Source: Branchiostoma floridae
Taxonomy: Eukaryota > Chordata > Leptocardii > Amphioxiformes > Branchiostomatidae
DNA length: 64,000 nt
Assembly (NCBI RefSeq): GCF_000003815.2
Contig: NC_049986.1
Coordinates: 24,396,952-24,460,951 of the forward strand
Direction: 5' to 3'
Shown in pieces: positions 1-64,000 of the stretch (position 1 is its first letter; the number at the start of each line of letters is the position of its first letter). A program made the translations under genes and the position numbers. Under the pieces are notes generated by a model that was given only the letters and a program-made list of their open reading frames with translations, did not search any database and was not told the origin of the DNA.

Positions 1-214
1 GAAAATCCATACTCAGCTTCTCGAGCTGTAGACCTACATACATGTATCATTGGCCTCCGTCCATCTAAAGAGACGATGGGTTTTGGTCATGGTCGACATC
101 TTCTTTCGTGGCTGAACAAGCCAATTCTGGAATGACATACAAGTATAGAGACACAACATCTTGCCATAACTGAAAATATAACCTTCTTGTCGAAGGTAAA
201 AACGGAGCCTTTAC

Positions 215-2749
215 CTGTAGCATAGACCTCGACCTCGCACAGTGTCAAGTCCGTTGTGTTCATGCCCTCCGGTGGTATTGCCTGTATCGACACATAATGG
301 CCGTACATCGGCGGGGCGCAGGACGCTATGATGGCCAGCGTGTTCAAAAGTTCAGTCGTGTAATTTTGTCCGCATTGGTCATTCTGCGTGAAATCTTCGT
401 TCGGGCCAACCCGCACTGTCAGAGTGGTTCCAGCAGTATCTGTAAAAATACGTCAACAAATGTAGTAAGTGAAAATTAGGAATTGTACCGTGTAAAGTGA
501 GTCAGAAGAATGCTTAACGTCACCTTCAGTACTACAGTAAAGATACCAGACGACGTTACGCAGCGGTGGAGGCGTACGTGTGAGAGACATATGATTACGC
601 AGATGGAAAAGAAATCGTGCTTGGTCACAAAATGCTTTGTTGTTTTTCTTCATTCTATTCACGCTCTTTTACAAGTAGCCCATAGAATATAGTCAATATA
701 CTATTTGTACTTCTAGGAGGCGATTTGTCTTATCAATCTAAACAATCATATGTCTCGTATCGCAACTTTTAGACTGTGTCTTCTGACTTGAGTTAGCAAC
801 AGATGATTATTAATGCAGGTGCATGTACCAGTAACTGTGCATAAACAACTTACCCAACTGGAGGAGGGGAACCCTAATGCTGACCCGGCTGACTGAGTGG
901 TAACCTGCCAGGTCCAGCTTCCACCATGGCTCATATTCTAGGTCTGTTTGAGAGCAGTTACTGGAACCATCCACAGCCTTTTCCGCTCCCGTACCATTAG
1001 CAAATGTGGAACTCTGCGATGCTTTCTGTCCGAGGGCTAAGTTATCTTCTGCAATAGAGCAGGAAGCCATCATTATAAAAAATAGGGCTGTAATGACAGG
1101 AGATTCTGAAGTTATTTTTGCTATAGAAGTAAACAAGAGTAAGCGTTTGGCCTTTTCTGTGTTTGTTTCTTTCTACCTATAAATCAAGACCCCCTAAGTT
1201 GGTAAGTCTGACTATTTAGTATGTTGGTAGTTAAAGAAGGTATCAAACACCCACGACATACCTCAAAGCGCAATTATCGCAGCGCGGAGGATTGTGCCCT
1301 ACTTACTGACAGTGGTTTCTTTTATCCGAGTTTGATGGGGGTTCTTGACACCGTCTTCAGAATGTAAACAGACATCTTACCTTTGTCACAGAATGGGCCA
1401 GTCCAGCCGACGTTGCAAGCACAGGTGCCGTCAGCACTTCCCGTGGTGCAGTCCCCGCGGCTCTGACAAACGTTTTCTGCCGCAATTTCTTTCAACGCAT
1501 CGCCTTTCATGTGGGAAGGGGAGTTGCAGGTAGGGTCATGTATATCGTCAATTAAATCGCGCAGACGTGCCGAAGTCAATAGATCATATAAACTACAGTC
1601 ACACCTCCATGGGTTTCTAGCTATGTAAAGGGCCTGAAGACTGGTCAGATTTGAGAATGCCGATGGCAGACTCGAAATGTTATTGTTGTCCAGGTGAAGT
1701 TCATCCAAACTGGTCAGATGTGAGAACACTTCGTCCGGGAGGTCAGTTATTTGATTTTGAGATAGCCGTAGCTCTTTCAGCTGGGTAAGGTCTGAGAACA
1801 TCCCATCCGGGAGGTCAGGTATATGATTATCAGATAACCACAGCTTCTCCAGACTGGTGAGATGTGAGAAAATTTTAGAGGGCAGACTCGAGATGTTATT
1901 GTTGTCCAGGTAAAGCCTTTCCAAATGGGTTTGCAGATTTAAGAATATTTCATCCGGGAGGTTTGATATATAATTACCAGATAGAGTCAATTCATACATA
2001 TGGGTGCGATTTGTAAAGAGCCCATCCGGGATGTCAGATATAAGATTGTCAGATAGATCAAGGCTAATAAAATGACGGGGGAGATGTAAGAACACTTCCG
2101 AGGGAAGACTCGAGATTCTATTGCTGTTCAGTTCAAGTATGCTCAAACTGGTCAGATGTGAGAACACTCCATCCGGGAGGTCAGATATATGATTATCAGA
2201 TAGCCGCAGGAACTGCAGATTGGTAAGATGTGAGAAGATTAGAGAGGGAAGACTCGAAATTTCATTGTTGTCTATATAAAGGAGTATCAAACTGGTCAGT
2301 TTAGAGAATACTCCATCCGAGAGGTCATCGATTTCATTAAAATCTAGCCGCAGAGTTCCTAGACTGGTGAGATCAGAGAAAACTCCATCCTGAAGGACAG
2401 CTATATGATTATTCATTAGCCGCAGCACCTTCAGGCGGGTGAGGTGAGAGAACACTCCGGCAGGGAGAACCCGGATGTGGTTGTTGTACAGAGAAAGCTC
2501 CTCCAGGCTGGTGAGGTAGGATAAATCCGCATCAGACAGATTCTGTATGTTATTGTTGTACAGGTTCAGGACAGTTGTACCCAATGGTATGTTGGCGGGA
2601 ACGACTGTAAGCCCCCGTCCGGTACAGTCGACCACCCCGTTATTTCCACAATCACATGTCTCCGGACAGGTGAAGGTGGCCGTGATGACCCACAGGAGAC
2701 CGAGGACACTGACTGCAGCAGCTCGGCACGTCACACGGCTCCTCTGCAT
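215..2749 (-). CDS. LRR-EGF-FTP ectodomain protein, probable receptor tyrosine kinase paralogue (partial, runs off left edge)
   Basis: Three exons on the minus strand: 1381-2749, 854-1048 and 215-439, all joining in phase 1. Exon 1 starts at the ATG at 2749 with a signal peptide (MQRSRVTCRAAAVSVLGLLW), then an LRRNT (CPETCDC), about 13 LRRs of the form LPxxVFSHLTSL, an LRRCT (NPWRCDC) and one EGF-like module ending GWTGPFCDK. The other two exons encode an FTP/fucolectin-type domain (EDNLALGQKASQSS, PWWKLDL, VRVGPNEDFTQNDQCG). Exon 1 is exactly as long (1369 nt) as the first exon of the kinase gene at 33313-43527, and the FTP exons match too, so this is its paralogue. CCP, transmembrane and kinase exons would lie beyond position 1 and are not seen. 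The last exon has a good donor (GTAAAG), so the gene continues. A secreted form cannot be excluded. Confidence 0.85.
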
Positions 2750-3119
2750 GCTGCTGCTGGGTCAGGAAAACCAGGCTTTTAATTGTGTATCAATGTATTG
2801 TCAAAACGTTACTTCTTACAAACACCATCTCAAAGGTTTCAGCCTTTTCGTTGACAATATTTTGGTGAGAGAGATAAAGCATTTATAGTAAAGTACTCAA
2901 TAGCGAGTTTGTCCTGCATTGACTATATGTTCCGCTAGTCGTCGCTGGTGCACGTGCAGACACTGTCATCATTATCACCATCATATCAATAATATCGACC
3001 TACAGGGCTGACAAAAGAGTCGAGTTGCGGAGAAGAGGGCAGTTTTTGCCAAATCTGGAAACTTTTGGGGTCAGAAGGAACATGTAGACTCTTAGAAAGA
3101 ATTGAACAGAACGAAACAC
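2750..3119. other. Intergenic, nothing recognised
   Basis: Upstream of the minus-strand LRR gene. It should contain that gene's promoter, but no clear TATA box or initiator was identified. Confidence 0.4.
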
Positions 3120-4610
3120 GATTGATACACAAAATCTGTGCAGGGAAAGCTGGTGCAGGTAGATAAAGTGTAAAATCTTCTACCTTACTTTATCTTGTAA
3201 GCAGCTTTTAATTGAGAGAACGTGGGACATTCCACTGACACTGTTGACTTGTTGGGTTAATGATCATGTTAGAGTCCATTCCAAGACACCATGCGGATGT
3301 TTGTTGCCATTGTTTAGAATTGATTTTGAAGTTTTGTAATTATATGTCTAGGACATTTGATACTTCAGAAATATTTTTAACACTGTTTCAACTTTATAAA
3401 TATTTCCCTGCTCCTGTAAAACTTTGGAAATATTCATGATGTGGAATTGGATACTTCTAATGGTTTCTAAATAATGATAACAGCATTCTACCATCATTTA
3501 CCATTTTCTACCATTTTTTGTAAATGGTTCGGTGGGCTGGGAAGATAGCAATTCACACATCGTTGCAAAGTATGGCTGGGTGCCATGCAACAATGGCCCA
3601 CCACAAAGGATCCACCAGTGCCCAGCAGTTAAATCTAAAAATATACAGATGCAACTATAGGGCTTACTTTTATGGGGGCAATAAACTAAGTTTACCATTT
3701 GGCCAGGTTTACCATTTTTTGTAAATATTTGTAAATGTGAAATAATCACAGAGAGGTTTCACAATTATTCTAAATAAAGATTTTTTTGTACAGTTACTTT
3801 CAAAATGTTTCTAAAATATCCAAAGAAATTCAAATAAATGAGTATTTTCTTAGTCAATTTTTTGAAAATAATTAAATTATTGTGACTCAGATATTCTTTT
3901 ATTCAAAATAATTCAGACTAATTATGAATATCGCCTAAAAACCCACATGGTGTCTTGGAATGGACTCTAGCAGTCAACATGAACTGTTTGAATTACCCCC
4001 GGCCGATCAGATAAATCAGCCTGGTGACGTCTTTAGGCCTACATGTACGTGACCAGAAGGGGCAGTTAGGTTGGGATTTTCTCGTCCTCGCAGTTCTACA
4101 GGCCGTGAGGTGGAGCTATGATATATGATACATCAGCACATTTTGTCGACAAACCTGTTCGCCGCCATTTCCTGAACGGTTCGCCGTCGGTGCAAGGACG
4201 GTTCCCCGGCATTTATATCTGCGGTAAATGATCTTAGTTCACAGGCTGCTACAGTCCCATTTTGTTGATTAAACACTCGTATTAACACCCACTAGCATTG
4301 AGTCAAATACACCCAGATTTAGCAAGGTAACAGGCAACCATCCGACTTTGACATTGCAAATAGTGACGATACAATACGCCTTGCCATGCCAACAGCGGGA
4401 TGAAATGTGACAGGTGCAAACTCTCAAAATACTTTTAAGAAAGCCAGTAAACATATAAGACCCTTACGAAAAAAAACTTCCGCACCTCTAAGTCACCAAT
4501 AGCAATAAGGAAAAAAGGCCAACCAAGCCGTAGCTTACCCATGCCATAGCCGTACAAAAATCTAATCTAAACGAAACAATTGACAATGATTTTGTGGACT
4601 TACACACACA
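3120..4610. repeat. Duplicated non-coding module, copy 1 (carries a transposon insertion)
   Basis: It matches 7985-8900 over its length apart from the inserted element at 3272-3967: shared blocks include AGATAAAGTGTAAAATCTTC, GAACTGTTTGAATTACCCCC, CAGTTCTACAGGCC and TTAACACCCACTAG. It has three TTCGCCGTC-type units where the other copy has about nine. No conserved ORF. Confidence 0.8.
3272..3967. mobile_element. 696-bp non-autonomous DNA transposon, TA target-site duplication
   Basis: Perfect 22-bp terminal inverted repeats (GAGTCCATTCCAAGACACCATG) flanked by TA on both sides. The paralogous module at 8136-8155 shows the empty site GATCATGTTAGCAGTCAAC. The interior is AT-rich with no transposase. 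TA duplication fits the Tc1/mariner superfamily or a related MITE. Confidence 0.9.
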
Positions 4611-5399
4611 CTCGCCATACGTAAACAGTCGGCCAAATAATTTTATTGCCATTAACAGTGACACCTGTTGGCAATTGAAGCGAGAAAAGTTTTGCGCAAA
4701 TACGACTTTAAACTTAAGGACTAGAAAGGCCGACACTTGCTTGGGTGCAAATACAGCATATTTCAGCCATACCCATTCCCACGCAACTTGGACTGTTCCA
4801 AGTCACCCCTGCGCAAAAATGGAACATTTTAACAGTAACTTATCCCCAAAAGGAAACTAATATTGTGGATTGATTCCAGGTCAAAACGGAGCCTGCCCAA
4901 TATGCCCCGGGCCCATGTGGAAAAATATACTCTTCCACAGGAGCCCCTATATGCATAACGAATTGGTTATTAGAATCGCGGCAGCTCCTATTTTTCCGAA
5001 AGTGAAAAAAAACACCGCACCTTCCATTCAGAAAATTTTCATCATGAAATTACATGAAGCCATTCAACAATAAGGGTATTGGCCCACTCTACCCTTGTGC
5101 CAAATTTCAGATCATTCGGTCCAGGAACGACGGAGCTAATTCTATTTGAAGATTTGACAGGAGAAAGAAAGAAAGAAAGAAGAAGAAACATTACGAATAC
5201 AATATATTTCACCATACTATGTATGGCTGAAATATGATGAACGTAGCGTCGTGGAGTATCAAACGCTCTCCACAATGTGGATTATCATTTTTTATGTTCA
5301 TTTGAAAGGGATAATACTAACATTAAACAATTACTGAATCAGCCGACAAGAAATCTGGGACCAATGAACAATATAAAATGTCTAATTTCCACAAGACTC
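4611..5399. other. Intergenic with a short dispersed-repeat tail and GAAA microsatellite
   Basis: Nothing coding. Around 5100-5180, CCAAATTTCAGATCATTCGG followed by a (GAAA)n run resembles the 3' tail of an invertebrate dispersed retroelement. Confidence 0.4.
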
Positions 5400-6600
5400 C
5401 TTCGTTGATTGAAAAAAAAAGTAAAAAGCAATTAAATAGGCCTATATAGGGAGGATAATTTGCCGGATGAGTTAGCCCCTCGTACTTTGCTAAAATCAAC
5501 CTGGCTGGCTAATGAGTCTCAGTATTTGACCAAGGCCACAAAGGAGACTTCTTGTTCTTATTCAGATACAAGTTTACAGCAACACACCTCAGTTAGGGAG
5601 AAGTGACTGTGGAGATGTTTCGCTGCACTGGTCTTGACGAGATCAGCTTTAGATGTACGTTTGTTGGAGTCTGTTGGGGTATGCACTGCCTGCTGACAAA
5701 TGCCTTTTAATCCGCTCACACCGCTGGCAACTCTCAGTCTGAGCCAGTTAACAGAAAAAAATGACGATCAGTTGGCACCGCCCTCAGAAACTGTGTGGAA
5801 AACCTGTGACGTCATGGGAATCCCCTCTGCAATGTTGGGTCAAAGTTGACACACAGAGATTGCGTTATTGTTTTTCTAGGGCACCTTCGGACTAAAACAA
5901 TTAGAAAACAATTAGACCAAAACCGAAATGTCTGATTGCCACAAAATCTTAACAGAAAAGCCTGTTGCAAATAGATAAAGTATAAATCGCCTGCATTTGA
6001 TCATATTCATAAGCAGCTTGAATTTGAAGGAACGTGGGACTTCCCACGATTGATTTGTGAGTTAATGATCAATTTTGGCAGTCAAAATAAGTTGTTCAAA
6101 TTACGCTGTGTCAGATAAAACAGTCCCATGGCTATGAGTCAACATTAGTCATACGTCAACAGACACGGCCGGTGGCTAGACTGCGCCTTTTCTACTTTCC
6201 TCCTTCTAACAATGATTTCTTTCATTCTTTTTTTTTACGATGATGTTCAATTCCATATTTAGATAAGAATAACAAAACAGTTACGTAATTATAGGAATTC
6301 GTAATAAGTAGGAATTTGTAAGACCTGGGTCAAAACCTGCATTTATTCTTACACGACGTTAAAGGTGAAATTAATAGGTGCCTTGGGCATAAAGATAGAA
6401 CCATAAAAACTCACTATGCTTCTACTCAAAGCATGTCTTTACAAGAAGAAAATGTGTTTCAGGTCATTGTATAAAGACCAAGCAGACTGCTGTCGTAGGT
6501 TAGAAAATGTACTTCTTAAACTGCGAGAGAACACGAAATGTTGTTCCACTTGTAATCATTGCAAGATTATTAAAAAATGCATGTTCCTAACGTCGTGACT
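5400..6600. repeat. Duplicated non-coding module, copy 2
   Basis: 5400-6205 matches 10845-11535 and, in its 5' half, 7530-8000. Shared blocks include GTCATGGGAATCCCCTCTGC, CTTCGGACTAAAACAATTAG and CGATTGATTTGTGAGTTAAT. 6365-6600 matches 11537-11760. About 160 bp at 6205-6364 are absent from copy 5, so they are an insertion here or a deletion there. Confidence 0.75.
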
Positions 6601-7289
6601 AACGGTTTTAAACGTGATGTCATTTTCAAACAAATGGACTATTGTCTTGTCCCTTTTTCCTGGCTGCATGCTTTTGCTGCCCTAACGACAAGATTGAAAA
6701 TGTTGATGATTTGTGTTAGAAAAAAGCTCCTTGGTCAAACGATGGAAAAAATGGATAAGGTAGAAACTAGAACAAAGCCAGACCTACCATGAAAGCCACT
6801 TCGAACTGTAACTATCGAACTATAACCATTGAACTGCTGCTGCTGGGACAATAACACTGTACAGATTGCATCGCATAAATTAGTCATCGTATTGATCATA
6901 AGCGGTTCTTTGTGAATAAGAATGAGGTAATACCAAAAAGGGTATTTTGAAATGTGTGCTTGTAATGCCAAAATGTCAAACCATCGTCTGAGGTTCACGA
7001 AACGACTGTGTGTTCTACTAGCTATAGAATCAAGGCCTGCAACGTCAAAGTTGAGTCTCCGTCAGATTCTAGGAGGTTTCTACAATGTCTATTTGTACGT
7101 ATACCGCATGGGGGTTTCGCGGCGCCCAATTAGAGCGCAAAGCTCGGCCTCTGGGTAACACATTGCTGTTCAGTGTCGTGGGAGTGCCCGAGATACATTT
7201 GGCGAATGGTCATGAAAATGACGAATTCTTCCTTCAAGTCAACCTGACAACCTGACAACAAGACAAAAGCAAAACGATGGTCTCAAGAT
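6601..7289. other. Intergenic, nothing recognised
   Basis: No feature is supported; the short open frames have no domain or conservation. Confidence 0.4.
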
Positions 7290-8900
7290 CTGAACAGGAA
7301 AACCTAGTGCAAGTAGATAAAATAGATAATTTCCATCATTACTTTATCTTATAAGCAGATTGACGTTAAGGGGACGTGGGACTTCTCACAGTTGACTTTT
7401 GAGTTAATAAACAATGTCGGCAGTCAACATAAACCATGATAACAGTTTTGTGACTATGAGTCATTGTTAGTCCTACGTGACCAGGCGGTGTCGCTAGGCT
7501 GTGCCTTTTCAACGCAAAGGTCTTATTTCCACTAGACTAAAAAAAGGCAAATAGGGACCAAATAGGGAGAATTGCTAGTGGAGTTAGCCCTCATATCTTC
7601 TTATCAAAATGAACCTGACTGGCTAACGTTAACGAATCTCCGTACCAATTTCTACTATGTTAAGTTAAGGCACAAGGGGTCTTCGTGTTCTTATTCAGAT
7701 ATAAGTTCAAAGCAACACACTTCAGTTGGAGTGAAGTGCCTTCGGAGGTGCTATATGATGTGTTTTCCGCTCACACGATTGGAGCCTCTCAGGCAGAGCC
7801 AGTTGATATGAAGAGATGCCGATCAGTAAACCCCGCCCTCAGAAAAAGTTGGAAAACCCAGGCTATTTTCATAGCATTACGACAGTGTGCCCTTTCAGCC
7901 TGTGACGTCATGGGAATCCCCTCTGCTTCATTGTTCTACAGACTTCAGACAAAAAACACTTAGAAAATTTGAACAGAGCCAAACACTTCTGATGGTCACA
8001 AAATCTGAGCACGGAAAGCTGGTGCAAGTAGATAAAGTGTAAAATCTTCTACCTTACTTTATCTTGTAAGCAGCTTTTAATTGAGAGAACGCGGGACATT
8101 CCACTGGCACTGTTGACTTGCTGAGTTAATGATCATGTTAGCAGTCAACATGAACTGTTTGAATTACCCCCGGCCGATCAGATAAATCAGTCTGGTGACG
8201 TCTTTAGGCCTACATGTACGTGACCAGAAGGTTCTCTTAGGTTAGGCTTTTCTATTCCTCGCAGTTCTACAGGCCATAAGCTAAGGTGGATTCCAGCTAG
8301 TATATACACCAGAACAGCACATTTTGTCGCCAAACCTGTTCGCCGTCAGACGATTCGCCGTCATTCCCTGAACGGTTTACCGTCATCAGGGCTTGGACAG
8401 TTCGCCGTCATTGTCTTGACAGTTCGCCGTCTGTGCCTTGACGGTTCGCCGTCAGTGCTGGACGGTTTGCCGTCAGTGCAAGGACGGTCCAACGTTAGTG
8501 TACGGACGGTTTGCCATCATTTGTACATGCGGTAAATAATTTTAGTTCACAGGGTGCTACAGCCACATTTTTTTGATCAGCTACTCATATTAACACCCAC
8601 TAGTGTTGAGTCAAATACATCTAGACTTAGCGAGCTAACAGGTTACCATCCGAAGGCTTTGACACTGCAAACAGTGACAATAGAATATGCCATTAGAATT
8701 ACTAAGTAAAACAACAGCGGCATAAAATGTGACAGGTGCAAAAACTCAAAATACCTTTTAAATGCAGAAAAACATGTAATGACCCTCACAAAAGAAACAT
8801 TACGTACCTCTAAGTCACCGATAGCAGTACCAAAAGACTACGCGCGTAGCTTATGGTCAAAAAAGCTAAACGAAACATTTGGTAATGAATTTGTGGACTC
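7290..8900. repeat. Duplicated non-coding modules, copies 3 (7290-7510) and 4 (7530-8900)
   Basis: Copy 3 is short: GTAGATAAAATAGATAATTT ... ACGTGGGACTTCTCACAG ... CATTGTTAGTCCTACGTGACC. Copy 4 is the fullest version and includes the unoccupied transposon site (8145-8146) and the TTCGCCGTCA array. Confidence 0.75.
8338..8515. repeat. TTCGCCGTCA minisatellite
   Basis: About nine degenerate units of 18-20 bp around GACGGTTCGCCGTCAGTGC. Each unit is itself partly palindromic (GACGG...CCGTC). The paralogous module at 4150-4200 has three. Confidence 0.8.
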
Positions 8901-9118
8901 ACACCACTTAAAGCCGGACACAGAATCTCGTATCGTAAACGTCTAAATTTCTAACATCCATTGACATAATACCGGTCGGTTTACTGCAATTTCTCAAGCA
9001 ATGCTAATTTGGCAAATGATCAACGCATCATTTTCTCCAGTTACATGTTGCTGTTACAGCTTACCTTTGCCATTTCTTCTGTGTAAATTATTTTGTCTCT
9101 CTGGTCCTGCTAAAAACA

Positions 9119-10219
9119 TAACATTATGGGGATCAGCATACAGATGTTGATGTCCAACCAAATCAGCTTGGAATTTTGAAGACTGTATTTGTTCCCCTAG
9201 ACAAACTCACCTCTAGGAGTCTTTATAACCAGATAAAATCACAGAATGTTATAGAAAGTAAATGTATTGATGAGTGGATTGAGCTACTTGATGTTACAAT
9301 TTTAGATAAGAAGTTAATTTGGAAAAATTTAATTGTTAACATTAAAGAGAACAAATTAAAAGAACTTAATTTCAAACTCCTGCACAACATTTTACCCTGT
9401 GGATTAAAACTAAATAAGTGGCAAATTAAAAACAAACTGGGTGAAATATACAGCCCTGTATGCACACTATGCAATGAAAAAGACACCTATGTCCATATGT
9501 TCTATAACTGTAGAAAGCTGGGGTTGTTTTGGAAGGATGTTGGAAATGTGTTGTATCGAAAAGGATTACATGTCTCAATAACCAAACCACTTATATTTCT
9601 TGGAATCAGTAATATATGGTCTGTTAACAGGATAATCTCGATTGCAAAGTTCTCTATTTTTAAACAGTGGTTGAGACATATAGATACTAATACAGAGTTA
9701 TACACCAACATATTTCAAACATTTTTGACAGACCTAAAGTTAATGTCGTACATAAATTGAAATATCCATGTTTCTGAACATATATAGTATGAAATAAGAA
9801 GAACAAAGTCTTGAGTAATTGCTGTCTTGCCCACAAGCTGGCAATATGACTGGTACTGTTGAGATGCAGATGTATCCGCTTTTTATTTTGTATTTCGATG
9901 CTTGCCATTTAATACTTTTGTTCTCCCTTCGTGAGCACTTACTTGTTGCATTTTATAAAGGGAGAGGAGCTAAGTTCTTTAGTGCCAACGTTCATACTTT
10001 TTTCAGACAGTACTAGTGTAGTACTGAAGTCAGGGGACATGTTGTAAAATATAATAGCTCGTTATATATATGTGTATATTTGACGTAATCTATTTTGTTA
10101 TTGTTTGTTACCATGGTTACTTACACACTTCATTGTATCATTGATTGTAATATTGTGAATGAAGAATAAAATGTGGAGAAAAAAAAATAAAAATAAAAAA
10201 AAAAAAATAAAAATAAAAA
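9119..10219 (+). mobile_element. 5'-truncated LINE (L1/Tx1-like), C-terminal part of ORF2 and poly-A tail
   Basis: An open frame to 9760 encodes the region after the reverse transcriptase: KELNFKLLHNILPCGLKLNK, then a CCHC-like zinc knuckle (CTLCNEKDTYVHMFYNCRKL). A 3' UTR follows and ends in an A-rich tail (AAAATAAAAATAAAA, about 10165-10219). Truncation at the 5' end is typical of LINE copies. No target-site duplication was identified. Confidence 0.8.
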
Positions 10220-10844
10220 CATAATATCGTAATTGGAACACACCGCGGAATTGCACGGAGAACGGGCGAGTGGTTGGAAGGGGGTGCACTATACCGGCCA
10301 AACGAAACACGGCACAATTAAATACAAAATACAAAAAGTCATGAGAAAATGGGCGTCACAACCGCTATGACGTAAAACTTTACTGCTGGCCGTAGCATTA
10401 AAAATGGCGGGAAAATGGCGGCGTACGTTCAATTTGACCCATTCAGCCGTAGATCCGGGCGATAATGCAACGGTCCCTCACACTTTTATACGAGTTGTAG
10501 GTCACCAAAAGAAATTCAAGATTGCTGTTGAATCATGCTCGTCTTGTGCCGTGAGCACATGTGATTATTATCTACAAATCTGGCGATGAACGTGACAGTG
10601 TGTTTGTCCCACGACGAGCTCGCCTGCCCCGAAAATGACCTGAAAACTTTTGGCCTTGTTGTCTTCGAATGCATTGTTATCGATGCTTTGTAAATTATGT
10701 ATTGGACACCTAGATGTCTGAAGTGTGCATACCTCAGAAATAACTATTGTTGCATGTGTAGATCTCTTTAAGTTCCACTATTTTTAATCGACCGGTATAA
10801 GGCTTATGACCGGTATTATGCCAATGCATGTTACTACTTTAAAC
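10220..10844. other. Intergenic with a GC-rich promoter-like motif pair
   Basis: AAAATGGCGGGAAAATGGCG at 10401-10420 combines an E2F-type site (GGCGGGAAAA) with YY1-type cores (AAAATGGCGG). No transcript structure could be built from it. Confidence 0.3.
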
Positions 10845-11870
10845 CACAAAAAAGTCTTTCAGATACAAGTTCAGAGTAACACACCTTTGTTGGGGTAGAG
10901 TGCATAGGAATGTGCGCTGAGCTATGTTGCTCTTGCTGCGAACAGCTGTATATGGACAGTAAACTTGAAGTTAGGAGAGCCTGTCGCTTGTTGGAGTCTG
11001 TCTGGGTCGGTACTGCCTGTTAACGAATGTCTTTGCCGTCCGCTCACACCATTGGCAACTCTCAGTCTGAACCAGTTGGTGGAGTAAATGACGATCAGTT
11101 GTTCCCGCCCTCAGAAACTGTGGGAAAAACCAGTGGCGTCATGGGAACCCCCCTCTGCAATGTTGGGTCAAAGTTGACACACAGAGATTGCGTCATTGTT
11201 TTTCTAGGTCACCTTCGGACTAAAACAATTAGAAAACAATTATACCAAAAACAAAAATGTCTGATTGCCACAAAATCTGAACAGGAAACCGGGTGCAAAT
11301 AGATAAAGTATAAATCGCCAGCATTTCATCATATTTATAAGCAGCTTGAAGTTGAAGGAACGTGGGACTTTCCACGATTGATTTGTGAGTTAATGATCAA
11401 TTTTGGCGGCCAAAATAAGTTGTTCAAATTACGCTGTGTCAGATAAAACAGTCCCATGGCTATGAGTCAACATTGGCCATACGTTAACAGGCACGGCCGG
11501 TGGCTAGACTGCGCCTTTTCTACTTTCCTCCTTTCAATATGAAATTAATAGGTGGCTTGGGCATAAAGCTAGAACCATAAAAACTCACTATGTTTTAACT
11601 CAAAGCATGTCTTTACAAGAAAAAAAAATGGGTTTAAGTTAACTGTATAAAGACCAACCAGACTGCTGTCGTAGGTTAGAAAACGGACTTCCTAGAAACG
11701 GCGAGAGAACAAGAAATTTTATTTCACTTGTGATCATTGCAAGATTATAACAAAAATTGTATGTTTCACAACTGGATAAAAGCTAGAACAAAGCCACGCC
11801 CTACTTAGATGAAAGCCACTTTGAACTATAACCCTTGAACTATAACCACTGAACTATGACCATCTCATAA
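10845..11870. repeat. Duplicated non-coding module, copy 5
   Basis: Head and middle match 5580-6205; tail from 11537 matches 6365-6600. Shared blocks include ACTCTCAGTCTGA, GTCAAAGTTGACACACAGAG and CAGATAAAACAGTCCCATGG. Confidence 0.75.
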
Positions 11871-14639
11871 ATGTGTTTTGTTTGGTGGTCACAGGTCATG
11901 ACCAGGCTTCTTTAAAGCGTAGAAATAAATTGTGTTATTCCACTGAATATGCGTGTGCGAGTCTTTTATGCAATACATCATACGGCCGCACGAGGGCTAC
12001 TAGCTGTTTATTTGCAAACTCAGTTAGTTAAGTCACCTTTTACCCCTCTGCCTAATTAATTGGCCCAACAACTTTGATGAGCTGTAGAAAGTTACTAGGT
12101 TGGTATTTTTCAGAATTTTCAACAGAGAGTGGAGCCGCAGACCCATAACATATTTTCAGACCACATGGATTTCATTCAAAACTCACTGATATTAGAATAT
12201 TTATATGATAAGCACAGCTTAATTTTATGACTTATAGGTCCTAGGCGCTACACCCCAGAACATATTGTTGACACATATGTGGTATGTATGTTTTCAGCAA
12301 AGAGCACTATATAATTTTAGGTGCAAACAGCCGCACAGTGACAACAAGGCGTGCACTAAAAGGTCAGAGAAAATCATGCATCATCTGCTTGACAGTATCA
12401 AATTACCGCAAAGTCCTTACCCTTCGGAATAACGCAGACCTGGACCACAATACCTAAGTACGTAGGCGTGATTTCTGAACTTATTCTGAAAAAAAAATGC
12501 ATTATCGCGCAGTTGCATGCAGAGGACCTGCCAAACTACATACGAATGCGGCAAAGGGAACATAGAGATACAGCTGCGAACACTCATCACATCAGACAAA
12601 AACAATACTCTGTCGCCGGAGGTTACCCTCCGGTCACAGAGTAACCACAAAGCAAACTAAAATCCAGCGCCAGGTAAACAGCGAGCCCGCATGATGCTAC
12701 AAGTAAGGCTAAGGTCATGACCCCGTCAGGTGTAAAGCTGAGGTCATGACCCCGTCAGGTGCGCTGACTGATTAACCTGAGCCCTGTACGTCCCAGGGCT
12801 GTTTACTCAGGACTTACAGGGAAGCCCACGATATTACTGGTTATGGTGCTTACTTCGGAGTTATTTAACTCATAGACTGGGACTAAAAGTCGTCATCAAT
12901 CACAACTTCAACAGGACATGACCACAGGGAGAGAGGAAGTAAAGAATTGAAAAAAATGTTGGAAATTGAATTGCAAAGGACTAAGTGAGTCTTTCAACAC
13001 GGCTTCTCAAGACCCTGCGTCAGTGTCAGCTTGAAAAAAAACAGGGACTTATTGAGCTGTGCTTGGTAAAAAGTAAAGACGAGAAAGAGCCCAGCCAATC
13101 AACTTACCCAAGACTTTATTTAATACACAGCGATAGAGCATAGAGACAATATCCTCCCCGATCGAACACCTGGAATATTCCCTGAGCACCACGCCAGTAT
13201 ACATAAAGCAAGATCGCCCTCTCAGATATAGAATATTGTTGAGATATTGGCATTATTAACGTATAAAGATGTCGGTTTTACCGATCATTCTGGGCTTGCC
13301 ATATGCTGAACCAAGACAGTCCTATAGCAAAAGAACAGGGGACATAAATAACAGAAGATTTGGCAGAACCTCTCGTAAGGATTTTAACAGGCACAGTGGA
13401 CTTTGACTTTATTAGAATTGTAACAATACAATACAATATACTGCACCAGGCAGCAGGGTGCTGATGTTGTGCAGATACACATTGAGAGACATACATAATC
13501 ATAGTGCAATACATCATAATCATCATCACACAATAAATACAATACAATTAAAATCTGAGAACTATCTATTAGTGGTTCGTAGGAGGGTGGTGCAGCTGGA
13601 ATCTTTTAGTTGATACAATGTAAGCATGTAGTGCATCGGACACTTGTTTGTTTGTGGAGAGGTTATGAGCTGTGGATCCCTGGAGTAGGAGTGGCACGGG
13701 TAGGTTGTTGTTGTAGGAGGTGTTGGACGGTGGATGTGAGGTTATGGCGGAGATCACAGTACAGTGGACAAAATAAACACTTGAAGAGCAGCTTCTCAGT
13801 ACTTACATAACTAAGTGTTTGTACATTCACTATGTCTGTAATTACATACATAAGGCCACGTCAATATAATTCGTTGGTTTTTGGACATTTTTCAAAAAGT
13901 TGTAGCAAGAAGACCTCTTCAAAAAAGAAGGTTGGAGGAAAACTTGCATCTAAATCTGTTTGCTCCCCTAAAACTGTGTGTTTTAAATACAGACTGCCCC
14001 CTAGACTCTGCATCTATCATTTTTTTTTCGAAAATCCGAGACCCAACAAACCAACTTGATATGGCCTAACAAAAAACTCATCAGACCGACTGTTGTTGTT
14101 TTCGTCAGATACAGAACATTATATATTGTACAATTTCGTGTACTTGAACAAATCATTATGGTTGAGTATGTTGGGTACGTAGGGGGCCTCGCAAACAAAT
14201 AAAAACGTATGGTTATGGGGTTGAAGTTCCAAACATATAAATAGACAAACTACCCCAGCTGTTTACAATGCCTTTTTTTGTTATGGCGAGGACAGCCCAT
14301 AATCCCCCTGCTTCTGTACAGCTTTGTCCGAACTTCGGCCAAACGGTCGACACGGTCCGTGCGTATCCTGACTAAAATCGCGCCCCAAGCGGCCGGCCCT
14401 ACGATTGCCGCCGCCCTAGCCCAGGCAGCGAGAGCTTTTGTAAACACAGGCTAGGTCCGTGCGTTACCACAGTACATAGTTTTTCGCCTGTCTCGTTTCC
14501 AAAACAAGATCGATCGCACATACTTATTCGTTATTGTTTGTTTGCCTTTTGACAACTTGTGTTAACAATGCCCAACTGTGATACCCTGGCAGAGAAAACA
14601 CTTGCGTCGGAAACTGTCAGCCCGAGAAGACTTCATGTG
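11871..14639. other. Intergenic; palindromic AGGTCATGACC sites, otherwise nothing coding
   Basis: AGGTCATGACCA occurs at 11893-11904 and AGGTCATGACCC at 12712-12723 and 12741-12752, the latter two within a short direct repeat. TAAATAAAGT on the minus strand near 13116 could be a polyadenylation signal, but no exon upstream of it is convincing. Confidence 0.45.
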
Positions 14640-14840
14640 CTATATTTAGACCATGACTAGTAGGTGGGGGTAGCGGGGGAATAACCTTCGCCAACCGGCT
14701 GTTAGTCTTTTTCCAGGTAAAACATTAACTCGTGAGGATTTGACTTTTCCGTGTTGTTGTCTAGTGGGCGTGCCGCGCCTACTCACAACACGCACGGGCG
14801 GTATTTACAGGTGTGTAGACTGGACAGGTGTGCAGCACAG
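14640..14840 (+). promoter_or_regulatory. Candidate promoter and non-coding first exon of the CCP membrane-protein gene
   Basis: A strong donor (GCACAG|GTAAGTATC) ends at 14840, and the next acceptor (CATACTTCAG) is 102 bp on, just before the ATG. The 200 bp upstream are richer in GC than the flanks and lack an obvious TATA box. A diverged inverted copy of this block lies at 49498-49760. The transcription start is not determined. Confidence 0.45.
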
Positions 14841-14945
14841 GTAAGTATCTCACTCAGACAATCCTAACCGAATTAAACATATGTGGATCTCATTTCCTGT
14901 ACTAATTTAAATTCATGCCACGTCATCGTGTCATACTTCAGAGAG

Positions 14946-17900
14946 ATGTCGTACCCACCGGGCCTTGACAAGCTGCTTCCTCGGGGAGAGTCGCGCCACA
15001 GCCCGACTAAATCAGCCTGGATCACCCGGTGTGATCACCTGCAGCCTCGGGGTGACTCGGCTGGGCGGACTCGGAGCAGGCGGCACAAGGCTAGACACAA
15101 GCCTGTGGCTGCAGTGCCGAGAGAAGACCATGGTGAAATACCGGTAACAGCCTCGAAACCCCTTTTATTTACAGTGTACAGTGCCATAAGTATATGTATG
15201 TATGTACATATTAAATTTTTTTTTATTGCTATGTTACGAGAAGACATCAGCTTCTTGGCTAATCAACGCTGTATCACTACTTTCTGTGCAAATGATTTTG
15301 ATTAATGTATATTTGCAATTCACCTTTTGCGTCCCGCGTTTGTGCCACTTACCATACATCTTTAAGAACGTCAGTATTTTCCCTCTACTTTACTTTACTT
15401 ACTGATCTATGTATTGATTAATCTATAGATCAGGAGCACACGTGTTAAAAGATCGTTCATGTGGCGAGACTTTAACTTACCTGGAGACGGGCAGGACTTA
15501 GAGGTAGGATGTGCTCTGATTACTTAACACTAAAGAAGTAAAACGTTATTTTTACCCCCTTTGTATACACGGTTCAGTCCTGACATATTCGTAGTACTGT
15601 TATGTTGTAATAAGAACTAGTTGTATAAAGGAAACGAAGCACACTTTCTTCTTGGGTTGTCGCTGTACAAAGATATGTGAAATACATTGTGTTAATGCTA
15701 CACAATGACGTAGTACAGAAATATGCACACCTACCGAAGGGACACATGTCATCACCTAACTACGATGTAATCTACACATGTTTTAAGAAGAGAGAAGAAA
15801 CATGTGAACAATACTAAAGTAAAACACGGCATGCATGTAGTTTTCTTATTTTTATCTCTGCATCGAATTTACTGCATTGTAATAATTGTAACCTTGTACA
15901 TATCATACACTTTATTATTACCCCAATTGAGCATGGATATGCAATAAACCTCAATATTGTTTGTAAGGGTCGCGAAGTAACCTAGGGTACGGGTGAATGT
16001 ACTTATTGCATGCTTTTCAAACTAGGAAAGTCAAGATTTTCTTATTGCTTACTCAAAACCACAGACGGGTGGCGCCACGGATATCACCAAAGGAAGTGAC
16101 GACGAAGACACTTCCGGAGACCCCGTACAACCTCCGGACCACTCTGATGATCAGTACGTAACAGTTCTTTATAACTGTCAACTCAAATATGCTTATAATT
16201 AAGCTAACGTCACATTTCCAAACCGGGCCCTTGACACTTGTTGATGGATGCAGATATCTCTGAATGGACCGATCCCCAAACCCCGCCCCCTGTTCGATCA
16301 TGGTTCTATTTCGAACACTTCCATCAAAACACGATAGTCAAATTTGGCCCCAAAGTTTCCATTCGAACGTAGGGTATCGGGTTACCGGGGCTCCCTCGCG
16401 CGCGCTCCGGGGAACCTGACAGTAACAGGAACATCTTCAAGCAGATTATGATAGTTAGAAAAGCAACCCTTCGTATGTGCCTCCTCGATATTAAATGAAA
16501 ACTAGCAGTGTGTACACGTCAAATCTTACTCTGTACGTGTGCTGCACAGTTTTGTCTCAATGTTTTCTGAAATGCGCCTGGTTGGTTGATTTAGAAAGGG
16601 TGTTTGGTGGACCAAAAAAACAAATACCATATCTAGATTGGTCCTAGATTTGACTGAAAATCCAAATCTTTTATATCATATAGTTAAAAATATTAAGATC
16701 AAACTTTCTGTCTTAGGGATTTTTCAACTTCTACTTAAAACTATTTTTACAGCCAAGATAAGGTCGAAAAATCGTAATTTTTTCAAATTTTCACACTCAA
16801 AGACTAGTAATTCAAAATTGACTTCATGTTCCAAAAATTCCTAAGACACAAAGCTGGAGATATTAGTTGTCGACAATATAAGTCCTGAAATAGTTGATTT
16901 GCACGCGTTTTGTAAGCGATCTAAATACCATGTTTGGCCGTATGTCGGGTCGCACTGATAGGGACATGGAGTAATTGATACCGCCATAAACAAGTGTTGT
17001 AATATTCAAGGTCACTAATAATGACGCCAGCAGCTTTGTTACATGTCACATGTTCCAAACTAAGCGGCAGCAAAACTAAGCTTGCCAGATAACGGTTTAT
17101 ATTTGTGAAAATGTTTGATTTTCTTCTGACGCACGGCATCCGGGAAAATGATGGCATTTTCTGCGTGTTTACTGTAACAACCTGCGGGTGAACCCGGATG
17201 ACCCCCAATAGAACGCCCGTTCTGTTCCATCATGGTTCGATCACGTCAGATGGAATGTGATTCGTGTTCTAAATCGCCACATAGAAGTCTGGAAATTTTA
17301 GGGCCAAATTTTACCATCGTGAAAATAGGCATTTCTGTCCAATGTGACAGTTTTTGACGGAGGTGTTCGAAATAGAACAGGGGGTTCTATCTGTTCGATA
17401 TGGCGTTCGACAGGATCGGTCCATTGCTCTCATTTACAGATCATGTCTCAGTTGTAATATTTATATCTGAATCAGCCAGTGGACCCTTCCAGCCGAACAC
17501 CATAAGCCCCGCCCCCTGTTCGATCTCGGGTTCTATTTCAAAACCTAGGTCAAAAACGGCGCGGGTTGCAAAAACATGGCCGCCGCCGCTATTAAGCTGA
17601 GAATACCGACTGACTTCGGTTTAGCTTTTTGGGCCCTGAAATCCTCTCAGAACGGGCGAAAGACAAATGCTATGTATTATTTGTGTAAGGCTACATACAC
17701 TGGGTACATTCGTTTGAGGCGGGGGCGTATATAATTGCGGTCAGGGCGATTTGATTTCAGCCAAACGGAAGCGGGAGGCGCTCCATAATATTACTTTGTT
17801 GGTGGTCAGGATTACCCGTTTTCTGACATGCGGTCGATGCAGGTGTAAATCTGGGTACGTATATCTGTGACAGGGTTTCTACCGCGTTTGTAGCATGCAT

Positions 17901-20686
17901 GGCATGTGCATACATGCTCAGGAGAAAAACCAAATTAAGAAGAAAGTCTCTTGGTCACTCGCGGAGAGGGAGCTTGTAGCACGTGTCAAAAATATAACAC
18001 ACTACTACAAAGTCCGCCAGTGCAGAGTCCCGTCTACGAACATTTCTTTACATGCGCATCCTGTCCAGGAACAAAGTAATGTTATCTAGCGCCTACCCTT
18101 CCTAAAACAACTCGGTCGGTATAGTCTACAACAAAAAAAAGGCACAGCATTTTTCTTTGGCCATTCCTGTCCCACCAGGGCTGTTTTTGACCGAGTATTC
18201 GAAATAGAATAGGGGGTTCTATTTGTTCGATATGGCGTTCGGCTGGAAGGGTCCATTTGATCCATTCCACATGCTACTTTTTCTCAGGTGCGTCGCCGTT
18301 ACAGAGAAGGAGTCGCCGGTTGAGAAAGAAAATTTCCAGTCCGAAGAAATCGAACACAGTGTATCTGTGGATTCAAGGGAGAAAAAGGTAACTGTACATT
18401 TGTACATTTTCACATTTGTTTATTTATTTATTTATTAAATAATTCATTATGTGTGGTGGGTTGTTAAAGGCTTTTATAGCTTAGTGTTCACATCTTACAG
18501 CCGTACAAGTTTTGAGAAGCAGGGACTCAAACATACATATACAGATAAGAAGTAGGTCCAGAGGCGTGATCTCTCAAGCGCACGCCTGGTTTAGAAGGTT
18601 CTTCTTCGACTACAAATCATGCTCTTCTTGCATGCAGGTCCCGCTGAAAAGACAGCCGAGTTGTGACTCTCTCTTCACCGGGAAGCACCCGAAGCCCGCC
18701 GGCGTCTGGAGGCCGTACGGCCCTCCGCTGTACGGGTACGGTTCCGCCCTGAACCCGCCGCCCAGGAAAGGGCCGGACGCGCTGGTCATCCTCGCCGCCA
18801 TCTTCTACTGTCTGGCCGTCTTGACAGCTGTGGTCTTCGCTGTTCTGTTCAAGACCAACGTTGTGACATGTAAGCTGTCTTTCCTGCCATTTAAACCTTT
18901 TACTTGAATTGGCCGATTCACGCTACGAGGGGCGTGCAATAAGTAATGGTCCTGACCCACTTCCAGTTGTCTGATCTAAATGAAATTTTGTATGTGTAAT
19001 AATTCATATCTCTATGGGTTATGTTGCAAAAGACAGCTCTGAACTAATTGTGGTTTCTGATTTACTGGTGTTTGAACTTAGTCAGGTGCGAAATGGACCA
19101 GGTGTGAAATGGAACCAGTTGAGTGTCGCGCAGTGATCCGGTTTTTGTATTTGAAAGGACGCACACCAAAGAAGACTTTTGATGAAATAAATGAAACTTA
19201 TGGTGATGATGCCCCATCATATGACCTTGTAAAACGCTGGCATCCTGAATTCAAACGTGGCTGGAAGTCTGTGGAAACAGCTCCCAGACCTGGTCGTCCC
19301 TCTTGTGCCATTGATGAGGCATCAGTTGGAGGACCAACCTGGGGTGTCCTACAAAATCGGTGTCCAGAGCTGCATCAAACGATGGGAGAAATGCATAACT
19401 CTGTGTGATTCCTATGAAGAGAAAGACTAATAACTGTGCCAAGTTTCATTAATCTCCTGCTATGGGAAATGGTTCAGGACCATTACTAATTGCACGCCCC
19501 TCGTACATCTTTTTTTACCTCTCTGCGGACGAAACTTTAGGAATAATTAGTCTGTTTTTTTGCTTTTCATCAGTATCACCCTTCTGTGGGTTGTAGTTAG
19601 CAACCCCGGGCCATGAGGTGGGAGGTAGTCATTTTGGCTGTTGTCGTTACCAGACTTTTAGACGGCAAGGAAAGAGAACAGTCCTTAGCTCAGCCTGTTC
19701 AGTCCAAGCCCACTATTCAAGATCGTCTGACCTTTTCTTTTTTCCTTTGTCTTCTTCAGTGAGCCCAGTCTTTTAACTACGCTGAAATCCCGTTTTTAAA
19801 TCCCTTAACAGTGTACACGCCCCCGGAGCCCCTGCCCGCGTGGGCTGAGCAGTTTTCCCCGGAGATGCAGAGGTGGTACCAGTTGGCGCTGGCCGGAGGG
19901 CGGGACGCGTCAGAGATACAGCCTCCCGGCACCGTGCAGCAGCCGACCCTGCCGCCTCCTTTGGAGGAGCGTGAGTCTTCTTGTCACTTATTTCTGAGTC
20001 TGAGTTACTCTCCAAGCAGAGATTGTTGTGGAAAAAAATAGGAACTTCTTATCATAAGCTGCATCCGCTCATGTGTATTTTGACCGATATTTTCCTGGAT
20101 TGCGTAAAGGTAGCTATTCTGTTTGAATTCGAAACAAGAAGAAATTTAAGGACCATATGTCGATCTTCTAATTCTTTATTTTTCAATTTCGAATTCTTTC
20201 CAGTATGCGGCAACATGTCCCTCCATGAGTCCCTCCCAGACCTACGTCACGGCAACTTCAGCTGCACCAAAATCGCCCACTACAACATCTACGTGCGCAT
20301 GTGCATCGCTAAGTGTCACGTGGGCTACCAGACCGATGACGCAGGCCTGCTGTTCTGCAACCGCGGCCGATGGGCGCCGATCCAGCCCGAAGTCGTGTCG
20401 ACACTCGTCGGCGTCGGTCGGGCTGCCGACACGATGCCGAACACCGACCCTCGGGCGTTACAGTACCTCGGTATTCCCGACGAAATTTACGCCGACGTGG
20501 CTTTAAACATTCTAGTGAAGCTTGACCAAGTTCCAAATCTTTCTGTCGTAAAGTCATATCTAGACATGATCTCGCTGGACAACATCATCGACTTTGACAT
20601 GATGCGGCAGATGCTGATCTGGGTTGGTCCAGATGTCGAGGAAAAGATCGCCAACCTGGACTTCCTGGACGTTCTGTCTCACCTAG
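14946..20686 (+). CDS. Exons for cytoplasmic tail, transmembrane helix and membrane-proximal region of the CCP protein
   Basis: Exon 14946-15143 encodes MSYPPGLDKLLPRGESRHSP and a basic stretch (GRTRSRRHKARHK). Exons 16065-16153 and 18288-18387 are acidic and Ser/Thr-rich. Exon 18638-18869 ends in a hydrophobic helix (ALVILAAIFYCLAVLTAVVF). Exon 19812-19970 is a Pro/Trp-rich stalk. Exon 20204-20686 has an atypical Cys-containing module (CGNMSLHES, FSCTKI, CIAKCHVGY, LLFCNRGRW), then about 100 residues with no recognised domain (YLGIPDEIYADVALNILVKL). Confidence 0.75.
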
Positions 20687-23600
20687 GTAGGGAGAAATAG
20701 ACTTTAAAAATGTGAATCTATGAATAATCAGATGACTCTAAAATCTAATAAATGACTGATCTGATCTGAACTTAACAAACGACTACGCCAAATAACATCT
20801 ACTCAAGTAACTGGATGCTAGTTTGGATATTAAATCATATCCAATATTGAGTAACTGCTAGTTGGCGTATTTTATTACCTTAATGACCAACCTGTATCGA
20901 CGCAACACATGGACAGATCTTGTAGAAATCTGAAAGTGTCTGTTCTTCTGTTTGCAGAGACCTTTGGCGCGTCCAGGCGACCGGTTTGCAGAACTGTGGA
21001 CTGTGGAAGGGGATTTGAGGTACTTATTTCTGCTCTAGTCCAAACTAAGAAGAGTCATTAAAGAAGTCTGTAAACCAAGTCTTAATTTTTTTAAGGAAAG
21101 ACGACTAACGAATATTTCTCCTATTCGAAGAATCTAGCTCATGGCCGAGTGAACAGCAGCACAACCACGTACATGTCAGAGGCCAGAGTGGTCTGTGAGC
21201 GAGGCTACCTGCCCCGGCACCCTGTACTGACGTGCACGGCTTCGGGACAATGGGACAAACCCGCACTGTGCGATCCAGGTAGGGCGTTATTTATGTGATT
21301 AGATGTTACAAGCAGGAGTGGTCTGTGAGCGAGGCTACCTGCCCCGGCACCCTGTACTGACGTGCACGGCTTCAGGACAATGGGACAAACCCGGACTGTG
21401 CGATCCAGGTAGGGCGTTATTTATGTGATTTAATGTTAGAAGTCAGAGTGGTCTGTGAGCGAGGCTACCTGCCCCGGCACCCTGTACTGACGTGCACGGC
21501 TTCGGGACAATGGGACAAACCCGGACTGTGCGACCCAGGTAGGGCGTTATTTATGTGATTAAATGTTAGAAGCCAGAGTGGTCTGTGAGCGAGGCTACCT
21601 GCCCCGGCAAACTGTACTGTCGTGCACGGCTTCAGGACAATGGGACAAACCCGCACTGTGCGACCCAGGTAGGAAGCTGTGCTGCTAGTTTTCATGGACG
21701 TGAACTTGGGAGTAGCCTTCCATGGACCTGTATTTCCTCTGAGTTGTTAGGAATATGTCAGGCATGTCACTAATTTCAACATCATTCGGCATTATATTCG
21801 TCTTAACGCAATTGACCCAATCATAGAAACCCTTAATTCTTCTTCCTGTGTACGAATTTTGTTTGTCACCCGTTTCATAGTAACCTGTAACCCACCTGAG
21901 GACCCCCCGCACGGCTCGTACCTGTGCCATGGTCACGTGTTCTCAGACCGCTGTGACGTCAGCTGTGACGTGGGGTACGTACCGGAAACTAACGATACTC
22001 TGGGCTGCAGCTGGACCGGAAACTGGACCAACTTTCGTAGCGGGAACACGACGGAGATGGAAAATGCTTTATCAGCAGGTGCGAGAAGCTTATATGAACG
22101 TTCGTATCAGGAGTTTTATTCATATCGGAATTAAAGAAATGACTAAAGAATTCCTAGATACAGGTAAGCGAGTAGTGCTGCATATAAACGTAGACTGATA
22201 TGTAGATTAGCCCACATTCGTAGATACGTGGTTTAAACACTATAGTAGATATAGTTTATCACTATTATATAGTTTATCACTATAATAGATATAGTTTATT
22301 CACTATAGTAGATATAGTTTATACACCATAGTAGATAGAAGGTTAGTTTATACACTATAGTAGATACACTATAATTTATACTAACCTGTTTTGCTACTCG
22401 GTTCGCCATGTATGGCATGTTAAAATGTATTATGATTGCCCTTTTCTCTTTCCGGCAGACATCATCATCCCGCAGACTCTGGCTTGTGTCATCATGGACT
22501 GCGGGAACATTTCGGTGAGTATCTCAGTATGTGAATTCTAGTCATTAGATGTTCTCTTTATAACATAATCTCCAGGTAGATACCAGATGAAGACAAGTAA
22601 GTAGCAGCGCAAGACGGTTGACTTGTCAGGAAGACGAGACAATGATTAGAGATTAATATTAGTAGTGATAAGTCATAATCGCATTTTCTTGGCAAGAACG
22701 CTGAAGGTCTAAGATTCATTCAACTCTGCCGTGTACAGGCGCCCGTATACGGTGACGTCAGCTGTACAGGTACGGCGTACGGTGAGACGTGCCAACTCAC
22801 CTGCCATGACGGGTACGAACGGCTGAGTCGAGACAACTTCACCTGCCAGGTTCACGGAGACAAACCCACCTGGAGTGGAGAACCAGAGTGCATCCCAGGT
22901 AATACTACATATCATGTATGGGAGATGACGTAAATGATCATGTGATGTATAACTTACTTAGTTCGAGCTCCCGCTCTAACCAATCCTGAGATCTTCGTCC
23001 AGTGCACTTGGTCCTCCATGGCCCTTTGTAGCTCTTTGGTATCATGCAGACTTGTGTCACTACGTAGATTGTCTAAGTAGGTCACCCTGGGTCTTCCCCT
23101 ACCTCTTTTTCCTTTAGTAGTAGGCTCCCAAAGTACAAGATGGTTTGCAGGGATTTCAGGGTGTCTAACACAATAAATCTAGGTCTAGTTCTAATCTTTC
23201 CATTAGTACTTAGCATGTTGTCCTTTGCCATTTACTACATGGATTCAAGATTTCTGTTTATGCTAAATGTGAATTATGTGGTTCAATAAGATGATTATTG
23301 ATATCAAAATGAAGTAAAGCTGAAATGAAATGAGATGTTAACAGGAGGTTGGATTGTTTTTACCAGTGAGTTGCGGAGCCCCTCCCGAGTTCCCCAACAC
23401 CGCCCTCCAGTGCGCCAGCGGACACACCTACGGGAACACCTGCGGAGTCACCTGTGCGGACGGGTACGAACGAACGAACCTCCAGATCGTCACCTGTCAC
23501 AGTACCGGCAAATGGAGCCTACAGGCGGGAGGTAGGGTCTGCTGTTGCTTTTACAACGACCTTTCCTATTGAAGCACATTTTGTAACATGAAACCGATGT

Positions 23601-26600
23601 GCGTAATACATACAATCACGAAAAAACACAGGATTAAAGTAACTAGAGTCCCGTTCACTATTTTTACATGCTCGGCGTCCCGCTAATTTAGTTCTGCTTA
23701 AGACATTGCTAACGATGTTCCTCTGTGATTCCAGCGTTCCAGCCAGTTGTCGGGGCACCAGATCTGTTCTGTCGAAAGAAGGACTGCGGCAATCTTCCTG
23801 TATGTGACCAAGGACGTTCTATTTGATGTGACGTAAAGCTCATTGAAGTTCAGGCCAAAAGCTAAATACAAGATCATTGACTCTAATCATCCAGCTATGG
23901 CCTTTACCTTCGATAACGTATCAAATAACCTCAGAAATTGTAAAATACGTGCATCATTTATTCTAATTGAAGTTTTGATAACGTAATCCAACAACAACAA
24001 CAACAACAGATGTATTTCTGAACCCCCAGCCCCCGTCCCATGGTAGCCTGACGTGCAGCGGCACCAGGTACCAGGACTCCTGCCGCCTGACGTGTGAGCC
24101 GGGCTACAAAGTTGCCGACGAGAGCGGCCATGTTCTCCACAGTCTCTACAACTTCAGGTGCACGGCAAATGGACAATGGAACAACAGGGCAAGGTGAAGG
24201 AGTAGTTTTCTCCATGTAACTTTTATTTGGTGGCAAACATTCACAAAAAGCTTTTTACACATCGATGTATGACCCGACTGCATAGAAAATGATAACGTTG
24301 AATTCTTCTGCTGCTATGGAATTTCGAGATCCGGTGTGACAGAGATCACTAGCGTTTTCGCCCCCCTTTAGCGTTTTCGCCCCCCCCCCCCCCGAAGAGC
24401 AGCTGGTTACTACATATTACAGGTGCGCTACCTGGTACTATACTGCACCTGGGGAGTAACGTGTACGGTGTGTTACCTGGTACCTTATGGCACCTTATTA
24501 CCGTACCGTAAGATGCCTGTCATACCTCGAAAGTCGATACTATATTGTTCGGTGCAAACATGACATTGAAATGAAAAAGACAATTTTTGCAGCTGAGGTG
24601 GCATAAAAACAGTGCTACTGCGAACGTATAAATCAACACCGTCTATGGTACGGAATAAGTCAGCTATATGTTTTCAATTTGTCACAGTGTTTTCTTTCTT
24701 GTGCTGGAAACATTTCCAATGCACTAACAAAACCACACGTGAATAATAGTTTTTCATTATAAACACTATCTACGCGCAAGTTGATATAGCTGTTGCTAAA
24801 TGCTACACAAACACTGGTAAAGTACCAGTCTTAAGAAACACGGGTAAATGCATCAGTTCCTAAATACTAGAAAAAACAGTCATGTTGGAGGTGAAGATAT
24901 CCCTTGGCCAGGTGCATATACCAAAATGTGCGTTATTCTAATTAATACCTAATATTTGCATAATTAATAAAGACATTACATAGTTCTTTTGTGGTCACCT
25001 CATGGTAGAGACTTCATATTGGAGATATATAGGTTGTTTGAGGACAGGTGAATACAATGAAATACATCTTATGTCAAGACTCGGGTATATGCAATAATGG
25101 GAATACAAGGGACCCAACCCTCCTTGTCTGAAACAAGTTCAACTATCTTATTACCATGTAATTACGTTAATATTATGAATGATTTATGTATCAAACTCGT
25201 GTACTTATATCATTATGAAACTGCATTTTGTGATTTATACCAATCAACTTCTAAAATGTCATGTAAACCAGTTTTTTTTTGGGGGGGCGAAATCGCTAAA
25301 GGGGGGCGAGGTAGGGGGGCGAGATCACTAGCCGGGGAGGGCGAGATCGCTAGCGATTTCGCCCCGGGGGGGGGCGAGATCGCTAGTGATTTCGCCCCCG
25401 GGGGGGGGCGAGATCACGGGGGGGGGGCGAGATCGCTGTCACACCGGTCGTCACGAAAAAAATGATGACCTGTGCTAAGCAAAAGTATCAAGTTATCATA
25501 CTTGTCCGGGAAGTATTGGAGCCTATCTGTTGATTTAACCTCAAAAATTAAATATATTGAATACTGATCAAAATGCCAATTTCATCTCCGCCCGTTCTGC
25601 AGCTGTGTCCCGTCTGACTACTGCCAGCTCGGGCTGCATGACTGCCACCCTGAGCACGGGGTCTGCAGCCTGACGGGTCACCAGGCCTTCAGCTGCCGCT
25701 GCCGGGTCGGGACGGCCGGGAACGGGACGCACTGTGAACGGACCACCTGTCCGGATTTTCCGGTTAGTAATGTTGTTATGGTAGCCTCTACCCCTCATCT
25801 AAGGACAAACTGCAGAACGGAAACGGCGATTTGTGTTATAGAGACTTCGGAATGTTTGAATTTGCTGATGACAAGAATTCTGAATATTCTAAAGACAGTT
25901 CAACCCGTAGAACTGGATAAAGTTACTCGATAACTTGGAGATCTTTCGACTGACATCCATCACTCTACAAGCTTGCTGCTTCGTTCATTTGGCGGAGGCA
26001 CAACCTTCGTGACCAATGCAATAAAGTACTCAATCTCCTGGGTATACTATTATCTAAACACAGCGTTCACTGCTTAAACTCTTTGTTTAAGAATCCCCGT
26101 CTAATCAAACACATAAAAGGTTTCCTATCAAAGTTTGTCATAAATAATACTGAAAAGACCGTGTCTGCAGGTGACCATAATGAAGTATGATCTACTATGT
26201 GTACCAGGCAATGGACAGAACAATAGCTTTGCTCATCATTGTTTGGTGCTCAACACAACATGTAATCCCGAACTGAAAGTCGTTTTAGGGTGATGAAGCT
26301 TAGACATCCAGGTGATAAGATACGCCAAAAAAGCTCAAGCAACCGGATATGATTTTTGAAACGGTCAGACGTTCCAGACAGTCATTCGGCGTCTTTGACT
26401 GTGTCACGGACGATTGACGTCAAAATCATATTCAGTTGCTTGAGTAACTGTTTTTTGGTGAAAGTAGTTTCCTTCCATCCTCCCAGATCGCTGAGCCCGA
26501 GAACGGCTTCTTCACGTGTTCTATCCCAGGATCCTCTGCCGTCAGCACGATGGAGTACGAGGTCGTCTGCGTGCTCCACTGTAACCATGGTTACGACAGG

Positions 26601-29600
26601 CTGATCTATGCCGAGTACTCCTGTGGACAGGACGGGAACTGGACCATTCCTCTCGACATAAACAGCACTGGGACTAAACCTTGTCTAGGTAAATCGGTCT
26701 GAACATCTTACTTCCCCTTAGTGTTCGCTTTGGCTAGTCTGCCTACTTTACAATTAATCTGAGTCAGTCAACAAATTCATATATCAAATCATCATACACC
26801 ACTCAAACGTTCAAGAACTAAAATGTCTTTAGCTCGCAGCTGCGGATAATCTTTCACAACATCAATGTCCATCGCCTCAAATTCTGGTAGATAATGGAAG
26901 TTTTTTAAACTAGAATTGTACATATTATGTTAACTTATGGAATACTCAATTTTTATGATGTAATGCTCATTTTACGCTTGTCTGCATTTCAGCTGTGAAA
27001 TGCCCGGACCTGTCCAGTCCCCAGCACGGCAGGATGACGTGTGACAGTGGTCAATATTTCCGCTATCCCGAGATCTGCAGGTTCGCCTGCAACGTCCACC
27101 CAGGCTACGAGCTGACTCCCACAAGCAGCAGTGTGAGGCACTGTCAGGCTGACGCTACCTGGTCTGGTAACGACGCAGAATGTATTGGTATGTGTTATAT
27201 CGTTATCGTTTTGATCAGGACAAAACTTGCACCTGTCATTATACATAACAATCTAATAGTATGGCAATTTGTACATCAAAACGTCTTTTCTTGTTCAGAT
27301 GTTTTCACATTCGACTCGTGGTCGATATGATGATGCTGTTTTATCGTTATCTATGGAGACCTGATGAAAACTGCAGTTGCATATTTGTGACAGGATTTAA
27401 CATCTCGTTGCTGTAGAAGAAGCGAAACATTTAAAACGACTGACGAGATATCTCCAATTCTAGGCGTGCAGTGCTCGGCCCTTTCCAGCCCCACCAATGG
27501 CAGAATGTCCTGTAACAGTGGATACTCCTTCCGCTATCCCGAGACCTGCACCTTCATCTGTAACCATGGTTACCAGCTGTCAGCTGGCAGTACCAGTCGG
27601 ACCTGTCAGGCGGACCGCACGTGGTCGGGCAGCTCTGCCGGATGTGTCGGTAACTGCACAACAGCTATTCTGCACCTACGCGATAATAAGTGAAATAACT
27701 TAATAATTCCGTATTCGGCCGTATCATAGATTTCGAGTCTCTTCTGTCTCTATGTGGACAGCAGAGATTGGGGAGCTAACGTACGGCTGGAAAGAAAGAT
27801 GAACTTGTTTAGAACATATATGCAACGACTATACTGCATCATGTTCTTCAACATAAGTCATGTTGGGGGTTTGAGTCAAGGGAGGTCCATGTTGCTTTTC
27901 TGATTTGGCAGAAAATATCCGCCAATTTTGAACAGTAAGAAATTATTTCATCGCGCGGCGCATTAGACTTGTGGTCTCTTTCTTGTTCTTTGGCATTTCA
28001 ATCTCAGGAGAGCATCTGTGCTGTTGCTGTATCTTCTGTAACTTGAGATTCCCACCTACGTTGTTACGTGGGGTGCAGTTGAGGGTGCGTTTGGCGCTAA
28101 GTATGTTTAACTGTGACACGTTATGATTTACTTTTCAGCGGAGTGTCCGAGTCTCGCCAACCCCCAGAACGGTATGGTTACCTGTACTAACCGCCTGGAG
28201 AACGGCAGGTGCACCTTCACCTGTAACGATGGTTACCACCTACTGGGGTCGTCTCAGGTTGTATGCGGAGCAGACGGCCGGTGGATAGGGACGCTCCCAT
28301 CCTGTGCAGGTAACTGTTTTATGTAGCAATGCAACAAAGAGGGATTTGCTTTATTTCATGTGTTTTTATATACAGAAAAAACATTGACATCTATACATCG
28401 TACTTATAAATACTGGCATTCATATTCTTAACAGCATTCGCTCTCATTTACTTATTTCATGACAATAACAGCTTGATTAACATCAACTAACACTAGTCTT
28501 CTGTTAACCCTATTCAGACCGGGCTTTTTTGGTCATCCCTGGACCGGGGGGGGGGGCTTTTGAGGCCCTCCACTTCTAAGTCCTCTAACTCTTGAACGAC
28601 GTGACGTAGGGCCACCAAATTTTCAGGACGTGATGTCGACATAATATCTGACAAGTATTTGACGTTTGACGTTACGTTGACGTAAAATGACGTAATTATG
28701 ACGTCATCAATTTGATTATATTGGCCGGACCCATGAAAAAAGGGTATTCTCAGAAAACTTCAAGTTATACTACAAAAACTTAACAACAAGTGCAGATAAC
28801 AGAGTAATAATGTTTATTGCGACTTTTATTGCCAATAGCAACATCGATGACGTCATAATGACGTCATAAAATGACGTCATGCACATCTAACATGCGATTT
28901 AGGCTCCGCCATATTATATCCACCGCCTTGAATTTTTAAAACTACTTTTTTTGCAACAAATAATCACAAAGGGCAATGGAAATAGACTAAATTCATTCAT
29001 TTAGATGGTTTTTGATGAAAAAATACCAGGTAGTTACAAATTTTAAGGGATAATTAGCTAGTTATTCTTGATCTGGCCATACGGTCCGCCATCTTGGATT
29101 TTGGGCTGATGACGTCATCAAATTAGCATAATTTATGCATATATAATTATGAAAGATATGCTGAATAATATAAGATTTTATTTATGTAACAAAATAGCAG
29201 TAATATAGCCAAAAAAATGTGAAAAATACATTGTTAGAACCAAAAATAGTGATTTTTGGCAAAACTGCCTGTCAGTAAACGGTTGCCATGGCAACACGAA
29301 AAAAATGGAACATTTGTCAAACTTCGTAAAATTGTTGCCAATAATATTTTAGGAAACCTCACCAAATTTGGTGGCTTTAGCGTAAGGCGTTCTGGCGTTA
29401 TAGGACATCGAAGTTGGCGCAGGCCTCAAAAGCCCCACCCCCCACCCCCCGGTTAAGACATGACAGATACGAGCATGGTAAGTTTCTAAGTAGGTCTAGA
29501 ACATAGTTAAGACGATTTTTTTTGACAGACACCTCTTATTCGTCTATTCTGTAGCCTGTGACAGTGCAGCTGACATCATCTTTTCCATTGACGTTTCTGG

Positions 29601-31426
29601 CAGCGTTTCTGGGCACTTCGACACAGTCAGCACATTTATCAATGGTGTTGTTAACTCCCTCACGATCGGGAGAAGTCACGCGAGGGTTGGGCTGATCAAA
29701 TTTGCAGGTAGCCGTGCGGAGACGTACATTTCTCTCACTGATTTCGACAATAAGTATAATTTAGTGTCTGCGATCAGCTCCGTCTTCGACCATTACTCCA
29801 GTGGAGAATTCTCTATCGCGGGTTTGTCGGTAATGGGTCACGAATTCTCCACTAACGGACGGTCAGCAGCGAGAAAGATCGGGATCGTCCTGACTGACGG
29901 CCAGGACAGTGGAAGCGGTTACGTCATACCAGACGCGACGGCACTAAGGAACGATGGCACCACAATCTTCTGCGTCGGTGTTGCTGATGTCAGGAGGGAG
30001 ACTCTTGACAACATGGCCAGCAGGCCTGTTAGTGAGCACGTGTTCACGGCCTCTTTCGATAACCTGCAAACTATTGTAGACACACTTCGCCCTAAGGTTT
30101 GGTGTTAGGTTCTATATGTCAAAAGTCCAAATTTATTGATATCAGCTTGCTCATGCAAATCATATACTGATCAAGTGACGATATTTTTAAAAGATAACAA
30201 TGGTTGTTATGCTTAAGTTACGAGAATTACTTTAGAATTTTCACGACAAGACTGCTGGTCAAGCATTGTTTAACTTATTCACGAGTGACATTGCTTCAGA
30301 ATTTGACAATTCTTAACGTAACCCACCATTGTACACTGTATCAACATAAATTTTCTATATGTTGAATATTTAATGATCTGATCTTTTCAGAGTTACAAGC
30401 TACAAATCCTGCTTCCTTAGGAAACGAAATCTTAATTCCACCCCACGAATGGCAAAGTCACAAGAAGTCTTTTTGTGTGAATCATTTTGACGTTAATGTT
30501 AGGAGCCCTTGTGACCCAGACTTTCGTCTCAAAAATGTTTCGCTTACTGACACGTAGAAGATATATGCGACTTTTCCTACAGCCTGTATTTCATCTCTGC
30601 TGTTAATTCTGCATCATGCAAATACTAATGCATCTCAAGTAGACTCAAATATGTCGCCATCGTGATAATGCAAATCGTTTCATCATTATTACATCATTAT
30701 AACGCAGTCATCTGATTAAAATAGAGCTATAGTCTCATATCAAAATGTCTTGCATCATCTTCATCATAACCATAACCCACGTTCCAGCCCATTCCATTAC
30801 TCCATAGACGCCGTGTAAGACTCCCTGTATTATGTCACAAGGGATTGGTACAATAATGCACGTAAGGTACAGTAAAACACATATGGGTTCTGCACATGCA
30901 ACTGCGTTATGCTCGTGCTACATTCCCACAAACCTACAATAGTTTAGGAGTGTTATTCTGACATATGTTCATCACCATGCGATGTAAATATAATAATTGA
31001 TCATTTAATCATCTTGTTTCCGAAGTAGCTTGCCCCCACGGATCCAAGTACTACTGGCGTAGCCAACTGTGCTACAGGGCCTTTAACCAACAGGGTAACT
31101 ACGACGGTGCAGCCACGACCTGTTCTTCTGATGGCGGAACTCTCGCCATGCCCCGTGATGCGGGCATCAACACGTTCCTCATCAACCTGAAGAACGCTGT
31201 GGATAACACCACCTTCTTCTGGTTCGGGCTGTCTGACCGCGTCCGAGAAGGCAGCTGGGTTTGGGCTGATGGTGTTGCTCTTGGACATTTCTCGTCTTGG
31301 CATCCAGGCCAACCCGACAACTTACGTAACGAGGACTGTGCGGAGTATTGGTTGGATAACATGTGGAACGATAAATCGTGTTTCGACAACTCCGGAAAGT
31401 TCATTTGTCAAGCTGCACCAACTTAG
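14946..31426 (+). CDS. Type II membrane protein with CCP/EGF ectodomain and alternative vWA or C-type lectin C-terminus
   Basis: Coding exons: 14946-15143, 16065-16153, 18288-18387, 18638-18869, 19812-19970, 20204-20686, 20958-21019, 21131-21278, 21881-22078, 22459-22514, 22739-22898, 23367-23531, 23735-23799, 24030-24193, 25603-25762, 26487-26688, 26993-27187, 27464-27649, 28139-28309, then either 29555-30108 (vWA, ends TAG) or 31026-31426 (CTLD, ends TAG). All splice phases agree: 1248 aa with vWA, 1197 aa with CTLD. There is no signal peptide; a basic, Pro-rich N-terminal region of about 175 residues precedes one helix (about 177-200), so the N-terminus should be cytoplasmic. The ectodomain has about nine CCP modules, several split over two exons, plus one EGF. 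Complement regulators, selectins and polydom/SVEP1-like proteins share the modules, but this order with a type II anchor is not one I recognise. Ligand unknown. Confidence 0.8.
16264..17424. mobile_element. DNA transposon-like element with inverted ends, copy 1
   Basis: Left end ATGGACCGATCC, then CCCCGCCCCCTGTTCGATC and GGTTCTATTTCGAACAC; the right end is the imperfect reverse complement (GGTGTTCGAAATAGAACAGG ... GGATCGGTCCAT). Non-coding, inside intron 2 of the CCP gene. Target-site duplication is unclear. Confidence 0.6.
17480..18255. mobile_element. DNA transposon-like element with inverted ends, copy 2
   Basis: Left TGGACCCTTCCAGCCGAACA, right its imperfect reverse complement (GTTCGGCTGGAAGGGTCCA). 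Same family as 16264-17424. It ends only 32 bp before the acceptor of the exon at 18288. Confidence 0.6.
18926..19503 (+). mobile_element. 578-bp internally deleted mariner element, copy 1
   Basis: Terminal inverted repeats start CGAGGGGCGTGCAATAAGTA with TA on both sides. The 99-aa frame 19109-19408 encodes the N-terminal HTH part of a mariner transposase (MEPVECRAVIRFLYLKGRTP, PRPGRPS), then a short C-terminal scrap; the catalytic DDE/D core is gone. Lies in an intron of the CCP gene. Confidence 0.9.
20958..25762 (+). CDS. CCP exons (first block) and EGF exon of the CCP protein
   Basis: Split CCPs are 20958-21019 + 21131-21278 (CRTVDCG ... LTCTASGQWDKPALC), 22459-22514 + 22739-22898 (MDCGNIS ... 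GYERLSRDNFTC) and 23735-23799 + 24030-24193 (KKDCGNLP ... GYKVADES). Single-exon CCPs are 21881-22078 and 23367-23531 (SCGAPPEFPN, GYERTNLQIVTC). Exon 25603-25762 carries an EGF-like module (DYCQLGLHDCHPEHGVC, FSCRCRVG, GNGTHC) and the start of the next CCP (TTCPDFP). The split CCPs all use a phase 0 intron after the first Cys-Gly region. Confidence 0.8.
21131..21668 (+). repeat. Four tandem 130-bp copies of the 3' half of a CCP exon with its splice donor
   Basis: The segment starting GTCTGTGAGC recurs at 21191, 21321, 21451 and 21581, a 130-bp period. Each copy keeps the open frame RVVCERGYLPR...QWDKP(A/G)LCDP and the donor CCAG|GTAGGG. Copies 2-4 have an AG just before the coding part, giving in-frame phase 1-1 cassettes (21313-21408, 21440-21538, 21570-21668; 96, 99 and 99 nt). 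Differences between copies are few. Confidence 0.85.
22225..22385. repeat. AT-rich minisatellite (ACTATAGTAGATATAGTTTAT)
   Basis: About five degenerate units built on TATAGTAGATATAGTTTATC within an intron of the CCP gene. Confidence 0.7.
22954..23166 (-). mobile_element. LINE ORF2 C-terminal fragment
   Basis: On the minus strand one frame reads RHPEIPANHLVLWEPTTKGK, GRGRPRVTYLDNL, MEDQVHWTKISG, ending at TAA (22954-22956). The GRxRGRP...TY.D.L...M.D...W pattern is typical of the end of a non-LTR retrotransposon reverse transcriptase ORF. About 70 codons remain, in an intron of the CCP gene. Confidence 0.7.
24331..25447. mobile_element. Foldback-like element with G/C-tract termini
   Basis: Ends are inverted (CCGGTGTGACAG at 24331; CTGTCACACCGG at 25436-25447). 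Inside them are short subrepeats of the GCGAGATCGCTAGCGATTTC type separated by runs of 7-14 G or C. The central part is AT-rich and non-coding. It lies between the exons ending at 24193 and starting at 25603. Confidence 0.65.
26487..28309 (+). CDS. CCP exons (second block) of the CCP protein
   Basis: Exons 26487-26688, 26993-27187, 27464-27649 and 28139-28309. Each encodes one CCP (the first shares its start with the EGF exon). The second and third are close relatives: both have SGxxFRYPExC and TCQAD/HCQAD ... TWSG. The fourth contains NPQNGMVTC and CNDGYHLLGS. All boundaries from 26688 onward are phase 1, so this block can be extended or shortened without frame loss. Confidence 0.85.
28508..29452. 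mobile_element. 945-bp TTAA-flanked element carrying a CRE cluster
   Basis: Flanked by TTAA (28504-28507 and 29453-29456). Inverted subterminal regions share ACCGGGGGG, GGGGCTTTTGAGGCC and GCCACCAAATTT. It contains five TGACGTCA palindromes and a GTTGCCATGGCAAC palindrome. TTAA targeting suggests a piggyBac- or Kolobok-type non-autonomous element. It lies in the intron before the vWA exon. Confidence 0.6.
29555..30108 (+). CDS. vWA terminal exon of the CCP protein
   Basis: Acceptor TCTATTCTGTAG in phase 1. It encodes a complete von Willebrand factor A domain: ACDSAADIIFSIDVSGSVSG contains the MIDAS motif DxSxS, then TFINGVVNSL, RVGLIKFAG, KIGIVLTDGQDSGSG and IFCVGVADV, ending TLRPKVWC and TAG. 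It is about 180 aa, typical for the family. No phase 1 donor is present near the end, so it behaves as a terminal exon. vWA domains usually bind protein ligands through a metal ion. Confidence 0.85.
31026..31426 (+). CDS. C-type lectin terminal exon of the CCP protein (alternative last exon)
   Basis: Acceptor GTTTCCGAAG in phase 1. It encodes a long-form CTLD: CPHGSKYYWRSQLCYRAF, GGTLAMPRD, FFWFGLSDRVREGSWVWADG, HPGQPDN, EDCAEYW, WNDKSCF, GKFICQ, then TAG. QPD plus WND is the calcium and sugar-binding pair that usually goes with galactose-type specificity. If read as an exon following the vWA exon, no donor fits; joined to the CCP exon ending at 28309 (phase 1) it stays in frame. It could instead be a separate small lectin gene with an unseen first exon. 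Confidence 0.82.
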
Positions 31427-33062
31427 CGGGCTTGTATTCATACATTGGTGTCCAATGAAGGTAAAATAATGTTAAGGTAAAAAAAAGCAGTTACTCGAGC
31501 AGCTTGATAGACCCTTCATCTGACCGTTTCCTAAATCAAAACACGTAACTGTTTTCTTGAGAATGACGTCAAACATGTCCGTACCTTTATAGCCAAGATT
31601 TTAATTTAATTGAGGCGTCGATCGCTTTAAGGAAGAATGTATCTTCAAGTCTAGGGCACCAACCTTAGCATTTTTAGTACTACTAGTTTGAGTATATATT
31701 TTACAGGTTCATTTCGTATCAATTTCAATTAGTTACAAGTCGCAGCAGTGGTGGTAATTAGAACTTGTTTTAACCGCACAGTCACAGATTTGTCACGTTA
31801 TTTTTGTAGATGTTTGTTTGTTTGTCCACGGGTATCGGGTAACGGGCTTCCGGCACGCTAAAAGGCTGTGAGTAAATTTTGTATTAAGGCTGGTTTTCTT
31901 GTTGGAAAGTATTTCACTTCCACATTGTTTAATGGCTGAATTACAATCCATGTAATACATCATGATAAAAAAAGCGCTTACTAGAGAGGTAAGTATGTAG
32001 TTCACGTACCGCGATAGAAAACACATAATAGCTAAGCATGTACCATCGAGTAATAATTAAAACCACAATAAAAAAGCACGTTATTCGATAATATATAATA
32101 ACAAATATGCACATACTAGATAAGTATGTACTCCGTGTAATATATGACAATAAAAAAGCACATACCAGATAAGTATGTCGTCCGTGTAATACATCATACG
32201 TATTATGCTATATAAGGAAATCAAGGTGGCTTTTACCGATTTTACGTGCTTCACCAATCTAAGTAAACATAAAACAACTGAGTATATAATAGATGATTGT
32301 TGACAATGAAATAATTAGCACTTCCAAGATCTCATTACTCCGTAGGCCATCTAAATATTTTTTAATATTAATTGTGCTAAAAAGCTGCTTATTAGCATAA
32401 TCTATGTACATTATTGCTATTCTCAACCTGCATTTATGTCACATATGTAAAAGTCCATTCAATTGAATTAAATTGAATTAAAATTTCCATCAAAGAATTC
32501 TATATTAACATTTCCTTATTTGAAAATGATGTCTAGCTTCTATACAATCTTTCCACAATGATGTTAAACCTCGATTAATGTCACTAGTATGCATACAAAT
32601 TACCATTACAAAATAACCTCTACGTTCTTCGAGGAATTTCTCATTCTGATATTAGGAATTTCGTACCATAGAAAACAAAGGGAACTAGCAACTTCTTTAA
32701 CAGTTATGCAACTTAAGGTCTAATTTGCATATATATATTGTTACTTTAGTTAAATGAGACGGCTAGGTGGCGGAAATGTACACAACCTCCGACTCAAGAG
32801 GACAAAAAGTCTAGGCCATATCATGTACAGAACAGAAGATACAAATAAAACGGACTTGAAGTACCACCTCTTCGATACTTCTAGTCGGTATCGCTACATA
32901 ATGCTGTAGACTACCTAGGTTACTCTCCAAGCAGAGGTTGAGTCGCGTAGATATAGTAGTAGTCGGAAAAATTACAGCGCCGCTCCTCCTCCCGTAGCGA
33001 GTACCCAGGTGTCGTATTAAGTACTTGGGGCTGTTGTAATGTACTCTGCTCAGTAAAAGGCG
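31427..33062. other. Convergent intergenic region; degenerate tandem repeat at 31936-32200
   Basis: The CCP gene ends at 31426 and the kinase stop on the other strand is at 33313. A roughly 50-bp degenerate repeat (AAAAAAGCACATACCAGATA, AGTATGT, CCGTGTAATA) appears three to four times at 31936-32200. Nothing coding is seen. Confidence 0.5.
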
Positions 33063-33312
33063 AAATGCCTGTCCAGTGTTAGGCTGTTGTAATCGGGTCT
33101 GTAGAAGGTGGGATGCCTGTCGAGGTTTGGTCTGTTGTACTCGGGTCCGTAGAAGGCGGAATGCCTGTCGAGGTTTGGTCTGTTGTACTCGGGTCCGTAG
33201 AAAGCGGAATGCCTGTCGAGGGTTGGTCTGTTGTACTCGGGTCCGTAGAAGGCGGGATGCCTGTCGAGGGTTGGTCTGTTGTACTCGGATCCGTAGAAAG
33301 TGGAATGCCTAC
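33063..33312 (-). repeat. 48-bp tandem repeat just after the kinase stop codon
   Basis: About five copies of a 48-bp unit follow the TAG on the minus strand. Read in one frame they encode NRPTLDRHPAFYGPEY, clearly derived from the kinase C-terminus DRNLAFYGPEYARPAQP. Relative to the kinase frame the units are shifted by an indel beside the stop, so as annotated they are 3' UTR. The antisense frame gives a VWSVVLGSVEGGMP-type repeat ORF, which is a shadow. Confidence 0.85.
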
Positions 33313-35686
33313 CTAGGGTTGGGCAGGTCTGGCGTACTCGGGCCCGTAGAAGGCGAGATTCCTGTCTATTTTGGCCTCCAGTGTACGGAATGACGGGCGC
33401 AAGACGGGTTGCCAGCGCCAGCACTGCAGCATAAGGTCGTACCTGCAGAAAAAGCGACATCTAGCGATTGTCAAATGAACTACATCTCTTTTTTAGTCCT
33501 AATTGCCTGTTAACCTTAATGTTATTTACAAAATGTGGAGCACAAGAAATATTACTGTTCTGCAAAGTTGCAGTTTCGTGAACGAGTTATCAGCATACAT
33601 GTCCCACGTCTATCACTAGCCGCATGCATGTTTGCTGATGAGTATGATAACCTGACGAGTTATTGAATGCATTCTAATCACAACTGTCACTTTTGTTCCT
33701 TTTTCATAACCACAGGACAATACAACTTGTCCGATTGCTTGCGATCGGAGTGCAGAAGAAGACGACTTACATGGCATCCGGACAGTCTTCAGGTTGGGGC
33801 ATCCTGTATCCAGCCTGTAGCCGGTCTTTCAGATCGTTTACCGCCACGTCAGGGTATGGATGGTCCCCTAGCGTACAGATCTCGTACAGCACTATTCCGT
33901 AGGACCACCTGTTAAGGATAAGGCCACATAACTTGTATAACATGGGTCAGGGTTGTTGGTAACCCATTTGTGATATTTTTATAAGACTGCTCACAGATCA
34001 CATTATGTGATAAGATTGCACAGACATCATTTTGTGTGAAAAGATTGCTCAAATATCACTTTGTGTAGTGAAATATTAGTAACACCCCACTACTCACACG
34101 TCGCTCTGTGTGGTGTAGGCTTCCCCACCCTGTAGCCGCTCCGGTGCCATCCATTTCACTGGCACTTTTTGAAGTCGATCCTGCCGACGGTAACCTCGCT
34201 GGTAGATGTTTTCTGCCAGCCCAAAGTCGGAAATCTTCACCTTCAGGCGTTCCCCGACCAGGACGTTCCGAGCGGCCAGGTCTCCGTGGACGTAACGAGA
34301 CCGGGCGATGTGATCCTGAAATAGGAACGTCAACAAAAAAATTTTGCCTCTGACTCAGGTCTATCCTGTCATTTTGTTCACCGTTTGCAATTCACAGCAC
34401 CTAGAACTCACCATGCCTCCAGCGATCTGCCGGGCCACCTGGAACATCTGCATCACCTCGAAGTTGTAGATATCATCTCGAGGTCCGTCAGAGTTTTCTT
34501 CCTGTGGAAAAATATTACATAACACTATATATTCAAAATTATATGGAAAATAACAGATTCTACTGTTAAAAAACCATTAGACCATTGGTAACGAAGCTGT
34601 TGTAGAAAATAATGCAATTTACAGATGTCACATGCTAAATGTCTTTAAATGACCTGCAAAGTTTACTAGGAAGTTCTGTTGAAGATCTTGATCACTACTA
34701 ACGTACTCTACCTTCCCGAGGAAAACAACAATGTGGCTCACCTCCCGACATTTCCTCAGGAAACTTTTCAGGTCTCCGTACGGCATGAACTCCGTGATGA
34801 GATACAGATGGTCTCGCACCACCGTGCAGCAGTTGACCAGACCCAGCAGGTTCTTATGAGCCCCCAGGTCCACAACTGCGCGGATTTCCTCCAGGAAACT
34901 CAGCTTGTCGTCCTCACTGGCGTTTTCTGTGGATGGAACAGAACATGCACAATGACGCGAAAGGCTAGAAATCCGTAACAAGATCATCAGGTTGGTCACT
35001 ACATTACTTGATTCTTTGCACACAACCATGTCTTTTATTCAACCAAGTTTGGGACCGCATCTGTAAGCAGCGACACCAATGCTGCAGTGCAGTGCAGTGT
35101 GAACCAGTCAGATTTGCTCTCAGTACTGCCGGTCACTTGGTTGTATACAAATGAAATTGGTATTACGAGAAAGACTTACAAATGCGAGCAGATCTAAAGA
35201 AAATTTCGTTGCAAATCGTTACATTTGCATGTAGCTAAAGAGAGTAAATGGTTGTCAGAAGTTGATACAATCCCTTGTTTCAGGTGGCCCTCAAATACCA
35301 CTCTGTATTAACATGTACATGTACCTAGATACATTAGATATCTCCCACTTCACCCTTTGTACGTAATGGCAGATGTCGAAAATCAAATGTAGTTGCGCTT
35401 TTAGAACTAGTGCAAATCTCGACTAAATCGCGTGAAAATCTTTGTAAAATGCACACTTGCCCCAAAAACACTACGATACAAAAAGCATCTACAAAACCTT
35501 TAACAGTTTTTACGACGACGTCCTCCGTCCTGTCGTCCCGAGTCAGGATTGCCCGGTAAACGAGGCCGAACGCCCCGCTGCCGATCCTCTGACCAAGCGT
35601 CACCCGGCTGGGATCGACCTCGAGCTTCGGGAACTGTGGCCTGGGGGGAACCAGTTGGACCATCTCCTCCATCCTCCTCCTGTGGA
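33313..35686 (-). CDS. Exons 8-13 of the receptor kinase: tyrosine kinase domain
   Basis: Exons 35498-35686, 34742-34926, 34412-34501, 34098-34315, 33771-33908 and 33313-33442. Landmarks in order: GQRIGSGAFGLVYRA (glycine loop), EDVVVKTVK (VAIK lysine), SFLEEIRAVV (helix C Glu), hinge TEFMPYGDLKSFL, a small kinase insert (EEENSDGPRDD), VARQIAGGM, catalytic loop YVHGDLAARNVLV, SDFGLAENIYQRGYRR, VPVKWMAPERL, DVWSYGIVLYEI, RPSFRTLEAKI, stop TAG at 33313-33315. The layout is like the FGFR/RET/Tie region of receptor tyrosine kinases. The catalytic Asp, DFG and Lys are all present; only the HRD arginine is glycine. Confidence 0.87.
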
Positions 35687-38600
35687 CTGCACAGCAACAT
35701 GGGACAAGAATATTGTGGTATAACGTATCTGAGGTATGGCATAAATAAGTTGTTTTTTAAACCTTTGTTTATTCATGAAGAGCTCGAATCGGTCTGCAGG
35801 CCACTGTTCATTAAGGTCACGAGGCAAGAGGGTAGGGGCAGACAAAATATAACAAAGATCTTACGTAGGACATGTAGTGATTTGTACCAACAGCAAACTG
35901 CCATACAGAAAGGACGAAAAGATCAATAAAATTTCTCTCCGTGCAATTTTTCTCGCTGTACCTGTTGACTTGGATTACCCTGACTTTGAATGTCGGTTGA
36001 AGGAAATACAGGTGTATAAATTCCTGAAAAGGAACAGATTAGCTCACTCACTTGCCACATCATCTGGCAGAAAGTCCAGTTCAATCGGTTGTTGATAGTC
36101 TTCTCTTCTTTTTCTCCTCCTTTGTCTCAGGAAGACCATGAAGAAGACAGCTGCCACAATCAGCGCCGTGGTGATACCGGCACTGGTGCCGCCGATGATA
36201 GCTTGGGTGAACGCGAGGCTTTGTTCTGTGGGCACTGTATGTGCTATAATAACTTTTCAATTACTTTTCTGGCATCAAAACGGCAATACCGACACTGATG
36301 CCAGTGACGAGGTATGTGAAGTCCGTCCAATGATAGGGAAATTATACTTTTAGGTCTGCATATAATAATGCGGGAGTGCAACTTTTAGGTTTGTTTCTGG
36401 CAATTTAGACGACTAGGCAACATTTAGAATTCCGATCGTTTTTGCCACCTTACAGTAGTGGTGGAAACGCTGTCTAATAAACCATATCATGAGATCCCCC
36501 AATGTTGCGGGCGGCAGTTTCTACGTTAGATTGAATGCGGTTTCTTACAGTGCTCTCTTGTGAAAATTTTGAGATTGGAACAGACCTTACTTTGACTTAG
36601 TTGCTTAGACCTTTTGGTAAGATCTACCTGACACCCCCTCAATCTATTTGAGACCAATGAAGTTATGGTTTGGATAGCCGGATCGATCAGCGAACTATAT
36701 TCTTGCAGAATTATGATGATAACACTAGCTATAGACGGCAAAAGAGGCTTCGGTAACTCACGTCGGCAAATCGGAAATTCTCGTCCCCAGCTTCCGTCGT
36801 CTTCGCAGGTGGCCAAGGACCTGCCGACAAGCTCGTACCCAGGATTACAGGAGAACTGCATGTCGTTCCCAAAGCAGTAACCGTCGGTAGCATTAACCAG
36901 TCCGTTTATGATTTCAGTGGTATTGTCACAGCAGATACCTGAAAATGTATACAGCTGACATGAAGAACGGCGAAGGCTCTGTATAGAGAGTTTAAAACAA
37001 CATAATGAAAAGGTCAACGCTCAAGTAATTATCATCACCCATCCCCGATTAAGGTCTACGAAGTTTCGAGAAATCTCGTACCATGGTTGGTACTCTCTTT
37101 CATGCAGAAACCAGAAAATGGTAAAGAAGAGAAATCAGAACCACTTTCGTCAACTCACGTTGGCATGTCGGAATCTCTCGGTCCCAATGTTTGTCCACCT
37201 GGCAGATAGCGGAAGAGCTGCCGACAAGCTTGTAGCCGACGTCACAGGAGAAGTGGATACTGTTCCCAGAGCAGTAGCCGTTACTAGCGGTGATATGGCC
37301 GTTCGTTATGCTGATTGTATTGTTACAGCAGGACCCTGGAATTGAAATGGTCAAAACATATTGAATTTATCTAAATTTATATTCTTTACAACTGTAACAA
37401 TATCAACGTTTTTAGATCATGCACTTTGGATTTCATCATATCTGCGCCGACTTTCTTCGTCCATCATGCATATGACTCCCGTTCAATGGTAAGGACAATG
37501 ATGGAATTGTCATGTACTGTAGACAAGCACCCTGTCTGGTTATGGGCGGGGGGAGGTATAAGGGTAAAAAGAATTCCCCGTCGATCGGCCAGTTGACAGG
37601 CTGGCATTTCAATTCTGTATTACTTTATGCATCAAACGGCGGTCACAACCTCTTTAGGCATGCATTACATACTGGCTGATTTATGCCTAGGCGCCTGAGA
37701 CAGTGACAACAGGCCTACGTGAAAACATTTTGCACCGATGTACCTCGAAGGCCTGGCATTCACATTATCTACCTAAAGAATCATGGCGGTGACGTCATCG
37801 TTATGTAACTAACGATTTTTACTATCTCACGTTGGCAAGTCGGAGTCTCCGCGTCCCAACTCCCGTTCTTTAGGCAGGTGGCACTGGGCTTGCCCGCGAG
37901 CTCGTATCCAGGGTCGCAAGAGAATTGGATTTTTTCATTCCCAGAGCAGTAGCCGTTGGTATCAGTGACCTTGCCGTTCTGGATTGATATGGTGCCGTCA
38001 CAGCAGATATCTTTAAATAGAAAAAGAAAAGAAACAAACAGGCGTTGGAAACAAGACATTGCACCATCAGGAAAACGAGCGCTATATAGAAAGACCTGGA
38101 ATAAACCGCTATAGATAGAACTGTGTCAGCGCCAGTCATAGTGTCAGTTCTTTTTGAAACGGCCTTGACAACTAGATTCCTTAACAGAGGTAATCACCTA
38201 CCAACGGTCACACGTGCTTATATTTTCGTTAATCCTTATGGAATTCTTAACCTCTAACAGGCTACACAAATACTGGAAAATAGTAGAACTTGAACAAATA
38301 TGAACAGAAAACATGTCAGGGGACTTATCTGGCCGAGAAGTATGGTTTGCAACCAGCTTACTCCTCTGGCATGTTAAATGTCCATATTTGTTAAATTCCT
38401 ACAATTTTTCGAGTGACCCGAGAGTCTGGTAGAGGCTAAAAATTCCATACGGACATTATACGGACATACTGAATATACGCACGCGTGATCCCACCCTACA
38501 GTTTAGGTCTATGAGCCCTTTTTGCCTTTTTTGGCTTGTAATACACCTTTGCTGGCCATTTCTTTTGTACTGGGTCACTTGTAATGCCGGCCCGTGGCCA

Positions 38601-41600
38601 AAAAAAGAGACGACCCAGACAGCCTACTATGGAGGCTAGACCTCCGGATCGTTAGGGGGAAATCAGGATTGTATTTAAACAAATAAAAAAGAAAGCGAAG
38701 AAATCAGAAACACAACTAATGTGTAATGGACAAAACGTGCTGTCATGAGTTAAATCTTGTATGCGTAATAATTACGCATACAAGATTTAACTCATGTCGT
38801 ATTTTGTCTCTTATCTCATGTTGAATGTTGTATCCAGTGGTGTCGCTTGAGTACGGAACCACATGCACTGACAGTGGAGTTAGTGTATGACTAAAAACAT
38901 AAACGACGTTTCCGGGTTGTACGTTTGATTATCGCTACACACTAACTCTTCAAAAGTTTACTTTTCATCACTCTTTCTGGTATAGGCTTAAAAAACAGAG
39001 CTATTCTAACCTGTAACATAGACCTCGACCTCGCACATTGCCAAAATAGTTGTTTTCCGGTAAACCGGTGGTATTGCCTGTACCGACACGTAACGGCCGT
39101 ACATCGGCGGGTCGCAGTGTGCCTCTATATTCAGGAACTGTAACGCTGACCCAACGTCGTAAGACTGTCCGCATTGGTCATTCTGGGTGAAGTTCTCGTT
39201 CGGCCCAACCCGCACCATTAATTTGCCTAAAGTAAAACAAGTCATGAAATTCACGGTGACAAGTAGAAATAGGTTCCTTGTAAAATCAGGCAGAATGTGT
39301 CACCTTCAGCACAGACACCCATACCACACGACTTCACACAGAGGAAGAGGAATATAATTGGTCCAATTCATAGATTTACTTCAGTTTTTTGTACAAATAT
39401 GAAAATAGTATCTCGATAAGATAATTGCTCAGATTAAGGGCTGATGGCCACAGTTTTGTTTTTGATGGCATAGAGTAATTAAGTAGCTATAGATGGCTAT
39501 TGATGCAAGTGTATGTAGCTGTAAACTTCCGTGCAGANNNNNNNNNNNNNNNNNNNNNNNNNNNNNNNNNNNNNNNNNNNNNNNNNNNNNNNNNNNNNNN
39601 NNNNNNNNNNNNNNNNNNNNNNNNNNNNNNNNNNNNNNNNNNNNNNNNNNNNNNNNNNNNNNNNNNNNNNNNNNNNNNNNNNNNNNNNNNNNNNNNNNNN
39701 NNNNNNNNNNNNNNNNNNNNNNNNNNNNNNNNNNNNNNNNNNNNNNNNNNNNNNNNNNNNNNNNNNNNNNNNNNNNNNNNNNNNNNNNNNNNNNNNNNNN
39801 NNNNNNNNNNNNNNNNNNNNNNNNNNNNNNNNNNNNNNNNNNNNNNNNNNNNNNNNNNNNNNNNNNNNNNNNNNNNNNNNTTGATGCATGTGTATGTAGC
39901 TGTAAGCTTCCGTGCAGAAACCACTTACTGTAAATTATATCGATGTCCCTAACAGTGACCCGGCTGACCCTGTAGTAACCTGCCAGGTCCACCTGCCACC
40001 ATGGCTGTTGTTCCCGGTGTGTTCTAGCGCAGTCATCAGTGGAACCATCCACAGCCTTTTCCGCTCCCGTACCGTTACCCTGTGTAGAACTTTGCGATGC
40101 TTTCTTGTCAAGGGCAAAGTTATCTTCTGTAAGTGAACAGTGACCGAATATCTATCTAATATAGTATATACGAGGGGCGTGCAATTAGTAATGGTCCTGA
40201 CCCATTTGCCATAGCAGGAGATTAATGAAACTTGGCACAGTTATTAGTCTTTCTCTTCATAGGAATCACCCAGAGTTATGCATTTCTCCCATCGTTTGAT
40301 GCAGCTCTGGACACCGATTTTGTAGGACACCCCAGGTTGGTCCTCCAACTGATGCCTCATCAATGGCACAAGAGGGACGACCAGGTCTGGGAGCTGTTTC
40401 CACAGACTTCCAGCCACGTTTGAATTCAGGATGCCAGCGTTTTACAAGATCATATGATGGGGCATCATCACCATAAGTTTCATTTATTTCATCAAAAGTC
40501 TTCTTTGGTGTGCGTCCTTTCAAATACAAAAACCGGATCACTGCGCGACACTCAACTGGTTCCATTTCACACCTGGTCCATTTCGCACCTGACTTAGTTC
40601 AAACACCAGTAAATCAGAAACCACAATTAGTTCAGAGCTGTCTTTTGCAACATAACCCATAGAGATATGAATTATTACACATACAAAATTTCATTTAGAT
40701 CAGACAACTGGAAGTGGGTCAGGACCATTACTTATTGCACGCCCCTCGTATGTATGTCACAGCAGAGATCACAATCCAGTAGAATCGCCGATTCTCCTAG
40801 GAGAGATCGCGATCGGAGCTGGTCCTAGGGCCAACTCCGATTGGGTTCTCTCCTAGGAGAATCGGTGATTCTACTAGTATGGATTGCGATCGGGGTCTCT
40901 CCTAGGGCCAACTCCGATCCAAAATCAAATGATGCTAAGATATGGGAAACAGACTGCGATCGCGATCTGTCCTAGGACAATCGGCGATTCTAATAGTACG
41001 TATTGCGATCGGGATCTCTCCTAGGACCAACTCCAATCCAAACTCAAATGATGCTAAGATATAGGAAACAGCAATACTTTTTTTTGATAAACAATGATTT
41101 TATTTAGTAAAAACCTACTAACTCATTACCAACCACACACAAGCCTACTTGTGTCACTTCTACAATGTTCACTCAAGACTTCCATACTAGAGTCACTTCT
41201 TCACCTTTACTCAAGGCACACTTCTACTCAATGATCACTTAACAATGGTTATTGTTCTTCTAAAGCTGTGAAATGATTCAGTACAAGTCTGACTAGTGTC
41301 AGTAGTGAAATGTACTCAATTGGTGTGAAATTGTGAGTCATATCTTGAAACTCTACTTAATCCTTTGACACCTGCTAGACGACTTTACAGTTGTTATTGT
41401 TCTTCCAAAGCTGTGAAATTTGCATACTGACACATTGTTTGATTACCTGGTGGTGTCTTTTACATATTATAAGATTTTTGCCACTACTTTATCAGAAATT
41501 ACTTTATCAGAACACATACTCACATGACATTTGCCATGAAATTGATGCTTTATACTATAGAGTATCTTGAGTAAAGTTGAAGAAGTGACCCTAGTGTGGT

Positions 41601-43527
41601 AGTCTTGAGTGAAGTTAACATTGTAGAAGTGACACAAGTAGGCTTGAGTGTAGTTGGTAATGAGTTAGTAGGTTTGCATTATTACTAAATAACATCATTG
41701 TTTATAAAAAAAAAGTATTGCTGTTTCCTATATCTTAGCATCATTTGAGTTTGGATTGGAGTTGGTCCTAGGCGAGATCCCGATCGCAATCTGTACTAGA
41801 AGAATCGCCGATTGTCCTAGGACAGATCGCGATCACAGTCTGTTTCCCATATCTTAACATCATTTGAGTTTGGATCGGAGTTAGCCCTAGGAGAGACCCC
41901 GATCGCAATCTATATAGGAGAGAACCCGATCGGAGTTGGCCCTAGGACCAGCTCCGATCGCGATCTCTAATAGGAGAATCGGCGATTCTACTGGATCGTG
42001 ATCTCTACTGTGACATATATATATCTTAATAGCAATGTTAGTTCTGTCTTAAAAGCACTGTTTTTACGGAGATGTTCGAAAAAGGACCATGATCGAACAA
42101 TGGACACGATGTTGATTATTTGTTGAAGCCCTTCCAATGATATGTAAACGAATCTTACCTTTACCACAGAATGGGCCAGTCCAGCCGACATTGCAAGCAC
42201 AAGTGACGTCAGCGCTTCCCATGGTGCAGTCCCCGCGGCCGAGACAAACTTTGTCTACTGTAACAGTTGCTTTCAGTGCGTCGCCTTTCATGTGGTGAGG
42301 GGAGCTGCAGGTAGGGCCATCGGAAATTGAAGTACGCAGACGTGCCGAAGTCAGTAGACCATGTATACTACAGTCACACCTCCATGGGTTTCCTGCTATG
42401 TAAAGGTTCTGCAGACTGGTGAGATGTGAGAACACTCCAGAGGGCAGACTCGAGATGTTATTGTTGTCCAGGTGAAGTCGTACCAAACGGGTCAGACGTG
42501 AGAACACTCCAGAGGGCAGACTCGAGATGTTATTGTTTTCCAGGTGAAGCACCCCCAAATTGGTCAGATGTGAGAATACTCCATCCGGCAGGCCAGCTAT
42601 ATGATTACCAGACAGAGACAAGAGCCCCAGACTGGTGAGATGTGTGAACACTCCAGTGGGCAGACTCGAGATGTTATTGTTGTGCAGGTGAAGCTGTAAC
42701 AAACTGGTCAGGTTTGAGAATACTCCATGAGGGAGGTCAGCTATATGATTACCAGATAGATACAAGAGCCCCAGACTGGTGAGATGTGAAAACACTCCAG
42801 TGGGCAGACTCGAGATGTTATTGTTGTGCAGGTAAAGATCTCTCAAACTGGTCAGATTTGAGAACACTCCATCCGGGAGGTCAGCTATATGATTACCAGA
42901 TAAAGACAGACTAAACAGAGATGTGAGATGTGAGAACACTCCAGAGGGCAGACTCGAGATGTCATTGTTTTCCATGAGAAGCACCACCAATCTGGTCAGA
43001 TGTGAGAATACTCCAGTGGGCAGACTCGAGATGATATTTTTTTCCAGGAAAAGCTGTTCCAAACTGGTCAGATGTGAGAACACTCCATCCGGGAGGTCAG
43101 CTATATGATTATCAGATAGCCACAGGTACCGCAGGCTGGTGAGATGTGAGAATACTCCAGTTGGCAGACTCGAGATGTTATTGTTGTGCAGGAGAAGCTC
43201 CACCAAACTGGTCAGGTTTGAGAACACTCCATCCGGGAGGTCAGCTATGTGATTATAAGATAGATCCAGCAACTCCAGACGGGTGAGGTAGCCGAAATCC
43301 GCATCAGACAGGTCCTGTATGTTATTGAAGTCCAGGTAGAGAACAGTTGTACCCAATGGTATGTTGGCAGGAACGACTGTGAGTCCCCGTCTGATACAGT
43401 AAACCTGCTCGTTAGACCCACAAGAACATGTCTCCGGGCAGGTGAAGGCGGCCGTGATCATGACGACCCACAGGAGACCGAGGACACTGACTGCAGCAGC
43501 TCGGCACGTCACACGGCTCCTCTGCAT
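33313..43527 (-). CDS. Receptor tyrosine kinase with LRR-EGF-FTP-CCP x3 ectodomain (13 exons, complete)
   Basis: Exons on the minus strand: 42159-43527, 39929-40126, 39011-39226, 37831-38010, 37159-37335, 36762-36938, 36052-36234, 35498-35686, 34742-34926, 34412-34501, 34098-34315, 33771-33908, 33313-33442. All have GT-AG edges and keep frame; the sum is 3450 nt, or 1149 aa plus stop. Order: signal peptide, LRRNT, about 13 LRRs, LRRCT, EGF (exon 1); FTP/fucolectin domain (exons 2-3); three CCP domains (exons 4-6); one transmembrane helix followed by RQRRRKRRE (exon 7); tyrosine kinase (exons 8-13). Ectodomain exons are all phase 1-1. The kinase has a glycine loop (GSGAFGLVY), VVVK lysine, DFG, KWMAPE and a Trp-rich C lobe. 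The HRD motif reads HGD. The mature protein would be a type I plasma membrane receptor; its ligand is unknown. An ATG further upstream in the same frame would add MCCNLYNLCYCHSSSS, but the ATG at 43527 gives the cleaner signal peptide and matches the paralogue. Confidence 0.85.
36052..36234 (-). CDS. Exon 7 of the receptor kinase: transmembrane helix
   Basis: The exon encodes a short stalk (PTEQSLAFTQ), a hydrophobic helix (IIGGTSAGITTALIVAAVFF then MVFL) and a basic stop-transfer stretch (RQRRRKRRE). It joins the last CCP exon in phase 1 (CGA C|TG CCC) and the first kinase exon in phase 1 (GCA A|TC CAC). The orientation is type I, with the kinase inside. Confidence 0.85.
36762..38010 (-). 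CDS. Exons 4-6 of the receptor kinase: three CCP/sushi domains
   Basis: Exons 37831-38010, 37159-37335 and 36762-36938 each encode one CCP module, each phase 1-1. All three share the unusual start xxCC(D/N), NG(Y)C(S/F)GN, FSC(D/N)xGY(E/K)L, C, W, P(T/I)C. The tandem CC at the start, with a matching extra Cys in GYC(S/F)GN, suggests an added disulfide compared with the usual four-cysteine sushi fold. They are close to each other in sequence, so the array probably arose by exon duplication. Confidence 0.85.
38744..38796. repeat. Perfect 53-nt palindrome
   Basis: Two 26-nt arms (CATGAGTTAAATCTTGTATG CGTAAT) around one central base, with no mismatch. It lies in the intron between the FTP and first CCP exons. 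Confidence 0.95.
39011..40126 (-). CDS. Exons 2-3 of the receptor kinase: FTP/fucolectin-like domain
   Basis: Exon 2 (39929-40126) encodes EDNFALDKKASQSSTQGN, KAVDGSTDDC, PWWQVDLAGYYRVSRVTV; exon 3 (39011-39226) encodes VRVGPNENFTQNDQCGQSY, PPMYGRYVSVQAIPP, CEVEVYVT. Leading NxALxKxASQSS, WWxVDL and the closing CEVEVY are hallmarks of the F5/8C-like fucolectin-tachylectin-4 (FTP) family, which binds fucose in several animals. Whether the sugar-binding residues survive was not verified. The intron between the exons contains the assembly gap 39538-39880. Confidence 0.85.
39538..39880. other. Assembly gap (343 N)
   Basis: Both sides carry near-identical sequence (TTGATGCA(A/T)GTGTATGTAG, then CTGTAA(A/G)CTTCCGTGCAGA), so the gap sits in or beside a local duplication and its true length is uncertain. 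Confidence 0.95.
40171..40748 (-). mobile_element. 578-bp internally deleted mariner element, copy 2
   Basis: Same length as 18926-19503 and nearly identical in the opposite orientation, with TA at both ends. The encoded 99-aa frame (40266-40565) differs only at the last residue. It sits in the intron between the LRR and FTP exons of the receptor kinase. Confidence 0.9.
40755..42015. mobile_element. 1261-bp palindromic foldback element
   Basis: TGTCACAG at 40755 and CTGTGACA at 42015, flanked by TA. The outer 400-450 bp of each side are imperfect reverse complements; the loop is about 41230-41560. The arms are filled with smaller palindromes (CTCCTAGGAG, GATCGCGATC, CCTAGG). Its left end is 6 bp from the mariner element at 40748. 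Confidence 0.85.
42159..43527 (-). CDS. Exon 1 of the receptor kinase: signal peptide, LRR array, LRRCT, EGF
   Basis: One 1369-nt exon encodes the entire LRR ectodomain. After the signal peptide comes LRRNT (CPETCSCGSNEQVYC), then about 13 repeats of 24 aa. Two repeat types largely alternate: NHIADLPDGVFSNLTSL and NNISSLPTGVFSHLTSL. LRRCT begins NPWRCDC and has its later cysteines (PTCSSP, DKVC). The EGF-like end is CTMGSADVTCACNVGWTGPFC. The layout (LRRNT, variable LRRs, LRRCT in one exon) resembles vertebrate VLR, GPIb and slit-type ectodomains. The donor is AAAG|GTAAG, phase 1, and fits the FTP exon (G|AA GAT AAC). Confidence 0.88.
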
Positions 43528-43754
43528 GCTGCTGCTGCTGTGACAATAACACAGATTGTACAGATTACAGCACACAAATCTGTCATCATATTACTCATAA
43601 GTTATTCTTGGGAATGGGTTGGCGGATATCATCTAACGTGTATACTTTGGTTAGGTAAAATATACAAGTTCATAAAGGTTCATCGACTTGCTTTTCCTGT
43701 TCTCAATATTACAAAGAACAATTTTAAGAATGTTATAGACAACCACTATGATTG

Positions 43755-45578
43755 ACGGAAAAACGAAAATTGGATCATATAGTTAACGGACTTGCACATT
43801 ATAAAAAAAAAGGAAAGAAATCTTTACGTGGCTGTCGTAAAAATCCAGTGATATTATATGTTTACAGGAAACCCATTCGAATTCAAAAGAAGAAAATGTA
43901 TGGGGAAGAAAGTGGGGAGGGCAAATACTGTTCAGTCATGGGATGAGTAATCAGCGATGTGTTGCTATTCTTTTGAAAAAAGACTTAGATTATACTGTAC
44001 ATGATGTTAAAAAAGATGATGATGGTCGACTTCTTATCGTAGACATTACTGTAAAAAGCAAGCGATTCTGCTTGGCTAACATATGCATATACGGCCCAAA
44101 CAAAGACAATCCCATTTTTTTATGATTAGGCCATGTTGATTTGATTATATGGATGACATCCGCGCTCGCACCAATTTTCGGCCGTTTCCAAAAAAAAAGT
44201 TTCGACCACACAATAAATTGTGCAAAGCAGCTGTAAAATGAGCACAAATATTCCATAGATTGAAAAAAAGTATCAGAAAACAGATAACTATTGCCATAGA
44301 ATGCCAAAATAAATCTAAAGTCAAAGGATAAGATGTGAAAGGACAGAAGGAAAAATATCTATTGTTGGTAGGGGGAGGTACCAGTACAGAAAATTCAGGT
44401 CCAGAAGATCATTTACAGGTCCGGACCTGAACCTGGACCTGGTACAATTGACTATAAACTCTACTTGACTTCGCTCTTGTTGTCTTCTTGGGCCCCGGTA
44501 AGACCCCAAATGCCTGCTGACATTTTGTCCATTTTGTAATTGGCGAAACCTGTTCCTCTGATTTTTTTTCAGGTCTGTTTTTTTTTTCCGGATTGGTCCA
44601 AGAAGAAAAAAATGTTTTGCACCGTATGATGTACTTGTCTCTACACCTAATTGTTGGTATACCATACTATGTGTGTTTAGTCCTATGTTCAACCTTCCTG
44701 GCCACTTTGATTTCATACTGAAGGCAACTTTTTTTTTTGCCAAACTTTTTTTTTATTCGCTCGCTCGCATCAGTTTTGGAGTTCCCAGAGGATGTCATCC
44801 ATATAATCCCAGAGGATGTCATCCATATAATCAAATCAACATGGCCTTATGTTGAAAACAAAATTTTAGATATGAAATCAAGCCATGAAAATATAATTGC
44901 TGTCGGTGATTTTAACAAAGTCCTTAATGCGGGCCAAGATCGTGCAGGAACTAATTCCACAGTTTATCATCCTCAGGCACAACAACGGATTTCTGACATG
45001 ATACAGGCGTTAGACTTAGTAGATGCCTGGCGTTTCCAATTTCCACACACATCCAGATTCACATGGCGCAGAGGAAAACAGGCAAGCCGTAACGATTACT
45101 TTTTAGTTTCCTTTTCACTTATTGCTGACACATCTAATGTAAAAATATCGGATAAATTTAAGTCTGACCACAAGTTTATTTCTATCTATATTAAAACAAC
45201 AGATTATCAGCGAGGTAAAAACTACTGGAAATTTAATCTAACTTTATTAAAAGATGCTACATTTGTAAAAGAAACCGAGGTATTTACTAGAGAACTTTTT
45301 TCAGAACAATAATGGGACAAGTGACCCGCTAACAGTGTGGGACACGTTTAAGTGTTGCATAATTATAAGGGGACATACTATAAAATTTGCATCAAATAAA
45401 CGTAAAATGTATTCAAATAAAGAAGCCGACTTGAATAAACGGATTAGTGAGTTATATTAAGAATTGGATGAGACAGACACCCCATCGGATACCTTACTAG
45501 AAGAAATAAGAACACTTCAAAGTGAACTTGAAAATCTACACGAACGAAAAGCTGAACAAACGCACTATGTTCGAAAAG
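43755..45578 (+). mobile_element. LINE (L1/Tx1-like) endonuclease remnant, split by a transposon
   Basis: 43755-44128 encodes the N-terminal endonuclease part (VNGL, LQETHS, VAILLKKDLDYTVHDVKKDD, ANICIYGPNKDNP) with frameshifts; 44847-45578 continues with VENKILDMKSSHENIIAVGD, FNKVLNAGQDR, FTWRRGKQASRNDYF, KSDHKFI and the linker to the reverse transcriptase (EEIRTLQSELENLHERKAE). There is a stop in the linker. The copy ends abruptly at the tandem array that follows. Confidence 0.82.
44129..44846. mobile_element. 718-bp non-autonomous DNA transposon inside the LINE
   Basis: Perfect 33-bp terminal inverted repeats beginning GGCCATGTTGATTTGATTAT, flanked by TTA on both sides, which fits PIF/Harbinger-type insertion. 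The right end also has a tandem duplicate of CCAGAGGATGTCATCCATAT. Non-coding. Confidence 0.85.
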
Positions 45579-45583
45579 CTGAC

Positions 45584-46110
45584 TCGATCAGCTATCTGCT
45601 CTGTGTGTTTGTTGTTTACAATATTTATGTATAGAGCCCTAACACCGATTTGTTGGGGGTGACGTGAACCAAGTGTTTACATTCATAGCCCGTGGAGCGC
45701 TGCTCGATCAGCTATCTGCTCTGTGTGTTTGTTGTTTACAATATCTATGTATAAAGCCCTAACACCGATTTGTTGGGGGTGACGTGAACCAAGTGTTTAC
45801 ATTCATAGCCCGTGGAGCGCTGCTCGATCAGCTATCTGCTATGTGTGTTTGTTGTTTACAATATCTATGTATAAAGCCCTAACACCAATTTGTTGGGGGT
45901 GACGTGAACCAAGTGTTTACATTCATAGCCCGTGGAGCGCTGCTCGATCAGCTATCTGCTCTGTGTGTTTGTTGTTTACAATACAATATCTATGTATAGA
46001 GCCCTAACATCGATTTGTTGGGGTGACGTGAACCAAGTGTTTTCATTCCTAGCCCGTGGAGCGCTGCTCGATGAGCTATCTGCTCTGTGTGTTTGTTGTT
46101 TACAATATCT
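45584..46110. repeat. 120-bp tandem array, 4.3 copies
   Basis: Units start TCGATCAGCTATCTGCT at 45584, 45704, 45824 and 45944; a fifth is cut by the element beginning near 46111. Copies differ by a few substitutions; copy 4 has a small ACAATA duplication. A diverged continuation is visible from 47215. Confidence 0.9.
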
Positions 46111-47214
46111 GAGGTGACCCACTGGCGGATCCAGAAATTTGCTTACGGGTGGGCGCGGCCGCGGCCGCGCAGCGTTAGCTGCGCGGGGGGAGAGCACGAG
46201 AGGGGGGGGACCCGCCTCTCGTTGGGGGGGTATGGGGGGCCTCCCCCAGAAAATTTTTAAGATTTAGAGGCTCTCTGGTGCATTTTAGAGCCATCTCTGA
46301 GCAAATTTGAGAAACGAACCAACACTGATTTTTCGTCCTGTACATGTGGCTGCCAAGTTCATGTACAAGGAATTTTTTTTGGCAACTACGACTAACGACA
46401 AATGTAACAAAGGCTAGCTCATCCTTGATATTCATAAATGATGCCACTCTACCCAAACAATATCGCAAAATTATTTGTACCTGGCTGCCGATGTGACTTG
46501 CGCCGCGAAGCCGCTCGCGCCCCGCCCATACATAAAACGCATAAAAAGTTTGTGGGGTCTGAGCGGCTTGCCGGAAACTATTTTGAAAGTATCTTACGCA
46601 TTTTAATTTGCATATATTTCGGATCTTTTTGCTTCCGTAGTGGCAACCGGTAATCGGGGAGAAATGATGACAAAGACGTCGGCACGATGCGACTATTATT
46701 AAAAATGTAGCGGGGAGGGGGGTGCCGGCGCGCGACGCCGATCAAAGTTTCCCACGGCGGGCTCGACCGGTCGCGCCTCTCTAGCCCATGGAGGAAGATA
46801 GAAATTATCATCATCAGTTTATTAGAAATCATAAACTTCCGCTGATTTTCTGGATCTCTTACAAAATATTCCACTATATCTTTAAGCGTCGTTTTTTGGC
46901 TTACAGCAGCCTACATGTGATTGAAAAATTGATGATGCGTGCCGCGCTCCGTCACCGGGCTTTTTTTTCTACTGTAAGTTTAAGTGACTCGGGGACGTGC
47001 GCTGTCGAACGCAACATACCGAAATATAAGTTCGAATTTACTAAATGATACCAGTTAATAAATCTCTTTTGAAATGAGCACGGTTTTGTTAAGTTGTTAT
47101 CGATTTGTTTGTGTCCTCCGCGTAGACCTCCGGTGGCACTGTGTTTTCATTTGATTTTTTTTTTCGGGCCGAAGGGGGGGCGCGCCCTGCGCGCCTCCCC
47201 CTGAATCCGCGCGT
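46111..47214. mobile_element. GC-rich element inserted in the 120-bp array
   Basis: Left end about ACTGGCGGATCCAGAAATTT, right end about CCCCCTGAATCCGCGCGT (imperfect inverse). The array sequence breaks at CAATATCT on the left and resumes with CTCTGTATAACCCTACCACC on the right. It contains GC hairpins (GCGCAGCGTTAGCTGCGC). No transposase is recognised. Confidence 0.55.
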
Positions 47215-47999
47215 AATCTCTGTATAACCCTACCACCGATTTTTGATAATAGTGCGAGGAACCCCGCTTAGGTCCCCGCGCTGTATATGTTTGTTTTGTA
47301 CGAGCTTTCCTGGAGGTCTAACAATTTTCTGAAAGTAACGAGAATTATGTTTTGTATTAATGGTAGCGTAGAGCTGTTAGTTCAGCCCGGTTGTTGTTTT
47401 TCGAGAGAAGCTTCTACATGGAGTTCTAAAACTTCCATGAAGGTGACGAGAACCAAGTGTTTGCATTCATGAGTCCATAGAGCCCGCTCCGTGGATCTAG
47501 AAGGCTGCACGAGCAACCTCTATGGAGGAGCTCTGTGGAGCTCCTCCATGGAGGTTGCTCGTGCAGCCCCTTCTCGCTTTGAGAGAAGGTTGTGCGGAAC
47601 AAGTAACAAAATAGCCCAAACAAGAGTTCGGAGACCTCATATCTCCATGAAATAGTCTGATTATGTAAATGATTTTCACATTTACATAATATATGCTCGG
47701 TTATATACACATTTAGATGATTCACACTGGTCACAATGTTCATAGCGTAATCATTTACCATTTGGAAGAATTACAGCACTTTTACATTAATTATGCAAAT
47801 TAGGGACGTATTTGCATAATTGATACCTGTTAATGTTCAACCAGCCACAAACTACATATATGACAGGTATTTGAGTCCTACAATGGCAAACACTACAAAT
47901 ATAGATTTCCCTCATTAATTATGCAAATTAAGTGCCAGTTTGCATAATTTAAACTTGATTATGTACATTTCTGTCTAAGCTACCTACATAATATCAAAT
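47215..47999. repeat. Diverged array units, long hairpin, ATGCAAAT-type repeats
   Basis: 47215-47490 contains diverged pieces of the 120-bp unit (GAACCAAGTGTTTGCATTCA). 47503-47568 is a hairpin with 31-bp arms. 47780-47960 has repeated ATTATGCAAATTA and TTTGCATAATT blocks in both orientations. Confidence 0.6.
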
Positions 48000-48521
48000 G
48001 TCATCTGAATTTGTCATTCCCTTGTCCAGTTATCCTCCTTACAAGATTTTGAGAAAAACGCCCCTGCAGTACCAGAGCAACCTGCAAGGGGACCCAAACA
48101 TGCACAACATATTCCTCACGTCACAAGATATCTGCCACCAAAAAATCAAGACCATAGGACATCCAGGTCAAAAGATACAAAAAAATGGAATTTCTGCTGC
48201 AGTACCAAGGTCACATACCAGGGGGCCCAAAATTGACCTTGACCTTCGTCTTTCCAACATCTACCCACATACCAAATATCATGGCAATCTGTCCAGAGGT
48301 TCTTGAGTTATGCTGACCACAAATATCCGGAAACACAAAGAAACACACAGACACACACACAGACAGACACACCCAAAACTATATCTCCATTTTTCATGGA
48401 GATAATAACGTTAAGGAAAAGTCTGTATATGTTGGCACCGCGTAGTTAAACTTGAGGCTCCAGGTGGATTTACGCTCTGTTACAAACCTTTTAGTACAGG
48501 GAGATAAACAAGCATTCTCAC
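48000..48521. repeat. Dispersed repeat with AC/AG-rich tail, then short unrecognised stretch
   Basis: CCAAATATCATGGCAATCTG, CAGAGGTTCTTGAGTTATGC, then (ACAC/ACAG)n and TATCTCCATTTTTCATGGAG up to about 48410. This is the kind of 3' tail common to many invertebrate dispersed retroelements. Nothing seen in 48416-48521. Confidence 0.55.
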
Positions 48522-48674
48522 CTTCTCTTTTCTTTTCTACTGTAACGTAACTCTAATTCAATCGTGGAAATCACGCGTTGCCATACTCGTAGTTTTCTCA
48601 CCTTTGTCGCGTCCCTTGGCGGCGCCCCAGGTGAAACTTGTCGTCTTTGTTGGCAGACGCACCGGCCGTGACAC
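48522..48674 (-). CDS. Two possible small exons of an unidentified minus-strand gene
   Basis: On the minus strand, 48602-48674 has an acceptor (TTGATCACAG) and donor (AAAG|GTGAGA), encoding VSRPVRLPTKTTSFTWGAAK then GRDK; 48522-48539 has an acceptor (GTTACAG) and donor (GAAG|GTGAGA), encoding VEKKRE. Phases 1-1 agree. Basic composition fits a cytoplasmic segment. A promoter-like block on the same strand lies at 49498-49760. No homology is claimed; chance splice-like sites are possible. Confidence 0.25.
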
Positions 48675-50069
48675 CTGTGATCAACAGTGTAACGGTCACC
48701 GCCTTTTTTACCTCCACGGTCACACAGTGAACATTCCATCTTTACAAAGCCGTGCATTGTGCCCCGTACTGTGTACTGTCACGGACTTACAAGACCCATG
48801 ATTACGTGATACGTTCTTCACATTCACATTACAACAGATTTTAAGAAACTCGGTACCAGAAGTAGATTTGACTATATCTTCAGATGAAAGTTCTCATAAT
48901 GCTAATATTGGTAGATACGTAAGATTGGTTTGCTATGAAAAAGGTAACGAGACCCACTTTTAGCCCCACCTGATTGCACAAAGATTTTTGTTACTCCTAT
49001 GTTGTTTAGTTAGCAGAATCTTAAGATTCATTCCTCTTTGTAGTTTACAGTCGACCATACGAAAGCCACGGTGCCTTATGTCGTTCCCATAAAACTTCTC
49101 AATCAAGTCTGTTACAAATTCCCTATTAACGTTTTTGGCTCAAGTTTGCAGGGATGACGTTTTATTTTGATCAGCTGTTGTGAGGTCTGTGGGTTATCGA
49201 ACAAAAAAAGGAAAACCTCTTCGGCCTTAAACGTTATCCAAGCGACAGAAATGTCAATATGAACTCGTACGGGTTCGAAATATGCACGCGTGACACCCCA
49301 CCAGCGTAAGCACCTTAATTTTGTGCATGTCCAAACCTATCAGGCGTGCTAATATGAGCATGTCTATGAGCATAGATCTTACATCATAAGATACCTATGT
49401 AGTACGTATACTGTGAGTATGCCTGCGGATGAGAAACTTCAATACTCCACTCCTTAGTAATCATGATATTACGCAGAGGTGTGATAAGGGTTTTAGGAAA
49501 GAGACACTCACCTGTGTTGCACACCTGTCCACACCTGTACTGCACACCTGTCCGCACCAGTAAATGCTGTATGTAGGTGTTGCTGTGACGTTACCAGGTG
49601 CACCGAAGTGACAAAACAGAGTAAATTTTTGTTATAACGAGTTTAAGTGTAATAATTCGGAGTAAACGTGTCTGCACGTCGTTTTGACGAGGACATAACA
49701 AGACTAACAGTTGGACGGAGTCGGTTCTTCCTCCGCTGAATCCACCTACTAGTCATAGTTTAAATATACATTAGTCATGCTTGTCGGGTTTGCAGTGTTT
49801 ACAGACGAGGCTGTGTTTTGTTGGCTAAAAACCTCATTGGTTTGCTGGACGTGACCCATCGGCTGTGCCATTGTTAGCGCCAGGCGCAAATTCAATTTAA
49901 AGGCAAAACAAGAGTCTGAAAACTCAAACCTGCATGAAATATTTTGTTTTGTGATGGTGCGTATGGTGTGTTGTGGGGTTAATATGGTTTGACGTTTGGC
50001 AAAATTATTCCATCATATTGTTCTTATATATATCTACCTATGGTAAATGGTGAGATCCAAAACTACACC
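48675..50069. other. Intergenic; only the promoter-like block at 49498-49760 stands out
   Basis: No convincing exon on either strand outside the block listed separately. Confidence 0.4.
49498..49760 (-). promoter_or_regulatory. Inverted, diverged copy of the CCP-gene promoter and first exon
   Basis: On the minus strand it shares with 14640-14850 the blocks ACTAGTAGGTGG, CTGTTAGTCTT and GGACAGGTGTGCA(G/A)(C/T)ACAG followed by a donor (GTGAGTGTC). The ACAGGTGTGCAG-type unit is duplicated here. It suggests a second, minus-strand gene of the same promoter type; its coding exons are not established. Confidence 0.4.
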
Positions 50070-53000
50070 TTATTCTAGTGAGGTCAGGAGAGATATACAG
50101 GAATTGAGAAGACGGGTACGTGTTCTCCCTACATAGAATACTTTTCGACTTTTTGTATCATAATTCAGCGTTTTCAGCATATTTTACTACTGTTATTAAA
50201 ACGTAAAGTCAGCTTTGTTCTGAACACAGCTGTAACCAAACAAACCTTATGTCCGAGCAGATGTGTCTCAGTTTAGGACACTACAAATCCACCTTCATTG
50301 TGCAGTATAGCAGCAATTGTTCTGCTTTTCCCTTTGTTATTATCACCTGTGTACCAACGGACAGCTCATGTTTTTGGTAACCGATGACCTTCTGACCTGT
50401 GAGGTGTCATGTTCGCTCACCTGTGTCTACCGTTCACCTGTGCGTGGCGAGACAGTGTCGTATTGCAGTAAAATTGATTTTGTACGTACCCTTAAACCCC
50501 TGCAGTGAGTATAAGGAACACTTACAGGCAGGTAAAAAGGCAATACGGAATGGAGACCTGAACTCAGACTGACTCACTACCTGCACCTCAAGGTAGTCAA
50601 CCTGGGAGAAACCATTCTCCCTGCCATGGGGATAACAAGTCTGAATGACTTCTATTCAGACGACCCACTGGACAACTGGTTCTATGACTCTGTTACACCC
50701 CGTGGGTTGTCATTTGACGGCTCCATGCCGAAAGCAAGTAAGACCCCACTGGGCAGATCTTCGACTGAACTAGCCAGTGATCTTATCCGTACATCAAGGA
50801 ACATGGCTGGAATCTTGGAAAAAGATATCACAGTGTACCTGAAAGAAGGTTATCACCTGGCTGGGGTTTTGAGAAATGTTTGTTTCATAGCAGGAGAGCA
50901 AAGTTTACTTGGTGACTATGCCGATATTTTGGTCGACACAATGAAAGTCTATGGTGCAGAAATAGCTCATAGACTGGCAAAGGAGATGATTTTCCATAAC
51001 TGGACACAAGGTCAACTACCAACCGGGACACTGTTGGATGTAAAAAAGGAAATTTACAGATTCCCGTCTCTTGCTGTAGACTGTTTGGCACTCTGTTCAG
51101 GTATTACACCCACCACAGTGTGGAAAGCTCTGAAAGCGATGGATAGAAAAGGCATTTTCATTGCAGAAAACGCGCATCACCTGAAGGTGCTGGTCAGCAT
51201 CTCAGCAGAACTCAGGATGAGAACCTACATTGCAAACGGTGGTCAGAAGGAAAACCTATCAGCATTGTCGGCATTGAAGATATCACCAGGCAAGAGTATC
51301 TACCAAACCAGTGACTTCCAAAAGGTGTTTTACATTTCTGATGTCAAACAGTTGTTTAGGTATTACTTCACAGCAATTCCTCTTGAGAAACTTATGTCAG
51401 GTGAGCAAATTCCTCTCGAGGACAAGTTTCTTTTATTAATTATTTCCATAAGAGTAGGCCTATTCTTACATATCAAGTTATTTGACAACTCTCCCGAGGT
51501 AAAAGGTGATCTGTACCATTTATATAATTATAACATGGACGCCGTTAAATGTTATTAAGAAGCCCAACATAACTTGGCGGCTGGACCAAATCAGGCGGCA
51601 TTACTGACTAAGCTGGGTTCATCCTGGGCAAATTTAGGGAACTACAGAAAATCTATCGATTACCACGAAGAGGCTTTAAAAATGCTCCAGACATTGTACA
51701 CGTCCATTACCGAGCATCCTATGTATGCGTGTTTACTACAAAAACTAGGATGTGCCTGGTATGAACTGGCGGATTATCATAAAGCCATCAGCTACTTTGA
51801 GAGGGCACTGAGCATGTTTACAAATGTGTATGGCCACAATACAGCACACCCTGACATTGCAAGAGCACTCAGTGCTCTAGGTTTAGCTTGTAAGATGCTT
51901 GGAGATCACACGAAAGCCCTGGACTATTTTCAACAGACGTTAACAATTCATAGGACTCTCTATGGCGTGAGTACAGCACATGTTGAAACTGCGAGTGCAC
52001 TACATAATGTTGGCTTATGTTTGTATTACAAGGGCGATCTTAAGAAATCTGTTATGATTCTTGAGCAAGCACTGCAGATGAGAAAGAAACTGTACGGACA
52101 GAGAACTGCACATAAAGATATCGCCATCTCTCTGGAGGTGCTAGGAGGAGCCTGGCATGAACTGGGTGATCCCAAGAAGGCTATCGGGTATCGCGATATG
52201 GCTCTGATGATGTACAGGGCAATCTATGGTGAGACTGAGGCACATCCCGACATTGCGAGTACACTTGGCAGCCTTGCAGCGTCTTGGAATTACTCAGACA
52301 AAAACAAGGCTATCAGCTACGCCCAGCAGGCCCTGGAGATGAGGAAAACGGTCGGTAATGACACACATGATGACACTGCAAATGCCTTTAACAACCTTGG
52401 ATCGGTTTGGTGGAAGTTGGGTGAGCATAAAAAGGCAATCAGCTGCTATGAGGAGGCGCTGCACATATTAAGAAGTATTCATGGTAAACGCGCAGCACAT
52501 CCTCGCATTGCTGTCTGTCTAAATAATTTTGGAACAGTCTATGGTGAAATGGGTCTTCATGAGAAAGCAATAATTTACTGTGACCAGGCACTTCGTATGT
52601 ACAAGACTGTACATGGTCCAAGCACAGATCATGCAGACATTGCACAATGTCTCAACAACGTAGGGGCGGGATTCAATGAACTAGGGGATCACCGAAAAGC
52701 ATTCGAGTACTTTGAACAGGCGTTGGGGATCTATAAAAGTATTTTTGGTCCAGCCGCATCACATCCAAAGATTGCCGAAACAATGAACAATCAGGGATAT
52801 GCATGGCATATTTTGGGTGATTACAGAAAAGCTATAAACTACTATAGCCGGGGTCTGGAGATGTACAAAGTTGTCTATGGCGGGGCCACAGCTCATCCCG
52901 ACATTGCTGTCTGCCTCGGTAACTTGGGAACAGCTTGTATGAGCCTTGGGGATTACAGGAAAGCACTGGATTGCTATAATCAGTCTTTGCAAGTGCTCAG

Positions 53001-53100
53001 GACCATCTATGGCCCGAATTCAGCACACCCCTTCATTGCCGCTACACTCTCATTGATAGGACTAGTCCGGGACAAACTCGGTATTACAGGAAAGCCATAG
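50070..53100 (+). pseudogene. Nucleotidyltransferase-TPR pseudogene (first copy of the tandem)
   Basis: This is highly similar to the intact copy from exon 3 to the end, but broken in three ways. It lacks the equivalent of about 56050-57060 (exon 2 and its intron). A second deletion joins exon 3 (GACCTGAACTCAG) straight to mid exon 4 (ACTGACTCACTACC), removing the GS...DLE nucleotidyltransferase motif and leaving an in-frame TGA. A CAA to TAA change at 51556-51558 stops the reading before the TPR array. The remaining frames 50626-51558 and 51574-53100 are otherwise open and well conserved, so decay looks recent. The TPR part (51574-53100) could still be translated if a downstream start were used. 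Confidence 0.85.
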
Positions 53101-53291
53101 ACTACTTTGACCAGACATGTGAAAAGTTCCGAACTACATGGTGCAGCACAACCTCACATTGTCTCGTGAACATTGCCTCGCTTTGCCCAGGTATGAACAG
53201 AAAATCCATCGACTACTTGGAAAAGGCCATATACGTGCAAAGAGACATGTACCGTCATCACTTCCGTCACATTGAAGTTTATTACTACTAG
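53088..53291 (+). pseudogene. Out-of-frame TPR remnant after the stop, first copy
   Basis: Directly after the annotated end, a shifted frame stays open for 67 codons: [14 protein letters not shown] ... MNRKSIDYLEKAIYVQR, then TAG. It reads as the natural continuation of the TPR array. The DNA at the break is CTCGGTATTACAGG, where other repeats have GGTGATTACAGG or GGGGATTACAGG, so one G appears lost. Confidence 0.75.
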
Positions 53292-54639
53292 AAAGAGTAA
53301 GCGATTCTCTGTATAGCAGGAAACTAACAGTAGTCTGTATCGATCGGAGTGCTGGTGTCACTTGACCCTGATATACAAAGTGTTCAATCACGCCACTTTT
53401 CGTTATCCAGGGAACTGCAAAAGTCTCTTACATTCAGTTTCAGCTTAAGCATATGCACAAACAGTTCAAGGTAATTATAAGCTTAAGGATACCGGCAAGA
53501 CAAGGATTAATCAATGGGTTGAACAGTAGGGTAAGATTAATGGGTACCTTTGCGGTAAGAAATACACTCTGCTCTATGTTTATGTAAATGAAGTAAGACT
53601 AAACATTATCTAAAGAACACTAAAATCTTTGAACGACCCGTTCCCGCAATCACGTGCCTCTGACGTCACGTCCTGAAAGCTACAGTAGACGTAAATAAGG
53701 CCGAATCAGCGGAAAAGTTTGGTGGGTTTTGTTTTGTTCTTTTAATCACAAAGACACTACATTAACGGTAGGGTGAGATATGTTTAGTCCTTATCGTTTA
53801 CATTGTAGGTCATAACGAACAGTCTTCTAGCTTTTGGCTTTTCAGAATACAATGCCTACAAAGTCATCATTTTCCAAAGCTTGTTTTATTCTAGATGTGC
53901 ATTAGAAGTGCCTTCTTCTTCTTTAGAAGTGCGAAAGAGATTATCTATACACAGATTGTATTCCATCTAGAAAAAGTTCAATATAAATGCAGTATCTTTA
54001 CCAAGGATATACATTTGACAAGAGACCTAGAAAAGATGTTATTTCGGTTGAAATACGTAAAAACAGTTAAACTGTTAGAGCGATTTTTCATTCTGCAGGT
54101 AATGTTAAGGAGATTCACTTATTTTCTGTTTATGTTTGATAGTGGAGAAGCGGATACTTTCAATATCTCCGCTTGTTAATTCCAAATTGATCTGCTTACA
54201 ATCAAGATTTCCTAAAATAAGTACCTCTTATAACCTCTAAAGGCCTTCAAACAGACTCTGATATCAGGAGGAAGCTGACCTTTGAGCCTCACAGAGAATT
54301 CAATGACCCTTTGTGACCTTGAGTTGTTATTGTTGATTCTTATTCCTGTGAGTTTTCCTACGTTGTTGCATAGTAAAGTGGATGTTTACTACTTTATGTT
54401 ACATAATTGTGAACTTATCATGCATTAAATCCTATGTTTGTAATTATTTCTCGTTCTTTATTTGTTATATTTTGTATGGTCTCCTTTGGAAATCAGTTAC
54501 TAACTTAAATGAAGGGGCCTCTATTACTATTCATAAATGAATGAAAATAGATAAATAAACAAAGAATATTTAAAAATGAAATATTTTGACTGAAGACAAA
54601 AAATACGCTTCACTATCTTTCAAGAACGCCAGTCCCCAC
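53292..54639. other. Intergenic between NTase-TPR copies (duplicated at 60793-62064)
   Basis: Aligned end to end with 60793-62064, with small indels (for example GAATTCAATGACCCTTTGTG and TGGATGTTTACTACTTTATG in both). Non-coding; it is part of the tandem duplication unit. Confidence 0.7.
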
Positions 54640-54909
54640 AAAAATGTACCAACACTATGAGAAAACCAAGAATGCTGTTATTTAGACGTCACCCCTGCGT
54701 GGGTAACACGACGGCTGCACTGCTATACCTAATTGGCAAAGTTCAAAGTTCATTGTGAGACTTATTTGACTAGCCATTCTATTGGATTACGTCAACAACG
54801 CACCTAGTATTCCCCTGTCGACACTTCCGCGTTACGTGGCACATTAAAGGCGATTTAGACACCGTAACTTAGCGATCATCTATCTGTATATCATTACCAG
54901 CCTATCACC
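54640..54909 (+). promoter_or_regulatory. Conserved upstream region of the NTase-TPR gene (duplicated at 62065-62334)
   Basis: The 270 bp before the ATG are almost identical before both exon 1 copies, including TCGACACTTCCGCGTTACGT and AGGCGATTTAGACACCGT close to the start. No TATA box is evident. Likely the promoter and 5' UTR; identity also reflects recent duplication. Confidence 0.45.
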
Positions 54910-57900
54910 ATGTCGACCATGCTGCGTGTTGCGGGCACACTTCTCCCTGTAGACGTGCAATGCCGGAGGTTTGTTACGGCTAAAAGGTATGACCTGGCCG
55001 AGACGGGGTACGGCCGCGCCCTTCTGGCCGCCATGTCTGATATGGACAGGCTACAGGAAGTGGAGGTACTGAAGAGTCTGGGAGACTTGAAAGTGGAGAA
55101 GGGAAGACTTCACAAGACCGAAGCCTCGCGGAACTTGGAGCAGGGCCTGAACCTGTACAGGGCCGCACTGCTCCGGTGTGAGGACCCGGGGGAAGGGGAG
55201 TCCCTCGTACATAGGATCAAACTCGCCGAGAAACTCAGACAGAAAACACACATGGCTGGCTCAACCAGTGACACTAAGCTTAACTCTGTCGCAAGGACTT
55301 CAGAAATCTTTCAAGACCTGGATAAGGCATGGGCTAAGGGTGGCCATTTGGACTCCATCTTGGATGGCTTCACGAAGTTTCTTGTAGAAGGTATAACGGA
55401 AGAAAAGAAGCTGTTAGAAGTAGAGGCCATAAAAAGTCTCGGAGACGTGAACCTTAGGAGAGGAAGAGACTTAAAGGAGCCCAGACACTTGACCAATGCT
55501 ACAGCCCTGTACAGCACAGCCCTGGGGCGGTGTGACGATCCACATGGGAAAACCGTCCTCACACACCGCTTACTGCACGCAGCAAAGGTCAGGAGAGACA
55601 TACATGCAGTTAAAAGACGGGTAAGAGCGTTCAAAGGCATACAAAGCCTACCGGCGCATTAAAATCAGTCAGGTCAGGAGAGATATACAGAAAATGAGAA
55701 GACGGTTACGTGTTCTCCCTACACAGAATACTTTTCGAATTTTTGTATCATAGCTCAGCGTTGTCAGTATATTTTACTACCAAAACGTCAGCTTTGTTCT
55801 AAATACAGATATAACCAAACAAACTGTGTGTCCTAGCAGATGTGTCTCAATTTAGGACAAAACAAATCCACCTTCGCTGTGCAGTATAGCAGCAATTGTT
55901 CTGCTTTTCCCTTGGTCATTGACATTGTCACCTGTGTACCAACGGAGCTCGTGTTTGTAGTAACCGATGACCTTCTGACCTGTGAGGTGTCATGTTCGCT
56001 CACCTGTGTCTACTGTTCACCTGTGCGTGGCGAGGCAGTATCGCATTGCAGTTGTTCGTTGTGTGACCGCGCGCGCCGATTGTTGTCAATGGATGGGGTG
56101 TTCATGTCCATGTGGTTCATTCATGGGTTGGGTGAGGTATACTTTAAGGGTTGTCTGCTGTGATTATTTGTTAAACAAGTCACTAAGGTTGGTTTAATTG
56201 GTATATTTTAGATGAAGCTGAAGGACAGAAATGCCAACAAGTGGTTGTCAAGCGGACCTGGCAAAGTCAGTAAGAGTCATGACCTCGCTGCAGCAGATAA
56301 TGTTAGGTGAGTGACGTCGGTCGAATATAATGCCTTTCTAACACTGATAACCACATGTTTTCTCGTGATATTTTCATTAACTTGAATATGACGATGGGTC
56401 TGTTTAAGATGTAGTACATTACAACATTCCTTCACTTTTATGCCAAATACCCAGGGACAAAGTATCTTGAAATATAAATTTAAAAATTATTGACGAAGAC
56501 AAAACGACAGATATTTCCAACATAAAGTTTTGTTAAAGACTAGCAAAATTTCAATAGCAGTACTTTGGGGGAAAATGTAAATCTTCAATATGTAACGTTC
56601 CTCTTAGACAATCAAAGCCTAACATCACACTAAACGCTTCGTCAACTTGCTCCTCTGTTTACCGTTAAAGAAGTTCATCAGTCAGTCTTGAATAGAGTTA
56701 CTACAAATTCTCTTCCAACAGTGACTGTTTTTATAGGCAAGGTACATAAGGTTACCTCCAAATTTTCTATGTCTGACAGCACATCTTGTTCACGGAGATT
56801 GACCTAGTCTCGATCACGCGAGAGAGCACGAGACTAGGTCCGAGACTTGCGTAGATCATCTGCCCCGCCTCGGTGCGGAGTAGGGGTAGGTAGGACTTGG
56901 GCAGCTCCCAGCCCTCCTTGCGTTTCTGCTTCGCACCCTCCAGCTTGATAGGGACAGCCTCCTTTATCTTTAAAAACTGTAACTATTGGAAGAAAATTAA
57001 CTATCCTCTGTTTATGTACTCATAAACTCCCTACTTACGTAACCATACTAATCTTACATTGATGTTGTACGTACCCTTATACCCCCTGCAGAGAGTATAA
57101 GGAACACTTTAAGACAGGTAAAAAGGCCGTACGGAATGGAGACCTGGACTCAGCAGAGAAGCACTTTGCAGCAGCACTCAGGCGCGTACATTTCAGAGGT
57201 ATATATATAGTTGATACAGACATTGTTTCACTGTGTATTTTCAGTCACAAACTTCATTGGAACGTCCAATATTTGTGGATTTTGTAAATAATCGATGGCA
57301 ATTACTATCGAAAACAGACTTATACCTTCGTACAATATCTGAGTGTAGGCAGATACAACTGTCCTCTTTGGCTTCCTAATGACATTCAAAGATTGGACAA
57401 TTGTACATAGCTGTTTTTTTTACAGACCCTACTGTTCAGCAATACGGAAGAGAGGTTCTACCTCTGCACAAGTTGGGCGATGTCTACTGCAGGCGAGGCT
57501 GCCAAACAGGAGACGGGGGAGACTTTGTCAAGGCGGCGGCGCTGTACCAGGCAGCAGCAGCCAGGTCAGGGGATGAAGATTCTAGGGACAATCTAAGAAA
57601 AGCAGTTAAAGAAACAGATACCTTGTTTCTCAAATATACTTTACATGCTACTGATACTAAGAGTGGAGAAAGCACTTGCGAACAAAAGTTAAATCTAAGA
57701 GAAATGCGCGACCAAATCAAGCAGGAAATGGAAACCATCGACAGAGAGCTGAACCCCTACAAACATGCTGAGGAAAGTCAGTTGGCAAGAGATATAGAAG
57801 CCAAGCGAGCTGAAGCTGTCAGGAAGTTATTTGAGAGGATTGCTAAAGATAGACAGGTGTTTATTGGGCAGCTTGTAGATGAGTGTATCGCAGTGATGGG

Positions 57901-60571
57901 TCCGCCTCCCTGTAAGTATGCCCTGATAGGTTTGGGTTCACAGGCCACAGGACTGGTCACTCCATACTCAGACCTGGAGTTCGCCATCTTGGTAGAGGAG
58001 GAAAATGAAGCAAATGTCACGTATTTCCGTCGACTGACTCACTACCTGCACCTCAAGGTGGTCAACCTGGGAGAAACCATCCTCCCAGCCATGGGTATAA
58101 AAAGTCTGAATGACTTCTACTCAGACGACCCACTAGACAACTGGTTCTACGACTCTGTTACACCACGTGGGTTTGCATTTGACGGCTCCATGCCAAAGGC
58201 GAGCAAGACCCCATTGGGCAGGCAGGGAACTTCGACTGAACCAGCCAGTGATCTTATCCGCTCACCAAAGAACATGGCTGCAATCTTGGAAAAGGATATC
58301 TCAGTGTACTTGAAGGAAGGATATCACCTGGCTGGGGTTTTGAGAAATGTTTGTTTCATAGCAGGAGAGCAAAGTTTAGTTGGTGACTATGCCGACATTT
58401 TGGTAGACACAATGAAAGTCTATGGTGCAGAAATAGCTCATAGACTGGCAAAGGAGATGATATTCCATAACTGGACACAAGGCCAACTACCAACAGGGAC
58501 ACTGTTGGATGTAAAGAGAGAAATTTATAGATTCCCGTCTCTTGCTGTAGACTGTTTGGCACTCTGTTCAGGTATTACACCAACCACAGTGTGGAAAACT
58601 GTAGAAGAGATGGAAACTACAGGCGTGGTCAGTGCAGAAAACGCGCATCACCTGAAGGTGCTGGTCAGCATCTCAGCAGAACTCAGGCTGAGAACCTACA
58701 TTGCAAACGGTGGTCAGAAGGAAAACCTGTCAGCTTTGTCGGCATTGAATATATCACCAGACAAGAGTATCTACCAAACCAGTGACTTACAAAAGGTGTT
58801 TTACATTTCTGATGTCAAGCAGTTGTTCAGGTATTACTTCACAGCAATTCCTCTTGAGAAACTTATGTCAGGCGAGCAAATTCCTCTCGAGGACAAGTTT
58901 CTGTTACTAATAATATCCATAAGAGTAGGCCTATTCTTGGATATCAAGTTATTTGACAACTCTCCAATGGTAAAAGGTGATTTGTACCATTTGTATCATC
59001 ATAACATGGACGCCGTTAAATGTTATCAAGAAGCCCAACATAACTTGGCGGCTGGACCAAATCAGGCGGCATTACTGTCCAAACTGGGTTCATCCTGGGC
59101 AAGTTTAGGGAACTACAGGAAAGCTATCGATTACCACGAAGAGGCTTTCGAAATGCTCAAGATATTCTACAATTCCAGTACAAAGCATCCTATGTTTGAG
59201 TATTTACTACACAAGCTAGGAAATGCCTGGTATGAACTGGCGGATTATCAAAAAGCCATCAGCTACTTTAAGAGGGCACTGAACATGAGTAAAAATAAGT
59301 ATGGCCACGATACAGCACACCCTGACATTGCAAGAGCACTCAGTGGTCTGGGTTTAGCTTGTCAGATGCTTGGAGATCACACGAAAGCCCTGGACTATTT
59401 TCAGCAGACATTAACAATTCATAGGACTCTATATGGCGCGATTAGAGAACATGTTGAAACTGCGAGTGCACTACATAACGTTGGCTTAGGTTTGTATTGC
59501 AAGGGCGATCTTAAGAAATCTGTTATGATTCTTGAGCAAGCGCTGCAGATGAGAAAGAACCTGTACGGACAGAGTACTGCACATAAAGATATCGCCATCT
59601 CTCTGGAGGTGCTAGGAGGAGCCTGGCATGAACTGGGTGATCCCAAGAAGGCTATCGGGTATCGAGAGATGGCTCTGATGATGTACAGGGCAATCTATGG
59701 TGAGACTGAGGCACATCCCGACATTGCAAGTACTCTTGGCAGCCTTGCAGCGTCTTGGATTTACTTAGACAAAAACAAGGCTATCAGATACGCACAGCAG
59801 GCACTGGACATGAGCAAAACGCTCGGTAATGACAAACATGATGACACTGCAAATGCGTTTAACAACCTTGGATCGGTTTGGTGGAAGTTGGGTGAGAATA
59901 AAAAGGCAATCAGCTGCTATCAGGAGGCTCGGCACATATTAAGAAGTATTCATGGTGAACGCGCAGCACATCCCAAAATTGCTGTCTCTCTAAATAATCT
60001 TGGAACAGTCTATGGTGAGATGGGTCTTCATGAGAAAGCAATACGTTACTTTGACCAGGCACTTCGCATGTACAAGACTGTACATGGTCCACGCACAGAG
60101 CATGCAGACATTGCACAATGTCTCAACAACGTAGGGGCGGGATTCAATGAACTAGGTGATCACCGAAAAGCATTCGAGTACTTTGAACAGGCATTGGGGA
60201 TCTATAAAAGCTTTTTTGGTCCAGCCGCATCACATCCAAAGATTGCCGAAACAATGAACAATCAGGGATATGCATGGCATTTTTTGGGTGATTACAGAAA
60301 AGCTATAAACTACTATAGCCGGGGTCTGGAGATGTACAAAGCTGTCTATGGTGAAACTACAGCTCATGCCGACATTGCTGTCTGCCTCGGTAACTTGGGA
60401 ACAGCCTATATGCGCCTTGGGGATTACAGGAAAGCACTGGGTTGCTATAATCAGTCTTTGCAAGTGCTCAGGACCATCTATGGCCCGAATTCAGCACACC
60501 CCTTCATTGCCGGTACACTCTCATTGATAGGACTAGTCCGGGACAAACTCGGTATTACAGGAAAGCCATAG
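54910..60571 (+). CDS. Nucleotidyltransferase-TPR protein (intact copy, four exons)
   Basis: Exons 54910-55620, 56212-56306, 57092-57198 and 57426-60571; phases 0, 2, 1 agree and give 1352 aa. The ATG has a CACC context. Residues 1-237 contain two related helical repeats ([20 protein letters not shown] and [20 protein letters not shown]), TPR-like. Exon 3 resembles a TPR ([18 protein letters not shown]). Exon 4 has a nucleotidyltransferase-fold motif near residue 475 ([22 protein letters not shown] ... D-x-E), as in GlnD/DUF294-type enzymes, then a helical region ([17 protein letters not shown]), then about 11 kinesin-light-chain-like TPRs of 42 aa (AHPDIA...LGD..KAI.Y). No signal peptide or membrane segment, so probably cytosolic. 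Substrate unknown. The C-terminus is cut by an old 1-nt deletion (see 60559-60792). Confidence 0.82.
56800..56970 (-). mobile_element. Possible Penelope-like (GIY-YIG end) fragment plus a hairpin
   Basis: In intron 2 of the intact NTase-TPR gene, the minus strand reads [29 protein letters not shown]. The EAxxIxLE...GWEL...Y.PLL pattern recalls the end of GIY-YIG-bearing retroelements. A hairpin (GACCTAGTCTCG / CGAGACTAGGTC, 56801-56840) abuts it. Confidence 0.35.
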
Positions 60572-60792
60572 ACTACTTTGACCAGACATGTGAAAAGTTC
60601 CGAACTACATGGTGCAGCACAACCTCACATTGTCTCGTGAACATTGCCTCGCTTTGCCCAGGTATGAACAGAAAATCCATCGACTACTTGGAAAAGGCCA
60701 TATACGTGCAAAGAGTGCAAACATGTACCATCATCACTTCCGTCACATTGAAGTTTATTACTACTAGAAAGAGTAAGCGATTCTCTGCATAG
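60559..60792 (+). pseudogene. Out-of-frame TPR remnant after the stop, intact copy
   Basis: It has the same 1-nt deletion and the same shifted TPR continuation as the first copy, then a further 5-nt insertion (AGAGTGCAAACATG versus AGAGACATG) that scrambles the last residues. The lesion is shared, so it predates the tandem duplication. Confidence 0.72.
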
Positions 60793-62064
60793 CAGGAAAC
60801 TAACAGTAGTCTGTATCGATCGGAGTGCTGGTGTCAGTTGAACCTGATGTACGAAGTGATAAATCACGCCACCTTTCGTTATCCAGGGAACTGCAGAAGT
60901 CTCTTACATTCAGTTTCAGCTTAAGCATATGTACAGTTCAAGGTAAGGATAATACAAGATAAGTATTGGTCAATGGGTTGTACAGTAGGGTAAGATTAAT
61001 GGGAATCTTTGCCATGAGAAATACACTCTGCTATAAATACACATGTTGATGTAAATGAAGTAAGGGTAAACATTATCTAAACAACACTAAGAACTTTTCA
61101 CGACCCGTTTCCGCAGTCACGTGTCTCTGACGTCACGTTCTGAAAGCTACAGTAGACGTAAATGAGGCTGATCAAACCAGCGGGCATTTGGGTGACGTTT
61201 GTTCTTTCTATAATCACAATTGATGGTAGGGTGAGATATGGTAAGTCCTAACCTTGTACATTGTAGGTGATAACGAACGAGGCAGTCTTCCAGATTTTTT
61301 TTTTTTTTTGCTTTTCAGAATAACATCCCAACAAATTCATCGTTTGGCAAAGTTTGTCTTATTCCAAGATATGCCAAGGAGATTATATTTCCACACAATG
61401 TACTCCATCTAATAAAAAGTTTAAGAAAAAAGTATCTTTATTATATACATTTTATAAGAGACCTAGAATAAATGAATCTTATTTCGCTTGAAATACGTAC
61501 AAACAAAACTAAACTGTTAGAGTGATTTCTCATGTTGCAGGTAACGTTAAGAAGATTTATTATTTTCTATTTATGTTCGATAGAGATCAAGATTTCAAGA
61601 TTTCCAAGATTACAAGATACAATCAAGATTTCCTAAAATAAGTACCTCTTATAACCTCTTAAAGCTTCGAACAGACTCTGATATCAGGACGAAGCTGACC
61701 TTTGACCCTCACAGAGAATTCAATGACCCTTTGTGACCTTGAGTTGTTATTGTTGATTAGTATGCCTATTCCTGTGAGTTTTCCTAAGTTGTTGCATAGT
61801 AAAGTGGATGTTTACTACTTTATGTTACATAATTGTGAACTTATCATGCATTAAATCCTATGTTCGTAATTATTTCTCGTTCTTTATTTGCCATTTTTTG
61901 TAAGGTCTCCTTTGGAAATCAGTCACCAACTTCAATAAAGGGACCTCTATTACTATTCATCAATGAATGGAAATAGATAAATAATCAACGAATATTTAAA
62001 AATGAAATATTTTGACTGAAGACAAAAATACGCTTCACTATCTTTCAAGAACGCCAGTCCCCAC
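60793..62064. other. Intergenic between NTase-TPR copies 2 and 3
   Basis: Second copy of the spacer at 53292-54639. It contains a T-run near 61292-61308. Nothing coding. Confidence 0.7.
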
Positions 62065-62334
62065 AAAAATGTACCAACACTATGAGAAAACTAAGAATGC
62101 TGTTACTTAGACGTCACCCCTGCGTGTGTAACACGACGGCTGCACTGCTATACCTAATTGGCAAAGTTCAAAGTTCATTGAGAGACTTATTTGACTAGTC
62201 ATTCTATTGGATTACGTCAACAACGCACCTAGTATTCCCCTGTCGACACTTCCGCGTTACGTGGCACATCAAAGGCGATTTAGACACCGTTACTTAGCGA
62301 TCATCTATCTGTATATCATTACCAGCCTATCACC

Positions 62335-63925
62335 ATGTCGACCATGCTGCGTGTTGCGGGCACACTTCTCCCTGTAGACGTGCAATGCCGGAGGTTTGTT
62401 ACGGCTAAAAGGTATGACCTGGCCGAGACGGGGTACGGCCGCGCCCTTCTGGCCGCCATGTCTGATATGGACAGGCTACAGGAGGTGGAGGTACTGAAGA
62501 ACCTGGGAGACTTGAACTTGGAGAAAGGAAGACTTCACAAGACCGAAGCCTCGCGGAACTTGGAGCGGGGCCTGAACCTGTACAGGGCCGCACTGCTCCG
62601 GTGTGAGGACCCGGGGGAAGGGGAGTCTCTCGTGCATAGGGTCAAACTCGCAGAGAAACTCAAGCAAAACACGCCCATAGCTGGCTCACATGGTGACACA
62701 GTCATTCCTACTGTTGCAAGGACTTCAGAAATCTTTCAAGACCTGGATAAGACATGGGCTAACGGTGGTCATATGGACTCAATCTTAGATGGTTTCACGA
62801 AGTTTCTTGTAGAAGGAATAACGGAGAGCAACAAGCTGTTAGAAGTAGAGGCCATAAAAAGTCTTGGAGACGTGAACCTGAAGAGAGGAAGAGACTTAAA
62901 GGAGCCCAGACACTTGACCAAGGCTACAGCCCTGTACAGCACAGCCCTGGAGCGATGTGACGATCCACATGGGAAAACCGTCCTCTCACATCGCTTACTG
63001 CACGCAGCAAAGGTCAGGAGAGACATGCAGGCAGTTAAAAGACGGGTAAGTGCTTAAAAAGAAACACTGAAAAGCTGCACATTGAAATCAGGTTCACAAT
63101 TACTATATAGCAGGAGTAGGTACGCAATTGCAGCTGAATATATCACACACAACGCTTGTGTCAATCCATCAATCGTTGCAGTGCGTTGTCAATCTCACGG
63201 GGGAACCCCTCAGATACACAACGCTTGTGTATTTGATGGTGTTTTAACTTGGTATCATTATATAATCTACATGGAAGGACATGTCGATATGAAGTCTCTT
63301 ATAAACTTGTGGACCTGTCACACACAGTGCTTGAATATCTGGTGGTGTTGTACCTTTTATTTACATCGAAGGAGATGACGTCTGCCTTTCTTAAATTGTG
63401 TACCAACACGACTATTTATCCAGCTCACGTTTGTAGCAACCAGCAACCTTTGGAACCTGTATATTTGCACAATGCTAATGTATACATGCCTGAGTGCGCT
63501 CGTGACTATAGCGGTGCTAATTATAGCTCCAAACGCATGTTGCTGTCGACCCGACAAAATAATATAACGCTATAAATAACCGGCAAATACTCCAAAAATA
63601 TCACTACGAAATTTGTATTCGTAATATGTTTGACAAGATAGATTTTAGGACGAAATAGGTACTAGTAGGGTAGGCGCACACACGGCGTTAATACGTTACC
63701 ATTATATGATGAACAATAAGGTAGTTCAAGCCGCCAGTACTAGAAAACTTCAGGTGTTTGTTTGCACACAACTAGTGTCAGATCTCTGTTAATATGAGCG
63801 TCAAAACATCCCGATATATTTCAGGTGACTTCCAAAGGGAACAAAGAAAGCTATAAGCTGCCACCTGTACGTCAATGTGTTGGTGTCCATAGCGAGGACG
63901 GTAATGTGTTGGCGTCTACACCCAG
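62335..63925 (+). CDS. Nucleotidyltransferase-TPR gene, third copy (partial, runs off right edge)
   Basis: Exon 1 (62335-63045, 237 codons, donor CGG|GTAAGTG) is nearly identical to exon 1 of the intact copy at its N-terminus. Exon 2 (63825-63925; acceptor ATATATTTCAG, donor CCCAG|GTTAG) has the same phases (0 to 2) as exon 2 of the intact copy but a quite different sequence: [20 protein letters not shown] against [14 protein letters not shown]. The nucleotidyltransferase and TPR exons would lie beyond position 64000. Confidence 0.78.
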
Positions 63926-64000
63926 GTTAGTAATGTTGGTTGCAAGGGAATAAAAATTAATTAATAGAAATTAAAGAATGGATGGATGTATGAGCAAAAA

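Follow-up and report, generated by a model that had tools for sequence, protein, structure and literature searches.

Does a single lancelet gene place LRRs, a lectin-like domain and sushi modules outside the cell and a tyrosine kinase inside it, and if so, what might such a receptor recognise? The first-pass annotation of this locus proposed exactly such a gene and ventured a part in non-self recognition. We have therefore asked whether the exons belong together, whether the arrangement recurs elsewhere in the genome, and which function the family as a whole points to.

Structure of gene A

The window (the whole stretch of DNA analysed, 64,000 nucleotides) corresponds to C8:24396952-24460951 within a 513-Mb genome of 431 contigs. 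On its minus strand, the gene under study (gene A) starts with an ATG at window position 43527 and ends with a TAG at 33313. It has 13 exons and 12 introns, all with GT-AG borders, and its coding sequence of 3450 nt specifies 1149 aa in a single frame with zero internal stops. The earlier coordinates (33313-43527) proved exact, as did the claim of 13 exons on one strand that keep one frame from signal peptide to kinase stop. The eight junctions between exons 1 and 9 are all phase 1; the next four, inside the kinase, are 0, 0, 2 and 2. The parts are as follows (window positions, with the basis in brackets).

42159..43527, minus: exon 1, ATG, signal peptide, LRRNT, LRR array, LRRCT and EGF, aa 1-457 (gene model, Pfam, paralog exons)
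39929..40126, minus: exon 2, F-type-lectin-like (FTP) domain, first half (gene model, Pfam, paralog exons)
39538..39880, no strand: assembly gap (N) of 343 bp in intron 2, inside the lectin-like domain
39011..39226, minus: exon 3, FTP domain, second half (gene model, Pfam, paralog exons)
37831..38010, minus: exon 4, sushi/CCP 1 (gene model, Pfam)
37159..37335, minus: exon 5, sushi/CCP 2 (gene model, Pfam)
36762..36938, minus: exon 6, sushi/CCP 3 (gene model, Pfam)
36052..36234, minus: exon 7, transmembrane (TM) helix and juxtamembrane part (gene model, hydropathy, paralog exons)
35498..35686, minus: exon 8, kinase glycine loop and VVVK lysine (gene model, Pfam)
34742..34926, minus: exon 9, kinase alpha-C glutamate to hinge (gene model, paralog kinase search)
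34412..34501, minus: exon 10, short kinase insert (gene model)
34098..34315, minus: exon 11, HGDLAARN catalytic loop, DFG, activation loop and APE (gene model, paralog loci)
33771..33908, minus: exon 12, kinase C-lobe (gene model, paralog kinase search)
33313..33442, minus: exon 13, end of the kinase and a short tail ending ...FYGPEYARPAQP, then TAG (gene model, paralog kinase search)

The exon-8 donor is poor (gttttg), and the paralog on C5 (gene N) has a similar one there (gtttgt). Near-identical sequence stands on both sides of the gap in intron 2 (window 39502-39918), which suggests a collapsed repeat or joined haplotypes. Intron 1 contains a Mariner-type element (window 40172-40754) with a Mos1 HTH domain and, by eye, inverted ends; it adjoins the LRR/FTP junction, and the stretch from about 40760 to 42000 appears by eye to be rich in inverted repeats. 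At the level of the DNA, we regard the predicted structure of gene A as near certain.

Domains of the predicted protein

Pfam recognises LRR_8 (7.1e-72), F5_F8_type_C_2 (8.5e-9), Sushi in three stretches (7.3e-27) and PK_Tyr_Ser-Thr (6.6e-84), together with EGF_Teneurin just over the cut-off (2.2e-5); no Ig domain was found at E 0.001. The two most hydrophobic 19-residue segments start at aa 10 (the signal peptide) and aa 790 (the TM helix). Gene A therefore has the layout of a receptor tyrosine kinase (RTK), namely a signal peptide, an ectodomain, a single TM segment and a cytoplasmic tyrosine kinase with its catalytic residues, the signal peptide and TM being assigned by hydropathy only. The gene model, Pfam and the collinear paralogs described below agree on the proposed order, LRR-EGF-FTP-CCPx3-TM-TK, as that of a single RTK gene. 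We conclude that gene A is, by all these predictions, a real RTK of unusual make-up and a member of a two-tailed receptor family.

The LRR array lies intact within one germline exon. Its best solved relative is LRRC15 (300 bits), while the best VLR chain scores 166 bits, although VLR chains are shorter and the scores only loosely comparable; the 'VLR-like' label of the first-pass annotation stays tentative. The FTP domain is by sequence an F-type lectin domain, matching FBP32 at 1.5e-16 and the eel lectin 1k12 at 3e-8. Fucose binding, which the first-pass annotation had assumed for this domain, is not supported. The fucose-binding motif, His-Arg-Arg, is degraded in the alignment of gene A with 1k12: a gap stands opposite the His, and I and K take the place of the two Arg. 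Nor do the FTP exons of the paralogs show a conserved His at that position. A fucose-specific lectin was rejected as the identity of the domain on the strength of this degraded motif.

A family of collinear paralogs

The genome was searched with the LRRCT-EGF, FTP-sushi-TM, kinase and TIR parts and the matches were compared by position; all counts of family loci are lower bounds, the best candidates having been scored. Of the at least 16 matches to the LRRCT-EGF part, one is at 32% identity and the other 15, gene A among them, at 57-100%. At ten of the 15 loci listed (genes A, D, G, H, I, J, K, L, M and N), FTP/sushi exons and kinase exons of the gene A type follow downstream on the same strand, which bears out the suggestion that an RTK family has expanded in this genome. 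The genome searches did not find the first FTP exon of gene I or the TM exon of gene K, and for gene M (C4) the kinase is represented by its last two exons alone, some 16 kb past the sushi exon. Gene L (C183) is possibly another haplotype of a gene already placed. The open frames around the 15 LRRCT-EGF matches range from 359 to 900 aa, so the number of LRRs seems to vary.

Other loci are partial. Gene E (C8:24977408-24981958) has the ectodomain and a TM exon, but the genome searches and a reading of 5.5 kb at the locus turned up neither a kinase nor a TIR domain; it is possibly a decoy receptor or a pseudogene. Gene O (C13) has an LRRCT-EGF match without partner exons in the genome searches. 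Gene P has FTP, sushi, TM and kinase exons and no LRR match upstream in the genome search, genes Q (C2) and R (C18) were found as kinase exons only, and C8:1062341 as a last exon only.

These loci bear on whether the receptor is an error of prediction or assembly that joins the LRR, FTP/sushi and kinase exons of different genes. The gap in intron 2 with its near-identical flanks would fit such an error. Lancelet gene models are described as often wrong, and gene-prediction errors have been blamed for part of the exon shuffling reported in these animals (PMC4967905). Against this, the domain order of gene A is repeated at nine other loci with the same kinase and is therefore more than chance. 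Gene N is gap-free, with 12 exons over 8.3 kb encoding 1257 aa with zero internal stops, and its domains and kinase-exon phases are as in gene A. Furthermore, the LRR exon of gene A has neither a TM segment nor a stop of its own ahead of its phase-1 donor. The case for gene A as a predicted single gene is thus one of genomic collinearity rather than of automatic gene models, and we consider a chimera or assembly artefact extremely improbable. As far as DNA can tell, the collinear paralogs and the in-frame gene N speak against the LRR and kinase exons belonging to separate genes, the outcome that the first-pass annotation had named as fatal to its proposal.

One ectodomain plan, two tails

At three of the 15 LRRCT-EGF loci listed (genes B, C and F), a TIR domain takes the place of the kinase. 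Gene B is the tandem neighbour of gene A on the same strand and is cut by the left edge of the window. Its exons are as follows (window positions, and contig positions beyond the edge).

1381..2749, minus: exon 1, signal peptide, LRR and EGF
854..1048, minus: exon 2, FTP domain, first half
215..439, minus: exon 3, FTP domain, second half
C8:24396325-24396498, minus: CCP
C8:24395293-24395445, minus: TM
C8:24393717-24394147, minus: TIR

Gene B thus reads LRR-EGF, FTP, one sushi, TM and TIR (Pfam TIR_2, 3.4e-25) in 848 aa and six exons, with every junction in phase 1, and is 60% identical to gene A over the LRR exon. A second TIR paralog, gene C (C8:24930000-24934499), is gap-free and in frame and has the same junction phases; its LRR exon is partial, being cut by the stretch fetched. 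Genes B and C share with Toll-like receptors an LRR ectodomain followed by TM and TIR, with EGF, FTP and sushi inserted between LRR and TM. The TIR of gene F is assigned by position only, and its TM exon was not seen. The TIR-tailed tandem paralog was overlooked by the first-pass annotation and is new here; it is the strongest pointer to an immune role.

One ectodomain plan (LRR-EGF-FTP-sushi) is, as far as the gene models go, joined through phase-1 exons to two kinds of tail, a tyrosine kinase or a TIR domain. Since the exons that meet are all phase 1, an exchange of tails needs no change of frame. Lancelets are described as having the fastest exon shuffling of all metazoans, favouring exons of 1-1 phase (PMC4284660). 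An ectodomain tree was built for 15 genes (A to N and P), with O, Q, R and S left out and with gene I lacking the first FTP half, L sushi 2 and P the LRRCT. The best tree, weakly supported here, disperses the three TIR genes instead of joining them in one clade. Forcing them into a single clade is not rejected by the AU test (p = 0.103), so only one tail swap is needed. At least one tail exchange has taken place, and more than one cannot be claimed. The nearest TIR domains outside the family (66-68%) lie at four loci, all on C16. The genome searches gave no FTP, sushi or LRRCT-EGF match at these loci, and in the one read over 7 kb an upstream exon looks Ig-like by eye, while Pfam found nothing.

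Rates of evolution

We estimated dN/dS with our own Nei-Gojobori counts on aligned exons; the pairs are not independent, the LRR array lies outside the counts, and at least one pair showed no synonymous difference at all. The median was 0.66 for LRRCT-EGF (15 genes), 0.49 and 0.60 for the FTP halves (14 and 15 genes), 0.40 for sushi 2 (14 genes) and 0.45 for TM (11 genes), and fell to 0.29 for kinase exon 11 (11 genes) and 0.23 for exon 9 (10 genes). Among nine TK genes (M and P left out), ectodomain dN/dS exceeded that of the kinase in 35 of 36 pairs, with medians of 0.56 and 0.30. pN was greater than pS in 15 of 105 LRRCT-EGF pairs, in 4 of 91 and 9 of 105 pairs for the two FTP halves, in 3 of 91 sushi 2 pairs, in 2 of 55 TM pairs and in zero kinase pairs. 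By these counts, the ectodomain exons evolve faster than the kinase exons; all medians are below 1, and the counts demonstrate fast evolution but not positive selection.

The kinase domain

Among the best 60 solved structures, the kinase of gene A matches FGFR4 at 215 bits, Tie2 at about 211 and FGFR1-3 at about 204-209; the EGFR entry that ranks above the FGFRs is a two-domain chain, at about 136 bits per domain. For gene N, the best 60 are all FGFRs but one, again a two-domain EGFR chain. By best match among solved structures, the predicted kinase of gene A is nearest to FGFR. The key residues, read by eye, are GxGxxG, VVVK, DFG, APE and AAR, with HGD in place of HRD, so that gene A differs from the FGFRs and Tie2 both in this motif and in having no Ig domains found.

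HGD is present in 11 of the 11 family kinase loci read, whereas HRD is present in 26 of 26 other kinase loci of the same genome (23 distinct, three repeating a place; these are top-scoring matches, not a random set). The family kinases are thus of the non-RD type, lacking in all 11 loci read the Arg before the catalytic Asp. Non-RD kinases are described as carrying Cys or Gly at this position, and plant receptor kinases of this type, as far as they had been characterised by then, as all recognising microbial signatures (PMC3411088). The plant receptors FLS2, EFR and XA21 resemble gene A in being LRR-TM-kinase proteins without the HRD Arg, with Cys there (PMC3411088) and Gly in gene A. They are Ser/Thr kinases, in contrast to the tyrosine kinase of gene A; we claim no homology, and the likeness would be convergent at most. 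Carrying the link between non-RD kinases and immunity from plant receptor kinases to an animal tyrosine kinase would be an extrapolation by analogy.

The FGFR-like kinase could also belong to an orphan developmental or adhesion RTK whose ectodomain has matrix or a self protein as its ligand, like those of Trk and DDR, the TIR siblings then being side products of exon shuffling. Trk and DDR do have LRR and FA58C ectodomains (PMC8662651). Trk, with three LRRs and two Ig domains (PMC10199209), has an LRR ectodomain and a tyrosine kinase in common with gene A, which differs in its long LRR array, EGF, FTP, sushi and FGFR-like kinase; the LRRs are present in gene A, while a Trk-like Ig domain was not found by Pfam. 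Discoidin domain receptors share an F5/8-type domain and a tyrosine kinase, but the FTP of gene A is instead closest to the F-type lectins FBP32 and 1k12, and LRR and sushi are added. The multigene family with its faster-evolving ectodomain and the TIR domains at three paralogous loci also speak against a developmental or adhesion receptor, which we consider rather unlikely while giving it more weight than any other alternative.

In the same genome, tyrosine kinases encoded by one open frame of about 900-1000 aa are numerous and clustered (e.g. C12:602153-976384, C8:24052841-24141095 and C7:24409479-24544784). They make up another large expansion, of apparently intronless kinases.

The C-terminal tail

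The end of gene A runs into a repeat.

33040..33366, minus: 48-nt minisatellite, 6.7 copies, overlapping the C-terminal codons of gene A

The minisatellite is open in two frames, one Ser/Thr/Pro-rich and the other YxxP-rich. Exon 13 of gene A enters it and the stop falls in the first unit, whereas paralogs D and G read it in frame as STGIPPSTDPSTTAQ-like units and paralogs P and S read it partly as FYGPEYNSP-like units. Paralogs therefore differ in the length of the tail and in how many tyrosines it has. The last-exon open frames of D, G, P and S, at 126-231 aa versus 59 in gene A, might be taken to mean that gene A is a decaying copy whose repeat tail was cut by an early stop. This seems very unlikely: the stop comes after a complete kinase and 13 clean exons, and the copies on C5, C6, C15 and at C8:25246 end near the same place.

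Function of the family

What might this family do? Gene A is probably a single-pass RTK and belongs to a multigene family of recognition receptors encoded in the germline, in which the ectodomain plan on phase-1 exons is followed by TM and then by one of two tails, an FGFR-like non-RD tyrosine kinase or a TIR domain; we propose that it recognises microbes or altered self. We infer that non-self recognition by the family is likely, and an immune role seems to us the best reading. The LRR arch and the lectin-like domain would bind a ligand on a microbial or altered-self surface, with the sushi modules as a stalk. Clustering by the ligand would let the kinases phosphorylate each other and the tyrosines of the tail, and the phosphorylated tail could then recruit SH2 adaptors. 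The TIR siblings may report similar ligands into the MyD88/NF-kB route. Tandem duplication and the swapping of symmetrical exons could in this way give the same kind of recognition part a different output.

Several points count against an immune function. The purifying selection seen on the kinase would be compatible with any RTK, RTKs bearing LRR or F5/8 domains with developmental roles exist (Trk, DDR), and the sugar-binding motif is degraded. F-lectins and LRRs take part in fertilisation, and a family with tandem members that combines LRR, F-lectin-like and sushi modules could be imagined to supply a gamete receptor, or one that tells self from non-self between individuals, exploiting the diversity of paralogs rather than sensing microbes. 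The TIR tails point instead to immunity, and we consider such a receptor improbable.

In general, the pattern-recognition receptors of animals pass their signal on through adaptors, and growth and development are the province of RTKs. This line would be blurred by a family that puts one recognition plan on both kinds of tail; such a family would also supply natural chimeras, two of them adjacent, for asking what each output does for like recognition. With its conserved HGD, the family kinase would allow a direct test, in an animal tyrosine kinase, of whether the non-RD state is linked to immunity. More tentatively, and with rather less confidence than in the proposal for gene A itself, the family might represent a chordate germline pattern-recognition repertoire whose single fast-evolving LRR/lectin-like/sushi ectodomain has been coupled, by phase-1 exon exchange, to two different immune outputs, a TIR tail or a non-RD tyrosine kinase, the kinase branch being a separately evolved animal counterpart of the plant LRR non-RD receptor kinases.

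The lancelet receptors FrLRR and BbLcLRR are described as LRR immune receptors with the tyrosine-phosphorylation partners Grb2 and Lck (PMC10199209, PMC8211107). They act through Grb2 or Lck, and the passages of these papers that describe them mention no kinase domain of their own, whereas gene A has its kinase built in. In the literature on lancelet receptors and domain architectures we did not find this LRR-EGF-FTP-sushi-TK layout, and an earlier description in older work (D'Aniello 2008, Huang 2008) is possible.

Other features of the window

Between the two receptor genes, the plus strand contains the exons of one or more genes (window 18485-31426) with a VWA domain (29500-30108), a C-type lectin domain (31001-31426) and, by eye, sushi-like and EGF-like stretches. 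An exon resembling window 19975-20700 sits inverted at L009:19-618, also by eye. Below-cut-off matches to retroelement reverse-transcriptase-associated zinc-binding and endonuclease domains lie at window 9122-9760 and 44722-45312. Two tandem TPR protein genes, closely similar by eye, occupy window 50536-63057 on the plus strand; the first is split by a stop into two open frames, and the second has TPR repeats and a match to the DUF294 nucleotidyltransferase.
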